DNA of 64,000 bases from a virus. Where the stretch lies: positions 1 to 64,000 of IMG/VR virus record IMGVR_UViG_3300035670_007545; one strand, 5' to 3'. Numbering within the stretch: position 1 is the first letter of the stretch; every line of letters begins with the position of its first letter. Positions 1 through 64,000 of the stretch are shown one piece after another. A program made the translations under genes and the position numbers. The notes under the pieces are model-generated. The model made no database searches, was not told where the DNA came from, and saw nothing but the letters and a program-made list of their open reading frames with translations.

Positions 1-144
1 TGATGGTGTTAGTAGGCGTGATGGTGTTAGTAGGTGTGATGGTGTTAGTAGGTGTGATGGTGTTAGTAGGTGTGATGGTGTTAGTAGGTGTGATGGTGTT
101 AGTAGGTGTGATGGTGTTAGTAGGTGTAATTGTGTTAGTAGGTG
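1..144. repeat. 18-bp coding minisatellite (TPTNTI)
   Basis: Seven consecutive copies of an 18-bp unit (positions 1-126, the first with one base change) are followed by a diverged eighth copy to 144. Read on the minus strand each copy encodes Thr-Pro-Thr-Asn-Thr-Ile. The array runs off the left edge, so its full length is unknown. It is an in-frame part of the partial fibre gene and can change copy number in multiples of six residues without breaking the frame. Confidence 0.95.
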
Positions 145-1255
145 TTATAGTTTGAGTTGGAGTTTCTGTTGGCGTAACTGTATTAGTAGATGTTATAGTT
201 TGAGTTGGTGTTTCTGTTGGTGTGATTGTATTGGTAGGCGTAACTGTATTGGTAGGTGTAACTGTATTGGTTGGTGTTTCTGTTGGTGTGATTGTGTTGG
301 TTGGTGTTACCGTATTTGTTGGAGTTTCTGTTGGTGTAACTGTATTGGTAGGTGTGATTGTGGCAGTAGGTGTAACTGTATTTGTTGGTGTTTCTGTTGG
401 TGTGATTGTGTTGGTTGGTGTAATTGTGGTAGTAGGAGTTACTGTTTGAGTTGCATCCGGAGAAGCTCCTGGTGTTTTTGTAACTGAAGGCGTGATAGTG
501 TTTGTTGGTGTTTCTGTATTTGTTGGTGTGATTGTATTAGTAGGTGTTACCGTGTTTGTTGGTGTAATTGTATTAGTAGGTGTTACCGTATTTGTTGGTG
601 TGATCGTATTAGTAGGTGTTACCGTGTTTGTTGGCGTATTGGTAGGTGTGATTGTGCTAGTAGGTGTTACTGTACTTGTAGGTGTTGCTGATATGTCCAA
701 TCCACTTGTTACAGTAACTGTTGGCGTAACTGTATTTGTTGGTGTTTCTGTTGGCGTATTACTTGGGGTTATGGTATTTGTTGGTGTGATTGTATTAGTA
801 GGTGTTTCTGTTATAGTTTGAGTTGGTGTAATAGTATTTGTTGGTGTTACCGTTGCTGTATTAGTTGGCGTTAGTGTATTGGTTGGTGTTATAGATACTG
901 AATTTGTAATAGTTGGTGTAATTGTTATTGTTGGTGTTATAGTTTGTGTTGGTGTGAGAGTTCTTGTTGGAGTAATTGTAATACTTGGTGTAACTGTATT
1001 AGTAGGTGTGCTTGTAGGTGTCACATCAGGTGCAATATTAACAATAGATGAACCTGTGATAATAAAATTATTATTATCAACAACTTTCATAATATATTCA
1101 AGGCTATTATCAATTGGCTTTGGTAAATCAAATGTTAATGTTGTTCCAGTTATTGTATCAATATAGATGCAATCATTTAAACTTGATTGACAAATATAAA
1201 TATCATAAGGACTTTGCCCTGTTATACCATTAATACTAACTCTAACATTAACCAT
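1..1255 (-). CDS. Partial tail-fibre/adhesin-like protein with long Thr/Pro/Asn linker
   Basis: The gene starts at an ATG at 1255 and stays open to the left edge, so about 418 residues are visible and the C-terminus is missing. Residues 1-75 form a compact module beginning [20 protein letters not shown]. It resembles the two modules of the gene at 10728-11279 (G-x-[ST]-P-[YL]-x-[IV]-Y near the start). The rest is an almost pure TPTNT / TPTQT / TETPT linker, interrupted only by short stretches such as [18 protein letters not shown] box lies 19 nt upstream of the ATG and the gene follows a 141-bp gap, so it probably begins its own late transcript. The linker would be an extended, flexible stalk carrying a distal domain beyond the window. 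Adhesin function is inferred from neighbours. Confidence 0.8.
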
Positions 1256-1274
1256 TAAACTAATCTTGATTTTC

Positions 1275-1282
1275 TATAAATA
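1275..1282 (-). promoter_or_regulatory. Candidate late promoter box TATTTATA
   Basis: The minus strand reads TATTTATA, ending 19 nt before the ATG at 1255, in the 141-bp gap after the gene ending at 1397. It is one of 12 directional copies in the window. The promoter role is inferred from position and recurrence. Confidence 0.55.
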
Positions 1283-1396
1283 TACTAGATGTCTATTATC
1301 CGCATAATATATTATAGCCCTAATAATAAATAGGAATAATTTTATTTTATTATATATAAAATGTTTATTTTTACAAAAAAACTTTTTAAAGACATA

Positions 1397-2605
1397 TTAT
1401 TTGTAATAATACAAATTAACTGACCCAATAAAATTTGCATTTGCCCCCAATGGTGTTATACATAACCAAACTACATCAACATCCCCATTTATCTTTTTGC
1501 CTGGTTTGATTTCACTAAACCTAAGATTGAAATTTGTTAATGCTTGCGTTCCAGCCTCCCCAATAAAACCACCCAATACAGTTCCAGCAGTTGTTACTGT
1601 TTGTAAACTACTACCAAATGAGGCATCAACATAAGAATCAATAGCAGTATAAGTCATTGCGCTTGAAATTATTGGATTTATCTCAATCGTCAATAAGTAG
1701 TTATCATTAGATGTATTTAATATAGAAACATTATCAACATATGGAGTAACATCACTAGCATTAGTATTCATTTTGAAACCAATAAATGGATATTTTGTTC
1801 CAACATTATCAAATGTTGTTGAATTAGTTTGTGCAATAAAACTTGTATCATTTAGCGCATTAATTGCACCTTCCATTGATACTTGTGAACAAATCTGATT
1901 AAATGAACCTGAACCCCCTACTGACCTTATCTCATATCTTATTGGTTTATTTGGTGATGACATATAAACATTGGTCAAATTATTTGTTCCTGAAAAATCT
2001 GAAAATATATAAGTAACTCCGCTTAAATTTAAGCCAAATCTAACTCTACCAACACCTAACCATTGAAAATCAATAAATGCAAGGTTTGTCTTATCCCAGG
2101 ATATGTTATTTGGGTTAAATTTTGTAATATTCCAACTTGTTGTTGCTGCGCTATAAGTTAAAGTTCCACTTTTCCATATCTGGAATGAGATAATATTTGT
2201 TTGACCATTGCTTTCCAAGAAGAAACCATCATAATTTGTGTTATATGGTGCTGTTGTTGATGATGTAAAATATCCAACTTTTTTTATTACATTTGTTTGC
2301 AATTGAAAATTGGAAAAACTTGCTTCAAATAATTGACCTTTACCTGGTTGATAAATACCTCTTTCTAATGTTTGCCTTATAACATAATCATTATTTGATG
2401 AAACGCTCATAGTTACATTTGCATTTGTTTGATTTAATACAGATGTTGCTGTTCCACCTGTAACTTCATCAATTTGTTTTGGCAATTTATCATAGATATG
2501 TTTTATCTGAATTAAACTTGTTATTTCTGAAACTCTTAATCTTCCAAAAGCATCCAAATTTGGTGAATCTGCATATTCAATTTCTTTATTAAAGATAAAA
2601 CTCAT
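1397..2605 (-). CDS. Virion structural protein (DAFGRLRVS type)
   Basis: 402 residues from the ATG at 2605, which overlaps the TGA of the upstream gene as ATGA. A longer start at 2617 would overlap that gene further and is less likely. The N-terminal motif DAFGRLRVSEITSLIQIKH is a signature I associate with virion proteins of many marine and environmental phages. The rest is rich in Asn, Ser and Thr with beta-strand character, as in fibre or capsid-decoration proteins. There are no recognised catalytic motifs, signal peptide or membrane segment. It is the last gene of the 3426-1397 unit, next to the adhesin cluster. An appendage or decoration role is inferred. Confidence 0.75.
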   Translation of the reverse strand: MSFIFNKEIEYADSPNLDAFGRLRVSEITSLIQIKHIYDKLPKQIDEVTGGTATSVLNQTNANVTMSVSSNNDYVIRQTLERGIYQPGKGQLFEASFSNFQLQTNVIKKVGYFTSSTTAPYNTNYDGFFLESNGQTNIISFQIWKSGTLTYSAATTSWNITKFNPNNISWDKTNLAFIDFQWLGVGRVRFGLNLSGVTYIFSDFSGTNNLTNVYMSSPNKPIRYEIRSVGGSGSFNQICSQVSMEGAINALNDTSFIAQTNSTTFDNVGTKYPFIGFKMNTNASDVTPYVDNVSILNTSNDNYLLTIEINPIISSAMTYTAIDSYVDASFGSSLQTVTTAGTVLGGFIGEAGTQALTNFNLRFSEIKPGKKINGDVDVVWLCITPLGANANFIGSVNLYYYK

Positions 2606-3426
2606 ATTAAAAACCATTTATCATTTCTTGCCATTATATTCAATGACATATTTTTTATATTCATATCTATGTAAGTATAATTATCAATCAATCCTGATGA
2701 TGGTGTTATTCTTATTCGATATAAATGTGCTGTGCTTGATTCATCTTTAATTGTAATGAATTGTCCATCTCTATTTGTTGTGGATGGTAAAATTAAATCA
2801 ATTATTGTTGATGCTGACACCCCATAATATTGATAATCCCAAGTAAGAGTCTGACTTGTTGTTATACCAGTTAATGATGTTATTGTATTTGCTGAAAGTG
2901 ATGGATTAAATTCAACCCATCTTGCATTATCTCTTGTTATTCCACTTATTCCTTCAATGGTTGATCCAGTCCAAGCATTTAATAACAATTGACCTTCATT
3001 TGTATTATCATATACTTGATAACCAAAATCAATATTAACAACAGAACCAACATTTAATGCATTATTAAATAATGTTTCATAATCTGGTATTTGGTATTGA
3101 TAAGTCTTGTTATTCTCATAGACATATGCAATCATTCCAAGTTTCCTTCTACCAGAAGAAATTCCATCTGAATATAAATTAACTACATTTGGAGAATTGT
3201 TTGGTGCATTATAACTAAAATCAATTGGGATTGTATTGCCTGAATATAATATTGTTCCAGTTAATCCGCTTGGTATGGTAAAATTTAAATCACTTAATTT
3301 AAAAACCTCATAAAACCCACCAACTTGGAATGAGCTAAAATTGCTTCCAGTATTTGAGTCAGTATTAACTGAATTTGGTCCAGATAATACAACTGACGAT
3401 TTCGGATTTTTATAATTAAAACTCAT
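2602..3426 (-). CDS. Putative tail-fibre-associated protein
   Basis: 274 residues, predicted mostly beta. It contains no family motif that I recognise. Features are a Ser/Asn-rich N-terminus, a middle part with GLTGTILYSGNTIPIDFSYN and a C-terminal segment resembling phage fibre domains that bind an Asp/Ser-rich loop (IKDESSTAHLYRIRITPS). It starts 12 nt after a TATTTATA box and overlaps the next gene by ATGA, so the two are translationally coupled. The location within the adhesin cluster suggests a fibre or chaperone role, but this is inference only. Confidence 0.6.
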   Translation of the reverse strand: MSFNYKNPKSSVVLSGPNSVNTDSNTGSNFSSFQVGGFYEVFKLSDLNFTIPSGLTGTILYSGNTIPIDFSYNAPNNSPNVVNLYSDGISSGRRKLGMIAYVYENNKTYQYQIPDYETLFNNALNVGSVVNIDFGYQVYDNTNEGQLLLNAWTGSTIEGISGITRDNARWVEFNPSLSANTITSLTGITTSQTLTWDYQYYGVSASTIIDLILPSTTNRDGQFITIKDESSTAHLYRIRITPSSGLIDNYTYIDMNIKNMSLNIMARNDKWFLI

Positions 3427-3438
3427 TAATTAATTTAT

Positions 3439-3446
3439 TATAAATA
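3439..3446 (-). promoter_or_regulatory. Candidate late promoter box TATTTATA
   Basis: The minus strand reads ATATATTTATAATAA with the core ending 12 nt before the ATG at 3426. It lies in the 26-bp gap after the large glycine-rich adhesin gene and would give a separate short transcript for the two genes 3426-1397. Confidence 0.6.
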
Positions 3447-3452
3447 TATGCT

Positions 3453-6074
3453 TTATGAAAAACTAATAGTCCCTATTGAACCTGTTCCTCTTGTTATTTT
3501 ATAATATTTAAATCCGCTTTCATCTTTCTGTAATGTTGTATTAAACGTACCATTAGTACAAGTAACTATAATTGTGTTACTTGTTGGTATTTTTATTAAG
3601 AATGCACCACTAGCCCCAGCTCCACCGCCACCAAAAGCAGCACCGCCACCACCACCAGCACAACCATTACAACCACCTGCTGCGCCATTTATACCGCCTA
3701 ATCCGTTATATCCACCGCCAACACCACTACCTGATGTTGTGCCGCCTTGTGTGTCGTTCACACCACCGCCACCGCCACCGCCAGCACAATACACTGTATT
3801 ATCAAATGTTGTGAAAACTGAACCCCCACTATTTTTATTTGTTGCACTACTTCCAAGACCACCAGCACCACCACCACCAGCAAAATTTGCACTTGTAGAT
3901 GCGCCATTACCACCACTAGTCCCCACACAACCTGTGGTGTTTGAACCACCGCCACCGCCACCATTATATTTACTAGTTTCACAAGGAGCATTTCCACCAC
4001 CATTTCCACCTCCAAGTGCTGTATTAGATGCAAATGTTGAACTTGATGCTGCACCACCTATTGTTATATTATAATTTGTATTTAAATTTAATGATCCAGC
4101 AAAGCTAAAAAATTGGCCGCCACCTCCACCGCCACCGCCTGTGTTAGCATTACCATTACCACCATTACCCCCTCCACCTATTATGAAATATTCAACACTT
4201 ATTGATGGTAATGTTGGTGTAACTGTTGGCGTAACTGTTGGAGTTGGTGTAGGTGATGGACATATGGTTGAACCTGTGATAACACCGTTAGGATTTATCC
4301 CATAACAAACACCATCAACAACAAACTTATTAAATGTCCATTGACTTGGGCTTGTATCATTATTTGCACAAGTTGTTGGATTTTTATAATATTGAGAACC
4401 GTTTGAACCATTAAATGTTGAATATCTACCATAAACAAATGAATTATTTGACAATCTTTCACAAGCTAATGTACAATCATTTGCACCAGTATTATCAATT
4501 TTAATTCCAAATATTTGACAATTAACCAAAGGTGTAACTGTTGGCGTTGGTGTAACTGTTGATGTAATTGTATTTGTTGGTGTAATTGTATTTGTTGGTG
4601 TAATTGTATTTGTTGGTGTAATTGTTCGTGTTGGTGTAATTGTGTTGGTTGGTGTAACTGTATTGGTTGGTGTAATTGTGTTGGTTGGTGTAATTGTGTT
4701 GGTTGGCGTAATTGTGTTGGTTGGCGTAATTGATGGTGTTCTAGTTGGAGTTCTTGTTGGTGTAACTGACGCATTTGGGGTTGGTGATGGTGGTATTGAT
4801 GAACAATTAATTATATCTGTAATATAATAATTATTACTATCTTCAAATTGAGGTCTATAGAATATCTCATAAACTGTCCCCCCTGTTTGAATTACATAAC
4901 ATTTATTTCCTGTTTCTCTACTTGGGCAATAAATAGAAGTTTCATTTTGTGTGGCTTGATTAGCGCAATCTGATGATGCTGTTGATCCATAATATATTTT
5001 ACTACCAATTGTAAAATCAGATGAGTACCATGCTGGATTAAACCCTGTTCCACCAGATGCTTTAAAATCACAAGCATCAGTTGCGCTTGTAAAATAATTA
5101 AAAAATGGTTCTCTAATTTCTAAATTCTTCATTAAACAAACCAATGGCGTTTGGGTTGGTGTTGTTGTATTTGTTGGAGTTAAAGTTGGTGTAACCGTTC
5201 TTGTTGGTGTTAAAGTTGGTGTTGTTGTATTTGTTGGAGTTGTCGTATTTGTTGGTGTTAAAGTGTTTGTTGGAGTTAAAGTATTTGTTGGCGTTGTTGT
5301 CACAGTATTTGTTGGAGTATTTGTTGATGTAACTGTTGGTGTTGGTGTTGGTTGAATTGTTGGACAGGTCAACAATAATGTAAAATCCCCCCCCACTGAA
5401 AAAGATGTTATGGTGACATAAATTTCTGATGGTGTATTTGCTGATTTATTGAACGATAGCTCATTAACACCACTATATGAACCATTTATAACTTGAGCAC
5501 CATTCCAGGTTACAACAATTTGACTTGTGTTTTCAAAATAAACTATAACATTTATATTACCAGTGTTTAAACCAACATTATAATTATAGTTATAATATGC
5601 TTTTTCACGAACAAGATTAGTATATTCTATATCACATTGTCCCGAATAAGTGTATGTCCCAAAACTTGTTGAGGTTGGTGTATTTGTTGGAGTTATTGTT
5701 GGTGTATTTGTATTGGTTGGTGTGATTGTTTGTGATGGAGTAATGGTGTTAGTTGGGGTAATGGTGTTAGTTGGGGTCTGTGTTATGGTTGCCGTTACGC
5801 TTGGTGTTACTGTTGTAGTATTTGTTGGTGTTGGAGTTACTGTTTTTGTTGGTGATGGCGTTATCATTGGGTCATTTAATTCAAATGAACATGTTTTATT
5901 TATTGCTGAGAAATATAATTCATATTGCCCATAATAATACGAATCATTTCTGCTATAAAAATATGGCAAAATGGCATCATTAATGGTTATTGTACCACCT
6001 GTTGATGGAAGATAAGTTATTGTTGAACTATATCCTGAATAATTTGTGCTTACAATATTTAAAACCTCTGCCAT
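3453..6074 (-). CDS. Modular adhesin: Thr/Pro linkers, two Cys-rich modules, C-terminal glycine-rich domain
   Basis: 873 residues. The N-terminal domain (1-70) is followed by Thr/Pro/Asn linkers at about 72-137, 241-310, 428-516 and 606-623. These separate a beta-rich module (138-237, Cys 147 and 236) and two Cys-rich modules (313-424 and 519-605), the second ending in [18 protein letters not shown]. From about 626 to 833 the protein is dominated by glycine runs with the phrase [13 protein letters not shown], typical of phage glycine-rich receptor-binding tips (as in T4-like gp38-type or Gly_rich_2 proteins). About 40 ordered residues close the chain. It sits 12 bp after the beta-propeller gene. 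Receptor binding by the glycine-rich tip is inferred from known families, and the order of modules is directly visible. Confidence 0.8.
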
Positions 6075-6086
6075 TTTTTATTTATA

Positions 6087-9000
6087 TTAATCTTTTATAC
6101 ATCTTACTGTGTGTGCATAGAAATAATCACCCAAAGAATCATTAATTGTTGAACCACTTGATGTATTTGAAAATGGATAATATTTTATGTTATTATTAAG
6201 CGCAACAGTGTTTGTGAATAAGTACCCACTATTTTTAAAACTAGAATGGAATCCTGTTGATGTTGAATTACCATTTATAAAGCCCCCACCCCTTAAATCA
6301 AAATTTCCAAAAGTTTCAGCGCCAGTATTAGGGCTATTCCAATAAGTTAAACCCGATTGTTTAAGTTTACCAGCCACTGTTGAACCCCCTGCACTAGTTA
6401 CCAAAGTTGTTAATTCTGTTTCACTTGGCATATGATAGCCAGTTGGGCATAATGTTGTACCAGTTATTGCAATAACATTATAAAAATAACCGTAATCTTG
6501 GGCAACATATCCACTTGTTGTTGGTATTGTATATGCGGCTGTTAATAAATTCTTATTTATTTGTGCAACTGTTTTCTGTTCAATTGGATTACCAAATCTA
6601 TCTGTTGTAACTCTTAAATTCCTTCTCATCCAAGTTTGTGACCCAATTGTTACCTCCTCTATTGGTGGTGTTGTTGATGGCGTCACTGTCCTTGTTGGAG
6701 TATTGGTAGGTGTTACTGTCCTTGTTGGAGTATTTGATGGTGTTATGGTATTAGTTGGAGTTATAGTAACCGTTGGTGTGAGTGTGTTAGTAGGTGTGAG
6801 TGTGTTAGTAGGTGTTATTGTATTTGTAGGTGTAATAGTGTTAGTTGGTGTTATGGTGTTGGTAGGTGTAATAGTGTTAGTAGGTGTTATTGTTGGCGTA
6901 ATTGTATTTGTAGGAGTTGGTGTTATTGTTGGTGTAATTGTATTTGTAGGAGTTACTGTATTACTAGGTGTAATACTATTAGTAGGTGTAATTGTATTGG
7001 TAGGACTAATTGTATTGGTAGGAGTAATTGTATTTGTTGGGGTGATAGTATTTGTAGGAGTAATAGTGTTAGTTGGTGTTATGGTTGGCGTAACTGTTGG
7101 TGTTGTTGTCTGGGTAGGAGTAGGTGTTGGTGTAGGTGGAACTACAAATCTTGTCCCCCCACTTATGGTTAATGATTCTGATGTTGCACTAACATTAGTT
7201 CCATATATTATAACACTATCACTTAATGCTGGTGGTGCATTATTTGATTGCACATTATTCCAGCAATCAGTATAGCTATATGTTGCAGAACATGGTTCTG
7301 TGCAACTTGTATTTGTTATTGAATATTCAGCACAAGCATTTATAATATTCCCGTTGACATCACATGGAGGGTAAAGGGTTGTGGTTGGTGTGGGTGTAAC
7401 TGTTGGTGTTTCTGTTACTGTTGGGGTAATTGTATTGGTTGGTGTTATGGTATTTGTAGGTGTTTCCGTAACTGTTGGGGTAATTGTATTGGTTGGTGTT
7501 ATGGTATTTGTAGGTGTTTCCGTAACTGTTGGGGTAATTGTATTGGTTGGTGTTATGGTATTTGTAGGTGTTTCCGTAACTGTTGGGGTAATTGTATTGG
7601 TTGGTGTTATGGTATTTGTTGGCGTTTCTGTTACTGTTGGTGTTATAGTATTTGTTGGTGTTTCTGTAATTGTTGGGGTAATTGTATTGGTTGGTGTTAT
7701 GGTATTTGTAGGCGTTTCCGTAACTGTTGGGGTAATTGTATTGGTTGGTGTTATAGTTGGTGTTGGTGTGATTGTATTAGTTGGTGTTGAAGTTTGATTA
7801 GATATTAGCGTTTCACTTGGCGTCACAGTATTAGTTGGGCTGATTGTGTTAGTTGGAGTGTTAGTATTTGTAGGAGTTATGGTATTAGTTGGGGTGATTG
7901 TACTAGTTGGGGTTATGGTGTTTGTAGGTGTTATAGTGTTTGTAGGTGTTATGGTGTTAGTTGGGGTGTTAGTGTTTGTAGGAGTTATAGTGTTTGTTGG
8001 CGTAATTGTTTGAGTTGGAGTTATGGTGTTAGTAGGTGTGTTAGTGTTTGTAGGTGTTATAGTGTTTGTTGGTGTAATTGTTTGAGTTGGAGTTATGGTG
8101 TTAGTAGGTGTGTTAGTGTTTGTAGGTGTTATGGTTGGCGTTGTTGTTTTTGTTTGAGTTGGGGTTTTAGTAATAGTTGGAGTTATAGTTGGGGTTTTAG
8201 TCATAGTTGGTGTAACTGTCCTTGTTGGTGTTACAGTAGTTGTTGGTGTTGGAGTTGGTGATGGGCATATTGTTGCCCCAGTTATTGTTCCAACTGAATT
8301 TGTTGAATAACAATACCCATTTCTACTAAAATTTCTACCTACCCCCCAACCACTAGTATTATTATTAATACAAGATTGGAAATCAATATAATATGTTTGT
8401 CCAAGTGATCCATCAAATAATGTTGTTTTACCACATATTTGGGTATTTGGTTCATTACGACAAACATCATAACAACTTAATAAACCTGTTGAATCAACAT
8501 AAACATCAAAACAATTACAAGCATTCAAATCTGGAACTAATGAATTTCCCCTAAAATATATTTTGTTATTGTTATTTATTAATCTAAAATTTGTATTGCT
8601 AAATGTTGTGTAAATATGATAGAAATCTTGAGGTATGGTAAAACCTGAATATTCAATAGTCAATGAAGCATACAACATATTCATATTAACTGGGACTAAT
8701 GCTGTTGGATCACTATATTCATTAACCCCTATATTGCTAACAAGATTTCTATTAGTATTTAAATTTGGGATAACCCAAGTGTACCAAGAATATCCTGTTG
8801 TAGTATATGCTGGAACCTCATGTGTCTTGAATAAATATGCTTGAATTGAATTCCCATACTCATCAAAACCCCCACTATTCTGACTTATCTTTGCTGTTCT
8901 AATTTGTGGTGCTGTCACACCCCAACCAGAGAATGATAAATACCTATTAAGTTGGTCATTGAATGTGGTTGCACTTATGGATGGGCCAATCCCATTTGAA

Positions 9001-10721
9001 AACCCCCTAAATAAACTTCCACTCATCCATTCACTAAAATCAGCATTCAAATCAACTGGCTCAATAAATAAATAAGCATCAAGTTCTTCTGGAGTTGTTG
9101 GTGTCACAGTTGGAGTTATGGTTGGCGTTGGTGTTTTTGTTCTTGTTGGTGTATTTGTTGGTGTTATGGTACTTGTTGGTGTTAAAGATGGAGTTCTTGT
9201 ATTTGATGGTGTTATAGATATGGTTGGGGTAATACTTGGTGTTATAGATATGGTTGGGGTTACAGTTGGTGTTGGTGTTGGTGTTGTACATTCTATCTCA
9301 ATGGTTACACCAATTAAGAATTGTTCTCTGGTTATATTATCATATAATGGTGTTGTGTTTATTGAATTAAGATATATATCAAATGGACCTTTTGAATTGG
9401 ATGCCGGATTTAATTGCAAAAAATACCTTGAACAAGCTGTAACACCTGTTATGGTATTCTCAACACTATTCACACATATTGGATCTGTATTTATTACAAT
9501 TATTTTATATAATGGAAGATTTGTTGGTGTTATAGTAGGTGTTGGTGTTATAGTATTTGTTGGTGTTGGTGTTGGTGTAATAACAGCACAGTTATCAATT
9601 GTCCCCCCACTAAAAATCCTATGAATCATATTAGATGATGTACTTGTAAAGTAACCTACAACAATTATCTTTCCACTATCTAATACTTCACTATCATATA
9701 TTGCACTAATATTTATAGAAGTATCCATATTAAACGTGGGGTCAATAGTACCATCTGTGTTTAAACGTATAAATTTATTTGCTGAATAACCTGAATATGA
9801 TGAAAATTCTCCACCAACAAGAATTTTATTATCTGCCTGTATAGATACATCAAAATCACCTCCACTATTAAATCCTGTTCCAATAGTAAATGAATTATCA
9901 ATACTCCCATCTGTGTCTAATCTTACAATTCTATTTTTTGAAACACCAGAATATGTTGTAAAACCACCAGCAACTAATATCTTCTGATCTGATTGTAAGG
10001 TCACATCTGTAACAAATGTACCATTAAAACCTGTACCTATGCTAAATGTGTTATCAATACTACCATCACTATTTAATCTTACAATTCTATTTTTTGAAAC
10101 CCCAGAATAAGAAGTGAAATATCCAACAACAAGAATTTTACCATCACTCTGTAATGCAGATTCAAATGTTGAATCACTAAAACCTGTACCTATGCTAAAT
10201 GTGCTATCAATACTCCCATCAGTATTTAATCTTACTATCCTATTTTTTGAAACTCCAGAATATGAAGTAAATCCTCCTGTAACTATTATCTTACCATCTG
10301 GTTGTAAAGTCATTTTGTTTGGTGCATATGTTGTATAGTTGGATAACCCTATACCTACAACAAATGTATTATCAATAGTTGCATCTACATTTAATCTTAT
10401 AATTCTATTTATTGAAACCCCAGAATATGAAGTAAAATATCCTGCAACTAATATCTTTCCATCTGTTTGGACTTTGATGTCTGTAACTGTATTGTTGAAT
10501 CCTGTTCCTATATTGAAACTTGTATTTATTGTCCCATCTGTGTTTAAATTGATAATGTAATTGCTTGTAAATCCTGAATATTGTGTAAATGAACCCCCAA
10601 CAAGAATTTTACCATCTGATTGTCTTGCCAATGCACTTGCTGTATTATCAAAACCCCCATTGGTGTTGTAACAAGTTGTTTCTAAAAACACATTAATTGG
10701 ATAATCTTCAAATTCTAGCAT
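6087..10721 (-). CDS. Giant modular adhesin: delta-60 repeat propeller, linkers, Cys-rich module, C-terminal FISUMP domain
   Basis: 1544 residues. Residues about 20-380 carry seven repeats of about 50 residues with the core [15 protein letters not shown] and an [RN]L[ND]xDGxIDxxF tail, characteristic of the delta-60 (DUF5122) family, which probably folds as a beta-propeller. Thr/Pro/Asn linkers then alternate with a Cys-containing module, a beta-rich domain (about 560-750) and a Cys-rich module ending in [19 protein letters not shown]. Very long TPTNTI / TPTVTE linkers follow, partly made of 54-bp DNA repeats. The last 170 or so residues are a FISUMP domain ([29 protein letters not shown], closing VRCIKD). 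FISUMP has a C-type-lectin-like fold, so this end is the likely ligand-binding tip. The gene follows the 183-residue linker protein with a 6-bp gap. Confidence 0.85.
7441..7602. repeat. Three perfect 54-bp coding repeats
   Basis: Positions 7441-7494, 7495-7548 and 7549-7602 are identical 54-bp units encoding 18 residues of TPTNT/TPTVTE linker. Diverged copies flank them from about 7405 to 7770. The identity of neighbouring copies against the divergence of outer copies indicates recent duplication, either by slippage or by unequal recombination. Confidence 0.95.
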
Positions 10722-10727
10722 ACTATA

Positions 10728-11279
10728 TTAACAATCTATTATCTTAAAATAACTACAAGAATTGAAATCCTTGATGGTTATCATTATTTGATTTGCCCCA
10801 TCAAATATTGTTGGAACACCTATTACAATAGGTAATGAACTTGTATTCAGAATGGTTGCCACATAAGTCTCATAATTTCCATTTATATCTGACATATAAA
10901 CATATAATGGTGTTGTTCCAGTTAAACCATTTAAGGTGATTGTGTTATTTGTTGTTGGTGTTGGGACATATCCTGGGGTTGCAGATGGGGTTGGAGTTGG
11001 AGTTGGTGTGATTGATGTAATATCTGTAATACTATATATAATATCACAATTTATATAACAATTATATTTCTTTGATGTTCTACATCCTGTATTATCTTGA
11101 ATTATGATTGTTATTTGTGGTGCTAAATTAAATATTTCTGGTAAATCAAATGAGACATCCCCCACAATAGGTAATGTGTTTACTTGACCCAAGTATGTTT
11201 CATTACCTCCAAATGCATCAGATACATATATACTTAAAGGAGTTGCACCACTTAAACTTGTAAATATAATATTTGTCAT
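10728..11279 (-). CDS. Two-module adhesin subunit with short Thr/Pro linker
   Basis: 183 residues from the ATG at 11279, which forms an ATGA junction with the upstream stop. An upstream start at 11288 is less likely. Two related modules of about 80 residues are visible. The first begins MTNIIFTSLSGATPLSIYVS, the second TITLNGLTGTTPLYVYMSD, and each ends in a [IT]IxIxDxxxC pattern. They are joined by TPTPTPTPSATPGYVPTPTT. The same module opens the partial gene at the left edge. No enzyme motif is seen. It lies between the SprB-repeat protein and the propeller protein in one run of genes, so a fibre or adhesin component is inferred. Confidence 0.65.
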   Translation of the reverse strand: MTNIIFTSLSGATPLSIYVSDAFGGNETYLGQVNTLPIVGDVSFDLPEIFNLAPQITIIIQDNTGCRTSKKYNCYINCDIIYSITDITSITPTPTPTPSATPGYVPTPTTNNTITLNGLTGTTPLYVYMSDINGNYETYVATILNTSSLPIVIGVPTIFDGANQIMITIKDFNSCSYFKIIDC

Positions 11280-13435
11280 ACTGAACAACTAATGTCATAT
11301 GCTATTTTCAAGTTTATGGTCAATGCCTGTGAGGTTATACTATTTCCTGGCTCTGCTATGATGTTTATTGTGTTTGTTATCAAATCATAAGACACATTTT
11401 CTACACCTGGGATTGTACTCACCAAATTAACTATGGAATCCACATACACTGAATCTGTTGGTACATCTGTTCTTGTATAACCTGTATAGAATGTATTCCC
11501 ACTTGTGATGCCACTTGGTTCTAATGTATATTCTGTTGTGAAGATTGCTGAATTTAAATTACATTTTGGATTAATTATGGTAGTTGACCCACTAAATTCC
11601 ATATTCACCAAATCACTAAACCCCTCATTCAAAAAATCCAATAACCCAAAGTTATTTAATGGTTGTAATGAAAAGTTTTGTGAATCCACAACATATATTT
11701 TATATGATGTGTTGACATTAAAACAATTTATAGATGTTTCTCTTGTTAAGGAACAACCATTTGCATCTTGTAATGTTAAACTATAATTCCCACTTGTTAA
11801 TCCTGTTGCCACTATGTACTGTGGATTTCCAGTCACATTGCTTGACCATGTGAATGTGAATGGTGGTGTACCATTTGTGATTAATGCTGTGATTGTTGCA
11901 TCATTTCCATTTACACAAGATGTGGGGAATAATGAGAAATCAATTCCATTGCTTGACGTAACTTGTATATTCTCCCTCTGTTCACATCCTGTTGCATCCA
12001 CAACTCTTAATTCATATTGTCCATCTGCTATATTCTGGAATGTAACTCCTGTCAAATTTGTGTCAATTATTGAAGTTGTGTTTAAATAAAAATCATATGG
12101 CGGTGTTGCCCCAGTGCTTATATATGCAAATATGCTTCCATTGTTTGAACTACAAGTTGTCCCAGTTGTGGAATAACCTAATGTAAATTTATCTTCTGAT
12201 ATAATTGTTATCTCTTCATCATAATAACATCCTGTGGAATCTACCATATATGCGGTATATGTTCCACTACCTAAATTGTCAAATATATAATTTGTAAATG
12301 TTGTGTTTATGGTTGTGGTGTTTCCACTAGTATCTATTAACCCATAAGTATAAGGACCAGTACCCCCAACCAAACTAATTTCTATTAAACCATTTGATGA
12401 TGAGCAGGTTGAATTTGTTCCATTTATGGAAACAGATGTGACTCCATTGTCATTGTCCAAACTTGTAAAAATAGAATACTCACATAGAGTAGCATCCTTT
12501 ACCAAAATCTCATAAGATCCTGATGTTAAGCCTGTCATTTCAAAATTTCTATTATAGGATATATCATAATATCCTGTATTTGCTGAATAATAGAATGGAC
12601 CAGTCCCCCCACTTATGGTTATATCCAAAGCACCTGTTGCAGTAAAACAAGATGGTTGTGTGGGTATTATATTAACAAGACCCATTGTGGGGGCATTTAC
12701 AATATCTATTGATTTTGTTAAGGTGCAACCTTCTATATCTGTAACACTTACAGAATATGTTCCAGCAGATAAATTTGTTCTCATATCCCCTGTTGAACCA
12801 TCATCCCAAAAATAAGTATAAGGTCCAGGATTTGTTTGACCTGTTATATATATCTTTCCTGTATTTCCACTAAAACAAGGGGATGAATTAATTGTGAAAA
12901 AACCATAATCAAAAGTTGTTGATGATTTAATTATGAAACTTTCTGTTGTTGCTGAACAGCCACCAATATCCTCAATATGTATATAATAAGTATCAGCACT
13001 TAAATTTTCAAAAACAATAAATTCTGAATTAAAAACATTATTAGAAATTAAAGAATTATTGCTACCATATAAATAACAATCTGTTGTTGAAAAATAAGAA
13101 GTTGAAGTTGCTACAACTGAACCATTTGAATTCCCACATGTTGTATCAACTGTTGATAAAATGGATCCACAACATCCACTTGAAACCGGAATATTTATAA
13201 AGAACTCTAAATTTTCACTTAAAGTTGAATCATTCACTCTAACCCCGTATGTTGCAGCAGATAACCCTGTTTGTAGTATGGGAAACTCGTCTGTTGTAAG
13301 TATAACCCCCAAGTCAGGTTCAACCCACTCAATAGTATATGGAGGCGTTCCCCCAGTCAATGATAATGATATTGCCCCAGCACTTGTGCTTGAACAATCC
13401 CCAGTTACACTTAAAAAATAATCAAATGCTGCCAT
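11276..13435 (-). CDS. SprB-repeat adhesin-like protein
   Basis: 719 residues built largely from seven or eight repeats of about 75-85 residues. They carry the SprB-repeat signature: GGTPPYTIEW, GGTGPFYYSA and GGTPPFTFTWSSN, each followed about 35 residues later by LTSGNYSLTLQDANGC or a close variant. SprB repeats are known from the surface adhesins that drive flavobacterial gliding motility and from other Bacteroidota cell-surface proteins. The regularly spaced Cys at the start and end of the repeats could form disulfides. The last 150 or so residues lack repeats and may be an assembly domain. There is no signal peptide, as expected for a virion protein. It is separated by 4 bp from the upstream baseplate gene. 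Confidence 0.85.
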   Translation of the reverse strand: MAAFDYFLSVTGDCSSTSAGAISLSLTGGTPPYTIEWVEPDLGVILTTDEFPILQTGLSAATYGVRVNDSTLSENLEFFINIPVSSGCCGSILSTVDTTCGNSNGSVVATSTSYFSTTDCYLYGSNNSLISNNVFNSEFIVFENLSADTYYIHIEDIGGCSATTESFIIKSSTTFDYGFFTINSSPCFSGNTGKIYITGQTNPGPYTYFWDDGSTGDMRTNLSAGTYSVSVTDIEGCTLTKSIDIVNAPTMGLVNIIPTQPSCFTATGALDITISGGTGPFYYSANTGYYDISYNRNFEMTGLTSGSYEILVKDATLCEYSIFTSLDNDNGVTSVSINGTNSTCSSSNGLIEISLVGGTGPYTYGLIDTSGNTTTINTTFTNYIFDNLGSGTYTAYMVDSTGCYYDEEITIISEDKFTLGYSTTGTTCSSNNGSIFAYISTGATPPYDFYLNTTSIIDTNLTGVTFQNIADGQYELRVVDATGCEQRENIQVTSSNGIDFSLFPTSCVNGNDATITALITNGTPPFTFTWSSNVTGNPQYIVATGLTSGNYSLTLQDANGCSLTRETSINCFNVNTSYKIYVVDSQNFSLQPLNNFGLLDFLNEGFSDLVNMEFSGSTTIINPKCNLNSAIFTTEYTLEPSGITSGNTFYTGYTRTDVPTDSVYVDSIVNLVSTIPGVENVSYDLITNTINIIAEPGNSITSQALTINLKIAYDISCSV

Positions 13436-13439
13436 CTTC

Positions 13440-16421
13440 TTAACAAATTATATTTACATCAATCCCAACATTTATTGTCAATAACTTGTTTTCCGCAATT
13501 TCATCAACACAATCCAAATCAACAAACTTGATAACACCATCAATTGGTGTTGTATAATTAATATCATAATAATATAAATAAGATAATGCATTAATCAATG
13601 ATGTTTCCCATAATTGATTTGTTGGAACATCATCATTGCCAATTCCATCATAAAACTTAACCTTTGCAACAATGGTGGAATTTAAGACAATTTCACTATA
13701 CCAACTAGTCAATACATTACTACCATCACAACTCAAATCAAACTCTTCAATGGTTGAACCAATGGCATTACCCAAAATAACTGGGAAAGATTCTGATGGC
13801 ATTGCTACCATACTAATACCATTCTTAATACATATATCTGAAAATATTGGTGAAGTAATATACTCATCCCCACTTGAAATTGGTGTAAGTGAACTAATAT
13901 TAATATTAGATATAGTTATTTTTGCTGGAGAAGCCCCTATTACATTAATAGGTATAACTCTCTTATAGGCATATTTCTGTTTATGAAATATGGAATTCTC
14001 AAATTTAAGACCTCCCATCCATAAGGTTGTTGCTGGTATCATCTGTTCAACCAACTTAATCCAATATGGATTTATTCCCTCAACAAATTTAATTAATTTT
14101 TCATATGTATATTTGTTTGTTGGGATATTAACTGCATATGGTGCTTCAATATATTTCCAGAAAATAGATTGTAGTGTTGGGTATCCCCCAGTCTTCCCAT
14201 CATTAATGTACATTCTATTACGTACATTAATCATATTCTTTGCAAATGTTGAAGCAAACTCAAAAAATGATTTTGATTTTGGTTGGGGGTTTATCTCTGT
14301 TGCATCAGTACCCCCAGTTGTTGCATAAGGGAACGTCAAGCCACTTTGTGGTATTGGATAATCATTATCATTAGATTGAACCCAAATGTCATACAGAAGC
14401 CCTTGTGAGGGATTTAGGAATATACTTGTATTCTTAACATTTAATATTAACCTTTCATCACTAACAAAATAATATGCATTATAACTACCATCAACAGAAA
14501 CTCTCATTAATGTGTTATCTCTTGACCAAGATTTCTTATTATCCACATATTTAGATAAGGTGAAACCCTCATCAATAAATGGAAACTTTCTAAAAATATT
14601 TAAATACTTATTTCCATATGTGAATGGCTCAAACTCTGTTCCATATTCAACATTTGGAGTAACCCCTGTTCTTGTTGCTATCTCAAGACTCTTATGTTTT
14701 GGCGTTAACTGATACCATCCAGCACCCATCTGAAAGAATAATTGATTACTATCCTTTGGTTGCTTGGGATACCCTGTTTCTTTATCTACAGGGTAATTTG
14801 TTGTATTAAAATTTAAAACTGTTGATGTGGTATTTTGTGTTACTGCTGTGTAAGTTTTACCTGCTAAAGTGTATGTAGTTGGACTAAGTATAGGATCTAT
14901 ATCAACATGATTACCTGTCTGTAATTTATCTAATTCTGAATTAAATTTTATTAAATTTATCTTTTGGTCAGCAATATATATATGTTCATTAAATTCAATC
15001 AATGCCTCTGGCGCACCAAACAATCTTAATATAAACTCAATGGAACGTCTTGTACCCTTTGACTTAAATAAGTAAAATGAATTAATTGTTAAGTTTCTAT
15101 AAAATGCATAATTTAATTCTAATGGTGTTTGTGACCTATTGTATGCAGGGTATTTGAAATCACTATTATTTCCAAATATGGATTCAATCAATGTTTGGTC
15201 ATTTAAGAATTGGAAATCTTCCTGCCACCCTAATGTTTGTCCTAAATTTAATAATAATTGTGATGGTATGTCATTCTTGGGGGTATAATTAACTGAATTC
15301 ATATATGCCAAAGAATCAATGAATTTCTTAACCTCATCAAAACTTCTGCCATATATTTGAAGCATACTCTCAATCCTCCTGTCAAATGTATCAAATTCTT
15401 TTAATGAATCTGAAACAAAAAATCTTGATATAAGATTTGTTCTAGCATTATCAAAATAATTTGCAATAACTTGAACATTATCCAAATAAGTTGTAAACTT
15501 TTCACTTAAAATATCTATATTCCAACCACCATCCAAAGGGAATGTTAAAGTTGTATCAACTAATGTAAATTGCCCATTATCATTCTCTTGTGGAACTTGT
15601 AAAGTCATTGTATAGATTGGGGATGACAATGTATTTAACATATATTGCTCTAACTCATCCAACTTACTCTTTAATACCAAATTATATAGAAAATCACTTG
15701 GTCTAATTATAAATGGTTCAACACTATTGACTGATGACACCCCAAAAGGTGAACCTGAAACAGTAATAGTTAAAACACCCTCTGTTAAACTCTCAGAAGG
15801 ATTCAAGATAATCAATGGATAAAGAACCCCATTTAATGATAAAACATAATCAACATAATATTGTGTCAAATTCCTATACTCTGAAACAGGCATTTCCTTT
15901 GTCAATAAATTAATTGCTGAATTCTGGCTAAAATCAACACCAAAAGGATTATGTATCTTGGTGATGTCAATATCAAAAGTTGTATCATCTGTCACTGCAT
16001 CATAAACAATATTTGTTGCAGTATAACCTGTGTTTAGATTATTATCATAAAAATTAATATCAATAGATGCTGGGAAATTGTTTATAATATTTGTTATGGA
16101 TACAGAAAATCTTTTAGATAACGACCCATACATAACAAAACCCATAACTTGACTTATATCATAATTTGGATAAACATCCAATTCCTTTGCAATTGCTGTT
16201 CTAACATCCCCAATCTCATTAATTCCTAGGCTTTCTAAATTGACTGGTGCATCAAAAACATTTGTTTGAAATTTACGTGGAATTGTTTCAAATATAGATG
16301 GCTTGAATTCAAATGTACCAAAAGTCAACCCACCACCTGTTACAAGTTGGTATCCAACTAGATTGTCAAAAACACTACTAGTTCCAGCAAGGGGGTTATT
16401 CTTAATGTAAATTATTGGCAT
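13440..16421 (-). CDS. Large baseplate/tail protein with P2 gpI-like segment
   Basis: 993 residues. Around residues 388-475 the pattern LLNLGQTLGW followed by YLFKSKGTRRSIEFILRLFG resembles the tail protein I (P2 gpI, T4 wedge-related) signature. There, an LGVDWW-like stretch precedes a KGT..A[IL]...L...G motif. The N-terminal 330 residues and the C-terminal half are beta-rich with no motif I recognise. The start ATG overlaps the upstream stop by one base (TAATG). Its place between baseplate genes (gp25, gp6) and adhesins suggests it links baseplate to fibres. The gpI relation is a pattern judgement by eye and needs profile comparison. Confidence 0.65.
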   Translation of the reverse strand: MPIIYIKNNPLAGTSSVFDNLVGYQLVTGGGLTFGTFEFKPSIFETIPRKFQTNVFDAPVNLESLGINEIGDVRTAIAKELDVYPNYDISQVMGFVMYGSLSKRFSVSITNIINNFPASIDINFYDNNLNTGYTATNIVYDAVTDDTTFDIDITKIHNPFGVDFSQNSAINLLTKEMPVSEYRNLTQYYVDYVLSLNGVLYPLIILNPSESLTEGVLTITVSGSPFGVSSVNSVEPFIIRPSDFLYNLVLKSKLDELEQYMLNTLSSPIYTMTLQVPQENDNGQFTLVDTTLTFPLDGGWNIDILSEKFTTYLDNVQVIANYFDNARTNLISRFFVSDSLKEFDTFDRRIESMLQIYGRSFDEVKKFIDSLAYMNSVNYTPKNDIPSQLLLNLGQTLGWQEDFQFLNDQTLIESIFGNNSDFKYPAYNRSQTPLELNYAFYRNLTINSFYLFKSKGTRRSIEFILRLFGAPEALIEFNEHIYIADQKINLIKFNSELDKLQTGNHVDIDPILSPTTYTLAGKTYTAVTQNTTSTVLNFNTTNYPVDKETGYPKQPKDSNQLFFQMGAGWYQLTPKHKSLEIATRTGVTPNVEYGTEFEPFTYGNKYLNIFRKFPFIDEGFTLSKYVDNKKSWSRDNTLMRVSVDGSYNAYYFVSDERLILNVKNTSIFLNPSQGLLYDIWVQSNDNDYPIPQSGLTFPYATTGGTDATEINPQPKSKSFFEFASTFAKNMINVRNRMYINDGKTGGYPTLQSIFWKYIEAPYAVNIPTNKYTYEKLIKFVEGINPYWIKLVEQMIPATTLWMGGLKFENSIFHKQKYAYKRVIPINVIGASPAKITISNINISSLTPISSGDEYITSPIFSDICIKNGISMVAMPSESFPVILGNAIGSTIEEFDLSCDGSNVLTSWYSEIVLNSTIVAKVKFYDGIGNDDVPTNQLWETSLINALSYLYYYDINYTTPIDGVIKFVDLDCVDEIAENKLLTINVGIDVNIIC

Positions 16422-17314
16422 TATTCTATTATATTATCAAAATTTTTGCTTATGTCTATATCATCACCCCTATCTTCCCTAACCTCATACAACAACTCAT
16501 TAAATTGATTTCTAACTTCAAATAGATTATATTGTCTATATATGTTATTTGCTGGGTCATATAAGGTATAAACTCCATCCTCAATAGATTTTGTCTGATT
16601 GCCAAATATTCCAATGGCCAATGTGGATATATCATGTTCAGCTATCTCAACCTCTAACGTTGTGGGGTTAAAATATGTATTAGTTATGATTATATTTTGA
16701 TTTGGTTGACCTATAAAAGGTGTTGCATTTGTCTTATTGGAAGGTGAACTACTTGGACTTAAAGTCAAGAAAACAAGATTTGTGTTGTTATCCACATATC
16801 TATATCTTATTGATTTTTGATTAGTATTCACCTCATTTGTTATAATTGGTTCACAAAAAAAAGATGAAGTTATCATCCTAAAGAAGTTTGGCACTTTCTG
16901 ACCATTATTTAAATACTCAACCCTATACCCAACTAATTCTTGGGGAACTTCAAACTTATTTCTAAAATCATCTGGAACATCATCCAGATTTATCACAATA
17001 CCCTTCACATTTGGCAATGCACTCAAAATACCACAATCATTTATTTTTGTCCTTATTTGTGCTGGTCTTAAATATAATGTATAATAACCAAGTGCTGTAA
17101 ATTCAGAAGCCGGTAATGTTAAATTATATAACCCTCCCAATATCTCATCAGGATGTTCACTATCAAAGTAAGGTTTCAATATGGTTGTCGCATCCAATCT
17201 TTTTTGTGAAATTAAATCTGCCTGATCCCTTGTTGGTGCATACACCATTACTATCTCCACATCTTCAGGGCTTACATCACTAGGTCTAACTGTTCCGTAT
17301 GTACCAATTGCCAT
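16421..17314 (-). CDS. Virion structural protein, function unknown
   Basis: 297 residues, opening MAIGTYGTVRPSDVSPEDVE, with a Ser/Pro/Asn-rich loop near residues 189-210. I recognise no family. It starts 16 nt after a TATTTATA box and is coupled to the 993-residue gene by TAATG. It is therefore the first gene of a transcript that runs into the adhesin cluster. A baseplate or fibre-attachment role is inferred from position only. Confidence 0.65.
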   Translation of the reverse strand: MAIGTYGTVRPSDVSPEDVEIVMVYAPTRDQADLISQKRLDATTILKPYFDSEHPDEILGGLYNLTLPASEFTALGYYTLYLRPAQIRTKINDCGILSALPNVKGIVINLDDVPDDFRNKFEVPQELVGYRVEYLNNGQKVPNFFRMITSSFFCEPIITNEVNTNQKSIRYRYVDNNTNLVFLTLSPSSSPSNKTNATPFIGQPNQNIIITNTYFNPTTLEVEIAEHDISTLAIGIFGNQTKSIEDGVYTLYDPANNIYRQYNLFEVRNQFNELLYEVREDRGDDIDISKNFDNIIE

Positions 17315-17330
17315 ATTATTACATTTTTAT

Positions 17331-17338
17331 TATAAATA
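17331..17338 (-). promoter_or_regulatory. Candidate late promoter box TATTTATA
   Basis: The minus strand reads CTATTTATAATAAAAATG, with the core ending 16 nt before the gene start at 17314. It sits in a 34-bp gap, at the head of a unit that reaches the adhesin genes. Confidence 0.6.
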
Positions 17339-17348
17339 GTTTAGTTCT

Positions 17349-18395
17349 TTATTTATTTGTCAATTTGAAATACCCATATCCATATTTTTCCATATCTTGC
17401 AATGTCCTAACCTCTCCAAGTCTCTGCACTTTTTCATAACCTGAATTTTTACCCCTCTCTACAAAAACATTTGAGAAAATCTGGACCTCATCTACTGATT
17501 TGAGTAGTGCTTCATTCTTCACAATTGGAACTAATTTAATGGTATCCTTGGTCAATCCTTTACTCTTAACCTCAAATGTTGTTACTCCAAAAGGGTAATC
17601 CACATATTTGATATCTTGTATTGTATATCCAGTAAATAAATCATTTATATTTGTCACTCTACCATAAACACTACCATCCTTAATTACGTCAACACCAACT
17701 TTGTAGGGTATTTTTCCATATAAAGACAGCTCAATCAAATTTGATTTTGTGTAACCTGTAATAGTTACCTCATTATCATACACATAATCATCAATATCCA
17801 TTCCCGTATCCCCAGTAAAAATATAATCATAACTTATTGGCGAATCCTTCCAAGGACCCCCACTAGGGATAAACTCTATTGTTCCATTTGGATCTTTACT
17901 AACCTTATCTTTATCAAAAGGAATTGTTATAGTCTTGCTAATAATATTTGTTCCAAAATTATTCTTTTGTGTTAATTTTATAACATATTTTGCATTTGTT
18001 TTTGGATATGTGTGGCAACTCTTAACACCAATCATAGTCTCAACCTTGCTATTATCCCCCCAGTATATTTCATATTCTGATTCTCTAGTATAGGAATTTA
18101 AAATGGATGTGTTGTATATGCAATATTCATATTTGCTTTCAGCACTAAAAATGTAATTTAATGTTGTTTCCTTTTGTTGTATTGCACCATCAAACTCTGA
18201 ATAATAACCAATATCAATACAATCTTGTGTGAGTAAAATGGGGATTGTAAGTCCTGTTAATGATGATGAACCATTTACCCCACTAGTCAGCAAACTAGTC
18301 ATACCTGTATAAACACCAAAACTATTACCACTATAAGTAATGTCCTTAACTATGGATGATAATGACTCGGGGGATATTTTAATCTTATATACCAT
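17349..18395 (-). CDS. PKD-like domain virion protein
   Basis: 348 residues. The middle part shows a PKD-like pattern: YEIYWGDNSKVETM, then SCHTYPKTNAKYVIKLTQ about 10 residues later, matching the WxxGDGs ... HtYxxxGxYxVxLt rule. PKD domains are Ig-like folds common in surface and phage fibre proteins. Another beta-rich region follows (about 190-290). The start ATG shares one base with the upstream stop (TAATG). It is likely an adhesin or baseplate spacer, and no catalytic motif is seen. Confidence 0.65.
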   Translation of the reverse strand: MVYKIKISPESLSSIVKDITYSGNSFGVYTGMTSLLTSGVNGSSSLTGLTIPILLTQDCIDIGYYSEFDGAIQQKETTLNYIFSAESKYEYCIYNTSILNSYTRESEYEIYWGDNSKVETMIGVKSCHTYPKTNAKYVIKLTQKNNFGTNIISKTITIPFDKDKVSKDPNGTIEFIPSGGPWKDSPISYDYIFTGDTGMDIDDYVYDNEVTITGYTKSNLIELSLYGKIPYKVGVDVIKDGSVYGRVTNINDLFTGYTIQDIKYVDYPFGVTTFEVKSKGLTKDTIKLVPIVKNEALLKSVDEVQIFSNVFVERGKNSGYEKVQRLGEVRTLQDMEKYGYGYFKLTNK

Positions 18396-18982
18396 TATTT
18401 CTTTGTTACGTATTCATACCATTTCATAGGATTCTTCTTAACCCCAACCTGGGTGTCATCCTTGATGTCATAATACTCATAAGTATAAGTATCATAATTC
18501 AAATTTATCTTATAATAAAAATCAAAAACTTCATTCAAATTATATGTATCACTTGTTTTTGATTGACAAACATTTGCCATTCTAGTAAATCCACCAGTCT
18601 TGCCATTAAAAAAACTTGCACTAACATAAAAGGTATCAAAATTAAAAATTTCCTTATCCTTCAACCAATAAATGAAAAATCCTTCTGTGTTCTCTGTATA
18701 ATCCAAAAGATATGTTGGTGTAATAATATTATCTACCTTAACCCCATTACTTGCTTGTAAGATTGTTGTTAGATAAACTTTTTGTGATTTGCTAAATGGC
18801 GTATCATAATAATCTAATTTGAAAAAAGAATTATTAAAACTTTTTGAAATTACTTTAACATCTTCCTCAAAACTAATGTTATTTTTTTTTGTAAAATATG
18901 TTGAACTCCAATTATCAATTGAATCCAATGTTTTCCCATTATGGAAATTAAAATTTATATTTAAACTATAGTCCATTCCCAT
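18395..18982 (-). CDS. Small virion protein, function unknown
   Basis: 195 residues, rich in Tyr, Phe, Asn and Lys, with no family recognised. ATGs at 18982 and 18976 are both possible, and the first is only 4 bp after the FISUMP gene. The segment GFTRMANVCQSKTSDTYNLN is the only Cys-containing part. Tight packing between a FISUMP gene and a PKD-like gene suggests a fibre or baseplate accessory protein. Confidence 0.55.
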   Translation of the reverse strand: MGMDYSLNINFNFHNGKTLDSIDNWSSTYFTKKNNISFEEDVKVISKSFNNSFFKLDYYDTPFSKSQKVYLTTILQASNGVKVDNIITPTYLLDYTENTEGFFIYWLKDKEIFNFDTFYVSASFFNGKTGGFTRMANVCQSKTSDTYNLNEVFDFYYKINLNYDTYTYEYYDIKDDTQVGVKKNPMKWYEYVTKK

Positions 18983-18986
18983 TTCC

Positions 18987-19901
18987 TTAATCTTTTATAC
19001 ATCTAATAGAATACCCATTGTTTGGATCATCCTCTTGAAAATCCAAATTATCATTATTATATTTCAACTGAATTAGTTTCTTGAAATTAAGTCCGCTTCC
19101 ATTTGTTTGCGACCAGAATGTTACGGTTTCCCCAAAAAAATTAAAATTACCATTATACACTCTTCTTCCTGCTGGATATGCATTAAAACCACTTTCATTT
19201 GTCGCCCCATCATTTGGGGAATTCCACCAAACCAAACCTTTTGCCTTCATCTTACCCCCAGCAACACTATTACCACCAAGATAAGTGCTTAATGTGGTTA
19301 ATTCAACATTTGTTGGCACATGGTATCCAGTAGGACATAACCCCCCAGGATTAGAAGTAGCATACCAGTTATATAGATAACCAAAACAGTTATCAATTGC
19401 ATTATCATATGATGAATATGCCCCAATCTTTAAATTACTCCAAGTTGTTTTATTTGTAATATATGGAATAGATGCACCATCATTATATCTTGTTGTTCTT
19501 AAATTTTCTGTAAGCCAGGTTTGTGTTCCAATGACTACTGAACTATAATAATTACCATCATAATCCCTAATAATATTTGAACCTGAACAAAAATTCACAC
19601 TTGTTAACACCCCACTTGAATTTATATTAAATACTGTACCATTTGTGCTACTAACATACCAACCTTCAGGTAATATCTCATAACTAGTATCTGTTCCAAC
19701 ATAAATAACATCACCAATCTCTATTTTCTGTGGAGTTCTTAATGTGCTAACAAACAACATCTTACAATCACCTACACAAGTTGTTGGTGATGTTGCACAA
19801 AATATTGAATTACAAGCATCCCCACTAGTAGGATGCGTAAACCAACTTCCACAACCACTTGGAGTTGGAGCAGAACCTGCATATATATTAAAATCTGTCA
19901 T
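18987..19901 (-). CDS. FISUMP-domain protein with N-terminal Cys-rich module
   Basis: 304 residues from the ATG at 19901. The longer reading to 19913 would need a TTG start inside the upstream gene. Residues about 20-110 form a Cys-rich module (CNSIFCATSPTTCVGDC, ending GTVFNINSSGVLTSVNFC) related to modules in the two large adhesins. From about 110 to the end is a FISUMP domain: VIGTQTWLTENLRTTRYNDG, GYLYNWYA, LCPTGYHVPTNVELTTL and the closing IRCIKD. FISUMP (Fibrobacter succinogenes major paralogous domain) is a C-type-lectin-like fold typical of Bacteroidota and Fibrobacterota surface proteins. A receptor-binding role is inferred. Confidence 0.85.
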   Translation of the reverse strand: MTDFNIYAGSAPTPSGCGSWFTHPTSGDACNSIFCATSPTTCVGDCKMLFVSTLRTPQKIEIGDVIYVGTDTSYEILPEGWYVSSTNGTVFNINSSGVLTSVNFCSGSNIIRDYDGNYYSSVVIGTQTWLTENLRTTRYNDGASIPYITNKTTWSNLKIGAYSSYDNAIDNCFGYLYNWYATSNPGGLCPTGYHVPTNVELTTLSTYLGGNSVAGGKMKAKGLVWWNSPNDGATNESGFNAYPAGRRVYNGNFNFFGETVTFWSQTNGSGLNFKKLIQLKYNNDNLDFQEDDPNNGYSIRCIKD

Positions 19902-19906
19902 ATTTA

Positions 19907-20692
19907 TTAACAATTTTGATTAAACCCAATTAAATTATTTGATGAATAATATCTTAATTCAGTTGGTGTTGGTGTTGGGGTTATGGTTGGTGTCAATGTA
20001 TTAGTTGGTGTCATAGTTGGTGTTGCATTGGTTGTTCTACTTGGTGTAGGGGTTAGTGTATTAGTTGGAGTTGATGTTGGTGTTGGTTGTACCTCACAAT
20101 CATCACAACTTTGATTTGTGCAATTACAACCGCACTCTGGTAATATCATATTAAATCCACAACCATTTGATATTAAACCATCATTACCCATATCTTTTCT
20201 TGCACATATTTTAAATTCAAGACCATTATCATCTTCTAATATAGTTATTGAATCTTCAACCCCATTGCAATTATAATATGTTGTTGTGCATAATCCCCCA
20301 AATGTATTAGCGATAACACTATGGCAAACACATAAATTATTATTACATGTTGGCGTTACTGTTGGAGTTATTGTAGTAGTTGGTGTTATAGTTGGTGTTG
20401 GTGTAAATGTTGCACTTGGTGTTGGTGTAAATGTGACACTTGGCGTAGGGGTAGGTGTTGGTGTTGGTGTTGAGGTATTTGATGGATCAGGAAACCCCTC
20501 AACCAATCCCTTATGTGTAAAGCGGACAACCTCATAATCAACTATTGCATTTATGGAATTTGTTAAAACTTCCTCACCAAAACTATTTATAGTATCTTGA
20601 TGCCCAACAATGTCAAAATCCATCTTAATGGGCAAACTAATTGTTAAGTCATTAAGTCTTGGTTGCAATAATCTATATTTATTCACAGTCAT
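19907..20692 (-). CDS. Thr/Pro-linker protein with Cys-rich core
   Basis: 261 residues. An N-terminal domain of about 70 residues (MTVNKYRLLQPRLNDLTISL) is followed by a TPTPTPTPSVTFTPTP linker. A Cys-rich core (about 114-200) comes next, containing CNNNLCVCHSV and CGCNCTNQSCDDCE. A second linker precedes a C-terminal tail of about 20 residues. The dense Cys pairs suggest disulfides or metal binding, but no known zinc-finger spacing fits clearly. The start overlaps the upstream gene by 14 bp. It may be a short fibre or stalk. Confidence 0.65.
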   Translation of the reverse strand: MTVNKYRLLQPRLNDLTISLPIKMDFDIVGHQDTINSFGEEVLTNSINAIVDYEVVRFTHKGLVEGFPDPSNTSTPTPTPTPTPSVTFTPTPSATFTPTPTITPTTTITPTVTPTCNNNLCVCHSVIANTFGGLCTTTYYNCNGVEDSITILEDDNGLEFKICARKDMGNDGLISNGCGFNMILPECGCNCTNQSCDDCEVQPTPTSTPTNTLTPTPSRTTNATPTMTPTNTLTPTITPTPTPTELRYYSSNNLIGFNQNC

Positions 20693-22322
20693 CTATTACC
20701 GGTTTTACAATTAAAGGATTATCATCATTATTTGTCAATTTTAGAAATTTCTGTTCATAATAATCATATCCCTCTGGAAACAACTTAAAAACATTATTAA
20801 CAAAAGGATAAAAGGAATTATTTATAAATGGATAATTAACACCATTATTATTCTCATCAAAAAATCCAACACTATAAATATCCCTCCACCTAAATTGCCC
20901 ATCAACAGTTGAATAAAAAGCATAATTTGGTATAATATCTGCCAAGTTTTTATCCACCGTTTCAACATAATCTGAAAATGCTTTTAATTGCAATTTATTG
21001 TGGGGTTTATAATAATATCCTTTCTCATTATCATTTATATCAAATATTGGTGAATGTTTTATCTTATAATAAAAATCTGAAATAACTCTTTCTATTTGCT
21101 CATATTCATTATATTCACAAAAATCACCATCAAATTCAGTTGGGGTTACATAATAAAAGAACTCCTTATTATCATTATCAAAGTAAGAGGTTGTGCCTAT
21201 ATTACTATTAGATTTTGGATTCTTACTGTCCCACCATACCTTATTATTTTTAAGAATGTTAAAACCCCAACCTTTCTTCATCCTACCATCCTTTGATGCA
21301 AAAAACCCAGATTGCCCTTTGAAAACAATTGTCAAATATAATTCAGTTAGAGGTCTATTATGATTATCTACAACTCCATCAATATTTATTTCATTCTGTA
21401 ATGTAAAATTATAAGCATAATTTGATTCTTTTATATAACCTGAAGATTTCTCATTATTATAACTCAAAATACTCTTGCCATCAAAAACACCCCTTTGAAA
21501 CCCAGATTTTGTAACAATCAATTTGTCACCCCCATCAATAACCTTATGCTTTCTAATATAATATTTTGAGGTTGTTTCCCCAGAATTGCCCCCAATAATA
21601 ACACGTTTTAATGTGTTTGGAACATTTGATTTAATCTGGTTATTAACATTAAGAATATTGATAATATATTTCTCTGAACCATAAGAATAATCACCAAATG
21701 AATATACATCATACACAACGCCATTTATCAAAACACTTTCCCCCTCCTTAATGTTATGCTCAATGCTACAAGTAAGTTTCACCATGTTGAACCCATTTAT
21801 CACTACTTGAAGGCCAATAAATGGTATTCCATCTTCTGCAACCCAATCATAGAAGATATCTCCCATTTTGATGTTAAGACTTTGCTTACTGTCCCCACTA
21901 TAAGGATAAGTCAAATAATAATTCCAATTATAGTTAAATGCTTTTGATGTATCATAACCAAATGCTGTTAAGGTGGGGGGTCTAAAAAAATCAAATTCAT
22001 ATGCTTGAAGCAACCCCTTCTTCACATTTTCATCTTGCAAATAAACTAAATCCAATAATGGATATATTAATTCGTTTCTATATTTACTAGTTGTAATGCC
22101 AGAATATGAATTATTATATGTGAAATTTATGTTAAAAACTGGTCTTATCTTAAATGATTTGTTCTTTTCTTGCTCATATAAATTCTTTAAATCAACATTA
22201 ACATCCCTATCAAACTCAATGAGTTCTTTCCTTGTTGATTCCAACTCAATTGATATCTGTGCATTATCATCATCAGATACCTTATTCTTATACACACTTG
22301 GAACAATATTATACTTATTCAT
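20679..22322 (-). CDS. Large virion protein near the baseplate wedge genes, function unknown
   Basis: 547 residues, Tyr-, Asn- and Lys-rich. It begins with a charged, possibly helical region (SIELESTRKELIEFDRDVNV) and then beta-rich sequence. A WGF...VWWDSKNPK stretch lies near the middle and the C-terminus contains GQFRWRDIYSVGFFDENNNG. I recognise no family. The start overlaps the end of the 1697-residue gene by 8 bp, so the two are probably coupled. By order after gp25, gp6 and the giant protein it occupies the place of T4 gp8, but I see no sequence evidence for homology. Confidence 0.6.
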   Translation of the reverse strand: MNKYNIVPSVYKNKVSDDDNAQISIELESTRKELIEFDRDVNVDLKNLYEQEKNKSFKIRPVFNINFTYNNSYSGITTSKYRNELIYPLLDLVYLQDENVKKGLLQAYEFDFFRPPTLTAFGYDTSKAFNYNWNYYLTYPYSGDSKQSLNIKMGDIFYDWVAEDGIPFIGLQVVINGFNMVKLTCSIEHNIKEGESVLINGVVYDVYSFGDYSYGSEKYIINILNVNNQIKSNVPNTLKRVIIGGNSGETTSKYYIRKHKVIDGGDKLIVTKSGFQRGVFDGKSILSYNNEKSSGYIKESNYAYNFTLQNEINIDGVVDNHNRPLTELYLTIVFKGQSGFFASKDGRMKKGWGFNILKNNKVWWDSKNPKSNSNIGTTSYFDNDNKEFFYYVTPTEFDGDFCEYNEYEQIERVISDFYYKIKHSPIFDINDNEKGYYYKPHNKLQLKAFSDYVETVDKNLADIIPNYAFYSTVDGQFRWRDIYSVGFFDENNNGVNYPFINNSFYPFVNNVFKLFPEGYDYYEQKFLKLTNNDDNPLIVKPVIDDCE

Positions 22323-25300
22323 TTAAATATTTTGTTTTAAACTTATCCATAGCAGAAAATCCCTTCTTAATACCAAAATAGAAATGAAATGGCGCTCCAA
22401 CTATAAAAGATTTAGTAAAATTATTATCGTCTTTATTATATTTGCCATCTTTTTGTGCAAAAATATAACCCCTATCATTATTATAACTCAAATCATAAGA
22501 TGAATCTGAAAAGTAATCTGTTGTTGTATAATTTTTCACACTTGAAGGATTATTTGGCTTAATACGTTCAAGAGATTGGTATCTTTTATTCTTAATATCT
22601 GTTTGTGCTGTTCCCCAATTATTCTTTTCAGTTCCAAAAATTGTTCTTGAAGTTTTATCCAAATTCCAAGAATAAAATGGCACATCTTGCGACTTATTTC
22701 CATAATTTTCTATAACTAAAGTATTTGTTTCCCCTCTCCTAAAATTAACTCTACCTGGGGTGATATGGTCTTTTAATTGCAAATCGGTTTGTGATGATGA
22801 ATAGAAGACACCCATATAGTTTTTATCTTTGCTATTAGAACTCTTTTCACTAAAAATTATAGTTGGTGAATTATCTGTTTTAAACTCATACAATTCTGGT
22901 GAAAATTTAACAACACCAAATTCAGAGTTGATTGATAATAATTGAGCCAAATCCCCATCTATCTTTTTCCCATCTCGGCTAAAAAATGAATTTAAAACCC
23001 TTTCGCTCCTTAAAAAATTAGAATCCAATATCCTACTAATAACAAAAAAATTAACTAAATCAGAATTATCATAATGACTTGTGGGGTTGATTGAATTCAC
23101 AACATAACCATAACTACTAAAATTATTAAATGATGCCTCCTGCCTATTCTTAACACCTAAATTAACAATTGTAGTTGGATACATCAAGTTATAATTATTT
23201 AACCTAATATTACTATTACTATCTTTTGTATTATTATTATTACCAACAAATTTAGTATCATAATATGGTGAACTTCTATAATAAAAATTATTTGTATCTT
23301 CATCATAATAAACCAAGTCTTTGCAATATTCAGGATTTGCCCTGTTTGTGTTTACCCTAAAAGAAAACATAAATAAAGAACCATTTACCCAGTTGTTTAC
23401 AAATGTTTCAGAAATAATACCTCTACATATTCCATAATTCAATTTAAATCTAAAAATCCATTCACGAAAAGCAACAAAATCTTTAAGTAAATCAAGTATT
23501 GGTCTTCTAACTAATTGGTAACACCCATCCTTTATATAAGTTTCTTGATATTTTTTTGATGTACATTCCTCATTTATTGTTAATTTACCTGCAACATTTG
23601 AATAACAAGAGTATGGGACCAATTTATTGCATAAATTAAATGTATTCAATACATCCGAAGCATTTGGTAAACCAGAAATATCATATCCACCTATACTAGC
23701 ATCAAAAAGTGGATTGGATTGAAGAGACACCCCCTCACCCTGTGAAGATTTGGGGTATGTGTAAATCCTAAAATTATTATTCTGTTGTAATACACCAACA
23801 CTATTATTAATCCAATTCTTCCCATCTAATCCATCTGATGTTGGAAGTCTATCTGTTCTTAACACTACCTTATTATTAGCACGTAATAATTTTCTATCTT
23901 TCAACTCAAGATGCGAACTATATGAAAAATATAACATTAATTTTGGTTGCCTAAATAACATCCCCACAAGATCAAAAATACCAAGAAGATAAATTAAATC
24001 AGTTGTATCCCCATCATATTGGTTATTATCTTTCACATTACCAATTCCATTCATATAAGTACCACCATTAAAATCCAATCTTGATAAATTGTATTTTGAA
24101 TCAAGTAAACTACTTGGTGTGTTTTTTGGGAAATATTTATCTGTACCGGCACGTTCACCATTTTGTATAAAGAAATTATCATCCACATCAAATGGATATG
24201 CTTTTGTCCAGTTTTTTAAGAATTTAACTCTAAAATCATTAAGTCCTAATTTTGATATTTGTTTCCTTGTTATTGGACTTCTATTATTTAATATACCAGC
24301 ATAATATGAAATAGCATCTGTTTTGTATGGTGCATAATCTTGTCCAGGTTCAAATACATATGAATCAAATGAAATATCATTTTGGTCTGTTAATGTTTGT
24401 ATTGTTAAATTATTACTATAAATGCTCCCATTATTGAAATCATTAAGTTTTTGTATTGGTATATTTAATTTGGTATTAATAGTGAAACTAACTTGATCCT
24501 CATTGTCATAACCAAAAATCTTACCTAGTCCATATTTGTTTGTATATTCAGGTGAATATGGATCCACACCCCTCTGTATAACTAAAACATATTGATTTTC
24601 TATATTTTGAAAGTATTCAATTGGGTTATTTATAATCAACTCATCCCCAACAACAGCTTGATTCCCCAATTTAACCCTTAATACTGCAGGTGATGTTAAT
24701 ACACTTGGTAAATAACCTTTTTTTGTTTTGTCTGACATTTTAATATAATCAAAATATGTCATACCTGTCAATACTTGGAAGTATTCCAAATCAGAAGCAT
24801 AGTAAGATGTGTTAGTTATTCCAGTTAAAACTGGTAATGTGTATGTTTTTGTTTCATCAGTATCTTGCGTTGCGGCATATTTAACAGTTATAGTTTTATT
24901 TTGTTCAGTTATTTTAATAGAACCTGGTTTCCCAAAAAGAACCTCCCCATCTACTGTTGTAGCACTATATTTGAAATTTGTATCTTTTGACAAACTACTA
25001 TTAACAAAACTTAATAACTCCCCTGTCTCAATTAAAACATCAGATAAAACAACAATAACATTGTCATAATGATAAGTCCCTCTATTTAAATTATTTGCAA
25101 ATGAAACTTTTATTTTATTTTTACCAGAAAAATAATTATCTCTCAAATTAAAATAATTAATTCTTTCACCAACTGGTAATGTTTCACTATAAACTGAAAA
25201 ATTCTTTGCAAAGGTAGATAACATATATTTGTCAGACCTTGGCATTTTGATGTCTGTTTCACCAACATTTTTAGGTTTCACACCAGATGAGTTTGTTGTC

Positions 25301-27408
25301 CTACCCGCAATAGCTTGTGTTAATGCAAAAAGCATTAATGGTTTATCTTCTTCATACAAAGTATCATCTACATATTTTTTATCTTCTCTTTCAACAATAT
25401 CTTTTAAATTAGTCCAATTAAAGTTTTGAGAAAAATTATCATAATATAAAGTATTATTTGATAATTGTGATAATAACCCATTATTTTGATTTGACCCCTC
25501 CAATTCAACATCCACTTCTTCAATTTCACAATCACAAAGTTCACAATTTGGATATGTTATATTAGGTAAGTGTATTTTTTTTATTTTTCTTCTTATTATT
25601 TTTTTAAAATTTTTTATGAGAAATATATTCAATACTGTTAATGCAACCAATTCTGCAATTTGTATAATTGCTTGTCCAAACAAAAATGCACTAAACATTG
25701 GACTAAGTGGATTTAAAGTTGCAAGAGTAATTCCTGCTTCTGTAAAGTAATATAATATAAAGTTAATTTGTTTAGCCAATAAAAAATTAACTAAAGTAAG
25801 TATTGCTGGTAGTAGTATTACACCAAAAAAGTTCCACAAAAATGCAACCAAATGATATCCAAATATTAAAGGAATATTAATAAATTGCAATATTTGTACA
25901 ATAAGGGAAAATAAAAAATATAGTAAATCAAAGTTCTTAACCCCATCGTTAACTGGATACTTATTAACATTTTGCTCACAACTTCTATCTGAAATTTCTT
26001 TTATTCCTATAAATTTACCTTGTGATGTGCCGCCTTGATACTGATCAACCAACCCCGCAACTGTATATACCTTATTATATTCAAATTCATAAAAAGTATC
26101 TTCACACCTTATTGCAGCATCTTTATTTGTATATCCATCCCAATCCAAACCAAAATAATATGAACCTGCTAATTCTTTTTTTCTACTATCAATAGTAGAA
26201 TTAATAGGATCACTACTACCCCCAATATTCCAACCATACTCCTTAATGTTTGGTACTAAAAAATGTGCTTTTCTTGAGGTGTCTGTTGAGTTATCAACAT
26301 CCTGCCATTTTACCTTAAATCTATATTTACCTTTTGTTGGTATTCCTATTTTCTCATCATTTGTTATTATCTGATTTCCGTTTTCATCTGTAACAACATA
26401 GTCCAAATTCATAGGTAATTCAACAACCCAAGCACCATCCCCATCTATAACTCTACCATTATTACCTAATTCATATTGTTCAAGAATGGGCAAACCATTT
26501 TCATCAAGATTTTTTGTTTGCCTTATTGCCAATATTTGACCAGGACCGGTTTCAAGTTGGCACAAATTACCCATACTTTCCTTTACTCGGCAATTAATTC
26601 TTACACTATCTATATTACTTGTTCCAAATATTGAACCAATGAAAATAGATGTTGGCTGTATATCAATATTAGCATCATCCCTTAAATCAAAATCAACCCT
26701 ATTTATGGTTGAATCACAAGTTTCAGGATTACCCCAAAGTGGGGATATGGTAATACCTTTTGATAAAGAAACAATCTGCGGCAAAGAATTTAAATCTGAT
26801 GATTTTTGAAATGAATTACCCTTAAATTGCGCTTCTGTTGCCCTACCCATTCTAATCAAATCTTGGGGGGTCAATGAATATTCACCCATATCTGACAAAT
26901 CAAGATCCATTAGTATGGTATAACTTCCAACAGGAACACCAAATATCATGTAATCCCCACTTGAATTTGTCTTTACTGTATATTTGTAATACTTCTCATA
27001 TACCTCAATGGCTTGACCATCAAACATAACATCATTCAATGAGGGAAATGTTCCTGTTGCAACATGCCCAGGATATGATGGTTCATATGGTAATAAGTTA
27101 TACCTATAACCATCCTCATTCTTATCATTTATTGACTTATATGGATATATTGAGGTGATTAACTCATTATTCTTGTCCTCTTCACTTAATGGAATAAAAA
27201 TTGAAATCCTAGCATTTGGAATACCAAAACCATTATTTGCAGTAACTCTACCCGCAACAACTCCATAGTTTGCACAATCTAATGTATAAACATCTGATTG
27301 CCTTATTTTGAAAGATAAAATCTCAAGGAATTCAATATTTTGGTCTAACTGAAAATTGACAACCTTATCTTGACCAATTTCAGTCCTAATTCTAAAACTA
27401 TTTTGCAT
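22315..27408 (-). CDS. Giant baseplate-region protein with carboxypeptidase-regulatory-like domain and multi-pass hydrophobic segment
   Basis: 1697 residues, directly after gp6 and so at the position of T4 gp7. Residues 48-170 (VVAGRVTANNGFGIPNARI ... TNSSGDYMIFGVPVGSYTI) follow the pattern of CarboxypepD_reg beta-sandwich domains, which are common in Bacteroidota. Residues about 493-598 are strongly hydrophobic, enough for four membrane-spanning helices. A basic stretch (KNFKKIIRRKIKKIH) and a Cys cluster (CELCDC, 622-627) follow. Such a segment is unusual in a virion protein. The remaining 1000 or so residues are Asn/Tyr-rich with no motif recognised. The start lies 16 nt after a TATTTATA box. 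Structural role is inferred from context. Confidence 0.7.
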   Translation of the reverse strand: MQNSFRIRTEIGQDKVVNFQLDQNIEFLEILSFKIRQSDVYTLDCANYGVVAGRVTANNGFGIPNARISIFIPLSEEDKNNELITSIYPYKSINDKNEDGYRYNLLPYEPSYPGHVATGTFPSLNDVMFDGQAIEVYEKYYKYTVKTNSSGDYMIFGVPVGSYTILMDLDLSDMGEYSLTPQDLIRMGRATEAQFKGNSFQKSSDLNSLPQIVSLSKGITISPLWGNPETCDSTINRVDFDLRDDANIDIQPTSIFIGSIFGTSNIDSVRINCRVKESMGNLCQLETGPGQILAIRQTKNLDENGLPILEQYELGNNGRVIDGDGAWVVELPMNLDYVVTDENGNQIITNDEKIGIPTKGKYRFKVKWQDVDNSTDTSRKAHFLVPNIKEYGWNIGGSSDPINSTIDSRKKELAGSYYFGLDWDGYTNKDAAIRCEDTFYEFEYNKVYTVAGLVDQYQGGTSQGKFIGIKEISDRSCEQNVNKYPVNDGVKNFDLLYFLFSLIVQILQFINIPLIFGYHLVAFLWNFFGVILLPAILTLVNFLLAKQINFILYYFTEAGITLATLNPLSPMFSAFLFGQAIIQIAELVALTVLNIFLIKNFKKIIRRKIKKIHLPNITYPNCELCDCEIEEVDVELEGSNQNNGLLSQLSNNTLYYDNFSQNFNWTNLKDIVEREDKKYVDDTLYEEDKPLMLFALTQAIAGRTTNSSGVKPKNVGETDIKMPRSDKYMLSTFAKNFSVYSETLPVGERINYFNLRDNYFSGKNKIKVSFANNLNRGTYHYDNVIVVLSDVLIETGELLSFVNSSLSKDTNFKYSATTVDGEVLFGKPGSIKITEQNKTITVKYAATQDTDETKTYTLPVLTGITNTSYYASDLEYFQVLTGMTYFDYIKMSDKTKKGYLPSVLTSPAVLRVKLGNQAVVGDELIINNPIEYFQNIENQYVLVIQRGVDPYSPEYTNKYGLGKIFGYDNEDQVSFTINTKLNIPIQKLNDFNNGSIYSNNLTIQTLTDQNDISFDSYVFEPGQDYAPYKTDAISYYAGILNNRSPITRKQISKLGLNDFRVKFLKNWTKAYPFDVDDNFFIQNGERAGTDKYFPKNTPSSLLDSKYNLSRLDFNGGTYMNGIGNVKDNNQYDGDTTDLIYLLGIFDLVGMLFRQPKLMLYFSYSSHLELKDRKLLRANNKVVLRTDRLPTSDGLDGKNWINNSVGVLQQNNNFRIYTYPKSSQGEGVSLQSNPLFDASIGGYDISGLPNASDVLNTFNLCNKLVPYSCYSNVAGKLTINEECTSKKYQETYIKDGCYQLVRRPILDLLKDFVAFREWIFRFKLNYGICRGIISETFVNNWVNGSLFMFSFRVNTNRANPEYCKDLVYYDEDTNNFYYRSSPYYDTKFVGNNNNTKDSNSNIRLNNYNLMYPTTIVNLGVKNRQEASFNNFSSYGYVVNSINPTSHYDNSDLVNFFVISRILDSNFLRSERVLNSFFSRDGKKIDGDLAQLLSINSEFGVVKFSPELYEFKTDNSPTIIFSEKSSNSKDKNYMGVFYSSSQTDLQLKDHITPGRVNFRRGETNTLVIENYGNKSQDVPFYSWNLDKTSRTIFGTEKNNWGTAQTDIKNKRYQSLERIKPNNPSSVKNYTTTDYFSDSSYDLSYNNDRGYIFAQKDGKYNKDDNNFTKSFIVGAPFHFYFGIKKGFSAMDKFKTKYLNE

Positions 27409-27411
27409 TTT

Positions 27412-27467
27412 ATTCTTTATTGTTTATAAATATTTTATTATATGTTATTTATAAAAGAATAAAGAAT
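27412..27467 (-). promoter_or_regulatory. Inverted repeat flanking a promoter box and abutting a start codon
   Basis: A perfect 10-bp inverted repeat (27412-27421 with 27458-27467, arm AATAAAGAAT) encloses a 36-nt loop containing the TATTTATA box. In the minus-strand RNA the 3' arm ends 3 nt before the ATG at 27408. Read-through RNA could fold and cover the start, while RNA starting in the loop could not. The arms are AT-rich, so the stem would be weak. Confidence 0.4.
27425..27432 (-). promoter_or_regulatory. Candidate late promoter box TATTTATA
   Basis: The minus strand reads AATATTTATAAACAATAAAG with the core ending 16 nt before the ATG at 27408. It lies in the 79-bp gap between gp6 and the giant baseplate gene. 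Confidence 0.6.
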
Positions 27468-27487
27468 ATCCCCACAAAATAAATAAT

Positions 27488-29323
27488 TTAAATAATGGTC
27501 AATCCATTATTTGTCTTCACCTTTACTGTTATATCTCTTTCTGGATACCTTATATGATATATCTCATTTGAGTCAGCATAGATAGTTTCATCAGTTGCAC
27601 GTATAATTCTATTTGATGCTGGTGGATAATACCCAACAACTGGCTCACCACCAGAATAGTTGCCCCCAACCAAATTTTTGAATACAATAGCTGACACAGT
27701 AATCACCCCATTCAAATTCTGAATACTGCTCTTTATCTCAGATATATTTATGTCCTTACCCAACTGAATGTTCTGTGGTATGAAATAATTATTTATTGTT
27801 GAAATAATGTTATTAACAATATCTTTTGATGCAAACCCTGCTGATATGGTAACAGCCGCCTCAACACCAACATCTATAACTTTTGCAGATGAAACAACAA
27901 TATAATCATTTATCATCCTATAATTTGATAAATAATTTGCAATATTGTCTGTCAAAAATCTTGAATTATCACTAATCAATTTCCCATTTGCATCATAAGA
28001 CAAAACAAGAACTTGTATTTTATTATCAACCTCTTGAACTGATACTTTTGCTGGTGCACCAAATTGTGGTGGCATATTACGTATAATTGATTCATAATCA
28101 TTTATGGTAACTGCTCTTTTCTGTGCTGCAAAGTTAAATGATACAAAATTCCTAACTTCTTCTGTACTTGGCAATCCTGCTCCACCAATAGCTGGAAATA
28201 AATTATTAACTCTTAGTGAGTTAATTACAGCTGACTCTTGTGCTGGATTTCCTGCATTCAACCTAAATGAATTAACCCCAATCTGATTAATTGTATTTGG
28301 TCCAAGATTTGTATTTAATCCACCCCCAACTCTATATTGAACAAATAATGTACTATTTGGTTTCAATGTTCTACCCAATGAGAAATTATTCAAATAATTC
28401 TGTAATGTAGGTAATTGCCCTGTTGTTGTGAATTGGTTTAACTGTTCCATTGCTGTATTAACCCCATTACCAAATGTAATCTTCTTAAACCCCTCTGATG
28501 TAAATTCACTTATAAAACGATTATCTGTTTGAATATACTTTCCAACCTTTATACCTGCATTTCCTGTATCTTTTGTTGGGTCAATAATGAAAACCCTATC
28601 CTCTGCCAATGAATCAACCTCATACCATTTATTTGCATCTCCAATGAACTCTGATGATGGGGGAATTGTATTTATTTGTCCATCTTTTAATAACACACTT
28701 GTAATCCCCAAAACATTCTTGTCTGGTAAAAATAATTCAAAAAATGGCCTAACATCAGATGCTGTAATAACTCTCTTAAAAACCTTTGTAACACCATTGA
28801 TAACTGGTTCACGTTTTGTTAAAGTATAACTAATAATATTATTATTTAATTTGTTTGGTATAACTGTTCTATTTGCAAGACCTTGACCATCATAATCTGA
28901 TGAAAAATCAATATCATTTATGCTTTCAAAAATAACACCATTACCCAAGACTTGTGCACCCCTTTCAAGAACCCCAGCATAACTTGCATCAGGCTTATCT
29001 CCAAATGGGGGGACAGTTATTGAAAAATCACACAAGGTCAATGAAGGTCTTTGTCCTGGTATTTTTAAACCATAAGTTCTTGCTATATTATATATAGAAG
29101 ACTTTTGTTGGGCGTATTGTAAAACTGTTTCTTGCAAACTCCTGTCAATATGATAATGTAAATTATCTGCAACAGCAGCATTCAAATCAAGGAAAACAGA
29201 GAATATTGAAGCATCATTAAAATCATTTATTAAATCAGGATAATATGTTCTAACATAATTTAATAATTCAGTTCTTATGCTCTGAAAATCCCTAACACCA
29301 TATGATATCTTTCTATCTGACAT
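27488..29323 (-). CDS. 6: Baseplate wedge protein, gp6 / baseplate J family
   Basis: 611 residues, close to T4 gp6 (660). The N-terminus has the family pattern VRDFQSIRTELLNYVRTYYP ... DFNDASIFSVFLDLNAAVAD, followed by LHYHIDRSLQETVLQYAQ. A middle region with FGNGVNTA and the repeat-like C-terminal half, including GGAGLPSTEEVRNFVSFNF and TINDYESIIRNMP, match baseplate J-like proteins. gp6 dimers join the wedges of the contractile-tail baseplate into a ring. The gene follows gp25 after 1 bp, the same neighbour relation as in many myoviruses, so both are one transcript. Confidence 0.92.
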   Translation of the reverse strand: MSDRKISYGVRDFQSIRTELLNYVRTYYPDLINDFNDASIFSVFLDLNAAVADNLHYHIDRSLQETVLQYAQQKSSIYNIARTYGLKIPGQRPSLTLCDFSITVPPFGDKPDASYAGVLERGAQVLGNGVIFESINDIDFSSDYDGQGLANRTVIPNKLNNNIISYTLTKREPVINGVTKVFKRVITASDVRPFFELFLPDKNVLGITSVLLKDGQINTIPPSSEFIGDANKWYEVDSLAEDRVFIIDPTKDTGNAGIKVGKYIQTDNRFISEFTSEGFKKITFGNGVNTAMEQLNQFTTTGQLPTLQNYLNNFSLGRTLKPNSTLFVQYRVGGGLNTNLGPNTINQIGVNSFRLNAGNPAQESAVINSLRVNNLFPAIGGAGLPSTEEVRNFVSFNFAAQKRAVTINDYESIIRNMPPQFGAPAKVSVQEVDNKIQVLVLSYDANGKLISDNSRFLTDNIANYLSNYRMINDYIVVSSAKVIDVGVEAAVTISAGFASKDIVNNIISTINNYFIPQNIQLGKDINISEIKSSIQNLNGVITVSAIVFKNLVGGNYSGGEPVVGYYPPASNRIIRATDETIYADSNEIYHIRYPERDITVKVKTNNGLTII

Positions 29324-29324
29324 A

Positions 29325-29801
29325 TTATATATTTATTACAACAACTTCACTACCTGAAAAACTATTATTGTTTGTAGTGTATTCTATTTTTATTTTTGCA
29401 GTATTCTGATATGTACCATTCCCAGGTGAACGATAAACCTTGTCCCTGGATGATAATCCAACATCATCAACACTTAACCTATCCCCTTGCACCTCCTCAT
29501 TCTGATCCAAAGGTTCAATGATTATCTTATTTATAACCAAATTTGGTATATACTTTGCAACAGAATCTCTAATATCTGTTTCAATAACATCAAATGACAC
29601 AACATCTAATGGTTCAAATAGAAATTCATATAATCTTGTTCCAAAATCTGGAAGGTAATACCTACTTCCCTTTCTTGTTAATAACAAATGCAATAAAGAT
29701 GCTCTAATCTCATCTGAAGCAGTTTCTGTCATCTTTAAGGCATCCCCACGAAGTGAAGTGTCAAAAGGAAATTCAACACCATATGTAAAACCTTCAGCCA
29801 T
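29325..29801 (-). CDS. 25: Baseplate wedge protein gp25 family
   Basis: 158 residues, with T4 gp25 at 132. It has the family signature: a short N-terminal part, then IRASLLHLLLTRKGSRYYLPDFGTRLYEFLFEP, then DVIETDIRDSVAKYIPNL and a C-terminal two-strand segment. The RxYxPDFGTxLxxxLFEP core is diagnostic of gp25 / gpW-lysozyme-like wedge proteins, which help start sheath polymerisation and anchor the wedge. Its own TATTTATA box lies 15 nt upstream. It is divergent from the only plus-strand gene and upstream of gp6. Confidence 0.95.
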   Translation of the reverse strand: MAEGFTYGVEFPFDTSLRGDALKMTETASDEIRASLLHLLLTRKGSRYYLPDFGTRLYEFLFEPLDVVSFDVIETDIRDSVAKYIPNLVINKIIIEPLDQNEEVQGDRLSVDDVGLSSRDKVYRSPGNGTYQNTAKIKIEYTTNNNSFSGSEVVVINI

Positions 29802-29816
29802 TATAACTCATTTAAA

Positions 29817-29824
29817 TATAAATA
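29817..29824 (-). promoter_or_regulatory. Candidate late promoter box TATTTATA (leftward)
   Basis: The minus strand reads ATATATTTATATTTAAATG, with the core ending 15 nt before the gp25 ATG at 29801. It is paired head to head with the rightward copy at 29866-29873 in the 83-bp divergent region. Confidence 0.65.
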
Positions 29825-29865
29825 TATCTTTTTCACAAATTTTGAAATTAATTTAATCTATTGTA

Positions 29866-29873
29866 TATTTATA
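29866..29873 (+). promoter_or_regulatory. Candidate late promoter box TATTTATA (rightward)
   Basis: The plus strand reads TGTATATTTATATAAAAA with the core ending 11 nt before the ATG at 29885. This is the only plus-strand gene in the window and it carries the motif in its own orientation. That is the best evidence that the motif is directional. Confidence 0.65.
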
Positions 29874-29884
29874 TAAAAAAAACT

Positions 29885-30145
29885 ATGAAAACTTTAAGGC
29901 TATCAGAAGCTGGTTTATCCAGACTAGTTCAAAAAATTGTTGAAGAAAAAGGAAGTGAAGGCCACTTTATGGATTATCATGCTGCTGGTAAAGCAAAGAC
30001 TGGTAAAAAAGCACTATCTATGATTAAAAAAATCACAGATAAACTTTCAACAATGAAAGATAAATTTGATAATAGCAATTTTGCTTTTAGTGAAGCTGAT
30101 GTAAAAAAACTTGAGCAAATTTATGATACCCTAAGTGGTAAATAA
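29885..30145 (+). CDS. Small plus-strand protein with LRLSEAGLSRLV N-terminus
   Basis: 86 residues from the ATG at 29885. A longer reading would need a TTG at 29861, inside the promoter box. The opening MKTLRLSEAGLSRLVQKIVEE resembles the short LTESDLxRLVKRVIxE-type N-termini that I recall on several phage virion proteins. A Lys-rich middle (AAGKAKTGKKALSMIKK) and a helical C-terminal part (FSEADVKKLEQIYDTLSGK) follow. It is predicted all-helical, basic and probably cytoplasmic or packaged. It has its own promoter box and a shared bidirectional terminator with nrdA. No function can be assigned. Confidence 0.8.
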   Translation: MKTLRLSEAGLSRLVQKIVEEKGSEGHFMDYHAAGKAKTGKKALSMIKKITDKLSTMKDKFDNSNFAFSEADVKKLEQIYDTLSGK

Positions 30146-30165
30146 TTTTTGAGCAAAATTAGTAA

Positions 30166-30206
30166 TAAAAACCCCCGAATCTAAATTAATAGACTGGGGG
30201 TTTCTT
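30166..30206. terminator. Bidirectional terminator between convergent genes
   Basis: Arms AAACCCCC (30169-30176) and GGGGGTTT (30196-30203) enclose an AT-rich loop with a partial inner stem (ATCTA / TAGA). A-rich sequence stands on the left and T-rich on the right, so it can work for both the plus-strand gene ending at 30145 and nrdA ending at 30223. Confidence 0.85.
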
Positions 30207-30222
30207 ATTTAACAAATTGAAT

Positions 30223-31848
30223 CTATGCCTCGCAACTAACACATTCATTTATATTCCTTGCAAATGACTGTGCTGAACTTTGACTAAACTGATAATATAA
30301 GGTCTTAACCCCCTCCTCATGTGCATACAAATATAATTGATTTATATCTTTTGCTGGAACTGATGGATGAATCATCAAGTTAAGTGATTGTGATTGGTCT
30401 ATATATTTCTGTCTCTGTGCTGCTTGTAATATAAGTTCTTTTGGTGATATCTCAATGAATGATTTAAAAACCTCTTTGGTTGGGAAATCCAAGTGTTGCA
30501 CTGATCCATCTTTCTTCAAAATGCTCTCCCATGTTTCTGGTGTATTTAATCCATATTTATCCAATTCAATTTCCAAAAATGGATTCTTATAAATTGTTTT
30601 TGATTTTGCCAAATCTTTAATAAAATAATTTGATTTGATTGGTTCAATACCCATACTTACCTGTCCTAGAATAAACGAACTTGACTTGGTTGGTGCTATG
30701 GCTATTAAGGTAGTGTTAGCATATCCATCTCTTAAACATCTATATCCCTTCTCTTCATATAAATATTTTGAAGCCAATTCTGATTTCTCTTTAATTAGTT
30801 TAAATATTTGATGATTTAATTGCTTTGCCATCAAAGATTCAAATTGAATTAATTTGGATTGGAATAATGAATGATAACCTAAAACCCCCAAGCCAATTGC
30901 TCTATGCTGTGATGCAAATCTATTAGCCCTTTTCATACCAGCCATTTTACCTGACTTCAATATAAATTCATCCATAACAGCATTTAAGAACATTGTATAA
31001 ACCTCAATTGCATCAGTCTCAATTATCTCATCCCAATGAAGTAAATTCAATGAACCCAAACAACAAACAAAAGAATTTAATGAATCTGTTGGCAGTTGAA
31101 TTTCAGAGCATAAATTTGAAGCAGTTATATCCATACCCAATTCTTTATAGGGTGTATTGTTGTTTGAATTATCCTTGAACATAATATATGGAAAACCAAA
31201 CTCATTACGTCTTTGAATTATCTTTGCCCATATCTTTCTCTTGGTTGGGTCCCCCCCCTTCATATCATTAATCCAATTATCTGTAACTGTAATTCCATAT
31301 TGCAAATTCTGTATAGGATTACCTTCTGTTCCAATATCCAGGAACTCCATAATATCATCATGCTCAACTGGTAGCCAGACTGCACATGCACCCCTTCTTG
31401 CCTCTGATTGCTTACAAACATCAACAACTGTATCATATACCCTTGCATAATGAACTGGGCCATCTGCTGTACCACCTGTTGATATCTTACTACCCCTGGC
31501 TCTAATATTTCCTAAGTATGCACTTGTTCCACCACCATATTTTGACATCATACCAATTTCTCTTCCAGCATTCAAAATGCTATCTAATGTATCATCAATG
31601 TTTGATCCATAACAACTAATAGGTAATCCTTTTTCTTTACCAAAATTAATCCAGACTGGTGTTGATAGGCTGTAAAAACCCCTTGCCATATAATCTTCAA
31701 ACTTAATAGCAAACCCATCAATTTTTAAATATTCTTCCGCTTTATTTGCAATATCTTTAATCCTTTGCTCGGGGGTTTCATTTATATACCCCCTTGATAA
31801 GAAAAGCCTACTCTCATCATTTAACCAATAATATTTTTCTTTATTCAT
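30223..31848 (-). CDS. nrdA: Ribonucleoside-diphosphate reductase large subunit (class Ia)
   Basis: 541 residues, shorter than the 750 or so of E. coli or T4 NrdA because the N-terminal ATP-cone region is missing. Catalytic features are all present. They are the substrate-side Cys pair (C79 in ISCYG, and C262/C263 in FVCCLGSLNL), the radical-site N245-x-C247-x-E249 in ASNLCSEI, and the radical-transfer tyrosines Y518-Y519 in TLYYQ. The C-terminal redox Cys pair is C536 and C539 in NECVSCEA. It reduces ribonucleotides to deoxyribonucleotides together with NrdB, encoded 11 bp upstream. Lack of the ATP cone predicts no dATP feedback at that site. It ends at a strong bidirectional terminator. Confidence 0.96.
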   Translation of the reverse strand: MNKEKYYWLNDESRLFLSRGYINETPEQRIKDIANKAEEYLKIDGFAIKFEDYMARGFYSLSTPVWINFGKEKGLPISCYGSNIDDTLDSILNAGREIGMMSKYGGGTSAYLGNIRARGSKISTGGTADGPVHYARVYDTVVDVCKQSEARRGACAVWLPVEHDDIMEFLDIGTEGNPIQNLQYGITVTDNWINDMKGGDPTKRKIWAKIIQRRNEFGFPYIMFKDNSNNNTPYKELGMDITASNLCSEIQLPTDSLNSFVCCLGSLNLLHWDEIIETDAIEVYTMFLNAVMDEFILKSGKMAGMKRANRFASQHRAIGLGVLGYHSLFQSKLIQFESLMAKQLNHQIFKLIKEKSELASKYLYEEKGYRCLRDGYANTTLIAIAPTKSSSFILGQVSMGIEPIKSNYFIKDLAKSKTIYKNPFLEIELDKYGLNTPETWESILKKDGSVQHLDFPTKEVFKSFIEISPKELILQAAQRQKYIDQSQSLNLMIHPSVPAKDINQLYLYAHEEGVKTLYYQFSQSSAQSFARNINECVSCEA

Positions 31849-31859
31849 TTTTTTGTTTT

Positions 31860-33566
31860 TTAAAATAAATCATCTTCTGTTATGCTCTTGCTCTTTTTAT
31901 TATAATCAACTGATTTCTTATAAAAAAAATCTCCCTCCTTTGTTGATAAAATCTCCACATCAAACCATAATGTCTTCTCAATCTCTGTAAAATCAACTTC
32001 AAATACTGATTTCATCCCAATTCTATTTAATGAATTATTAAATCTATTTTGAATGAAATGTTTAATTGTATCTTTTGATAAAAAACTTAATTCACCATTC
32101 TCAAATATCCAATCCAATATTCCACATTCAGCTGCATATGCTTTATGACAAGCTGACACAATCAACGCTTCAAATTCTTCGTCAAACCATTCTGGATTTT
32201 CTTCTTTGATAATGTTGATAAGTTCTGATCCAAAATTACCATGGATTTCTTCCTCCTTTGAGGTAGCTTCAACCACATTTGAAATACCTTTGAATAGATT
32301 TTTCTCCTTGTTGAAGGACATCATAATCAAGAACTGACTAAATAAACTTACATGTTCAATAAACAAGGAAAATAATAATACAGACTTTGTGTACATTTTA
32401 TTCTCTTTACTCCTTGTCCCATCTAAATATTTTGCCAAATAACTGATTCTATTCTTTATAGCAGGAATTTCAATAACAGTCTGGAACTCATTCTCCAATC
32501 CAAGAATTCTTAATAATTGAGCATAAGCATCCTTATGACGAACTTCCGAGTTTCCTGAAATTAAAACTTTGTCATTATATCTAGTCACAATACATCCAGT
32601 AGGAACTGTAACACAATAGATGTTACCATCATAATCTTCAATGGTAGGTTTATCAGTTATAGAAGAAAAGGTGTTAGTTTTTACAAAACTTACATTGTAT
32701 ATATCTTTATCATTAGTTATATCAACTACATACCCAGCAAAAATACCTATAACTTGCAAATTATCTGCAAACAATTTACTAATAGTTTGGTGTTTAATAA
32801 CATAATCACCATTCTGAGTGTCACTATCAAGTTTAGACCCCTCCAATTTTGTTAATTCATAAATAAAAGAATTGCACCACTTTTCAGATTTATCTGATAA
32901 ATCAATACAATCAAAGTTTCCAATATTAATTTTATCATCCAAACTCAACTCATCCACACCCTCATTAACAAATTTACCAGAAAAAGGCAATTTCATATCA
33001 CTACTAAATTTACCAATATCTTTTATAGCCTTCTTTATAATATTACCACTCCTTGTTTTGTAGTAGATATTATGGTTGGGGGTTAGTAATGCATTATATG
33101 TTTGGTTCTCAATCCTATGCATCTTTCCCTTGTAAGGTTCATTGATAATATTACTTGGTAAAACAGATGTCATTGTATTGGTTTCTAAATCATATTGAAT
33201 AACCTCTGTATTATTATCAATATCCTTAAAGTTAACCCAACCTTTTGGTGTTAATATTTCAGTTCCCTCACCATGACATTCGGCAAAAGTCATACCAACA
33301 TCACCAATTTCAGTTATTGGCATCCTCTTATACAAGTCAGCCCAGAATGTTTTTACATTTACCTCAATTTGAGCAATTGCCAACATTGACCTTTTAATAA
33401 CCTCCCTCTCCTCATTTGATATCTTTGTTTTATAATCATCAATATCAGTTGTGAAATTGAATTCAGAGTGTATCCAGTATGAGTGTCTAATTGCATCCTT
33501 ATATGCTAATAAGGATGGATATTCATAAGGCAAAATGTTTATCCTCTTTTCAAAAATGTTCTTCAT
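31860..33566 (-). CDS. nrdB: Ribonucleotide reductase small subunit interrupted by an intein
   Basis: 568 residues, of which about 325 are NrdB and 243 (97-339) an in-frame intein. The extein reads GMTFAE then SEVRHKDAYAQLL across the splice site. The E-x2-H-x3-Y pattern gives two metal ligands and the radical tyrosine, all just after the insertion. Further ligands are in WIHSEFNF, FIEHVSLF and EEEIHGNFG. The protein holds the di-iron tyrosyl radical that starts catalysis in NrdA. A near-match promoter box (TATTTATC) lies 22 nt upstream. It lies 77 bp after the C-terminal half of the split helicase and 11 bp before nrdA. Confidence 0.95.
   Translation of the reverse strand: MKNIFEKRINILPYEYPSLLAYKDAIRHSYWIHSEFNFTTDIDDYKTKISNEEREVIKRSMLAIAQIEVNVKTFWADLYKRMPITEIGDVGMTFAECHGEGTEILTPKGWVNFKDIDNNTEVIQYDLETNTMTSVLPSNIINEPYKGKMHRIENQTYNALLTPNHNIYYKTRSGNIIKKAIKDIGKFSSDMKLPFSGKFVNEGVDELSLDDKINIGNFDCIDLSDKSEKWCNSFIYELTKLEGSKLDSDTQNGDYVIKHQTISKLFADNLQVIGIFAGYVVDITNDKDIYNVSFVKTNTFSSITDKPTIEDYDGNIYCVTVPTGCIVTRYNDKVLISGNSEVRHKDAYAQLLRILGLENEFQTVIEIPAIKNRISYLAKYLDGTRSKENKMYTKSVLLFSLFIEHVSLFSQFLIMMSFNKEKNLFKGISNVVEATSKEEEIHGNFGSELINIIKEENPEWFDEEFEALIVSACHKAYAAECGILDWIFENGELSFLSKDTIKHFIQNRFNNSLNRIGMKSVFEVDFTEIEKTLWFDVEILSTKEGDFFYKKSVDYNKKSKSITEDDLF
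32550..33278 (-). other. NrdB intein (243 residues)
   Basis: The intein starts at Cys97 (CHGEGTEILTPKGWVNF, block A) and has a block B-like LLTPNHNIYYKT. It ends DKVLISGN followed by Ser340. The penultimate residue is Gly instead of the usual His, a variant seen in some inteins. At 243 residues it is too short for a full LAGLIDADG endonuclease. The stretch HQTISKLFADNLQVIGIFAG looks like a remnant of such a domain. It is therefore probably a splicing-competent intein with a degenerate or lost homing function. Confidence 0.9.
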
Positions 33567-33587
33567 ATATTTTTTTTTATTGGTTAA

Positions 33588-33595
33588 GATAAATA
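33588..33595 (-). promoter_or_regulatory. Near-match promoter box TATTTATC
   Basis: The minus strand reads CATATTTATCTTAACC, one base off the TATTTATA octamer, 21 nt before the nrdB ATG at 33566. It may give late expression of nrdBA, but the mismatch makes this uncertain. Confidence 0.3.
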
Positions 33596-33643
33596 TGAAA
33601 CCAGGTTATAAAAGTATTCAATTTTGATTATAAAATCAAATTT

Positions 33644-34102
33644 TTATAAAAAATTGTCATTGCTATTTTTCTTAACCAATAACTCCTTAATCCTTTCTTT
33701 CTTACGTTCCACTTGTTGTTCCTCAAACCCCAAGAATGTTGCTGTAGTATCTGTATCAATTTCAAGCATTTCATTATCAAACTTGCAATTCTCAAACACA
33801 ATACCATCTTTACCAATCCTTGACTTGGTTATTGCCACAGTTGCCAAATTCATCTCTTTCTGTTGCAAACTCTTTGCAATACTAATAATAACATGGCCAA
33901 CCTGGGCTTTCTTTATTGACCCCCCCATTTGGTCATTTGTTACCACATTTGCAGAAATAGATGAGTTGTGTGTGTAAATGTCATTGGCATAAAACATATG
34001 GGTGTCATCAACAGTAATGTCAATTGTATCCTCTTCACCTACCAATTCAATTGATTCAATTTCATCTAAAATAAAATCATTCTTGTTTAAAATTTGTTCC
34101 AT
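33644..34102 (-). CDS. 41: Replicative helicase (gp41/DnaB type), C-terminal half preceded by split intein C-part
   Basis: 152 residues: a 46-residue intein C-part followed by about 106 residues of helicase C-terminus. The extein part SSISANVVTNDQMGGSIKKA continues the N-half exactly where the TQGNR motif stops. It contains HVIISIAKSLQQ and ATVAITKSRIGKDG, the arginine-finger-like end typical of DnaB-family RecA cores. Trans-splicing would give a helicase of about 457 residues, close to T4 gp41 (475). The start ATG overlaps the end of the endonuclease gene by 26 nt in another frame. Confidence 0.93.
   Translation of the reverse strand: MEQILNKNDFILDEIESIELVGEEDTIDITVDDTHMFYANDIYTHNSSISANVVTNDQMGGSIKKAQVGHVIISIAKSLQQKEMNLATVAITKSRIGKDGIVFENCKFDNEMLEIDTDTTATFLGFEEQQVERKKERIKELLVKKNSNDNFL
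33965..34102 (-). other. Split intein, C-terminal part
   Basis: 46 residues: MEQILNKNDFILDEIESIEL, then VGEEDTIDITVDDTHMFYAN (block F) and DIYTHN (block G, His-Asn) followed by Ser. The block order and length match the C-parts of gp41-type naturally split inteins, and it most resembles the gp41-8 class as I recall it. Confidence 0.93.
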
Positions 34103-35309
34103 TTTTTAAAAAATTTAAGCAGTTATTTATTACAAAATCTTTATTACTCATATATTCAGATTCCTTGACCCTTTTAACAATATAACCTTTTTTAACCAAA
34201 AAATCATCTCTATTGCTATCTATCTTTTTTTGTTCATCTTTTGAATGCCAGTAATCCCCATCAAATTCTATTATTTTATTACCTAATTTAAAATCAACAC
34301 TTATTATAGTCATATTATTCTCCCAAACATAAAAAACATACTCATTATTTAGTTCGTAAAAATAACAATTTAACCTATCATCATTTTCTAATTTAGAAAA
34401 AATACCCCAAAATAAATCTTGTGAAATTTTTGAATACTTATCTTTGAATACAGAGATTTTTGCCATCAAAAATTCTTTATACTTAATCTCCCCATCAAAT
34501 TCCCCGTATTTTTCAATAAAAAATTCTTTGCTTTGTGAAAATTTTATCTTGGATATAAAGTCATCATATCTAATTTTACCATCAATATCACCATATCTAT
34601 CTATAAATGAGTTTAAAGTTGTTTTAACCATACTAACACAATACTCATCCCAAAATTTTAACCCCTCTGTCTTCCCATATTTATCAATATAGTATGTCAA
34701 ACTAAACCTATATGATTGCCTTTGATTCCTATCATACCATTTCTTATAACCTAATTCAACACCATATCTATTTTGATATTCAGGTAATGTCCTCCCATTC
34801 CTATATGGTCTAATTTTTTTGTTTTTAGCCATAGTTGCAATTTTGGAATTTAATGTGTTTTCCCATCTTTTTCTACCCTCTTCTTCGCCATATCTCTCTA
34901 TTGCTGGTTTTAAGCCATATGAAACAGCTTTTTTATTTCTTTGTTCCCATTTTTTTGTGCCAAGATCAATTCCATATTTTTTTATAAAGTTATTTTTATC
35001 CATCTTAACTTTATCTTTATATTCATCTTGTTTTATTTTCCAATTATCCCCGTATCTTATTTTACAAGCATACTCACTAATGGCATCATTTTTTAACTTT
35101 CTAACAATAACACCTAACCTACCTAACCATTTAGATTCAACATTGTTTAATATGAAATCACTTATATTTAGTAATCTATTTTTTATAGAATTAGTATCAT
35201 AATATTCTATAATTTTATAAATTTCACAATATTGATTTTTAGTTATCAAATGTTTAACTTCTTTAATTTTCTTATAATTAAGAAATTGTTCAATAGTAAT
35301 TACCCCCAT
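34077..35309 (-). CDS. Free-standing Vsr-like homing endonuclease between helicase halves
   Basis: 410 residues. Residues about 85-280 contain six or seven repeats of [KR]YG-x3-G-x2-[KR]-[WY] (for example KYGIDLGTKKW, RYGEEEGRKRW, KYGKTEGLKFW), probably DNA-binding modules. Residues 317-385 form a PD-(D/E)XK / Vsr-like nuclease: SVDFKLGNKIIEFDGDYWH supplies D339, E348, D350, D352 and H355, followed by RDDFLVKKGYIVKRVKESE. This matches the endonuclease family described beside fractured genes with split inteins (Dassa et al. 2009). It would cut intein-less helicase alleles and promote spread of the whole insertion. Its ATG lies in the 3' arm of a hairpin. Confidence 0.88.
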   Translation of the reverse strand: MGVITIEQFLNYKKIKEVKHLITKNQYCEIYKIIEYYDTNSIKNRLLNISDFILNNVESKWLGRLGVIVRKLKNDAISEYACKIRYGDNWKIKQDEYKDKVKMDKNNFIKKYGIDLGTKKWEQRNKKAVSYGLKPAIERYGEEEGRKRWENTLNSKIATMAKNKKIRPYRNGRTLPEYQNRYGVELGYKKWYDRNQRQSYRFSLTYYIDKYGKTEGLKFWDEYCVSMVKTTLNSFIDRYGDIDGKIRYDDFISKIKFSQSKEFFIEKYGEFDGEIKYKEFLMAKISVFKDKYSKISQDLFWGIFSKLENDDRLNCYFYELNNEYVFYVWENNMTIISVDFKLGNKIIEFDGDYWHSKDEQKKIDSNRDDFLVKKGYIVKRVKESEYMSNKDFVINNCLNFLKNGTNFKQE

Positions 35310-35361
35310 CTAATTTTATTTTAATATAAATATCACAAATGTTAAATAAGTTAGATGGGGG
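35303..35361 (-). promoter_or_regulatory. Hairpin that can hide the endonuclease start codon
   Basis: A perfect 11-bp inverted repeat, TTAGATGGGGG (35351-35361 on the plus strand) and CCCCCATCTAA (35303-35313), encloses 37 nt. In the minus-strand RNA the 5' arm CCCCCAUCUAA lies just after the helicase-N stop. The 3' arm UUAGAUGGGGG contains the AUG of the endonuclease. Five G-C pairs make it the most stable stem around any start in the window. The TATTTATA box is in the loop, so RNA started there lacks the 5' arm. Confidence 0.75.
35325..35332 (-). promoter_or_regulatory. Candidate late promoter box inside the hairpin loop
   Basis: The minus strand reads GATATTTATATTAAAATAAA with the core ending 15 nt before the ATG at 35309. 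If initiation is about 6 nt downstream, as at T4 late promoters, the RNA starts near 35319 with a leader of about 10 nt and no 5' hairpin arm. Confidence 0.65.
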
Positions 35362-35366
35362 CACAA

Positions 35367-36692
35367 TTATTTTTTAATAAAAAGTGTATTACCAACAGAC
35401 AATCCACTGTCAATGGATAAGAAACCCCCACCTAATGTTGGAAATTTGTGTTTTGCTGACACTTTTATTTCCTTTCCACTTTTTGTCTTAATTCTATAAA
35501 CAGGCTGTTTCTCAATAGGGAATACATAACTAATTGCTTTATATCCTTTATGTGTTAGAATATTATCTCCAACAACAACATCCTTTATTTGAATCAATCC
35601 TTTATTCTCAATATCCACAATAGTATCTAAAGAAACACAGCGATTTCCTTGCGTACCAAGCCATCCGGCAATATTCAATTCATGGCACATAGCCTCAAAG
35701 TGTCTAATAACTGATCCTTCATTCTTCCACTCATCATTACCTTGTCTATCTGGAACAACACAATCAATATAATCCAAAACAACCAAATCAAGTTTAATAC
35801 CATCAGCAATAATCTTTCTAATTTGATTCTTAATTTGATTCATTGTCAATGTGTCAGATGGTAATTTCTTTAAAATCAACTTATTTGTATGAGTTTCTTT
35901 TATATTATTAACAGTTTCATAAACAACATCCTTATGATTTGGTAATTCATCTGGGGATATTTTTGTCCAAAGTGTAATATGCTTTCTCTGAATAATTTTT
36001 GGATTATCTTCAAAAAAGATATGTAGAACATTATAATTGTTATTGAATGCTGTATTTGCAACCAAGGTCAATAGAGTTGATTTACCAATACCTGGACCTG
36101 CAAATATAATACCAACCTCACCTTTGGCTAAACCCCCCTTTAAGAGAACGTCTATGCCCTTTACACCCATTGGTATGGGGTGTCTATAATCCTCATCCAA
36201 TACACCCACCAAGTCATTAAAAACCTCAAAACCGTTTGATTCCTTAACACCAACTTGCAAGGCATATCTTAATAACTCCTCAAGTTGATCATAAGATTCA
36301 AAGTCACCCTCATTAATGACTTTCTGTGCCTTTTCCAAAACAATCTTAACTTCTTCTTGTTTGCAGAATTTAAGTGCTTTTTCTTGAACAAGTTCAACAC
36401 CATCTAATGGCGCTGAACTTATTTTAGTTATAGTGTCAATCACAATCTTCAATGCCAATTCTTGTGATATTTCAGATTTGGCAATCATATTTAGTGTTTC
36501 AAAGTTTGGGGCTGCATCATATTTCTTATGATACTCCTTAATCATTTGTATGATTAACTTAAAATACTTATTCTCAAAATAAGATATTTTAATAAAATCT
36601 AATATGGCTCTTGCAAATTCCTTATCTAAAATAATCTGATTGATTAATTGCAACTGGAACGTCTGACCCAGGTAATCAAAATTCTTTGACAT
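35367..36692 (-). CDS. 41: Replicative helicase (gp41/DnaB type), N-terminal half ending in split intein N-part
   Basis: 441 residues: 351 of helicase and a 90-residue intein N-part. A helical N-terminal domain (1-150) precedes the RecA-type core. The core has Walker A GPGIGKST (199-206), Walker B LDLVVLDYID (301-310) and the GWLGTQGNR motif that ends at residue 351, where the intein begins. The enzyme unwinds the phage fork 5'-3' as a hexamer. Neither half alone has a complete ATPase site, since the distal motifs are in the gene at 33644-34102. It follows a 152-residue unknown gene after 11 bp within the replication operon. Confidence 0.94.
   Translation of the reverse strand: MSKNFDYLGQTFQLQLINQIILDKEFARAILDFIKISYFENKYFKLIIQMIKEYHKKYDAAPNFETLNMIAKSEISQELALKIVIDTITKISSAPLDGVELVQEKALKFCKQEEVKIVLEKAQKVINEGDFESYDQLEELLRYALQVGVKESNGFEVFNDLVGVLDEDYRHPIPMGVKGIDVLLKGGLAKGEVGIIFAGPGIGKSTLLTLVANTAFNNNYNVLHIFFEDNPKIIQRKHITLWTKISPDELPNHKDVVYETVNNIKETHTNKLILKKLPSDTLTMNQIKNQIRKIIADGIKLDLVVLDYIDCVVPDRQGNDEWKNEGSVIRHFEAMCHELNIAGWLGTQGNRCVSLDTIVDIENKGLIQIKDVVVGDNILTHKGYKAISYVFPIEKQPVYRIKTKSGKEIKVSAKHKFPTLGGGFLSIDSGLSVGNTLFIKK
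35370..35639 (-). other. Split intein, N-terminal part
   Basis: 90 residues starting at Cys352: CVSLDTIVDIENKGLIQIKD (block A), then GDNILTHKGYK and the block B segment KSGKEIKVSAKHKFPT, ending GLSVGNTLFIKK and a stop. The spacing and the KQPV...SGK...VSA.HKFPT run match the gp41-8-type N-part as I remember it. It has no linked endonuclease domain. Confidence 0.93.
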
Positions 36693-36703
36693 AAAAATAA
36701 AGA

Positions 36704-37162
36704 TTAATGGTTAGATAATAAATTTTTCTCTAAATACTGATGTGTTAAGTTTTGGTTGATTAGGATATTTGTCAAATCCTTCAATGAATCTTTAATGAAA
36801 TGGCGAATATCAACAGTATATCTAACCTTTGGTGGATATAACTTCCCATCAACTATTCTATGGGATACAACTTGGTCTCCAATTTTTACATAAATGTTGA
36901 ATAATTCAGCTTCATCTGTTGATGAGGTCTCCATAATTGAAGGGTCATACAAAATACTCTCTTTGTTCTCAACAAGATACCCAATTGATTTCATCTTTAA
37001 GTATTGTGTCAAATCCTCTGAAAAATACTTGACAAACTCATAGAGTTCAAAAGAATCCTTAGCATCAGGATTGATACCCTTAATGTTTAAAAACCTCTGA
37101 ACAATAATGTTGTTGTTCAATGTTAGCAAAAACTCCACCTTTGTTGTTTCACTCTGTCTCAT
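36704..37162 (-). CDS. Hypothetical protein in the replication operon
   Basis: 152 residues, of mixed charge and with no membrane segment. The central stretch IYVKIGDQVVSHRIVDGKLY and PKVRYTVDIRHFIKDSLKDL suggest a small alpha/beta protein. I recognise no family. It lies 17 bp after the exonuclease gene and 11 bp before helicase-N. A helicase loader or accessory role would fit that location, but no sequence feature shows it. Confidence 0.6.
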   Translation of the reverse strand: MRQSETTKVEFLLTLNNNIIVQRFLNIKGINPDAKDSFELYEFVKYFSEDLTQYLKMKSIGYLVENKESILYDPSIMETSSTDEAELFNIYVKIGDQVVSHRIVDGKLYPPKVRYTVDIRHFIKDSLKDLTNILINQNLTHQYLEKNLLSNH

Positions 37163-37179
37163 AATAGTTTTTTTTGTTG

Positions 37180-38169
37180 TTAAAATTTTTTCTCTTTTCT
37201 ACTTAATTTCATAAATGGCTTAACAAAATCAACCCAAGCATCATCCCTTTTTGGTAAGAATTTAAAAAACCCATCATCCCTCATTAACTTCAATAAGTTT
37301 GTATAACTCCTATCAGTTGGGTCTAATCTCTCACTATAAATTTCATAAACCATTGTCTTGCCTTCATCTGTGATTAACGGATTTCTTAAATCAATTATTT
37401 TTCCTGTCTTCTCAAAAAACTCATCCCCAACCAAACCAGATTTGCTAATTCCAGATAATAGATTACTCAATGTCTTGCTCTTTGTTTTTTCAAACAATAC
37501 TTTTGCCTCATCTAAAACTTCTTGTAAGGTATAATCTCTCTTATCAAAATTAGGAAAAAATGTCTTTAATTTCTTCTCACCAAAATTTGTGATGCCATAA
37601 ATGTTGTCAGATGTATCACCAATCAATACTTTGTAAAGATAAACATTATTATGCGGAATATCAATGTTTTTGAAATGAATTAAATCCCCTTTTTTGGAAT
37701 ATGTTTTTGATACAGGGGAAAATAACATAACATTCTCACCAATCAACTGGGTCAAATCCTTATCCCCAGAAAAAATAATCATATTCTCATCCTTTGCAAT
37801 ATGAGTGTATTGTGCAATCAAATCATCTGCCTCATTTTGGTCAACTTGGCATTGTCTTACAAAAACTTCCTCAAGATATTCTTTAACCCTTTCCCTTTGG
37901 TATAGGTAAGATTCATATTTATGATCATCCAAAGAAATTCTACGATTCTCTTTGTATCTTGGATAGATGTTTTTTCTTATTAGTGAGTTTTCATTCCCAT
38001 CCCAGAATACAACAACTTTATCATGATTATGTTTCTCAAGAAATAATCTAATTGTATTTAGAAAATGGAAAACCCCACCAATATGTTTGCCTTCAGAATA
38101 AAATTCACGAACGCCATGAAAACCAATTGTAAATAAATTGTTTCCATCTATTAGTAGGGTTTTCTTCAT
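37180..38169 (-). CDS. rnh: 5'-3' exonuclease / flap endonuclease (T4 RNase H type)
   Basis: 329 residues from the ATG at 38169, one base after the uvsX stop. A TTG nine bases upstream is less likely. It has PIN/FEN-type metal-binding acidic motifs: LLIDGNN (D8), FWDGNE (56-61), NEADDLIAQY (E113, D115, D116), FSGDKDLTQL (D136, D138) and GDTSDNI (D185, D188), then a helix-hairpin-helix-like NFGEKKLKTFF. T4 RNase H (305 residues) removes RNA primers from lagging-strand fragments. This gene is flanked by uvsX and helicase genes, which supports that role. Confidence 0.9.
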   Translation of the reverse strand: MKKTLLIDGNNLFTIGFHGVREFYSEGKHIGGVFHFLNTIRLFLEKHNHDKVVVFWDGNENSLIRKNIYPRYKENRRISLDDHKYESYLYQRERVKEYLEEVFVRQCQVDQNEADDLIAQYTHIAKDENMIIFSGDKDLTQLIGENVMLFSPVSKTYSKKGDLIHFKNIDIPHNNVYLYKVLIGDTSDNIYGITNFGEKKLKTFFPNFDKRDYTLQEVLDEAKVLFEKTKSKTLSNLLSGISKSGLVGDEFFEKTGKIIDLRNPLITDEGKTMVYEIYSERLDPTDRSYTNLLKLMRDDGFFKFLPKRDDAWVDFVKPFMKLSRKEKKF

Positions 38170-38170
38170 A

Positions 38171-39175
38171 TTATTCAAAAATTATAGTTTCCTCTTCTTC
38201 CTTTTCAGAAAAAGTAATATCCCCATCCCCAGATAAAATACCATTCCAGTATTGAGAATATTCTTTCTTATACTTTTCAATGGATTCCTTTGTATCTGGC
38301 AAATAACCTTGTGGAACCGCCAATATCTTTCCATCTTTATATGCTATACCAGTGACATGGTTCTTCAATATGGATACTTTTGTCCTAATTGCATAGGAAA
38401 CAGTCCTTCCATTCTTTGTTGCTGTTATATGGTTAATACCAGCATTCTTCTGATTTCCAAATAAGAATATTAATGAAGATGCCAACCATAAAGCCTCACC
38501 ACCTTTTGCTTTGATTGTTGGTTGTCCAAATGGCGAATCTGGTAATTCTACCCAAGGTTGATTGATTACTACCATTGTGTTATGGTAGGGGTATTCTTCT
38601 TTCTTTGATTTTGAAATCCTTGAATGTAATCCCATTCCAACCTTATCTGCAAGAACTGCTGCATTATGCATTTTACCCCCCTTGCCATCATAAGTCATCT
38701 TGCAAGGTATTGATCCAATACTATCAATTAAGAATAAAACAGAATATGGTAAATCCCCCTTTTCCTGGGCATCCAGAATCTCATTGATGAAATCTGTCAT
38801 CTGTTCAATATAATCAAATGAATCATTAAAGATAAAATCACCATCCCATTCACCCTCATCATTAAGTTCAGCATTCAATCCCAATTCAACAGCATGGGTC
38901 CAATTCCACTTCTTTTCTGTAATAATGAATATAGGTAAATGACCTTTCTTTTGGGCGTCGGCTGCTGCCAATATCATTGCTGTTGTCTTACTTGTATTGG
39001 AATGTCCTAAGAACATATTAATACCACCCATTACTGGACCAGGAACACCACAAGCATTATAAAAAGCATCACCACATGAATAATAATCCTCTGGTTTATA
39101 TTTTGTTTTTGTAGAAAACTTTTCCTTGATAGCATCCACACTGGTTTTTGCTACCTTTTTCTTTATTCCTGCCAT
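38171..39175 (-). CDS. uvsX: UvsX/RecA-type recombinase
   Basis: 334 residues. The ATPase core has Walker A GHSNTSKT (57-64), with Ser in a place often held by Gly, an IITEKKWNW segment, Walker B VLFLIDSIGSIP (146-157) and a VVINQPWVELP stretch in the L2 region. GGEALWLASSLIFLF follows the RecA C-core. It pairs homologous single strands and, in T4-type phages, drives recombination-dependent replication and repair together with gp32. It follows the SSB gene across an 85-bp gap with a long hairpin. The acidic C-terminus (EKEEEETIIFE) is typical of phage RecA proteins. Confidence 0.93.
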   Translation of the reverse strand: MAGIKKKVAKTSVDAIKEKFSTKTKYKPEDYYSCGDAFYNACGVPGPVMGGINMFLGHSNTSKTTAMILAAADAQKKGHLPIFIITEKKWNWTHAVELGLNAELNDEGEWDGDFIFNDSFDYIEQMTDFINEILDAQEKGDLPYSVLFLIDSIGSIPCKMTYDGKGGKMHNAAVLADKVGMGLHSRISKSKKEEYPYHNTMVVINQPWVELPDSPFGQPTIKAKGGEALWLASSLIFLFGNQKNAGINHITATKNGRTVSYAIRTKVSILKNHVTGIAYKDGKILAVPQGYLPDTKESIEKYKKEYSQYWNGILSGDGDITFSEKEEEETIIFE

Positions 39176-39191
39176 ATATTTTTTTTGATTT

Positions 39192-39254
39192 TAAAAGAGA
39201 GATTTTTTGCTCAAAGTATTGTTTTATGGTACTTTTTGCAAAAAATCTCTTTTA
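39192..39254 (-). terminator. Long hairpin between SSB and uvsX genes
   Basis: Arms TAAAAGAGAGATTTTTTGC (39192-39210) and GCAAAAAATCTCTTTTA (39238-39254) pair over 17 bp with one two-base bulge. An inner AAAGTA / TACTTT stem extends it. In the minus RNA the stem ends in a U-rich stretch. It may be a leaky terminator or an RNA processing site that sets SSB above UvsX. A cruciform role in DNA is also possible. Confidence 0.6.
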
Positions 39255-39260
39255 GGTTAA

Positions 39261-40118
39261 TTAAAATGGTAATTCATCATCACTATACTCCTCTTCAACA
39301 ACAACACTTGTTTGTTGAACTGTTGCATTTTTAGCAACAGTTGCCCCACCAAATGATGCCTCTGAATTTGAACTATTCAGATAAACATATTTACCTTGGG
39401 AATCATCCCATCTTGGGGATTCACCTCTTGAAATTGCTTCAAGATATTCTAATGGTTTCCTGCTATAAACATCTCTCCATGTTGATTCATCATTTGCCCA
39501 TTTCTTTGCAAGATTCACATCTGTTGATAATGGTGTTGGGTCATCATACATGATTGTTGAAACAGTTGTGTATTCCTTACCTTTTGGACTTTTTGATTTA
39601 ACTAATTCAATAATTAAATCTCTTCCTGTATCCATATCAGATATATCCCCCTTGTTTCTAAAGATTGGAATAATCTTATCAAGAATACCATCTTTCTTGT
39701 AATTGTGCTTGAACCTCCAATATTTTGGCCCATCTTGTTCATTGTCACGGTCAATTACCTTAACAACATAGAATAATTTGGCTTTATAATCTTTTGCCAA
39801 TTCGTCATCATCCTTTCTCTTTGTTGCTTTTAGTGCATTATACACATCAGCCAATGGAGATGCTTCATTGTCATTTCCTGCTGGGTCATAAATCTTTTGG
39901 TAGTAACCACCAACTTGTAATTCATGAAACCAAGCCTCCTTAAAAACAGATGACCCATCTGTTGTAGGTAAAATCCTAATCCTTCTTTGCCCTGTACTTT
40001 CTTTGTCATTTAACAATAATGTAAAATAACGTTTCATTCTGTCTTCCTGTGATAATTTTTGGGAATCCCCTTTTTGGTTTTTTTCATACTGCGCCATTAT
40101 GGCATCTAAATTCGACAT
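39261..40118 (-). CDS. 32: Single-stranded DNA-binding protein, gp32-like
   Basis: 285 residues from the ATG at 40118 (MSNLDAIMAQYEKN). An in-frame ATG at 40148 would add ten residues (MKHCKQKLYN) and cannot be excluded. It has the phage SSB layout: a basic N-terminal region, an OB-fold core with RRIRILPTTDGSSVFKEAWF, KLFYVVKVIDRDNEQDGPKY and WRFKHNYKKDGILDKI, and an acidic tail EEEYSDDELPF that binds partner proteins. Unlike T4 gp32 no Cys/His zinc site is evident in the core. It coats single strands at the fork and assists UvsX. It is flanked by terminator-like hairpins on both sides. Confidence 0.88.
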   Translation of the reverse strand: MSNLDAIMAQYEKNQKGDSQKLSQEDRMKRYFTLLLNDKESTGQRRIRILPTTDGSSVFKEAWFHELQVGGYYQKIYDPAGNDNEASPLADVYNALKATKRKDDDELAKDYKAKLFYVVKVIDRDNEQDGPKYWRFKHNYKKDGILDKIIPIFRNKGDISDMDTGRDLIIELVKSKSPKGKEYTTVSTIMYDDPTPLSTDVNLAKKWANDESTWRDVYSRKPLEYLEAISRGESPRWDDSQGKYVYLNSSNSEASFGGATVAKNATVQQTSVVVEEEYSDDELPF

Positions 40119-40182
40119 ATTATATAGTTTTTGTTTACAATGCTTCAACTCTACAATGATAGGTAAGTTTAAAGGAAAAAAA

Positions 40183-40206
40183 AAGGGGTGTTACCCCCTT
40201 TTTCTA
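40183..40206 (-). terminator. Rho-independent terminator
   Basis: The minus strand reads AAAAAGGGGGTAACACCCC followed by a T-run. The stem is GGGG/CCCC extended by A-T pairs. It lies 18 bp after the stop of the gene at 40224 and separates the structural unit 41151-40224 from the SSB gene. Confidence 0.85.
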
Positions 40207-40223
40207 AAAAAAATATTAATTAC

Positions 40224-40952
40224 TTAAAATCTATTTTTATACCCTTGATTACTATTAAAATCATCATCTTCACCTTCATCATCTGTTGGGAAAAAAGTAT
40301 CTTTAATCTCATTTGGATTAATATTTGTAACATCATCAGATGTCAAAACATATTCATTTTTTCCACTCTTTTCCATTTCAACTTGTTTATCATCAAAAAA
40401 TTGGGATAACTTTTGATTAAAAGGATAAGAATCATATGTCCTTAATTCAAGTTTTTCCTCTGGAGTTTTTTCTCTATATTTTTCCACTTTGGAATCTATG
40501 GCATTCAATTTATCAAAAATACCATCCATTGTTGCCAACTTCTGCTCCAATTTATCAATCTGGGCAAACAAATTATCAAAATATTCATTCTGTTTTGTTT
40601 CCATGTTCTTCTGGCTTGAAACCAAATCTGTAATATCCAATTCTTCTGAATCTTCATCACCTTCTTTACTATCACCCTCATCATCAATAACTGTAACATC
40701 ATCATCAGCTTCAACATCTATTGGTTGGGGATTTGCAGCACTTAAAGGGTCTTCACCCCCACCTGGAGGTATTGGAGAAACTTCACCTGGGGGTGTCATA
40801 GGTGCATTAGGCATTGGTGCAGCATTGGGGTCTGACATAGGGTCACCTAAAGGTGGTGGGGGTGCATCCTGCTCTGTAATATACCTATTTATTTTGTGGT
40901 ATCTATTAATTTCATTTAATATTCTCTGATCTATTTTCATTTTATTAATCAT
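40224..40952 (-). CDS. Acidic Pro-rich coiled-coil protein, possible virion scaffold
   Basis: 242 residues. The N-terminus has a helix MKIDQRILNEINRYHKINRY. Next comes a Pro/Gly-rich, low-complexity stretch (about 28-75) and an acidic segment (DVEADDDVTVIDDEGDSKEG). A coiled-coil region of about 70 residues follows (SSQKNMETKQNEYFDNLFAQ, IDKLEQKL), ending in an acidic tail DDEGEDDDFNSNQ. No family is recognised. The start overlaps the upstream small gene by 8 bp. Composition suggests a scaffold, tail chaperone or fibre-hinge protein. The TATTTATA unit it belongs to points to late expression. Confidence 0.6.
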   Translation of the reverse strand: MINKMKIDQRILNEINRYHKINRYITEQDAPPPPLGDPMSDPNAAPMPNAPMTPPGEVSPIPPGGGEDPLSAANPQPIDVEADDDVTVIDDEGDSKEGDEDSEELDITDLVSSQKNMETKQNEYFDNLFAQIDKLEQKLATMDGIFDKLNAIDSKVEKYREKTPEEKLELRTYDSYPFNQKLSQFFDDKQVEMEKSGKNEYVLTSDDVTNINPNEIKDTFFPTDDEGEDDDFNSNQGYKNRF

Positions 40953-41151
40953 TTAACAATTCTTTTATACCCCCATGAGTTTTAACCTTAACTTGTCTAT
41001 TCACTGTTTTAGTTTCAGTTCTTTCTATTAAACCATCTTTCTCCTTAACAACATAGCATTCTCCTGTAATTAAGTCACATACTTCTTTTGACCCATCATC
41101 CAATGTTTGTTGTGTTGTTGATTTTAAGTAGTTATTCAAATTTTCAATCAT
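40945..41151 (-). CDS. Small hypothetical protein
   Basis: 68 residues: MIENLNNYLKSTTQQTLDDG, a CDLITGEC pair (two Cys six residues apart) and a basic C-terminal half (RQVKVKTHGGIKELLND). It has its own TATTTATA box 16 nt upstream and an overlap with the next gene, which supports it as a real gene. No function can be assigned. Confidence 0.6.
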   Translation of the reverse strand: MIENLNNYLKSTTQQTLDDGSKEVCDLITGECYVVKEKDGLIERTETKTVNRQVKVKTHGGIKELLND

Positions 41152-41167
41152 GTCAATTTATTTTACA

Positions 41168-41175
41168 TATAAATA
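41168..41175 (-). promoter_or_regulatory. Candidate late promoter box TATTTATA
   Basis: The minus strand reads GATATATTTATATGTAAAAT with the core ending 16 nt before the ATG at 41151. It lies in a 52-bp gap after the giant hub gene. A weak ATTTTGA/TCAAAAT stem (41183-41200) just upstream may end the hub transcript. Confidence 0.6.
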
Positions 41176-41203
41176 TATCAATATTTTGAATTATCAAAAT
41201 AAT

Positions 41204-44200
41204 TTACTCCAATTTTGGGTGTAAAATTAATTTTGTATAATTTGTCCACCAATATTTAATATTTAATAATTTGTTTTCATTTGAAACTATACCCCCAATT
41301 ATATCATTCTCTTCAATTTTTTGATTTCCCTTGCTAAAATTGGAACTATTTTCAATTGAATCTCTAATAGTTTTTTCAGTTATTTTGTAAATATTTGCTT
41401 CTGTTTGCCCAGATTCTGCAATAAACTTAAAGCCAGTATAAGGAATTTTATTAGGGTTTCTATCTATCTTTAAACTCACAGCTATTGTATATGTATCTCC
41501 TGAATTAACCTTAACATCAAAAAATGAAATAACTGGTGCACTATCTAGTATATATAATCTCACCAAGGTATCTTCTATGGTTTTATTCATTGCATCCAAA
41601 TATAATAATTCTTTTGGATTATTTGCCTCAAAAAACATATCAAGAACATATGGTAAAGTATATTCTGGTTCTGCTGGTGTTCTTACAATTTTAATATTAT
41701 TATAGGTATATTCACACACTCTATTTAATTTAGCACCCTCTGACTTATTCCTAGCACTAACATATAATTCCTTTTGGTCTTCTGTAAGTTTTGCTGGGGG
41801 TGTCAAAGCCTTTAATGATGCATTTGCATCTGCAAATTTTTTATCCAATTTGGCATAAAATTTATTCTTATATAATCTATCAAAATTTTGGGCAGCATCA
41901 AGGTTTGTATTATTACTTAAAGCCTGATTATATAACCAATCTATAATATAAAATTTAACAAAACTTTCACTTTTGTCACCCTCCAAACTAGAAAATTTAG
42001 TCATAAAAGGAATTACATAAATACTCATAAATTGAATATATAATTCAATTGATTTGAAAATAGCAAAAGGTGTTTTTATCTTATCATTTTCATTACTAGT
42101 TGCACAAAAGTATAATGGTTGTCCTCCATTATAAGATGAAATTTCCCCCTTATTATAAGTTAACCACACATTTCCAAAATTATTATGATTTGCCTTAAAA
42201 CCATCTTTTTCATAAGATGCCAAATAACTAATAAGGTATATATAGTCTGCCAATTTCTTATCTGGAACCAATGAATTTATCATTGTATGAATTTGTGTGG
42301 CTGATGAATAAACTATTAATTCTTCTGTAGTTTGTTCATATTCAGAATAACCTGAATATAAGTAGTTACTACACTCACTTGAATTTGTTTGTTTTGAACC
42401 TTGTGTTTGTGTGTTATTTGTTGCAGTAGCTTCTTCATTTTTATCATTAACAATAGATTTTGCAAAATTGCTTTCAATCTTTGTTAATAAGTTCTCATTA
42501 ATACTTGTGAGGTATGTATCTGTGCTTGGAGGTGAATAAATACTTTGTCTAACACCTGTGAATGTTGTTTCAAATGAACCTGGTGCAATATTATGTGAAA
42601 CTTCTGTAATAAAATAAGGACCCCCAAACATAGGAACATGTTCCAAATTGAAATACATTGTTGGTTGTATCAATGCATTGCCCATACAGTTAATTGTTGA
42701 CTTGTAACTCAAGTTCTTATACAAATTAAATAATGACACACTTTGTGTTGCCACCCCCCTATTTGATGATGAATTTCTTAAAGCCTCCTGTTGAATTAAT
42801 GATTCAAGAGTTGCTGTACCACTATTCTGATCAACTTGTATGCCATAGAATATTGCTTGATTTCTAATCCCTGCATCTACCAAGAAACTAACACATTTAT
42901 TTGATTGTGACCAATCTTTCTTATTTGTCTGGTCCTCCAAGAAAGGTATCTTAGATGGTTTTAACATATCAATAGCATCATCACCATATCTAAAATCTTT
43001 TGGTCCAGCTGGGGTTGTTGACCCCCTACCAGAATATATACAAACAAGTTTTGGTCCTGATTTTCTATAATCAACATCAGAATAATTCCCCCAGACATCA
43101 TTTGCTATTTCTGTTGCAGTACCAATAACTTCATTAATATCATCATTTGCTGATAATGCCCCATAAAAATTAACATAAGATGGCATTGGCAAAACATTAA
43201 AATTATTTTTAACCAAAATTCCACCAATAAAATTAAAGACAGGGGTTTTTAAGTTTGTTCTTGTTCCAATAAAAATCTTCTTTAAATCAAAAATATCAAC
43301 ATAATACAAATCACCTATGTTCCTATTACCCCTATCCAAGAATATTACATCTTCAAATAATGTACGAGTTGTATATTCACTACCAGATATCCATTTATCA
43401 TTTATGGCTTTAAATGTTTCATATAAATCATATTTTGAAAACTTGCTATCCAATCCTGAATTTATCTCATTAATTTCAACAATATCAATATTATTTATTT
43501 CCCTCTCCAATAAGGATAATGTCTGATTCACATTGTCTTCCAAGAATGTATCCAATGCTTTTTGGTTATTATCCATCAGTATTAAGAATTGTTCCCTTGT
43601 AATGTTTGGATTTTTTAATTTTTGTGTTGCATATATCTTTATTGGTTTTGCAAGTGCAATGATATTCTCTGATGAAAACTCAATATTATTATCAATAAAG
43701 AAATCTGTAATATATGAACCAGTATTCTTATATGTCAAAGATTCAATGGTGGAGAATCCAACATGTAATCTTAATGTTTCCCAAGCAGGGGCATTTGTTA
43801 ATTCTGATGATTGAAGTGATATGTTATTTGGTAAAGTGTTTGCAACATATCCTTTGAACCTTTTCTGATTCTCTATGGTTGACCTCCCCCCTAAATGACT
43901 TATCAATGAATTATATTCATATCTATCATATTGTGTTGGATTTCCATACTTAAACAAAACATCATAACTCAAAAACCCATCCAAAAATTCTCTAATATTT
44001 TGGAATTGATAATCTGCTGTTTTATTGTAAAAATCAGTATCATTCAAATTACTATAATTAGATGGGACTTCCATCAAATTTCTATATAATAATTGGAAAT
44101 TTCTATATGCTGCCACAGGATTTCCATATTCCAATCCAACCAAATTTATCTGATCTTTGTTTTCATTTATGTCATAAATTGATTTGCTAAAATCCAAAAA

Positions 44201-47200
44201 CTCATTCTCAAATAAATTTAATGTGTCATAATCAAAAACAGAAAACATATCCTCAATTGAGGCATAATCCCCAGAACTTAAGATTGAAAATGAACTAATG
44301 TCTTTCTTTCTATTCAAATATTCTGTCGGTAAAGGCTTTTTCAAGTTTTTAAATGTAAATGAATTAAATGTATCTTGCATTGTGACATTAACAGCACCAT
44401 TATGTGCAACATCCAATAATTCATCCAAAGAAGAATAATAAATATCTGAACTATTTTTTAAAAAATTATTATCAGTAATATTATTATTTGTTGATGGTAA
44501 AATATAATATTTTGATGTTAAACTAAAGTTAACATCCTCACAATAATCACTAAATGTGGAACTATCATATATATTTTTTGGCACTAAAGTTGTATAACAA
44601 TTAAATGTCAATCCACTCTTTTCAAAACTAAATGATTTAAGCACTTTTAAACCCCTCTTTTCATTTACATTCAATTCATTATTTGTAAATCCAGAGAATA
44701 AATCATACCCATTCAAGAATGCATTGTAATCATTCATCATAACTGGATAAAACCCAACATTCACATTATTATCAGATTTAAGGGATATAGTTTGATTTCC
44801 ATTTATGATATACTGGAAATTTTCATTTGCATTATAATTTGACTTATAATCAAAGTCTTTCCATACATCATCCAAAAAGTCATCCCCTGTCTTAACATAA
44901 TTCTTATATCTATGCCAAATGGATCCATATTTCAATATCCAAGCATATGGTAACTTATGTAAAGCAGAGTACTTTATGAAGGTTGAAAAAACGTGTCCAT
45001 TCTTCTCACTTTGCCCCCTGGTGATAAAAAAATCAGTAAGTGGGGATAAGGGTAGGCTATTCAAAAAAAGATAAGCAGAAGCAATATATGGATGTTTTTC
45101 ACCTATCCTCCACTTGCTAACTCCAAGTTGGATTGCATTTGTAAAGATAGGTGTGTTAATTAATGCTCTAAATTGGTTTGATGAAAAATTATCCTGGAAT
45201 ATTTGCCCATATGTTGCCCCACCTTGTGATGCAAAAAACTTAAATGGTCTATTTGTTACAACCTGATTATATTCCTTAAAATTTGTAATCACATTCCTTT
45301 TTTGATTGAAAAGAATTGTATTCTTTGTATCAAATTTATTTGGAAATAAATTGATTAAATTATCATTAACCCATATTGGATCTGTAAAAGGATATGTGAA
45401 ATTTATGCTATTTTCAGTTGGTGCTTTCTGTATTACATCTGTAATTGTTTTGACATTACCCTCATTCAAATTATTTGAGAACTTATCTGTTGTTAATTTA
45501 AATTCACTTATATCATATATCTTGCTTGGGGTATCTAATAAGTCACTTATATACCTTGAATTTGGTACTCCATCCAGATATTTATTATACCTTTCTGAAA
45601 CACCTCCTGACATTTCTTCCAGAAATTCCTTATAGTTATCATAATCCAACCCCCCTTCTGAAAATAATATATTCTTTAATTGTTGGATAAAAATTATGGA
45701 ATTTGTCTTTAATGTATTACTTATATTCTTAAATTCATTTTCCTTTATCAATAAACCAATTCTTTTATCCTTTTCATAAATGGCTGAAAACCCTGAATGG
45801 TATGATGCTAAAACAAGTCTATCCCATAATTCATAAAAGAATTTAACATTTGTTGTTAACTCATATGGTAAAGTGGCAAAGGGGTATTCTATTGTATTTG
45901 GAACATAACTATTCCTAATTGTCTTATCTAAATCAAGTGCATCCTTTGGGGAGGGGGTTTCCAAACGTTTGGAATAACCATTTATATATTCCTCAACAAA
46001 TTCAACTTCAGGCCATTTACTATAATTAAATCCCTTTGTAGCATTAACAATAGATGGGTCTCCTGGATATATTAATTCATATTTATTTGCTTCCTTCTTA
46101 TCATTTGTATAAAACACAGAAGGCCAAGGAAATACAATTTTATCATTTTCATTATCATCACGTTGACTATTATCATCAACTGCAATTTTATCATTACCTA
46201 ATACTGCATTTTTTCTATCAGTATCAAGTCTAACATTCCAGGCTGAACTATGAACATCTTCCATCAATCTAAGGAATCCTTCTGTTGTTGCCATAATTAC
46301 TGCAACAACATTTTTAATTGTTGGCTTAAACCCAATTCCTGTTTCCTTTTTCTCAATCTTTAATGCCAACTCCTCTGATAAGGCTTTTTCAAGTGCATTT
46401 AATTCATTAATGAATTTTGATTCCATTATATTCCTTTCATTAATAAAATTTGTAATATTGAAAACTGGAGTGGTTTTTGATTCACCTGATAATGTATATT
46501 TGTAATATATAGTACTTTCAATTCTACTACGGCAAATTTCTTCAGTTAAATTTTCAACTTCAATTGGCGAAATGGATTTGTTCTTTGATTTATAAGTCTC
46601 ACACCAATTAATATCAGGATTGGTAACATGAAACAAATCATAATTTATATTGTTAGCAATAGGTAATGTTCCATAAATTCCAAAAGTGGGATTATCATTT
46701 AATTCAGCTGTATATTTTGATATTATGGTTTTTAAATCACTTTCAACCAAAAATAACCTTCCATCCTTAATATTGTCAATCAATTCTTTTTTAACACCAA
46801 ATATAACATCAGTTGCATTATTTAAAATAATTGGTCTTGTATCCAAGTATTTGTTAAACCAAGACCTAAGATTACCCCTAATTTCCTGGTAATAATTGGC
46901 AAGAAATTTCTTATACCTTTTCCCATCTGTTAACTTCTGAACATCAACCTTATTCAATGAGTTCAAGACATTCTGCTCAAACATCTCAAGTTTGTATGTT
47001 AATTCAGTTAATGTTAATTCAGGAAAATTAGCATCAATTAAACCCTTTGATTTATAATCCTTATATACTTCTATTATCTTCTGATAACCAAGTTGGGTAT
47101 TCACCTCAAAATTAGTTGTATCCTCAAGTGAAACTTGAGTTTGATTATCTGTTTGAGTAATTATATTATTGACTTGAGATGCTGTTAAATTTGAAACGTT

Positions 47201-47977
47201 TGTAATATTTGATTGACTTATCTTATATTTTTTTGAATACATATTTGGACAAGCAATCAAATGCCCAACACTTATGTCAGATAACACATTATACTTAAAT
47301 CCAAGAAACTCCAAAGTAACTGTATAATCTCCATTATTTGCATTATAAGATGCATTAAACTTCAATAAAACTAATTCATACCTAACAGCCTTTCCATAAT
47401 ATCCTTTAATGGTCAAATAAAATGGGGGGTAAGGTAAATTGAAGAATGCTGCATATGGTGATTCATTTCCTAAACTAAACAATGCTCTCCCTTGAACATC
47501 TTCCATAATAACTGTAACGGTTGGTACAAAAGATGAATTTGTCCTAATAGCAATACTCTTTATACCAAATAATGTATTATCTTCAATATTAGTAGCATAA
47601 TTTAATGTATAAGTTTCATTGTTCTCCTTTACTTGTTTGGAGTTCTGTTGATTTTTCCCTCCATTTTCAGTTAAAGAATCTTTTCCAGTAATTTCATCAT
47701 AATATCCAGATGTAAAATAATTATCTTTAGTATTTGGTTTCAAGAAATTTAATGTAGCAATATTCACATTCCTAACATTATCATTAACTGGACCCCCAAC
47801 CAATAGTTTTGTTCTTGGAATCAACTTTGTTTCCAGATTGGCATACATAACAAAGTCTTCAGGTATTACTGCCCTGTCAATAACTTCCCCAGTATTTGTA
47901 ATTACCTTGTTGGGGTCTATATATATAACATTCTGATAATCATATATAACATGTACATCACCTTGCTCATTTGCCAT
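41204..47977 (-). CDS. Giant baseplate hub protein with possible C-terminal lytic domain
   Basis: 2257 residues. The N-terminus has a hub-like beta region: VTVIMEDVQGRALFSLGN, LPYPPFYLTIKGYYGKAVRY and GDYTVTLEFLGFKYNVLSD. Near residue 1786 the motif GGPYFITEVSHNIAPGSFET resembles the closing barrel of gp27/gpD-type hubs (FxVxxVxHxIxxGxxxT). From about 1890 the segment YLASYEKDGFKANHNNFGNV has the E-x2-GF ... N-x-FG look of a lysozyme or transglycosylase-like domain, so it may be a cell-puncturing module. The long middle is Asn/Tyr-rich with no motif recognised. It lies directly downstream of TnpB and the gp53/tube-cap genes. Hub identity is an inference. Confidence 0.7.
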   Translation of the reverse strand: MANEQGDVHVIYDYQNVIYIDPNKVITNTGEVIDRAVIPEDFVMYANLETKLIPRTKLLVGGPVNDNVRNVNIATLNFLKPNTKDNYFTSGYYDEITGKDSLTENGGKNQQNSKQVKENNETYTLNYATNIEDNTLFGIKSIAIRTNSSFVPTVTVIMEDVQGRALFSLGNESPYAAFFNLPYPPFYLTIKGYYGKAVRYELVLLKFNASYNANNGDYTVTLEFLGFKYNVLSDISVGHLIACPNMYSKKYKISQSNITNVSNLTASQVNNIITQTDNQTQVSLEDTTNFEVNTQLGYQKIIEVYKDYKSKGLIDANFPELTLTELTYKLEMFEQNVLNSLNKVDVQKLTDGKRYKKFLANYYQEIRGNLRSWFNKYLDTRPIILNNATDVIFGVKKELIDNIKDGRLFLVESDLKTIISKYTAELNDNPTFGIYGTLPIANNINYDLFHVTNPDINWCETYKSKNKSISPIEVENLTEEICRSRIESTIYYKYTLSGESKTTPVFNITNFINERNIMESKFINELNALEKALSEELALKIEKKETGIGFKPTIKNVVAVIMATTEGFLRLMEDVHSSAWNVRLDTDRKNAVLGNDKIAVDDNSQRDDNENDKIVFPWPSVFYTNDKKEANKYELIYPGDPSIVNATKGFNYSKWPEVEFVEEYINGYSKRLETPSPKDALDLDKTIRNSYVPNTIEYPFATLPYELTTNVKFFYELWDRLVLASYHSGFSAIYEKDKRIGLLIKENEFKNISNTLKTNSIIFIQQLKNILFSEGGLDYDNYKEFLEEMSGGVSERYNKYLDGVPNSRYISDLLDTPSKIYDISEFKLTTDKFSNNLNEGNVKTITDVIQKAPTENSINFTYPFTDPIWVNDNLINLFPNKFDTKNTILFNQKRNVITNFKEYNQVVTNRPFKFFASQGGATYGQIFQDNFSSNQFRALINTPIFTNAIQLGVSKWRIGEKHPYIASAYLFLNSLPLSPLTDFFITRGQSEKNGHVFSTFIKYSALHKLPYAWILKYGSIWHRYKNYVKTGDDFLDDVWKDFDYKSNYNANENFQYIINGNQTISLKSDNNVNVGFYPVMMNDYNAFLNGYDLFSGFTNNELNVNEKRGLKVLKSFSFEKSGLTFNCYTTLVPKNIYDSSTFSDYCEDVNFSLTSKYYILPSTNNNITDNNFLKNSSDIYYSSLDELLDVAHNGAVNVTMQDTFNSFTFKNLKKPLPTEYLNRKKDISSFSILSSGDYASIEDMFSVFDYDTLNLFENEFLDFSKSIYDINENKDQINLVGLEYGNPVAAYRNFQLLYRNLMEVPSNYSNLNDTDFYNKTADYQFQNIREFLDGFLSYDVLFKYGNPTQYDRYEYNSLISHLGGRSTIENQKRFKGYVANTLPNNISLQSSELTNAPAWETLRLHVGFSTIESLTYKNTGSYITDFFIDNNIEFSSENIIALAKPIKIYATQKLKNPNITREQFLILMDNNQKALDTFLEDNVNQTLSLLEREINNIDIVEINEINSGLDSKFSKYDLYETFKAINDKWISGSEYTTRTLFEDVIFLDRGNRNIGDLYYVDIFDLKKIFIGTRTNLKTPVFNFIGGILVKNNFNVLPMPSYVNFYGALSANDDINEVIGTATEIANDVWGNYSDVDYRKSGPKLVCIYSGRGSTTPAGPKDFRYGDDAIDMLKPSKIPFLEDQTNKKDWSQSNKCVSFLVDAGIRNQAIFYGIQVDQNSGTATLESLIQQEALRNSSSNRGVATQSVSLFNLYKNLSYKSTINCMGNALIQPTMYFNLEHVPMFGGPYFITEVSHNIAPGSFETTFTGVRQSIYSPPSTDTYLTSINENLLTKIESNFAKSIVNDKNEEATATNNTQTQGSKQTNSSECSNYLYSGYSEYEQTTEELIVYSSATQIHTMINSLVPDKKLADYIYLISYLASYEKDGFKANHNNFGNVWLTYNKGEISSYNGGQPLYFCATSNENDKIKTPFAIFKSIELYIQFMSIYVIPFMTKFSSLEGDKSESFVKFYIIDWLYNQALSNNTNLDAAQNFDRLYKNKFYAKLDKKFADANASLKALTPPAKLTEDQKELYVSARNKSEGAKLNRVCEYTYNNIKIVRTPAEPEYTLPYVLDMFFEANNPKELLYLDAMNKTIEDTLVRLYILDSAPVISFFDVKVNSGDTYTIAVSLKIDRNPNKIPYTGFKFIAESGQTEANIYKITEKTIRDSIENSSNFSKGNQKIEENDIIGGIVSNENKLLNIKYWWTNYTKLILHPKLE

Positions 47978-47986
47978 ATTGAACTA

Positions 47987-48034
47987 CCCACAAACTATAG
48001 ATTTGCGGGATTCTGAAATTTAAGTATTCAGAAT
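47987..48034 (-). other. Subterminal hairpins at tnpB 3' end (right-end / guide RNA candidate)
   Basis: Two hairpins follow each other: CCCACAAA/TTTGCGGG with one mismatch (47987-48009) and ATTCTGAA/TTCAGAAT (48010-48034), the latter containing the tnpB stop. IS200/IS605-type elements have imperfect palindromes at the right end, and the guide RNA of TnpB comes from the same 3' region. Exact element boundaries cannot be read from one copy. Confidence 0.5.
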
Positions 48035-49195
48035 TTTGGAAGTTTCATTGGTTGTGCCAATTAAAGTTGGTCTTATTTCACCTCCACTTCTGTAATCGTC
48101 AGTCCCTGACGATATAAGTTTATATCCTTCATTAAGGATGTTTTTACTAGCATTTAAATCTCTATCTAATTTTGTATGACAAGATGGACAAGTCCATTCC
48201 CTCATATCTAATTTTAGATTTTGATTAATATATCCACAACAGTTGCAAGTTTTTGAACTAGGGAAGAACCTATCAATTTTGACAATCTGCTTATCATTCC
48301 ATTCTGCTTTATAGGTTAAAAGTTCTATGAACTTTGACCAACTAACATCAGAAATGTGTTTTGCAAGTTTATGATTCTTTATCATTCCTTTAATATTTAA
48401 ATCTTCCAATATGATTGTATCATATTTTTTGATTAACTCTGTGGAAACTTTGTGCAAATTATCTAAACGAGAATTGGCTATCTTCTTATAAATAGTTGCA
48501 ACTTTTAATTTTTGTTTTTGGTATCTATTACTACCTTTTATTTTTCTAGTTAAATGTTGTTGATTTTGTTTTAATTTTCTTGCATAAGTTTTAGTATATC
48601 TATTATTTTTATATATAAACCCTTCAGATGTGACTAAAAAATCTTTAATACCTAAATCAATCCCAATTGTTTTTCCTGTTTTAGGTGTAGCAGTATGTGT
48701 TGTTTCTACCAAGATTGAAACAAAATATTCATTTGTTGGTGTTTTTGATATGGTGCATTGTTTAATTTTACCAGTGAAACTTTGGGATAAAATAAAATCA
48801 ATAGGTTCTTTAAATTTTGGTATTCTTAATTTTCCATTTTCTATTTTAACAAATTGTGGAATTTTAAAACTATTTTTTACATGTTTGGACTTAAATCTTG
48901 GAAATTTGGTTCTTTTCTTAAAGAATCCATTATAAGCATCATCAAGATTTTTTAATGATGTTTGTAATGACTGTGAATTAATTTCATTTAACCAGGAATA
49001 TTGTTCTTGTCTCTTTAATTCAGTTAATGATTTTGCATTGTCGTAGTAATTAATAGTTTGTTTGTTTGTCTCATATTCCTGTTTTCTTTCATTAAGAAAA
49101 TAATTATAAATAAACCTTATAGCACCAAAATGCTTATTTAAAAGCACTTTTTGGTCTTCATTAGGAATGATTTTATATTTGTATGTTTTTAACAT
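48020..49195 (-). CDS. tnpB: TnpB RNA-guided nuclease (IS200/IS605 type)
   Basis: 391 residues from the ATG at 49195. A TTG five codons earlier is less likely. The RuvC triad is complete: D180 in GIDLGIKDF, E264 in ILEDLNIKG and D346 in DRDLNAS. The zinc ribbon C317-x2-C320 ... C336-x2-C339 sits between the last two, and the N-terminal helix-turn-helix begins KTYKYKIIPNEDQ. TnpB proteins are guided by an RNA from the element's 3' end and cut near the element's target motif. No tnpA lies nearby, so the copy would depend on other transposase. It sits between the gp53-like and hub genes, 20 bp after the former. Confidence 0.94.
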   Translation of the reverse strand: MLKTYKYKIIPNEDQKVLLNKHFGAIRFIYNYFLNERKQEYETNKQTINYYDNAKSLTELKRQEQYSWLNEINSQSLQTSLKNLDDAYNGFFKKRTKFPRFKSKHVKNSFKIPQFVKIENGKLRIPKFKEPIDFILSQSFTGKIKQCTISKTPTNEYFVSILVETTHTATPKTGKTIGIDLGIKDFLVTSEGFIYKNNRYTKTYARKLKQNQQHLTRKIKGSNRYQKQKLKVATIYKKIANSRLDNLHKVSTELIKKYDTIILEDLNIKGMIKNHKLAKHISDVSWSKFIELLTYKAEWNDKQIVKIDRFFPSSKTCNCCGYINQNLKLDMREWTCPSCHTKLDRDLNASKNILNEGYKLISSGTDDYRSGGEIRPTLIGTTNETSKILNT

Positions 49196-49215
49196 CTTTT
49201 TAAAATTCAATATAT

Positions 49216-49539
49216 TTATTTTCCATAATAAAAGAAATAATTTTCTACTGCATTTTTATAATCTAATAAAGATGTCTCCAATGGAAAGGGTATTTTTAGC
49301 ATAGCCCCATCATATATGTTATTTTCAAGACCACCATGCTCTGGATTTGCTGCCAAAATAAGCCAGCCAAAGAAGGGGGTTTGATAATATTGCTGTGACA
49401 CCTTATCCAATCTGCTAACATTTTTCTTATAAAAGAAAACATTATCACTTGACTTGGATGGTATCTTGACAAAAGGTACAACTTTCTGCTCACCATTAAA
49501 TGTGAATTGTGAATATCTATTATAATATTTTAAACTCAT
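49216..49539 (-). CDS. 53: Baseplate wedge protein, gp53 / LysM-like
   Basis: 107 residues. The pattern RLDKVSQQYYQTPFFGWLIL followed by AANPEHGG and LKIPFP matches gp53-type wedge proteins, which contain a LysM-like core (LDxIAxxxYGxPxxWWxIAxxN ... GxxLxIP). In T4 gp53 clamps wedges around the hub. The gene overlaps the large tube-cap gene by 4 bp and ends just before tnpB. Confidence 0.85.
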   Translation of the reverse strand: MSLKYYNRYSQFTFNGEQKVVPFVKIPSKSSDNVFFYKKNVSRLDKVSQQYYQTPFFGWLILAANPEHGGLENNIYDGAMLKIPFPLETSLLDYKNAVENYFFYYGK

Positions 49540-52500
49540 CTCATTAATTTATTTTTAACTAGAATAAATCCATCACTATTTTTATTCCATGTAGTTTTAT
49601 TGCTATCATAATTATTAACACCATTCAAAGTTAATATTGCATTTTTAGTGTCATTATCAGGAGATTCAACTATCTCATATTGACTTATATAACCTACTGT
49701 ACCATTTGGCTTAATCTCTTTTAACTCAACAAGCATATCATTTATATATTTAGTTAAGTTTGTTAAGAACTTAATAGTAACTTCTTTATGTTTATTATTA
49801 TATCTAATCAACTTCTCACCCCAATAACTCTTAAATATCTTTGATATCTTTTCATTGTTTGAAATGAAGTTTTTATCAGGATTAATTGATTTTAAAAGAA
49901 TTTGTTTTTCAAAATTTTCTAAACCATTTTTATCTCTAAATGCTCCATATAATAATAAATAGAGTAAACTATCTTGATCACTTGAAAATATATCCTTTGG
50001 ATTATCTATATTTATTTTTAAATACGGCAAGAAATTTGTTTCAATACGTTGTGCAATTCCAGATAATACATCCTGTATTCCAGTTAATGAATTAAGTAAT
50101 TTATAAACAAAGAAATTTCCAGTTTTATCAACATACCCATCATAACCAAAATATGAATTGTGAGTTGAAATCACAAATAATGCTTTACTTAAAACCTTTT
50201 GATATTTCTCCTGAGCATCAAGAATTGCTTTTGTTAGAATGTTAATATTGTTATTAACCTTAACCATTTCATTATCAATATATAACTGATAATTATTTGA
50301 CACATCAAACTTTATAGTCTTTTCAGAACTAAATTCTTCATTTATTTGTTCAATAAATCCATCAGAATTAGTCTTTATATTATCTTTAATTATTTTTACA
50401 TAATCATCTATTGTTTTTTGATAATCTGTTGGAACACCCAATAACTTAAATTCACCTCCTGTTGTTGGGTTGTAAACCCCATTAACATTATTCAATGATT
50501 TTAATATCAAAGAAACCAATTCAATATTATATGCTTTTGAATTTTCTTGAATAACTGAATTAATTGTATTAACATAAGCAGTGGAGGCTTCAACTAGTTC
50601 TGTTGCCAAAGTAATATAATTCAATGTGGTTGCTGTAGTGTTAATTTCACCTATTGTCTTATATGCATTTACAACTTTAATATCATCAAAATTCTCAGTC
50701 TTACCTTTTTCCTTTTCTCTTATAAAATCCAATATTTTCTCATCCATATCATCCAAACTATTGTCAGTCTTATCAGCCCTTGCATCATAAACCTCTGTGT
50801 TTGCATAATAATTAAATGACAAAGCATTTTGTAATTTATCAACAGCATTACTCAATCCACTTGCACCAACAAACTTGAAACTCAAAGTAACCTTTGCAAT
50901 CATAGGTTGAAATCCAATCCCTTCAGGATTTATATCCCAATGTAATGGATCATAACTAATAGCTAAATTATCAGGTATAATCTTTGTATGAAAGAAATCC
51001 CCTACCCTCAATACCAAAACTGGAGGTACGCCAAATGCTGTGTTTCTTGCATCCTTAAACTCCCTCACACCACCTTCCCTTATGGTAGGTATGGTATCCC
51101 CAGGTCTAACACATTGTTGAAGAAATGTCAATCTACCATTCAAACCTTCTGGGGTTGTGGAATGGAAAGCTGGACTAAAATATTTTAATTTTTCCTTTAT
51201 GTTATTATATATGAATGGGTTTGTTTCCTCTATGGTCTCAAAATAATCACATTCTGTTAAAAGTTTTTGTAAAACCCTTTTTGATACATTCTTATATAAT
51301 TTATTTTCTGTTGTTGTAATTTCTTTTTCAATCTTTTGTTTTGTTACCTTAACTTCAGATTCATTTGTTACCAATGTTGGTTCAACCTTTGGTGCAACAC
51401 TTTTTTGAATGGCATTAACATCTTTTATGGCAACTCTTCTACAAGCCATAGCTTGAACACTTGTTATAGCATTTTCTGTAAAAGCACTACAATTTGCAAC
51501 AGAAATAGATGATTTACCAGTTGTTGAATTGGCAACAACTCCTGTTTCCTCACCAAGAATATTTGTCTTTATGGTAAAGTTTTTTGACTTTATATTGTTT
51601 GTTAAATAAGTTGTAACACTACTACTACGTCTTTGACTTAATGCTTTGTTATAACTAATAGATGCTGGTTTTGATGCAGATGAGTTAAGTGTTAATTCAA
51701 TAGTATTCCCCTCATTCTGTGCAAGAAACTCATTACATTCAGTTATGAAGTTATTAAGATATGCAAAATTATCTTTTACATGTAAATCCATAAAACTTTT
51801 TAATTGTGCTTGAGTATATAATGTTGATGCAGTATATGAATTAAATGCACTAACATAATCAGCATTACTTGATTTTGGAACATCATTATCAAAATAAAAT
51901 GCATACTCCTTATACTTGTCAAATCTTGTATCTTTTTTATCTGGGGGTGTATCAACTTGTGATGGATTTATTGGGTCAACATTTGTAACCACTGTTCTCT
52001 TGATATAACTAACATCATCTTTAATAGATGTGCTTTCCTTAACAATTTTTTGAATTTCCTCAAGTTCAGATAATGTCATTGTGTTATATATCTTTGCTAA
52101 ATCATATATGTCATATTTCAAACATCCAGCAAAAAAAGATGATAATATACCATTAATAACCTCTGAATTATTCTCTTTCTCTAAAATCCTATTTGTAATT
52201 AAATTTAACACAGATGGATGATCCACAACAATTGAAAACTCCAATGACCCTGTTCTTGTTGTATTTTTATAGGTGAAAACAGGCTCTGGTCTTCCCAAAA
52301 ACTCATTTGAATTCCAAGTGGATGATGATGAATCTGTAACCTTTAAATCATATGGTGGAAACCACATTAACCTTCCCCCATTTGGACCTTTCTCACATTC
52401 TGGCAAATCCAAAAACTTATTTGTTGTTCTCCATGCCAAATTCTCAATTGATAACATATATTTCTTTGAATCATTTCCCTTCCTTGGGGCAATGCTCAAA

Positions 52501-54212
52501 TCATATGTTTTATTGATAACTGAACCTTTTAATCTCCTTCCTTCATTTGTAATACCACTTGTCTTTTGCAAACGGTCATATGACATATAAGGTGAATCCT
52601 TTGTAAATAATCTACAATATTCTTGGAATGAACCCCCAACCAAATTCTGTGGGTCTTGATATTTATATGCCTTAACTCTTGAACCTTTTGTTATTTCCTT
52701 ATACCCATCATTAAAAACCTTGCTAACTTGATCCATAGCATTACCCACATGTTTTAACCTATTTGCCCCATTTGGCTGTGAGTTAATTATCCTTTGTGTA
52801 TCATCCAATATCGAACCATCCTTAAAATCATAATTGGTTGATTCTGTTCCATCAAAAGTGGTTTGTTTTGTTCCATTATCCCCAAATATCTCACCACCTT
52901 TCCCTGCACTCTTTCCTGCATTATTCTTATATTTTGGTGAAACCCATGTTAAACCCCCTTCAATACCACCACCATCAATATCACTTTTTCCATTAAATCC
53001 AATGGCTGGATTGAAGTTTTCACCCTCATATACCTTTGAAACCTCTGTTGAACTATATACACTCTTTTGAATGCGCCTTCCAAATTGGTCAATTGGTAAA
53101 TCATCTTCTGGTGAAAGAATGTCAATAATGTCCAAATTATCATTTCCTACATAATAGGTACTCTTGTTATTTGTGAATAAATCCAAAAATGAACCTATTA
53201 TGCCACTTCTTTCATAATTTGGCTTGTATAAATTCTTATTAATATTTTTATATAAGACTGACCGTTGACCAGCTCCCATATTATCATAAAATAATTGTGA
53301 ACCTGTTTTCTTCTGTTGGAATAATCCACCAAGAAAACCCTTATCTCCTTTACCATTTAAACTTATTGATTCATCAAAATAACTTCCAATAATAGTTGGA
53401 AATGGTAATTCACCACCAACAAACTCCAATGCCAATTGTGCTGCACCAACAAGCAAATTATTTGGCTTTGTTATACTCCAGTTTGGTTGAATAATTGGAT
53501 TTGGTCCTATTATGAGATTATATACATCAAAGGGGTCATTCAAACTTGCAATAGTCTGGTCAAACTTCTTTATGATGTCATATCTTGTTGTTAACTTTGC
53601 AACCCTTTCATTAAAATAATTTGTTAAAGTCTTTGCACCCAATCTTGTAATATAAGAATCCGCAGATAAATTCGATTTGGTTTCAGCAGTATCCGTAAGT
53701 ATGCCAAATGCTGTATATTTAGAGGGTTTGAAACTATTAACACCTACACCCCAATAATATAATATCCCCTTCTTTGCTAAATTTGCATCAAACCACTCAT
53801 CATCATTCTCAATATAAATTGCTGAATCGGTTAAATCATCTTTTGTTGTGTAAAAATTCTCAAACAAATTTTTATTTAAACTTTCTCTATTAATCTTTAA
53901 TGCAACAGAATTTTTTATACTATATTCACCATAATTTGTTTTTTTATTATTTAATACATTTACATCTTGTGTTTGAATATAACCACCAACTCTACCATAT
54001 TGGTTTTTGCCATATAACTCATTTGCATATATTGGCTGGTCAATTAATTTGTCAGGAGAATCCACAACATTTAATATCTTTGAAAAAGGTGATACCTCAT
54101 AGTTAAATGGGGGACTATTACCAAGAGGAGTTTTCTTGTATGGAACTAAATTTTTTGTTATTAAAAACTTCCTAAAATTCTCACTATTTCCAAAATCTAA
54201 GGGACTTCTCAT
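49536..54212 (-). CDS. Giant baseplate/tube-cap protein with internal OmpA-like domain
   Basis: 1558 residues. Residues about 585-670 (RLMWFPPYDLKVTDSSSSTW, FLGRPEPVFTYKNTTRTGSL) resemble the tube-like fold of gp54/gp48-type tail-tube initiators. A second such segment (VLVLRVGDFFHTKIIPDNLA ... LSFKFVGASGLSNAV) lies near 1110-1190. Between them, about 771-930 (YAFYFDNDVPKSS, IELTLNSSASKPASISYNKA, LSQRRSSSVTTYL) fits the OmpA C-terminal peptidoglycan-binding pattern. The gene is the first after the tape measure, 11 nt after a TATTTATA box. This order fits the point where tube meets baseplate. The OmpA and tube calls rest on motif reading. Confidence 0.7.
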   Translation of the reverse strand: MRSPLDFGNSENFRKFLITKNLVPYKKTPLGNSPPFNYEVSPFSKILNVVDSPDKLIDQPIYANELYGKNQYGRVGGYIQTQDVNVLNNKKTNYGEYSIKNSVALKINRESLNKNLFENFYTTKDDLTDSAIYIENDDEWFDANLAKKGILYYWGVGVNSFKPSKYTAFGILTDTAETKSNLSADSYITRLGAKTLTNYFNERVAKLTTRYDIIKKFDQTIASLNDPFDVYNLIIGPNPIIQPNWSITKPNNLLVGAAQLALEFVGGELPFPTIIGSYFDESISLNGKGDKGFLGGLFQQKKTGSQLFYDNMGAGQRSVLYKNINKNLYKPNYERSGIIGSFLDLFTNNKSTYYVGNDNLDIIDILSPEDDLPIDQFGRRIQKSVYSSTEVSKVYEGENFNPAIGFNGKSDIDGGGIEGGLTWVSPKYKNNAGKSAGKGGEIFGDNGTKQTTFDGTESTNYDFKDGSILDDTQRIINSQPNGANRLKHVGNAMDQVSKVFNDGYKEITKGSRVKAYKYQDPQNLVGGSFQEYCRLFTKDSPYMSYDRLQKTSGITNEGRRLKGSVINKTYDLSIAPRKGNDSKKYMLSIENLAWRTTNKFLDLPECEKGPNGGRLMWFPPYDLKVTDSSSSTWNSNEFLGRPEPVFTYKNTTRTGSLEFSIVVDHPSVLNLITNRILEKENNSEVINGILSSFFAGCLKYDIYDLAKIYNTMTLSELEEIQKIVKESTSIKDDVSYIKRTVVTNVDPINPSQVDTPPDKKDTRFDKYKEYAFYFDNDVPKSSNADYVSAFNSYTASTLYTQAQLKSFMDLHVKDNFAYLNNFITECNEFLAQNEGNTIELTLNSSASKPASISYNKALSQRRSSSVTTYLTNNIKSKNFTIKTNILGEETGVVANSTTGKSSISVANCSAFTENAITSVQAMACRRVAIKDVNAIQKSVAPKVEPTLVTNESEVKVTKQKIEKEITTTENKLYKNVSKRVLQKLLTECDYFETIEETNPFIYNNIKEKLKYFSPAFHSTTPEGLNGRLTFLQQCVRPGDTIPTIREGGVREFKDARNTAFGVPPVLVLRVGDFFHTKIIPDNLAISYDPLHWDINPEGIGFQPMIAKVTLSFKFVGASGLSNAVDKLQNALSFNYYANTEVYDARADKTDNSLDDMDEKILDFIREKEKGKTENFDDIKVVNAYKTIGEINTTATTLNYITLATELVEASTAYVNTINSVIQENSKAYNIELVSLILKSLNNVNGVYNPTTGGEFKLLGVPTDYQKTIDDYVKIIKDNIKTNSDGFIEQINEEFSSEKTIKFDVSNNYQLYIDNEMVKVNNNINILTKAILDAQEKYQKVLSKALFVISTHNSYFGYDGYVDKTGNFFVYKLLNSLTGIQDVLSGIAQRIETNFLPYLKINIDNPKDIFSSDQDSLLYLLLYGAFRDKNGLENFEKQILLKSINPDKNFISNNEKISKIFKSYWGEKLIRYNNKHKEVTIKFLTNLTKYINDMLVELKEIKPNGTVGYISQYEIVESPDNDTKNAILTLNGVNNYDSNKTTWNKNSDGFILVKNKLMR

Positions 54213-54223
54213 TATCTTTTATA

Positions 54224-54231
54224 TATAAATA
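54224..54231 (-). promoter_or_regulatory. Candidate late promoter box TATTTATA
   Basis: The minus strand reads TTATATTTATATATAAAAG with the core ending 11 nt before the ATG at 54212. It lies in a 43-bp gap after the tape measure gene. Confidence 0.6.
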
Positions 54232-54255
54232 TAATTAGTTGGGGTTTTAATGTTA

Positions 54256-56055
54256 TTATTTATTTGGTTCACTAATAGTTATTAGACTACCAAAATAATT
54301 ATCTTTTGAATTTAATATAACTTTATCTACTTGACCCATTGGTTTAACCACACCAGTTGCATCCATCATCTTATGAATAACATCTATTTTAAGGTTGAAC
54401 TCTGTATTGTTAATCTTTGTAGTTTCTTTCTCCTTCATATATGTCAAAATCTGGTTATTCTTATCATAATCTGCCCCACCAGTTCCACCTGTACTTGTTG
54501 GTGCAATTGCTCCAACACCAGTTGTAACCATATTTTTGCTAAAATTTGAAAGATTATCCAAACCACTTTTAATCCAACTATCATTAAACCCACCTTTTTC
54601 AGCTGCTTTTGAAAAATGCTCCACAATCTTATCCATACTTGGTATAAAGTTTGTTATTAATTTTTCCATTCCTGTTGTAAAGTTTGTTGTATTTTTAAAC
54701 AAATCAGTAAAATCTGTGTAAGTATTTTTCAAGAAAGACCTCATATCTTTCATCTCTGGAACTAATTCATACAAAGTATCATAAACTGGCTCAACAAATT
54801 TTCCTCTTGTTTCTTCTTGAAATTCAGCAATACCAGGTGTTCCAACTGCGCCAAACAAAATCTTATATTTTATTGCTTGAACATCATTCTTTATAATATC
54901 TGTAATACTCATTGATTCTCTTGCAAGGTCTTCCATTGTCTTTGGTTTTTCATTTGACAAGTCTTGCAATTTACTTATTTGTTTATCTGTTAATTCTGAA
55001 ACTTTTTTTGCAATTGACTCCCCTGTTTTTTCATCCTTAACATTAATAACATATTCACCCTTATCATTCAAATAAGATAAATTGGCAATAAACATTTTCT
55101 GATCATCTGTAATATCAAATTTAAAATCTATCTCTGCTGCTCTCTCATTAAATTCTCTAAGTGCAATTGCCATCTTCTTAACCTTATCTGCACCAAGACC
55201 TGTGGCATCACCAAGTTCCTTGAACATTCCCATTGCAGATGGATTTATTTCAATTCTACCTGTTTCTGCATTTAACTCTGTGAACATCTCACCAGCCTTT
55301 GCAATACTATTTATAAGACCTTGTGGATTATTTAATGAACTATTCATCAATGCAAATGGATCAGCCAAATCACCCATAAAAACTCCCAACCTTTGAAATG
55401 CTGCTGCTGTATCAACAGCACCTTGAATATCAAAAACCTTATCAGCAAATGATTGAATAGATTGCATATCAACTTTAAGCATTGCAGCAGTTGCAGCCAT
55501 CTTTGAAAAACCAAGAACACCCTCCTTAAAATTAAATCTATTTAATAAATCAACATTAGTAACAACCTCTTTCATCACAACTTTTGCATTCATGCCAATA
55601 CTATTGACATAACTTATTGATTTTTCAACCTCCCCACCAACTTTAGCAATTGATATACCTACATCAGAAAAATTCTTAGTAAGCGTACCAAAACTTTCCC
55701 CCAATAAATCTGATGTAGCATATAATTTTTCATAAACATCAGGTGAGAAAATAACAGTTCTTGCAAGAGCTGTACTTGTTTGCTCAACCATTTGAACAAT
55801 ATCACCAATATCACCACCCAATCTTCTAACAAGTGGTGCTGCATCTGCAATAACTCCCTTAAACTCATTAACCCTTGACCTGCCAAGAAGAAAACTTTTA
55901 CTTAAATTAGAAGATTCAACATCTAAAGCAACCAAAGCACCAGTAAAGTTTGTCATCTCTTTTATTTGTTCCTTTAGGAAATTAGGATCAAGACCAAAAA
56001 GTTTCTGTTGTACCCCATCTACACCACCTAATATTGCATCATAAAGTCCTGCCAT
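54256..56055 (-). CDS. Tail tape measure protein (putative)
   Basis: 599 residues, mostly helical. It opens MAGLYDAILGGVDGVQQKLF and has long amphipathic heptad-like regions (for example NEFKGVIADAAPLVRRLGGD, VMKEVVTNVDLLNRFNFKEG), Gly/Ala hinges and the C-terminal TSTGGTGGADYD linker. The location between the tail-assembly genes and the tube/baseplate genes is the conserved position of the tape measure, which sets tail length. At 599 residues it matches T4 gp29 (590), so the tail length should be similar. It starts 17 nt after a TATTTATA box. Confidence 0.75.
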   Translation of the reverse strand: MAGLYDAILGGVDGVQQKLFGLDPNFLKEQIKEMTNFTGALVALDVESSNLSKSFLLGRSRVNEFKGVIADAAPLVRRLGGDIGDIVQMVEQTSTALARTVIFSPDVYEKLYATSDLLGESFGTLTKNFSDVGISIAKVGGEVEKSISYVNSIGMNAKVVMKEVVTNVDLLNRFNFKEGVLGFSKMAATAAMLKVDMQSIQSFADKVFDIQGAVDTAAAFQRLGVFMGDLADPFALMNSSLNNPQGLINSIAKAGEMFTELNAETGRIEINPSAMGMFKELGDATGLGADKVKKMAIALREFNERAAEIDFKFDITDDQKMFIANLSYLNDKGEYVINVKDEKTGESIAKKVSELTDKQISKLQDLSNEKPKTMEDLARESMSITDIIKNDVQAIKYKILFGAVGTPGIAEFQEETRGKFVEPVYDTLYELVPEMKDMRSFLKNTYTDFTDLFKNTTNFTTGMEKLITNFIPSMDKIVEHFSKAAEKGGFNDSWIKSGLDNLSNFSKNMVTTGVGAIAPTSTGGTGGADYDKNNQILTYMKEKETTKINNTEFNLKIDVIHKMMDATGVVKPMGQVDKVILNSKDNYFGSLITISEPNK

Positions 56056-56072
56056 AAAATATAATTTATATA

Positions 56073-56080
56073 TATAAATA
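56073..56080 (-). promoter_or_regulatory. Candidate late promoter box TATTTATA
   Basis: The minus strand reads TTCTATTTATATATATAAATT with the core ending 17 nt before the ATG at 56055. It follows the 56082-56114 hairpin directly, so a unit boundary is marked by terminator and promoter side by side. Confidence 0.65.
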
Positions 56081-56081
56081 G

Positions 56082-56114
56082 AATAAGGGATGATTTTTTA
56101 CATCATCCCTTATT
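56082..56114 (-). terminator. Hairpin after tail-assembly genes
   Basis: A perfect 13-bp stem, AATAAGGGATGAT with ATCATCCCTTATT, encloses a 7-nt loop. The right arm contains the TGA of the small gene ending at 56103. There is no strong U-run after it, so it may be a processing or pausing site rather than a full terminator. The promoter box follows at once. Confidence 0.65.
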
Positions 56115-56294
56115 ATTATTGTTGTTAACATCCTCTGTCCATTTGCTTATCAAAAATTTCCGAAGAAATATTGGCATAATCAAGAACTCAGAATATGAAA
56201 CATGTAAAAGTTTTTTTAAATAATAAAATTCTGTTGATTGTGATAACCTATAATCCGAAGAAAGGGCGAAAGAACTCCACCCCAAACCCAGCAT
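56103..56294 (-). CDS. Small tail-assembly protein overlapping gp26-like gene
   Basis: 63 residues, beginning MLGLGWSSFALSSDYRLSQS, with WTEDVNNNNNKG at the end. The ATG lies inside the preceding gene, 47 bp before its stop, in another frame, which suggests translational coupling. It resembles the small partner proteins that follow gp26-type or tail-assembly chaperone genes. The overlap frame is +1, so a classic -1 frameshift would not fuse the two. Confidence 0.55.
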   Translation of the reverse strand: MLGLGWSSFALSSDYRLSQSTEFYYLKKLLHVSYSEFLIMPIFLRKFLISKWTEDVNNNNNKG

Positions 56295-56997
56295 TCACTG
56301 TGGTCACATCTCCTGATGGGGTCTTGATGTCTTTTTTCATATTAAGTTTAGGTTCATTTTCAACCAAATATCTACGAACAAATTTTGAATCAGCAATTGG
56401 CATATTCTCCACATATTTAACAATATTTGTCTTATCAACATCACCATTAATTTCAACAATCTCCCTGGATAACCTTAATGTAACTCTTGGTGCTACCCTA
56501 GTAGGGGGATAATTATCAATTATTTCATTTACCTCCAATATTTCACCATATGTCAAAGGTTTTAGTTTAACCACATCACCACTCTTAGGTAATGTAACAG
56601 TATATGTTCCATCATCATTTGGTTTATTGCCAGGTTCAATACTTAACTCACTCAAATCAACAGTTGCTTTAAAAGATTTCCCTGTTTTTGGGTCAGTAAC
56701 TGAAAGTTCAATATCCGAACCAAAAGAAGTATTTCTCAAAAAGATTAAAATTGCTTCTATATCACTTTCAATCATATCCTCTGGTCTTATATCATATTCA
56801 TATATTTTGTTCTTTAAAAGTTGTAATGTAAAATTCTTGCTATTACCTAACAATAGATTCTCATCAGCTGCTGTTAAATAACCAACCTTAACTGCTTTCT
56901 TCTTGTTTTTGTAAAATATGCCACCAGAAGGTAATTGAACCACATCGTGGGGTAAATCAAAATTTGATTGCCCATATTCTTTAGATTTATCTTCCAT
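56248..56997 (-). CDS. 26: Tail/baseplate assembly protein, gp26-like
   Basis: 249 residues (T4 gp26 has 208). The opening FDLPHDVVQLPSGGIFYKNK is a typical gp26-family pattern (LPS-x-G-x-x-Y), followed by VGYLTAADENLLLGNSKNF and a C-terminal YGEILEVNEIIDNYPPTRV segment. In T4 gp26 is a hub assembly protein. In many phages the corresponding gene plus the following small ORF act as tail chaperones. The gene is upstream of the tape measure, which supports this. It ends before the terminator at 56082, and the tail tube gene is 117 bp upstream. Confidence 0.7.
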   Translation of the reverse strand: MEDKSKEYGQSNFDLPHDVVQLPSGGIFYKNKKKAVKVGYLTAADENLLLGNSKNFTLQLLKNKIYEYDIRPEDMIESDIEAILIFLRNTSFGSDIELSVTDPKTGKSFKATVDLSELSIEPGNKPNDDGTYTVTLPKSGDVVKLKPLTYGEILEVNEIIDNYPPTRVAPRVTLRLSREIVEINGDVDKTNIVKYVENMPIADSKFVRRYLVENEPKLNMKKDIKTPSGDVTTVNAGFGVEFFRPFFGL

Positions 56998-57045
56998 ATA
57001 TTTTATTTTAAAAATAGATTTAAATTGAATAAAAGAAAATAGTTA

Positions 57046-57092
57046 AATAAAAAATCCATATGTAAATGTTAATACATAAACATATGGATTTA
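57046..57092 (-). terminator. Rho-independent terminator after tail tube gene
   Basis: A perfect 12-bp stem, AAATCCATATGT (57052-57063) with ACATATGGATTT (57080-57091), and a 16-nt loop. In the minus RNA it is followed by UUUUUUAUUU. It ends the gp19 transcript, which lies 23 bp upstream. Confidence 0.8.
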
Positions 57093-57114
57093 ATCCTAAA
57101 TATACTTAATAATC

Positions 57115-57603
57115 TTAATAAACTAATATACACCTATCTGGTTGAATACTAACACTAATACCTGCAATATTGTCTGAACTATAGCTTAAACTTCCAAAGT
57201 CAACACTAGTCAATATACAACCTTCAAGTAACCATTTTTCAATAACAACCCCTGTTGGGTCAAGCATTTCCAATGTTAAATTCTGTTTATAACCACTTGC
57301 ATAACCCATCCTGCCTGTAACTGATTCAGCATGTAATCTAACCCATTCCATTAAGGCTTGTGAAGCTGATGGACCAATTGGATCCCTAAACTTAACACTA
57401 ATAGGATCCCATTTAAATCTTCCTGACACAAATGTTGATGTATTCAAGAACTGTATTTCTGTTGAACCTATGCTAATCTTGGGTCTTGCTGCTGTTTCAA
57501 CAAACCATTCATTTATACCCATACTTGCTGGAAACCTCAAGATGAACCTATTTTCCCTTTTTGGTTCGTAAGGTAACGGCATTTTCATTAATAAGTCCGC
57601 CAT
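57115..57603 (-). CDS. 19: Tail tube protein, gp19 family
   Basis: 162 residues, exactly the size of T4 gp19 (163). The sequence MKMPLPYEPKRENRFILRFP, then FVETAARPKISIGSTEIQFL, RFKWDPISVKFRDPIGPSAS, and GCILTSVDFGSLSYSSDNIA follows the whole gp19 family pattern. It forms the stacked hexameric rings of the inner tube. Transcription may depend on the long AT-rich leader (57604-57818), and it ends in a strong terminator. This gives a single-gene unit, as expected for a protein needed in high amounts. Confidence 0.95.
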   Translation of the reverse strand: MADLLMKMPLPYEPKRENRFILRFPASMGINEWFVETAARPKISIGSTEIQFLNTSTFVSGRFKWDPISVKFRDPIGPSASQALMEWVRLHAESVTGRMGYASGYKQNLTLEMLDPTGVVIEKWLLEGCILTSVDFGSLSYSSDNIAGISVSIQPDRCILVY

Positions 57604-57818
57604 ATTTTATTTTTTTAATTTTTATTATTTTTATTTATTGTTTTTATATAACAAATATAATTACTTATAATAAATATAGGAAATATAAAAATATATTAAA
57701 ATATTTCAACTTTTTGAAAAAATAGTTCAAAAAACACTATTTACTTTTTTTATTGAGTGGTTTAATTTTGTATTATTATATTACTATTATTAATAATAAT
57801 ATTATATATTATATGTAA
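57604..57818. other. AT-rich intergenic region upstream of tail tube gene
   Basis: The largest gap in the window, about 215 bp of almost pure A/T. I see no ORF and no tRNA. A weak near-match box TATTTATT (57669-57676) and a TATATTTG, reminiscent of the -7 element of Bacteroidota promoters, lie 50-70 bp upstream of the gp19 ATG. No clear terminator is seen for the HAD gene ending at 57819, though an ATTATTAATAATAAT-type stretch could fold. Confidence 0.4.
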
Positions 57819-58640
57819 TTATTTATCTTGATTAACTCTTTCTTTTTCTCCTTTATTAGTTGAATATATTGTTAATCCTTTTCTTTTAACTTTATCTCTC
57901 ATAACTTCAATGTTTTTAGGATCATCATCAGAAAATCCTATTGTAAAATTAAGTATATCACCTTTTTCTCCAAACATATCATTTTTAAAGTAAAATGCTT
58001 TTTTAACTTTCTCTGAAATTGATTCACAATAATCATAAAATTCATTTAATGCTTTTACTTTCTCAATTTCAGGATTTGCTGCGCTACCAGATCCAAATGA
58101 TACTGGATAAAACCTACACATATCAAGATATTCATCAATGATATCATCATATTCTGTTTCTGATGAAACCAAATCTCTATATTTTTGTAGATTTTTAATT
58201 AATTTTTGTTCATCAATTCCATGAAAACCATTTGTTATATATTTCTTAACACCTTTTTTTAAGGTTTCTGGATTATGTCCCCTTGCTGTAATAATGGAAA
58301 AAATTGAACCATTATTAATTGCTTCCTCAAAATCATCAAATGCTGGTCCTTTCTTTGCTATAAGCACATCAGATAAGAAACCTTCATCTCCTTCAACTCT
58401 AAATTGTCTAAATGGATTTTCAGCATACCCAACAATAGTTGTTCCTCTATACTTAAAGTCATTCTTCCCAACTTCTGATCTATATTTGGCAAAATCATGG
58501 GTTGACATACCAACTTCATCACCAACATCATCAATTAAGATGATTTCAGTTGGCATAAAAACAATATTGTCATCCCAATCAAATGCATAATATTTCATAT
58601 CAGGTGTACCTTTTTCATAAAAATCTTCAAGTAAATTCAT
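57819..58640 (-). CDS. HAD-superfamily phosphatase
   Basis: 273 residues. HAD motif I is DWDDN (21-25), with a WDD variant of DxDxT. Motif II is ITARGH (117-122) and motif IV is GFSDDDPKN (235-243). The cap is probably the insertion between motif I and II. Related proteins are known in marine phages, where a role in nucleotide or nucleic-acid end processing (as in the phosphatase half of T4 Pnkp) is possible but not shown. It starts 14 nt after a TATTTATA box, between the lysin and tail tube genes, which implies late expression. Substrate is unknown. Confidence 0.8.
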   Translation of the reverse strand: MNLLEDFYEKGTPDMKYYAFDWDDNIVFMPTEIILIDDVGDEVGMSTHDFAKYRSEVGKNDFKYRGTTIVGYAENPFRQFRVEGDEGFLSDVLIAKKGPAFDDFEEAINNGSIFSIITARGHNPETLKKGVKKYITNGFHGIDEQKLIKNLQKYRDLVSSETEYDDIIDEYLDMCRFYPVSFGSGSAANPEIEKVKALNEFYDYCESISEKVKKAFYFKNDMFGEKGDILNFTIGFSDDDPKNIEVMRDKVKRKGLTIYSTNKGEKERVNQDK

Positions 58641-58654
58641 AATAATTTTTTTAA

Positions 58655-58662
58655 TATAAATA
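58655..58662 (-). promoter_or_regulatory. Candidate late promoter box TATTTATA
   Basis: The minus strand reads TGATATTTATATTAAAAAAA with the core ending 14 nt before the ATG at 58640. It lies in the 38-bp gap after the lysin gene. Confidence 0.6.
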
Positions 58663-58678
58663 TCATTAATTAATTAAA

Positions 58679-59566
58679 TTAAAATTCTTCAATAATAATT
58701 GGAAGGTTTTCTGATTTAAATTTCCAAAACTCTGCCATAAATTGTGCTCTAAACTTATATTTTGGGTCTGTATGATACCCAGATTCATAAACACATTTAC
58801 ATATGCTTTCATATAACTGTTTCTTTGGTAATTTATAATTTGCTTTCTTACATTCATAATATCTTCCAGAATTTAATACTTTTGCCCAAGCCTCTATTCC
58901 TTCCTTAGTAGTTTTTGCACTCATAAACTTTGCTTTCATAGTTACATTTTTTCCTCTAATCACTTCATAGGTTCTATATGTGACAGAACCATACCCCTTA
59001 AATGCCTTCATTCCCCCCGCATTTGCGTGCAGTCGCCATAAGTTGGTCTCAATGCCATTAGTGGTTGCCTCAATGATAAAGAATGAATAGAGCATAGATA
59101 TGGGGAATTCAGTCAATAGATGTAAATTCATTAACATACTCTCATAATGAAATGCCATCCACATTCTTCTCATCTGAACTAATGTTGCATTTTCCAAATT
59201 TCTAAAACCATTAGTTTTTAGATGTTTTCTTAAAGCAGTCTTGTCCATATTCCGGATGTCATAGACATATGACCTTTTCCCATAAGAATCCTCATTAATT
59301 ATTGTAACACCTTCAAGTGCATCATTCTCTGGCACAATTTTTTCTGCCGTATCAACTTTCACTTTAATAGGCTCAATAACCTTTTCAATAAAAACTGTTT
59401 CAATTTTTGTTTGTGTTGGTTCAATATTTGGAATGATTGACTGGGTTGTGTATTTAAATTTGTTTGGAGAATTAACTAACCCCAAGAAAAATGAAAAAAG
59501 TAAACCAAATACAATATAGATTGGTAGATTATTTCTTTCTTTTGTTTTTTTAATATTTGTTTTCAT
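58679..59566 (-). CDS. Membrane-anchored glucosaminidase-like endolysin
   Basis: 295 residues. Positive N-terminal residues precede one transmembrane helix at 15-31 (PIYIVFGLLFSFFLGLV), which acts as a signal anchor. A linker of 80 or so residues with many Glu/Lys follows. The catalytic region has SFFIIEATTNGIETNLWRLH (E166 candidate), GYGSVTYRTYEVI and EGIEAWAKVL, a pattern like glucosaminidase (flagellar FlgJ-like) domains: E, then NNxxG, then Y...Y. Lysis of host peptidoglycan from the periplasm is inferred. There is no separate holin near by. A terminator is upstream (59631-59668), so the gene is a separate unit or uses an unseen promoter. Confidence 0.7.
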   Translation of the reverse strand: MKTNIKKTKERNNLPIYIVFGLLFSFFLGLVNSPNKFKYTTQSIIPNIEPTQTKIETVFIEKVIEPIKVKVDTAEKIVPENDALEGVTIINEDSYGKRSYVYDIRNMDKTALRKHLKTNGFRNLENATLVQMRRMWMAFHYESMLMNLHLLTEFPISMLYSFFIIEATTNGIETNLWRLHANAGGMKAFKGYGSVTYRTYEVIRGKNVTMKAKFMSAKTTKEGIEAWAKVLNSGRYYECKKANYKLPKKQLYESICKCVYESGYHTDPKYKFRAQFMAEFWKFKSENLPIIIEEF

Positions 59567-59630
59567 CTGTTGATTTTTATATATTAAAAAAATAAAAATA
59601 TGTAAACAATAAGTAAATGAATGTATAATA

Positions 59631-59668
59631 AAAAACCCCCAAATCTAATTAAAGAAATGGGGGTTTTT
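59631..59668 (-). terminator. Rho-independent terminator after tail sheath
   Basis: The minus strand gives AACCCCCAT ... TTGGGGGTTTTTTATT. Arms CCCCC (59636-59640) and GGGGG (59659-59663) with flanking A/T pairs enclose an 18-nt loop. It lies 16 bp after the sheath stop. Confidence 0.9.
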
Positions 59669-59683
59669 ATTAAAACTTATTCA

Positions 59684-62600
59684 TTATATATCTTCAAATG
59701 AAGCACCAGTAGGTGTTATCACAAATTCAAGACTTATGAATTCTAATGACCTTGTAGGTTTAATATAAATTTTACCACTCATTGTATTCCTATCAATATC
59801 CTCTGGGTCATTTGAAACTGTAACACGGAAATCGGTAAGACCCCTATCCCTTCTAATACCATCTAGGATTGGATTTACTGTATCCAAAAACTGTTGGCGG
59901 ACTATCTGGTCATTTTGTTCAAAAAGTAGCCTCACAGCAACCGCAGAGATTAATTTACGTGCTTGTAGTAATAACCTACGAACATTAATTCTATTTAATG
60001 CTGATTCTCTAACTTGCAAGGTTTTATTTCCCCAAATTACAGTATTCACATCAGAGAATGTTGCAATTGGATTTATTCTTCCTTGATATAAAGTATCTCT
60101 ATCATCTTGAGTTAATTTTAATCTTGCTTTAACTGAATTAACTAAACCCCTATTATAACCTGCTGATGCAAACCAAGGGAAAGCCACATTGTCAGTTAAT
60201 GCCAAGTTTCTACAAACTTCTGCTGTTGGTGGAATATATACTTGTGTATTATTCACTTGGTCTCTAACCAAAATCCAAGGATAATAAGTTGCTGTATAAT
60301 TTGAATCAATGTTTGTTTCCTCCAATGATACAATGGATTCTTGGGGGTAAATAACATCATTCACATTTGTTGTTAAAAGATTTGCATCAGGTGTTGTAAC
60401 AATATAAATGGAGTCTGCTCTATCTGATTCAACCATATCAATCGCATTTTCAACCAAGTTGCTATTATTTACATAATCTATGCCTGGGGTAACAAACACA
60501 TTTATGTTTGTTGATTCTGGATTTTGGAATGTTAAAATTCCTTTATAATATGCATAATAATCTGTTGTTGCAAAATCAATAGTACCATCACCTTCTGTTA
60601 TCTCCTTAAACGTTCCTTGACCAGTTGCAGCAGCATATTTGCCAGGAATAGATAATGCTCCCCTCATATAGTCTGTTCCACCAATTTGATAAGAATCCCC
60701 ATTTGTTCTTTTTTCAGAATAAACATCCCAACCATCAAATCCACCTTCAAACATCAATGTGAACTTTCTTGAATATAGGTAATAGTATGGGCTTGTATTG
60801 TCCTCTGGTTCAACATTAAAACTTCCTGTACCAACCTCAAAAGCCGTTTGACCACTTGTTGTGTAAGCATTTGCAATGGTAACAACTGTTGCACCTGAAT
60901 CCATATGGAAACCTTTTGTAACCACATTCCATTCTGATCCATCTGCAATAATGCTATTTGGATTTTGTTTTCCCTTATAATTTAATAATGAATTATCATA
61001 TCCATAACTTGTTGAGAAACCAAGATATGTCCTTTTAACATTGTCAGCAGGAACAGCATTTGATGATGCAAACGGTTCATTATATACCACCTCATTATTG
61101 AAATAATATTTTGTCTTATATAAAACAGTAGGTGATAATTTTGTTCCATACTTTCTGTGGGGATAACCCATAAAACCACATGGGATTGCATCAGATGGGA
61201 ATTCATCTCCCATTTCAAGCATAATATATTTTGAAATTAGATTATATTTACCATCACTTGTTCCAATCTTCTTACCAATGAAAGAATTTTGTGTTTCATC
61301 CAATGTGCAATTTGTGTATTTTTCTAATACAACTGGTGCAGTATCTGAGTCATAAAAACTTCTAACCAATACATCAAATGTTCTATTTTTGAATGACATA
61401 TTAATGATTGAAATCTTCACTTCTGTATTTGCATTATTTCCATCAGAAATTGAAATAAATTTGAATAAATTATAAACCTTATTTCCTCTCAATTCAGAAA
61501 CCACAAATGGTGTCTTTGGTGATTGATATTTTTCAAGATACCATCCAATTGAGGTTGAAGGGTTTGTTGTTGTTCTTGCTGATGGTAGATAGGTTAAATT
61601 GGTTTTCAATCCTCTAATATACCCAAGTTTATATGCTTGGTTCAATAAGGTTGGATAATGCTCTTCAACAAAAATTGGAACATCATTTCTATCTTTTCCA
61701 AAATTATCTGTTCCCAACACATTTGTTAAGTAATTTGAATTTGTTGGTCTTAATGAAACATTAAATGTAAAGTTTGAATTGCCTGTTGTATTCCCACTTA
61801 AAACAAAGTTTCCAAATGGATCACCACTCATTGTTGTGCTATTTGCTCCATCAATTGTTAAAGTATTACCTGTTAAGGAATAAATTTGACCATGATTGGT
61901 GGATGAATAACTTGTGATACCTCTTGACCTAATGGTTGCAACAACCATATCACTATAACCTGTATAGGCTGTTCCAGAGAATACATAAGTGTTTCCTGTA
62001 ACTGTTCCTGTAAATGACCCAGCAACTTGATTCCAAGCAGATGTGTTATAATAGAATGAAAATCCATTATAAATATTAGTGTCTGGTTCATTTGTGAATG
62101 TTGCATAATTCCAAACATCATTTTCATCAACTGGTGTTCCATTTGAATTTAATGCAACTGGCGTTCCAAAGTAGTTATAACTTGTTAATCCTGATTGTGT
62201 TGAACCTGTGATTGTGTTATATGCTGATACTGGGATTGAACCATAAGTTGATGTCTGACCTGTTAAGGTGTTTGAACTTGCCACATTATTTGCAAATGCT
62301 TTTAAATCATCATAGAAAGTTGATACTACGCCTGTGCTATTTGTATAAGTGTCAGATGAGAATGTTGCAAGAGTCATTCCATTTGGATAGCTTCCTGAAA
62401 TACTAAATGTCCCAGTTGTACCTGTTGTTCCTGTAAATGAAATGGAAAATGTTGAACTACTACCACTTAAACCAATAGTTGAATTATTTACATTTGCAAT
62501 GGTTGTTATTGACCATGATGGACCAGCATCATAACCAGATAATCCAAGAACTCTTGTAACATACATTTGATTTGATTGCTGTAAATATGATTTTGCAATA

Positions 62601-62833
62601 TATGCAGATTCATATTTTGGTATTTGTGTGTTAATATACTTTTCAGGTGATGTGCCACCAAAAAAAGTTTGAAATTCATCATAACTTGTGATAAAGATAG
62701 GCTCAAATGCGGGGCCTTTGATTGTCTCACCAACCATTCCTAATGTAGTAACACCAATACTCTGTGAAACAAAACTTAAATCTGTTTCAGAGGTATATAC
62801 ACCAGGAGATACGAATACTTTTTGATTTGCCAT
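59684..62833 (-). CDS. 18: Tail sheath protein, gp18 family
   Basis: 1049 residues, larger than T4 gp18 (659). The N-terminal VFVSPGVYTSETDLSFVSQS and the C-terminal region (WGNKTLQVRESALNRINVRR, DRNTMSGKIYIKPTRSLEFI) are clear gp18 family parts. The excess sits at about 110-430 as a Ser/Thr/Gly-rich insertion (for example GSSSTFSISFTGTTGTTGTF), probably a surface-exposed decoration on the sheath. The sheath contracts around the tube to drive DNA entry. It starts 20 nt after a TATTTATA box and ends at a strong terminator, so it is a single-gene unit. Confidence 0.95.
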   Translation of the reverse strand: MANQKVFVSPGVYTSETDLSFVSQSIGVTTLGMVGETIKGPAFEPIFITSYDEFQTFFGGTSPEKYINTQIPKYESAYIAKSYLQQSNQMYVTRVLGLSGYDAGPSWSITTIANVNNSTIGLSGSSSTFSISFTGTTGTTGTFSISGSYPNGMTLATFSSDTYTNSTGVVSTFYDDLKAFANNVASSNTLTGQTSTYGSIPVSAYNTITGSTQSGLTSYNYFGTPVALNSNGTPVDENDVWNYATFTNEPDTNIYNGFSFYYNTSAWNQVAGSFTGTVTGNTYVFSGTAYTGYSDMVVATIRSRGITSYSSTNHGQIYSLTGNTLTIDGANSTTMSGDPFGNFVLSGNTTGNSNFTFNVSLRPTNSNYLTNVLGTDNFGKDRNDVPIFVEEHYPTLLNQAYKLGYIRGLKTNLTYLPSARTTTNPSTSIGWYLEKYQSPKTPFVVSELRGNKVYNLFKFISISDGNNANTEVKISIINMSFKNRTFDVLVRSFYDSDTAPVVLEKYTNCTLDETQNSFIGKKIGTSDGKYNLISKYIMLEMGDEFPSDAIPCGFMGYPHRKYGTKLSPTVLYKTKYYFNNEVVYNEPFASSNAVPADNVKRTYLGFSTSYGYDNSLLNYKGKQNPNSIIADGSEWNVVTKGFHMDSGATVVTIANAYTTSGQTAFEVGTGSFNVEPEDNTSPYYYLYSRKFTLMFEGGFDGWDVYSEKRTNGDSYQIGGTDYMRGALSIPGKYAAATGQGTFKEITEGDGTIDFATTDYYAYYKGILTFQNPESTNINVFVTPGIDYVNNSNLVENAIDMVESDRADSIYIVTTPDANLLTTNVNDVIYPQESIVSLEETNIDSNYTATYYPWILVRDQVNNTQVYIPPTAEVCRNLALTDNVAFPWFASAGYNRGLVNSVKARLKLTQDDRDTLYQGRINPIATFSDVNTVIWGNKTLQVRESALNRINVRRLLLQARKLISAVAVRLLFEQNDQIVRQQFLDTVNPILDGIRRDRGLTDFRVTVSNDPEDIDRNTMSGKIYIKPTRSLEFISLEFVITPTGASFEDI

Positions 62834-62853
62834 TATTATTTTTTATTTATTCA

Positions 62854-62861
62854 TATAAATA
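62854..62861 (-). promoter_or_regulatory. Candidate late promoter box TATTTATA
   Basis: The minus strand reads AGATATTTATATGAATAAAT with the core ending 20 nt before the ATG at 62833. An AT-only inverted repeat of 11 bp (62835-62845 with 62864-62874) surrounds it. Confidence 0.6.
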
Positions 62862-62884
62862 TCTAAAAAATAATCAAAAAACTA

Positions 62885-63448
62885 TCACTCCTTTATTAAT
62901 CTAATGGGGAAACCATCTTTTTTCCACATGCCGCCTTTCCCAAATTCATATCCAGAAAACAAAAACACATATTTGCACAAATTTTCATCAATGGATTCTT
63001 GTGTGAAATATGGTGATAATAAATCTGTTGCAAAGTTTCCATCCATATGCCTAAACCCTGTTGGCTTTGCATTAAAACCAAATTCATCCGTTCCGCCAAC
63101 ATTAATGGTTGTTTCAATCCCTTCCATATTCTGCGTGATTGCTGTCCATCCATTAATTGATTTTAATTTATGCCCTGCAACATCATTACCATTGGCAAAA
63201 TTAATTAATACATTCCAATCATTATCATTTGGAACTCTCCACCCAGTAGGGGCAATATTTCTATTATCTGTAATAACCCAATAATTATAAAGATAATCAT
63301 TGTTTTCATTGATGCAGTATGCCGGGGATGTTAATTCATTCCATTCACTAATATTTGGTACAAATGGAATATCATCACCATTTTTAAATTTTGTTATTGT
63401 TGCATTTTCTGTGGACCAAATTTGAGTTCCAATTTGAATTTCATTCAT
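62885..63448 (-). CDS. FISUMP-domain virion protein
   Basis: 187 residues from the ATG at 63448, which lies 5 bp after the upstream stop. The ATG at 63472 would overlap that gene. The whole chain is a FISUMP domain: IGTQIWSTENATITKFKNGD, APTGWRVPNDNDWNVL, FGFNAKPTGFRHMDGNF and the closing FPIRLIKE. This C-type-lectin-like fold is typical of Bacteroidota surface proteins. It may form a small adhesin on the capsid or tail. It is the third copy in the window, and the most diverged from the other two. Confidence 0.85.
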   Translation of the reverse strand: MNEIQIGTQIWSTENATITKFKNGDDIPFVPNISEWNELTSPAYCINENNDYLYNYWVITDNRNIAPTGWRVPNDNDWNVLINFANGNDVAGHKLKSINGWTAITQNMEGIETTINVGGTDEFGFNAKPTGFRHMDGNFATDLLSPYFTQESIDENLCKYVFLFSGYEFGKGGMWKKDGFPIRLIKE

Positions 63449-63453
63449 ATAAA

Positions 63454-63840
63454 TTAAATTATTAATTCCCAATTTAATGCTTCTTCATTCCAATAATAAT
63501 TATTTCCATCAGTTGGATAAGGTATTGGTGGATCCCACAAGCAACTAAACTCATCTAATATCCAGCTTGGATATGGTTTTGGTGGAATGAACGCGTCCCT
63601 TTGTTCATCATAGGTGTATCCAATTCCTGCATAGTTTTTTCTAAATGCTTTGGTTTGGTCTTCTGATGGTGTATTATTATCAGACCTATAATGAACACCA
63701 CCTCTTGTATTGTATGACGTTCTTCTATATTTATCACCTGTTTGTTGGCTAATTTCAAGTTCTCTATCATCATCTTCATCCCTTGAGACAGTAACAAAGA
63801 CTACAATATTTTCACTATTTAATAAAGCAAAATGTCCCAT
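63454..63840 (-). CDS. Conserved marine-phage virion protein (AHFAxL ... FRKNYAGIGYTYD)
   Basis: 128 residues. MGHFALLNSENIVVFVTVSR at the start, then KAFRKNYAGIGYTYDEQRDA and FIPPKPYPSWILDEFSCLWD follow a family that I recall as common in cyanophages and pelagic phages, where it is found in or near structural clusters. Its function is not known. It lies 5 bp before the FISUMP gene, so both are likely co-expressed. A TATTTATA box is not seen upstream. Confidence 0.8.
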   Translation of the reverse strand: MGHFALLNSENIVVFVTVSRDEDDDRELEISQQTGDKYRRTSYNTRGGVHYRSDNNTPSEDQTKAFRKNYAGIGYTYDEQRDAFIPPKPYPSWILDEFSCLWDPPIPYPTDGNNYYWNEEALNWELII

Positions 63841-63876
63841 GATTATGTATTTTTTTATAAAAAATTAATACTATTT

Positions 63877-64000
63877 TTAGTTGGTTTTTAGGTTGGGTTC
63901 AACAACTTCAAATGTTTCAGGTGTGCCAAGTATTTGACTTTCGTCGCAAAAGGTAATATACCAAAAGGGAGGTACATTTAAAGACGCAAATTGCACGTCA
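63877..64000 (-). CDS. Partial gene, C-terminal end only
   Basis: The minus strand is open from the right edge to a TAA at 63877 and gives about 40 residues. They include NVPPFWYITFCDESQILGTP and end in EVVEPNLKTN. The piece is too short for a family call. The 36-bp gap to the next gene and the same orientation suggest it belongs to the same run of virion genes. Confidence 0.55.
   Translation of the reverse strand, partial: DVQFASLNVPPFWYITFCDESQILGTPETFEVVEPNLKTN

Follow-up and report, generated by a model that had tools for sequence, protein, structure and literature searches.

Results

A membrane-grade segment in a baseplate-region protein

We describe here a protein of 1697 residues, encoded among the baseplate genes of an uncultured contractile-tailed phage, which carries a real, conserved and membrane-grade hydrophobic segment. 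Gene order supports its placement in the gp7/gpI slot of the baseplate wedge, and the segment may bring the wedge ring into contact with host lipid. The gene (22315-27408, minus strand, stop codon included), which has hundreds of relatives, lies in the window, by which we mean the whole stretch of 64,000 nucleotides analysed, taken from a virus record of 103,274 bases.

By mapping of the open reading frame, residues 493-598 correspond to 25615-25932 of the window, on the minus strand. These 106 residues have a mean Kyte-Doolittle (KD) value of 1.55 and only 4 charged residues, and the 19-residue peaks of the protein lie at residues 498 (2.12), 527 (2.42) and 580 (2.27). The strong hydrophobicity that the sequence-only reading had placed here is thus located exactly. 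Indeed, 2000 shuffles of the whole protein gave a best 106-residue window of 0.33 +/- 0.14, with a maximum of 0.98, and the top window of this length in the rest of the protein reaches only 0.02. A chance origin is ruled out by the shuffles together with the conservation of the segment. Transmembrane (TM) grade was judged on the Kyte-Doolittle and White-Wimley hydropathy scales; on the latter, five 19-residue windows were picked in the segment, with a minimum of -14.9 kcal/mol per 19 residues. Hydropathy of this grade, as is looked for in an integral membrane segment, is conserved across the relatives.

The basic stretch KNFKKIIRRKIKKIH (residues 599-613; 25570-25614, minus strand) and the CELCDC cluster (residues 622-627) had been said to follow the segment, and both do, the latter within YPNCELCDC (residues 619-627; 25528-25554, minus strand). 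The remainder of the protein, encoded on the same strand, comprises an N-module, a linker and a C-part. The N-module (residues 1-454; 26047-27408) is a beta-rich Ig/CNA-B-like sandwich with a weak CarboxypepD_reg match and is the most conserved part. The linker (residues 455-493; 25930-26046, minus strand) contains the NKYPVNDGVKNF motif, forms a net negative flank and has an AlphaFold2 confidence of 31-54. The C-part (residues 640-1697; 22318-25491, minus strand) is mixed alpha/beta, with a conserved FxNNWVNGSL (at about residue 1336) and a C-terminal YFG motif.

AlphaFold2 modelling of residues 1-1000 with 72 sequences (mean pLDDT 77, pTM 0.43) predicted helices at 495-564, 570-599 and 601-606, with a pLDDT of 59-88, mostly above 70, across the block; the linkers on either side (455-493 and 615-643) have a confidence of 30-54. 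The buried globular core that would have spoken against a membrane-type segment does not appear in the model, which shows discrete helices between low-confidence linkers. An ordinary soluble globular core is likewise ruled out by the composition of the segment, with its few charges, and by these linkers. The proposed number of four helices is roughly right for this protein, given the five White-Wimley windows and the two long and one short helix of the model, although it does not carry over to the relatives, which have from 1 to 5 hydrophobic segments. Besides the helices within 495-606, the partial models predict one at about 1307-1342. In Foldseek searches, the N-half model matched Ig/pilin-like sandwiches alone among PDB entries; its BFVD match was an uncharacterised protein of a myovirus (A0A8S5LA66 of Myoviridae sp. 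ctPuP5), with 40% identity over 449 columns that seem to correspond to the N-module. The C-half model (pLDDT 73) gave no match below 1e-3.

A conserved core helix and a variable extension

In almost all of some 190 distinct relatives, a stretch of KD 1.6-3.2 starts within tens of residues from where the N-module ends, and this TM-grade stretch is usually the sole one in the protein. To resolve its parts we used 102 distinct regions from the clade with YPxCxxCxC, a motif present in 117 non-identical relatives; the three Cys of YPNCELCDC are invariant across 26 aligned sequences. The first 42 positions (residues 494-535; 25804-25929, minus strand) form a conserved core helix with a KD of 1.84, and core positions 2-36 carry a mean of 0.43 charges. 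Polar residues in this core are limited to S501, Q505, Q508, H519 and N526, which lie mutually within 60 degrees on a continuous helix and so form a stripe on one face (100-degree periodicity, shuffle p=0.0008).

The variable, fast-evolving extension that follows (residues 536-598; 25615-25803, minus strand) is found in 71 of the 102 regions. It is 15-96 residues long there, and its KD of 1.27 compares with -0.38 in the background. The non-synonymous rate of the extension exceeds the N-module rate by a factor of 5-12 in four of five pairs, and the N-module tree requires at least 10 gains or losses of the extension. As this hydropathy is kept while the amino acids change several-fold faster than those of the N-module in those pairs, only the composition of the extension is constrained, a pattern typical of segments that face lipid. 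Of 97 relatives, 95% have a C-flank with net positive charge, and in none is the N-flank positive. Distant clades retain the hydrophobic stretch with a different sequence, some with Asn-rich stripes. One relative of 747 residues (L149; 2870-5110 of its contig) has no hydrophobic element and represents a natural deletion form, and the element is weak in another of 811 residues (L154).

Gene order and comparison with known tails

Directly upstream of the gene, on the same strand, lies that of a gp6 / Baseplate_J-like wedge protein (27488-29323), preceded by that of a gp25-like baseplate wedge protein (29325-29801). A gene for a 547-residue protein, conserved in 153 of 157 loci, lies directly downstream (20679-22322, minus strand). 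The tail module of the window also holds the sheath gene (59684-62833), the tube gene (57115-57603), a tape measure candidate (54256-56055), and hub and gp53-like genes. Multi-segment hydrophobic regions were found in none of the other tail-module proteins of the window, and no membrane segments were found in its likely tape measure. Among 190 loci of the family for which upstream DNA is present, gp6 precedes the gene on the same strand in 183 and gp25 in 182. It is this conserved order of gp25, gp6 and the 1697-residue protein that supports the gp7/gpI wedge slot.

Other observations were made in the same window. A TnpB-like OrfB_IS605 transposase (396 residues, Cas12f1-like TNB domain; 48020-49210, minus strand) is encoded within the tail module, between the gp53-like gene and that of a 2257-residue protein, and residues 829-899 of a 1558-residue tail-module protein (49536-54212, minus strand) weakly match an OmpA-like, peptidoglycan-binding domain. 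Next to the sheath gene lies that of a glucosaminidase-like endolysin (58679-59566, minus strand), which has a hydrophobic segment of KD 2.08 at its N-terminus. In the small subunit of a ribonucleotide reductase (568 residues; 31860-33566, minus strand), a weak Intein_splicing match at residues 114-322 points to an intein-like insert.

The slot is shared with T4 gp7, XM1 gp17, Mu gp48, P2 gpI and TssG, likewise large proteins whose genes come immediately after gp6; in the simpler tails gp25 is close by as well. T4 gp7, though otherwise soluble, also has one membrane-grade hydrophobic helix (about residues 882-910), which is conserved in seven T4-like phages (KD 1.84-2.07); the region described here differs in its position at 493-598, in being longer and variable, and in the absence of the HPVGFGF motif of gp7. 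A hydrophobic helix of this kind is absent from Mu gp48 and P2 gpI. We do not file the protein as a gp7 homolog, for gene order supports the slot and sequence does not. Homology to T4 gp7 was rejected as unsupported by hhalign, PHROGs and Pfam: hhalign of profiles A1 and A4 against seven gp7 proteins gave probabilities of 0.2 and 0.06, and the protein had no gp7-type Pfam or PHROG match. A gp7-like HPxGF motif was not found among proteins of more than 150 residues in the window and three relatives, and gp7 was absent among the Foldseek matches listed for the partial models.

The expectation that such regions are seldom seen in contractile tails stands for most proteins compared, with exceptions. 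Among 20 T4 tail and neck proteins only gp7 exceeds a KD of 1.8, and the P2 tape measure T (2.49) is alone among the tail proteins of Mu and P2 in having a KD above 2. P2 T resembles our protein as a virion tail protein with several TM-grade segments; the 1697-residue protein, however, is beta-rich, is encoded after gp6 and is distinct from the tape measure candidate of the window. An identity as tape measure is ruled out by the position of the gene after gp6 and by the beta-rich N-module. The White-Wimley minima of T4 gp7 (-10.7) and P2 T (-6.0) are weaker than that of the segment. T4 gp7 is annotated with a 'predicted integral membrane domain' and yet is part of solved baseplates; hydrophobicity alone is therefore no proof of membrane insertion.

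Distribution and host

Relatives are numerous (132 in one viral scan, and at least 596 and at least 569 in profile scans), and the hundreds found in IMG/VR mark a group of contractile-tailed phages that is abundant, though uncultured. No cultured phage with a relative was found when the protein and two divergent relatives were searched by tblastn against 50,697 phage records, and none was found on plasmids. Only two contigs in bacterial genomes carry relatives, one from a Prochlorococcus single-cell assembly (L150) and one from a Wolfebacteria MAG (the L149 contig). The former (83.8 kb) has a divergent relative at 10001-14911 together with relatives of gp25, gp6, p547, p297 and p993, and is thus a phage contig; the latter, which also has a p547 relative, is probably one.

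Gene starts in the window are A-rich and without Shine-Dalgarno sequences, and a neighbouring protein of 719 residues (11276-13435, minus strand) has five matches to SprB repeats, which are otherwise known from surface adhesins of Bacteroidota. Both are consistent with a Bacteroidota host, which is probably the host of this virus. In view of the divergent relative on the Prochlorococcus contig, the protein family may extend beyond phages of this phylum. The suggested search for homologs in other Bacteroidota myoviruses thus led to relatives in uncultured phages rather than in cultured ones. In the cultured phages whose gp6 is nearest (Flavobacterium phage immuto, Microcystis phage Mel-JY01 and LR756508), the proteins encoded downstream of it are unrelated and non-hydrophobic.

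Discussion

To explain the segment we favour, at somewhat short of an even chance, contact of the wedge ring with lipid during infection over a permanently buried helix bundle. The protein would be a component of the wedge ring, with six copies expected, in the baseplate of these uncultured phages, and its helical hydrophobic element would sit between the N- and C-modules. The core helix, of about 36-42 residues, would pack on partner helices through its narrow Ser/Gln/His/Asn stripe, and the optional extension would have to be hydrophobic and be free to vary. Folded away in the free virion, the element would contact or enter lipid of the host envelope as the baseplate opens on the cell surface, and would then anchor or seal the wedge ring around the puncture. 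Lipid contact is favoured by an extension that is constrained in composition only and was repeatedly gained and lost, and by the flexible tethers of the element. Also on its side are the near-constant presence of the TM-grade stretch, the White-Wimley minimum, which is below those of T4 gp7, P2 T and the phi29 and T7 membrane-penetrating proteins, the scarcity of charges in the core with its polar residues on one face, the charges of the flanks, and the lack of such a region in the other tail-module proteins of the window. A possible precedent is given by phi29 gp9, whose hydrophobic loops are packed as a bundle of helices in the tail knob tube and, on ejection, leave it as a barrel of helices that is hydrophobic on the outside (PMC6542822). 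There too, a large tail-tip protein, with six copies expected, has a hydrophobic segment for which shielding before infection has been proposed; the phi29 tail, however, is short and non-contractile, and the gp9 loop is rich in Gly and Ala.

Several observations speak against lipid contact. By analogy with T4 gp7 in the same slot, hydrophobic wedge helices may need no membrane. The polar stripe and the flank charges are also expected of a specific protein-protein helix with helix-dipole capping, and at least one short relative lacks the element, with a second nearly so. Virion elements known to enter membranes are, moreover, less hydrophobic: the KD is 1.29 for phi29 gp9, 1.31 for T7 gp14 and 1.44 for T7 gp16, the last two of which act on membranes.

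It is quite possible, if less than probable, that the helices never touch lipid and are permanently buried in a gp6-gp7-type bundle within and between wedges, the extension filling space in the ring. T4 gp7 would be the precedent, as a conserved hydrophobic helix in a protein of solved baseplates, and in XM1, T4 and T6SS it is helix bundles that join the (gp6)2-gp7-type modules (PMC10457771, PMC6300606); the one-face polar stripe of the core and the conserved gp25-gp6 gene order fit such packing as well. Burial sits less easily with an extension of 0 to about 96 residues that keeps hydrophobicity alone beside conserved neighbours, or with a 106-residue segment whose 4 charges cannot make a soluble surface of its own. 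Furthermore, gp6 of the cultured relatives is still about 29% identical, though their proteins in the gp7 slot lack a hydrophobic helix.

The sequence-only reading had raised two possibilities, namely that the segment forms a DNA channel in the host membrane or that the baseplate shields it. Shielding has its T4 gp7 precedent and lipid contact is plausible, but a channel is poorly supported and, in our judgement, very unlikely, as the wedge ring, to which gene order assigns the protein, lies outside the DNA-carrying tube, and on contraction hub and tube traverse this ring (PMC10457771). In favour of a channel, a pore might be lined by the conserved stripe, membrane segments are lacking in the likely tape measure, and the phi29 gp9 loops do form a channel in a short tail (PMC6542822). 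An assembly-time or non-virion role, with insertion into the host inner membrane to nucleate wedge or baseplate assembly, or processing before maturation, is also unlikely, since there is no N-terminal signal, the segment comes only after an N-module of about 480 residues, and in 183 of 190 loci the gene has baseplate genes on both sides. Nevertheless, the hydrophobicity and aromatic content are nearer those of constitutive membrane proteins than of switching virion elements, and the negative N-flank and positive C-flank fit the positive-inside rule.

To conclude, the interaction of contractile tails with membranes is usually credited to the spike, the tube tip or the tape measure. The hydrophobic helix in a wedge-slot protein is of a kind known from T4 gp7; new here is a longer, variable element made of a core and an extension. 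Such a membrane-grade helix at the wedge position in widespread uncultured phages would point either to a lipid-gripping step in contraction or to unusually greasy hinge bundles, and the natural series of relatives, with no element, the core only, or core and extension, makes the question testable. It is conceivable, though less likely than not, that in a large class of contractile-tailed phages the opening of the baseplate drives helices of the wedge ring into lipid of the host envelope. If true, the baseplate would itself be a membrane-active machine, beyond the tube tip or tape measure alone.
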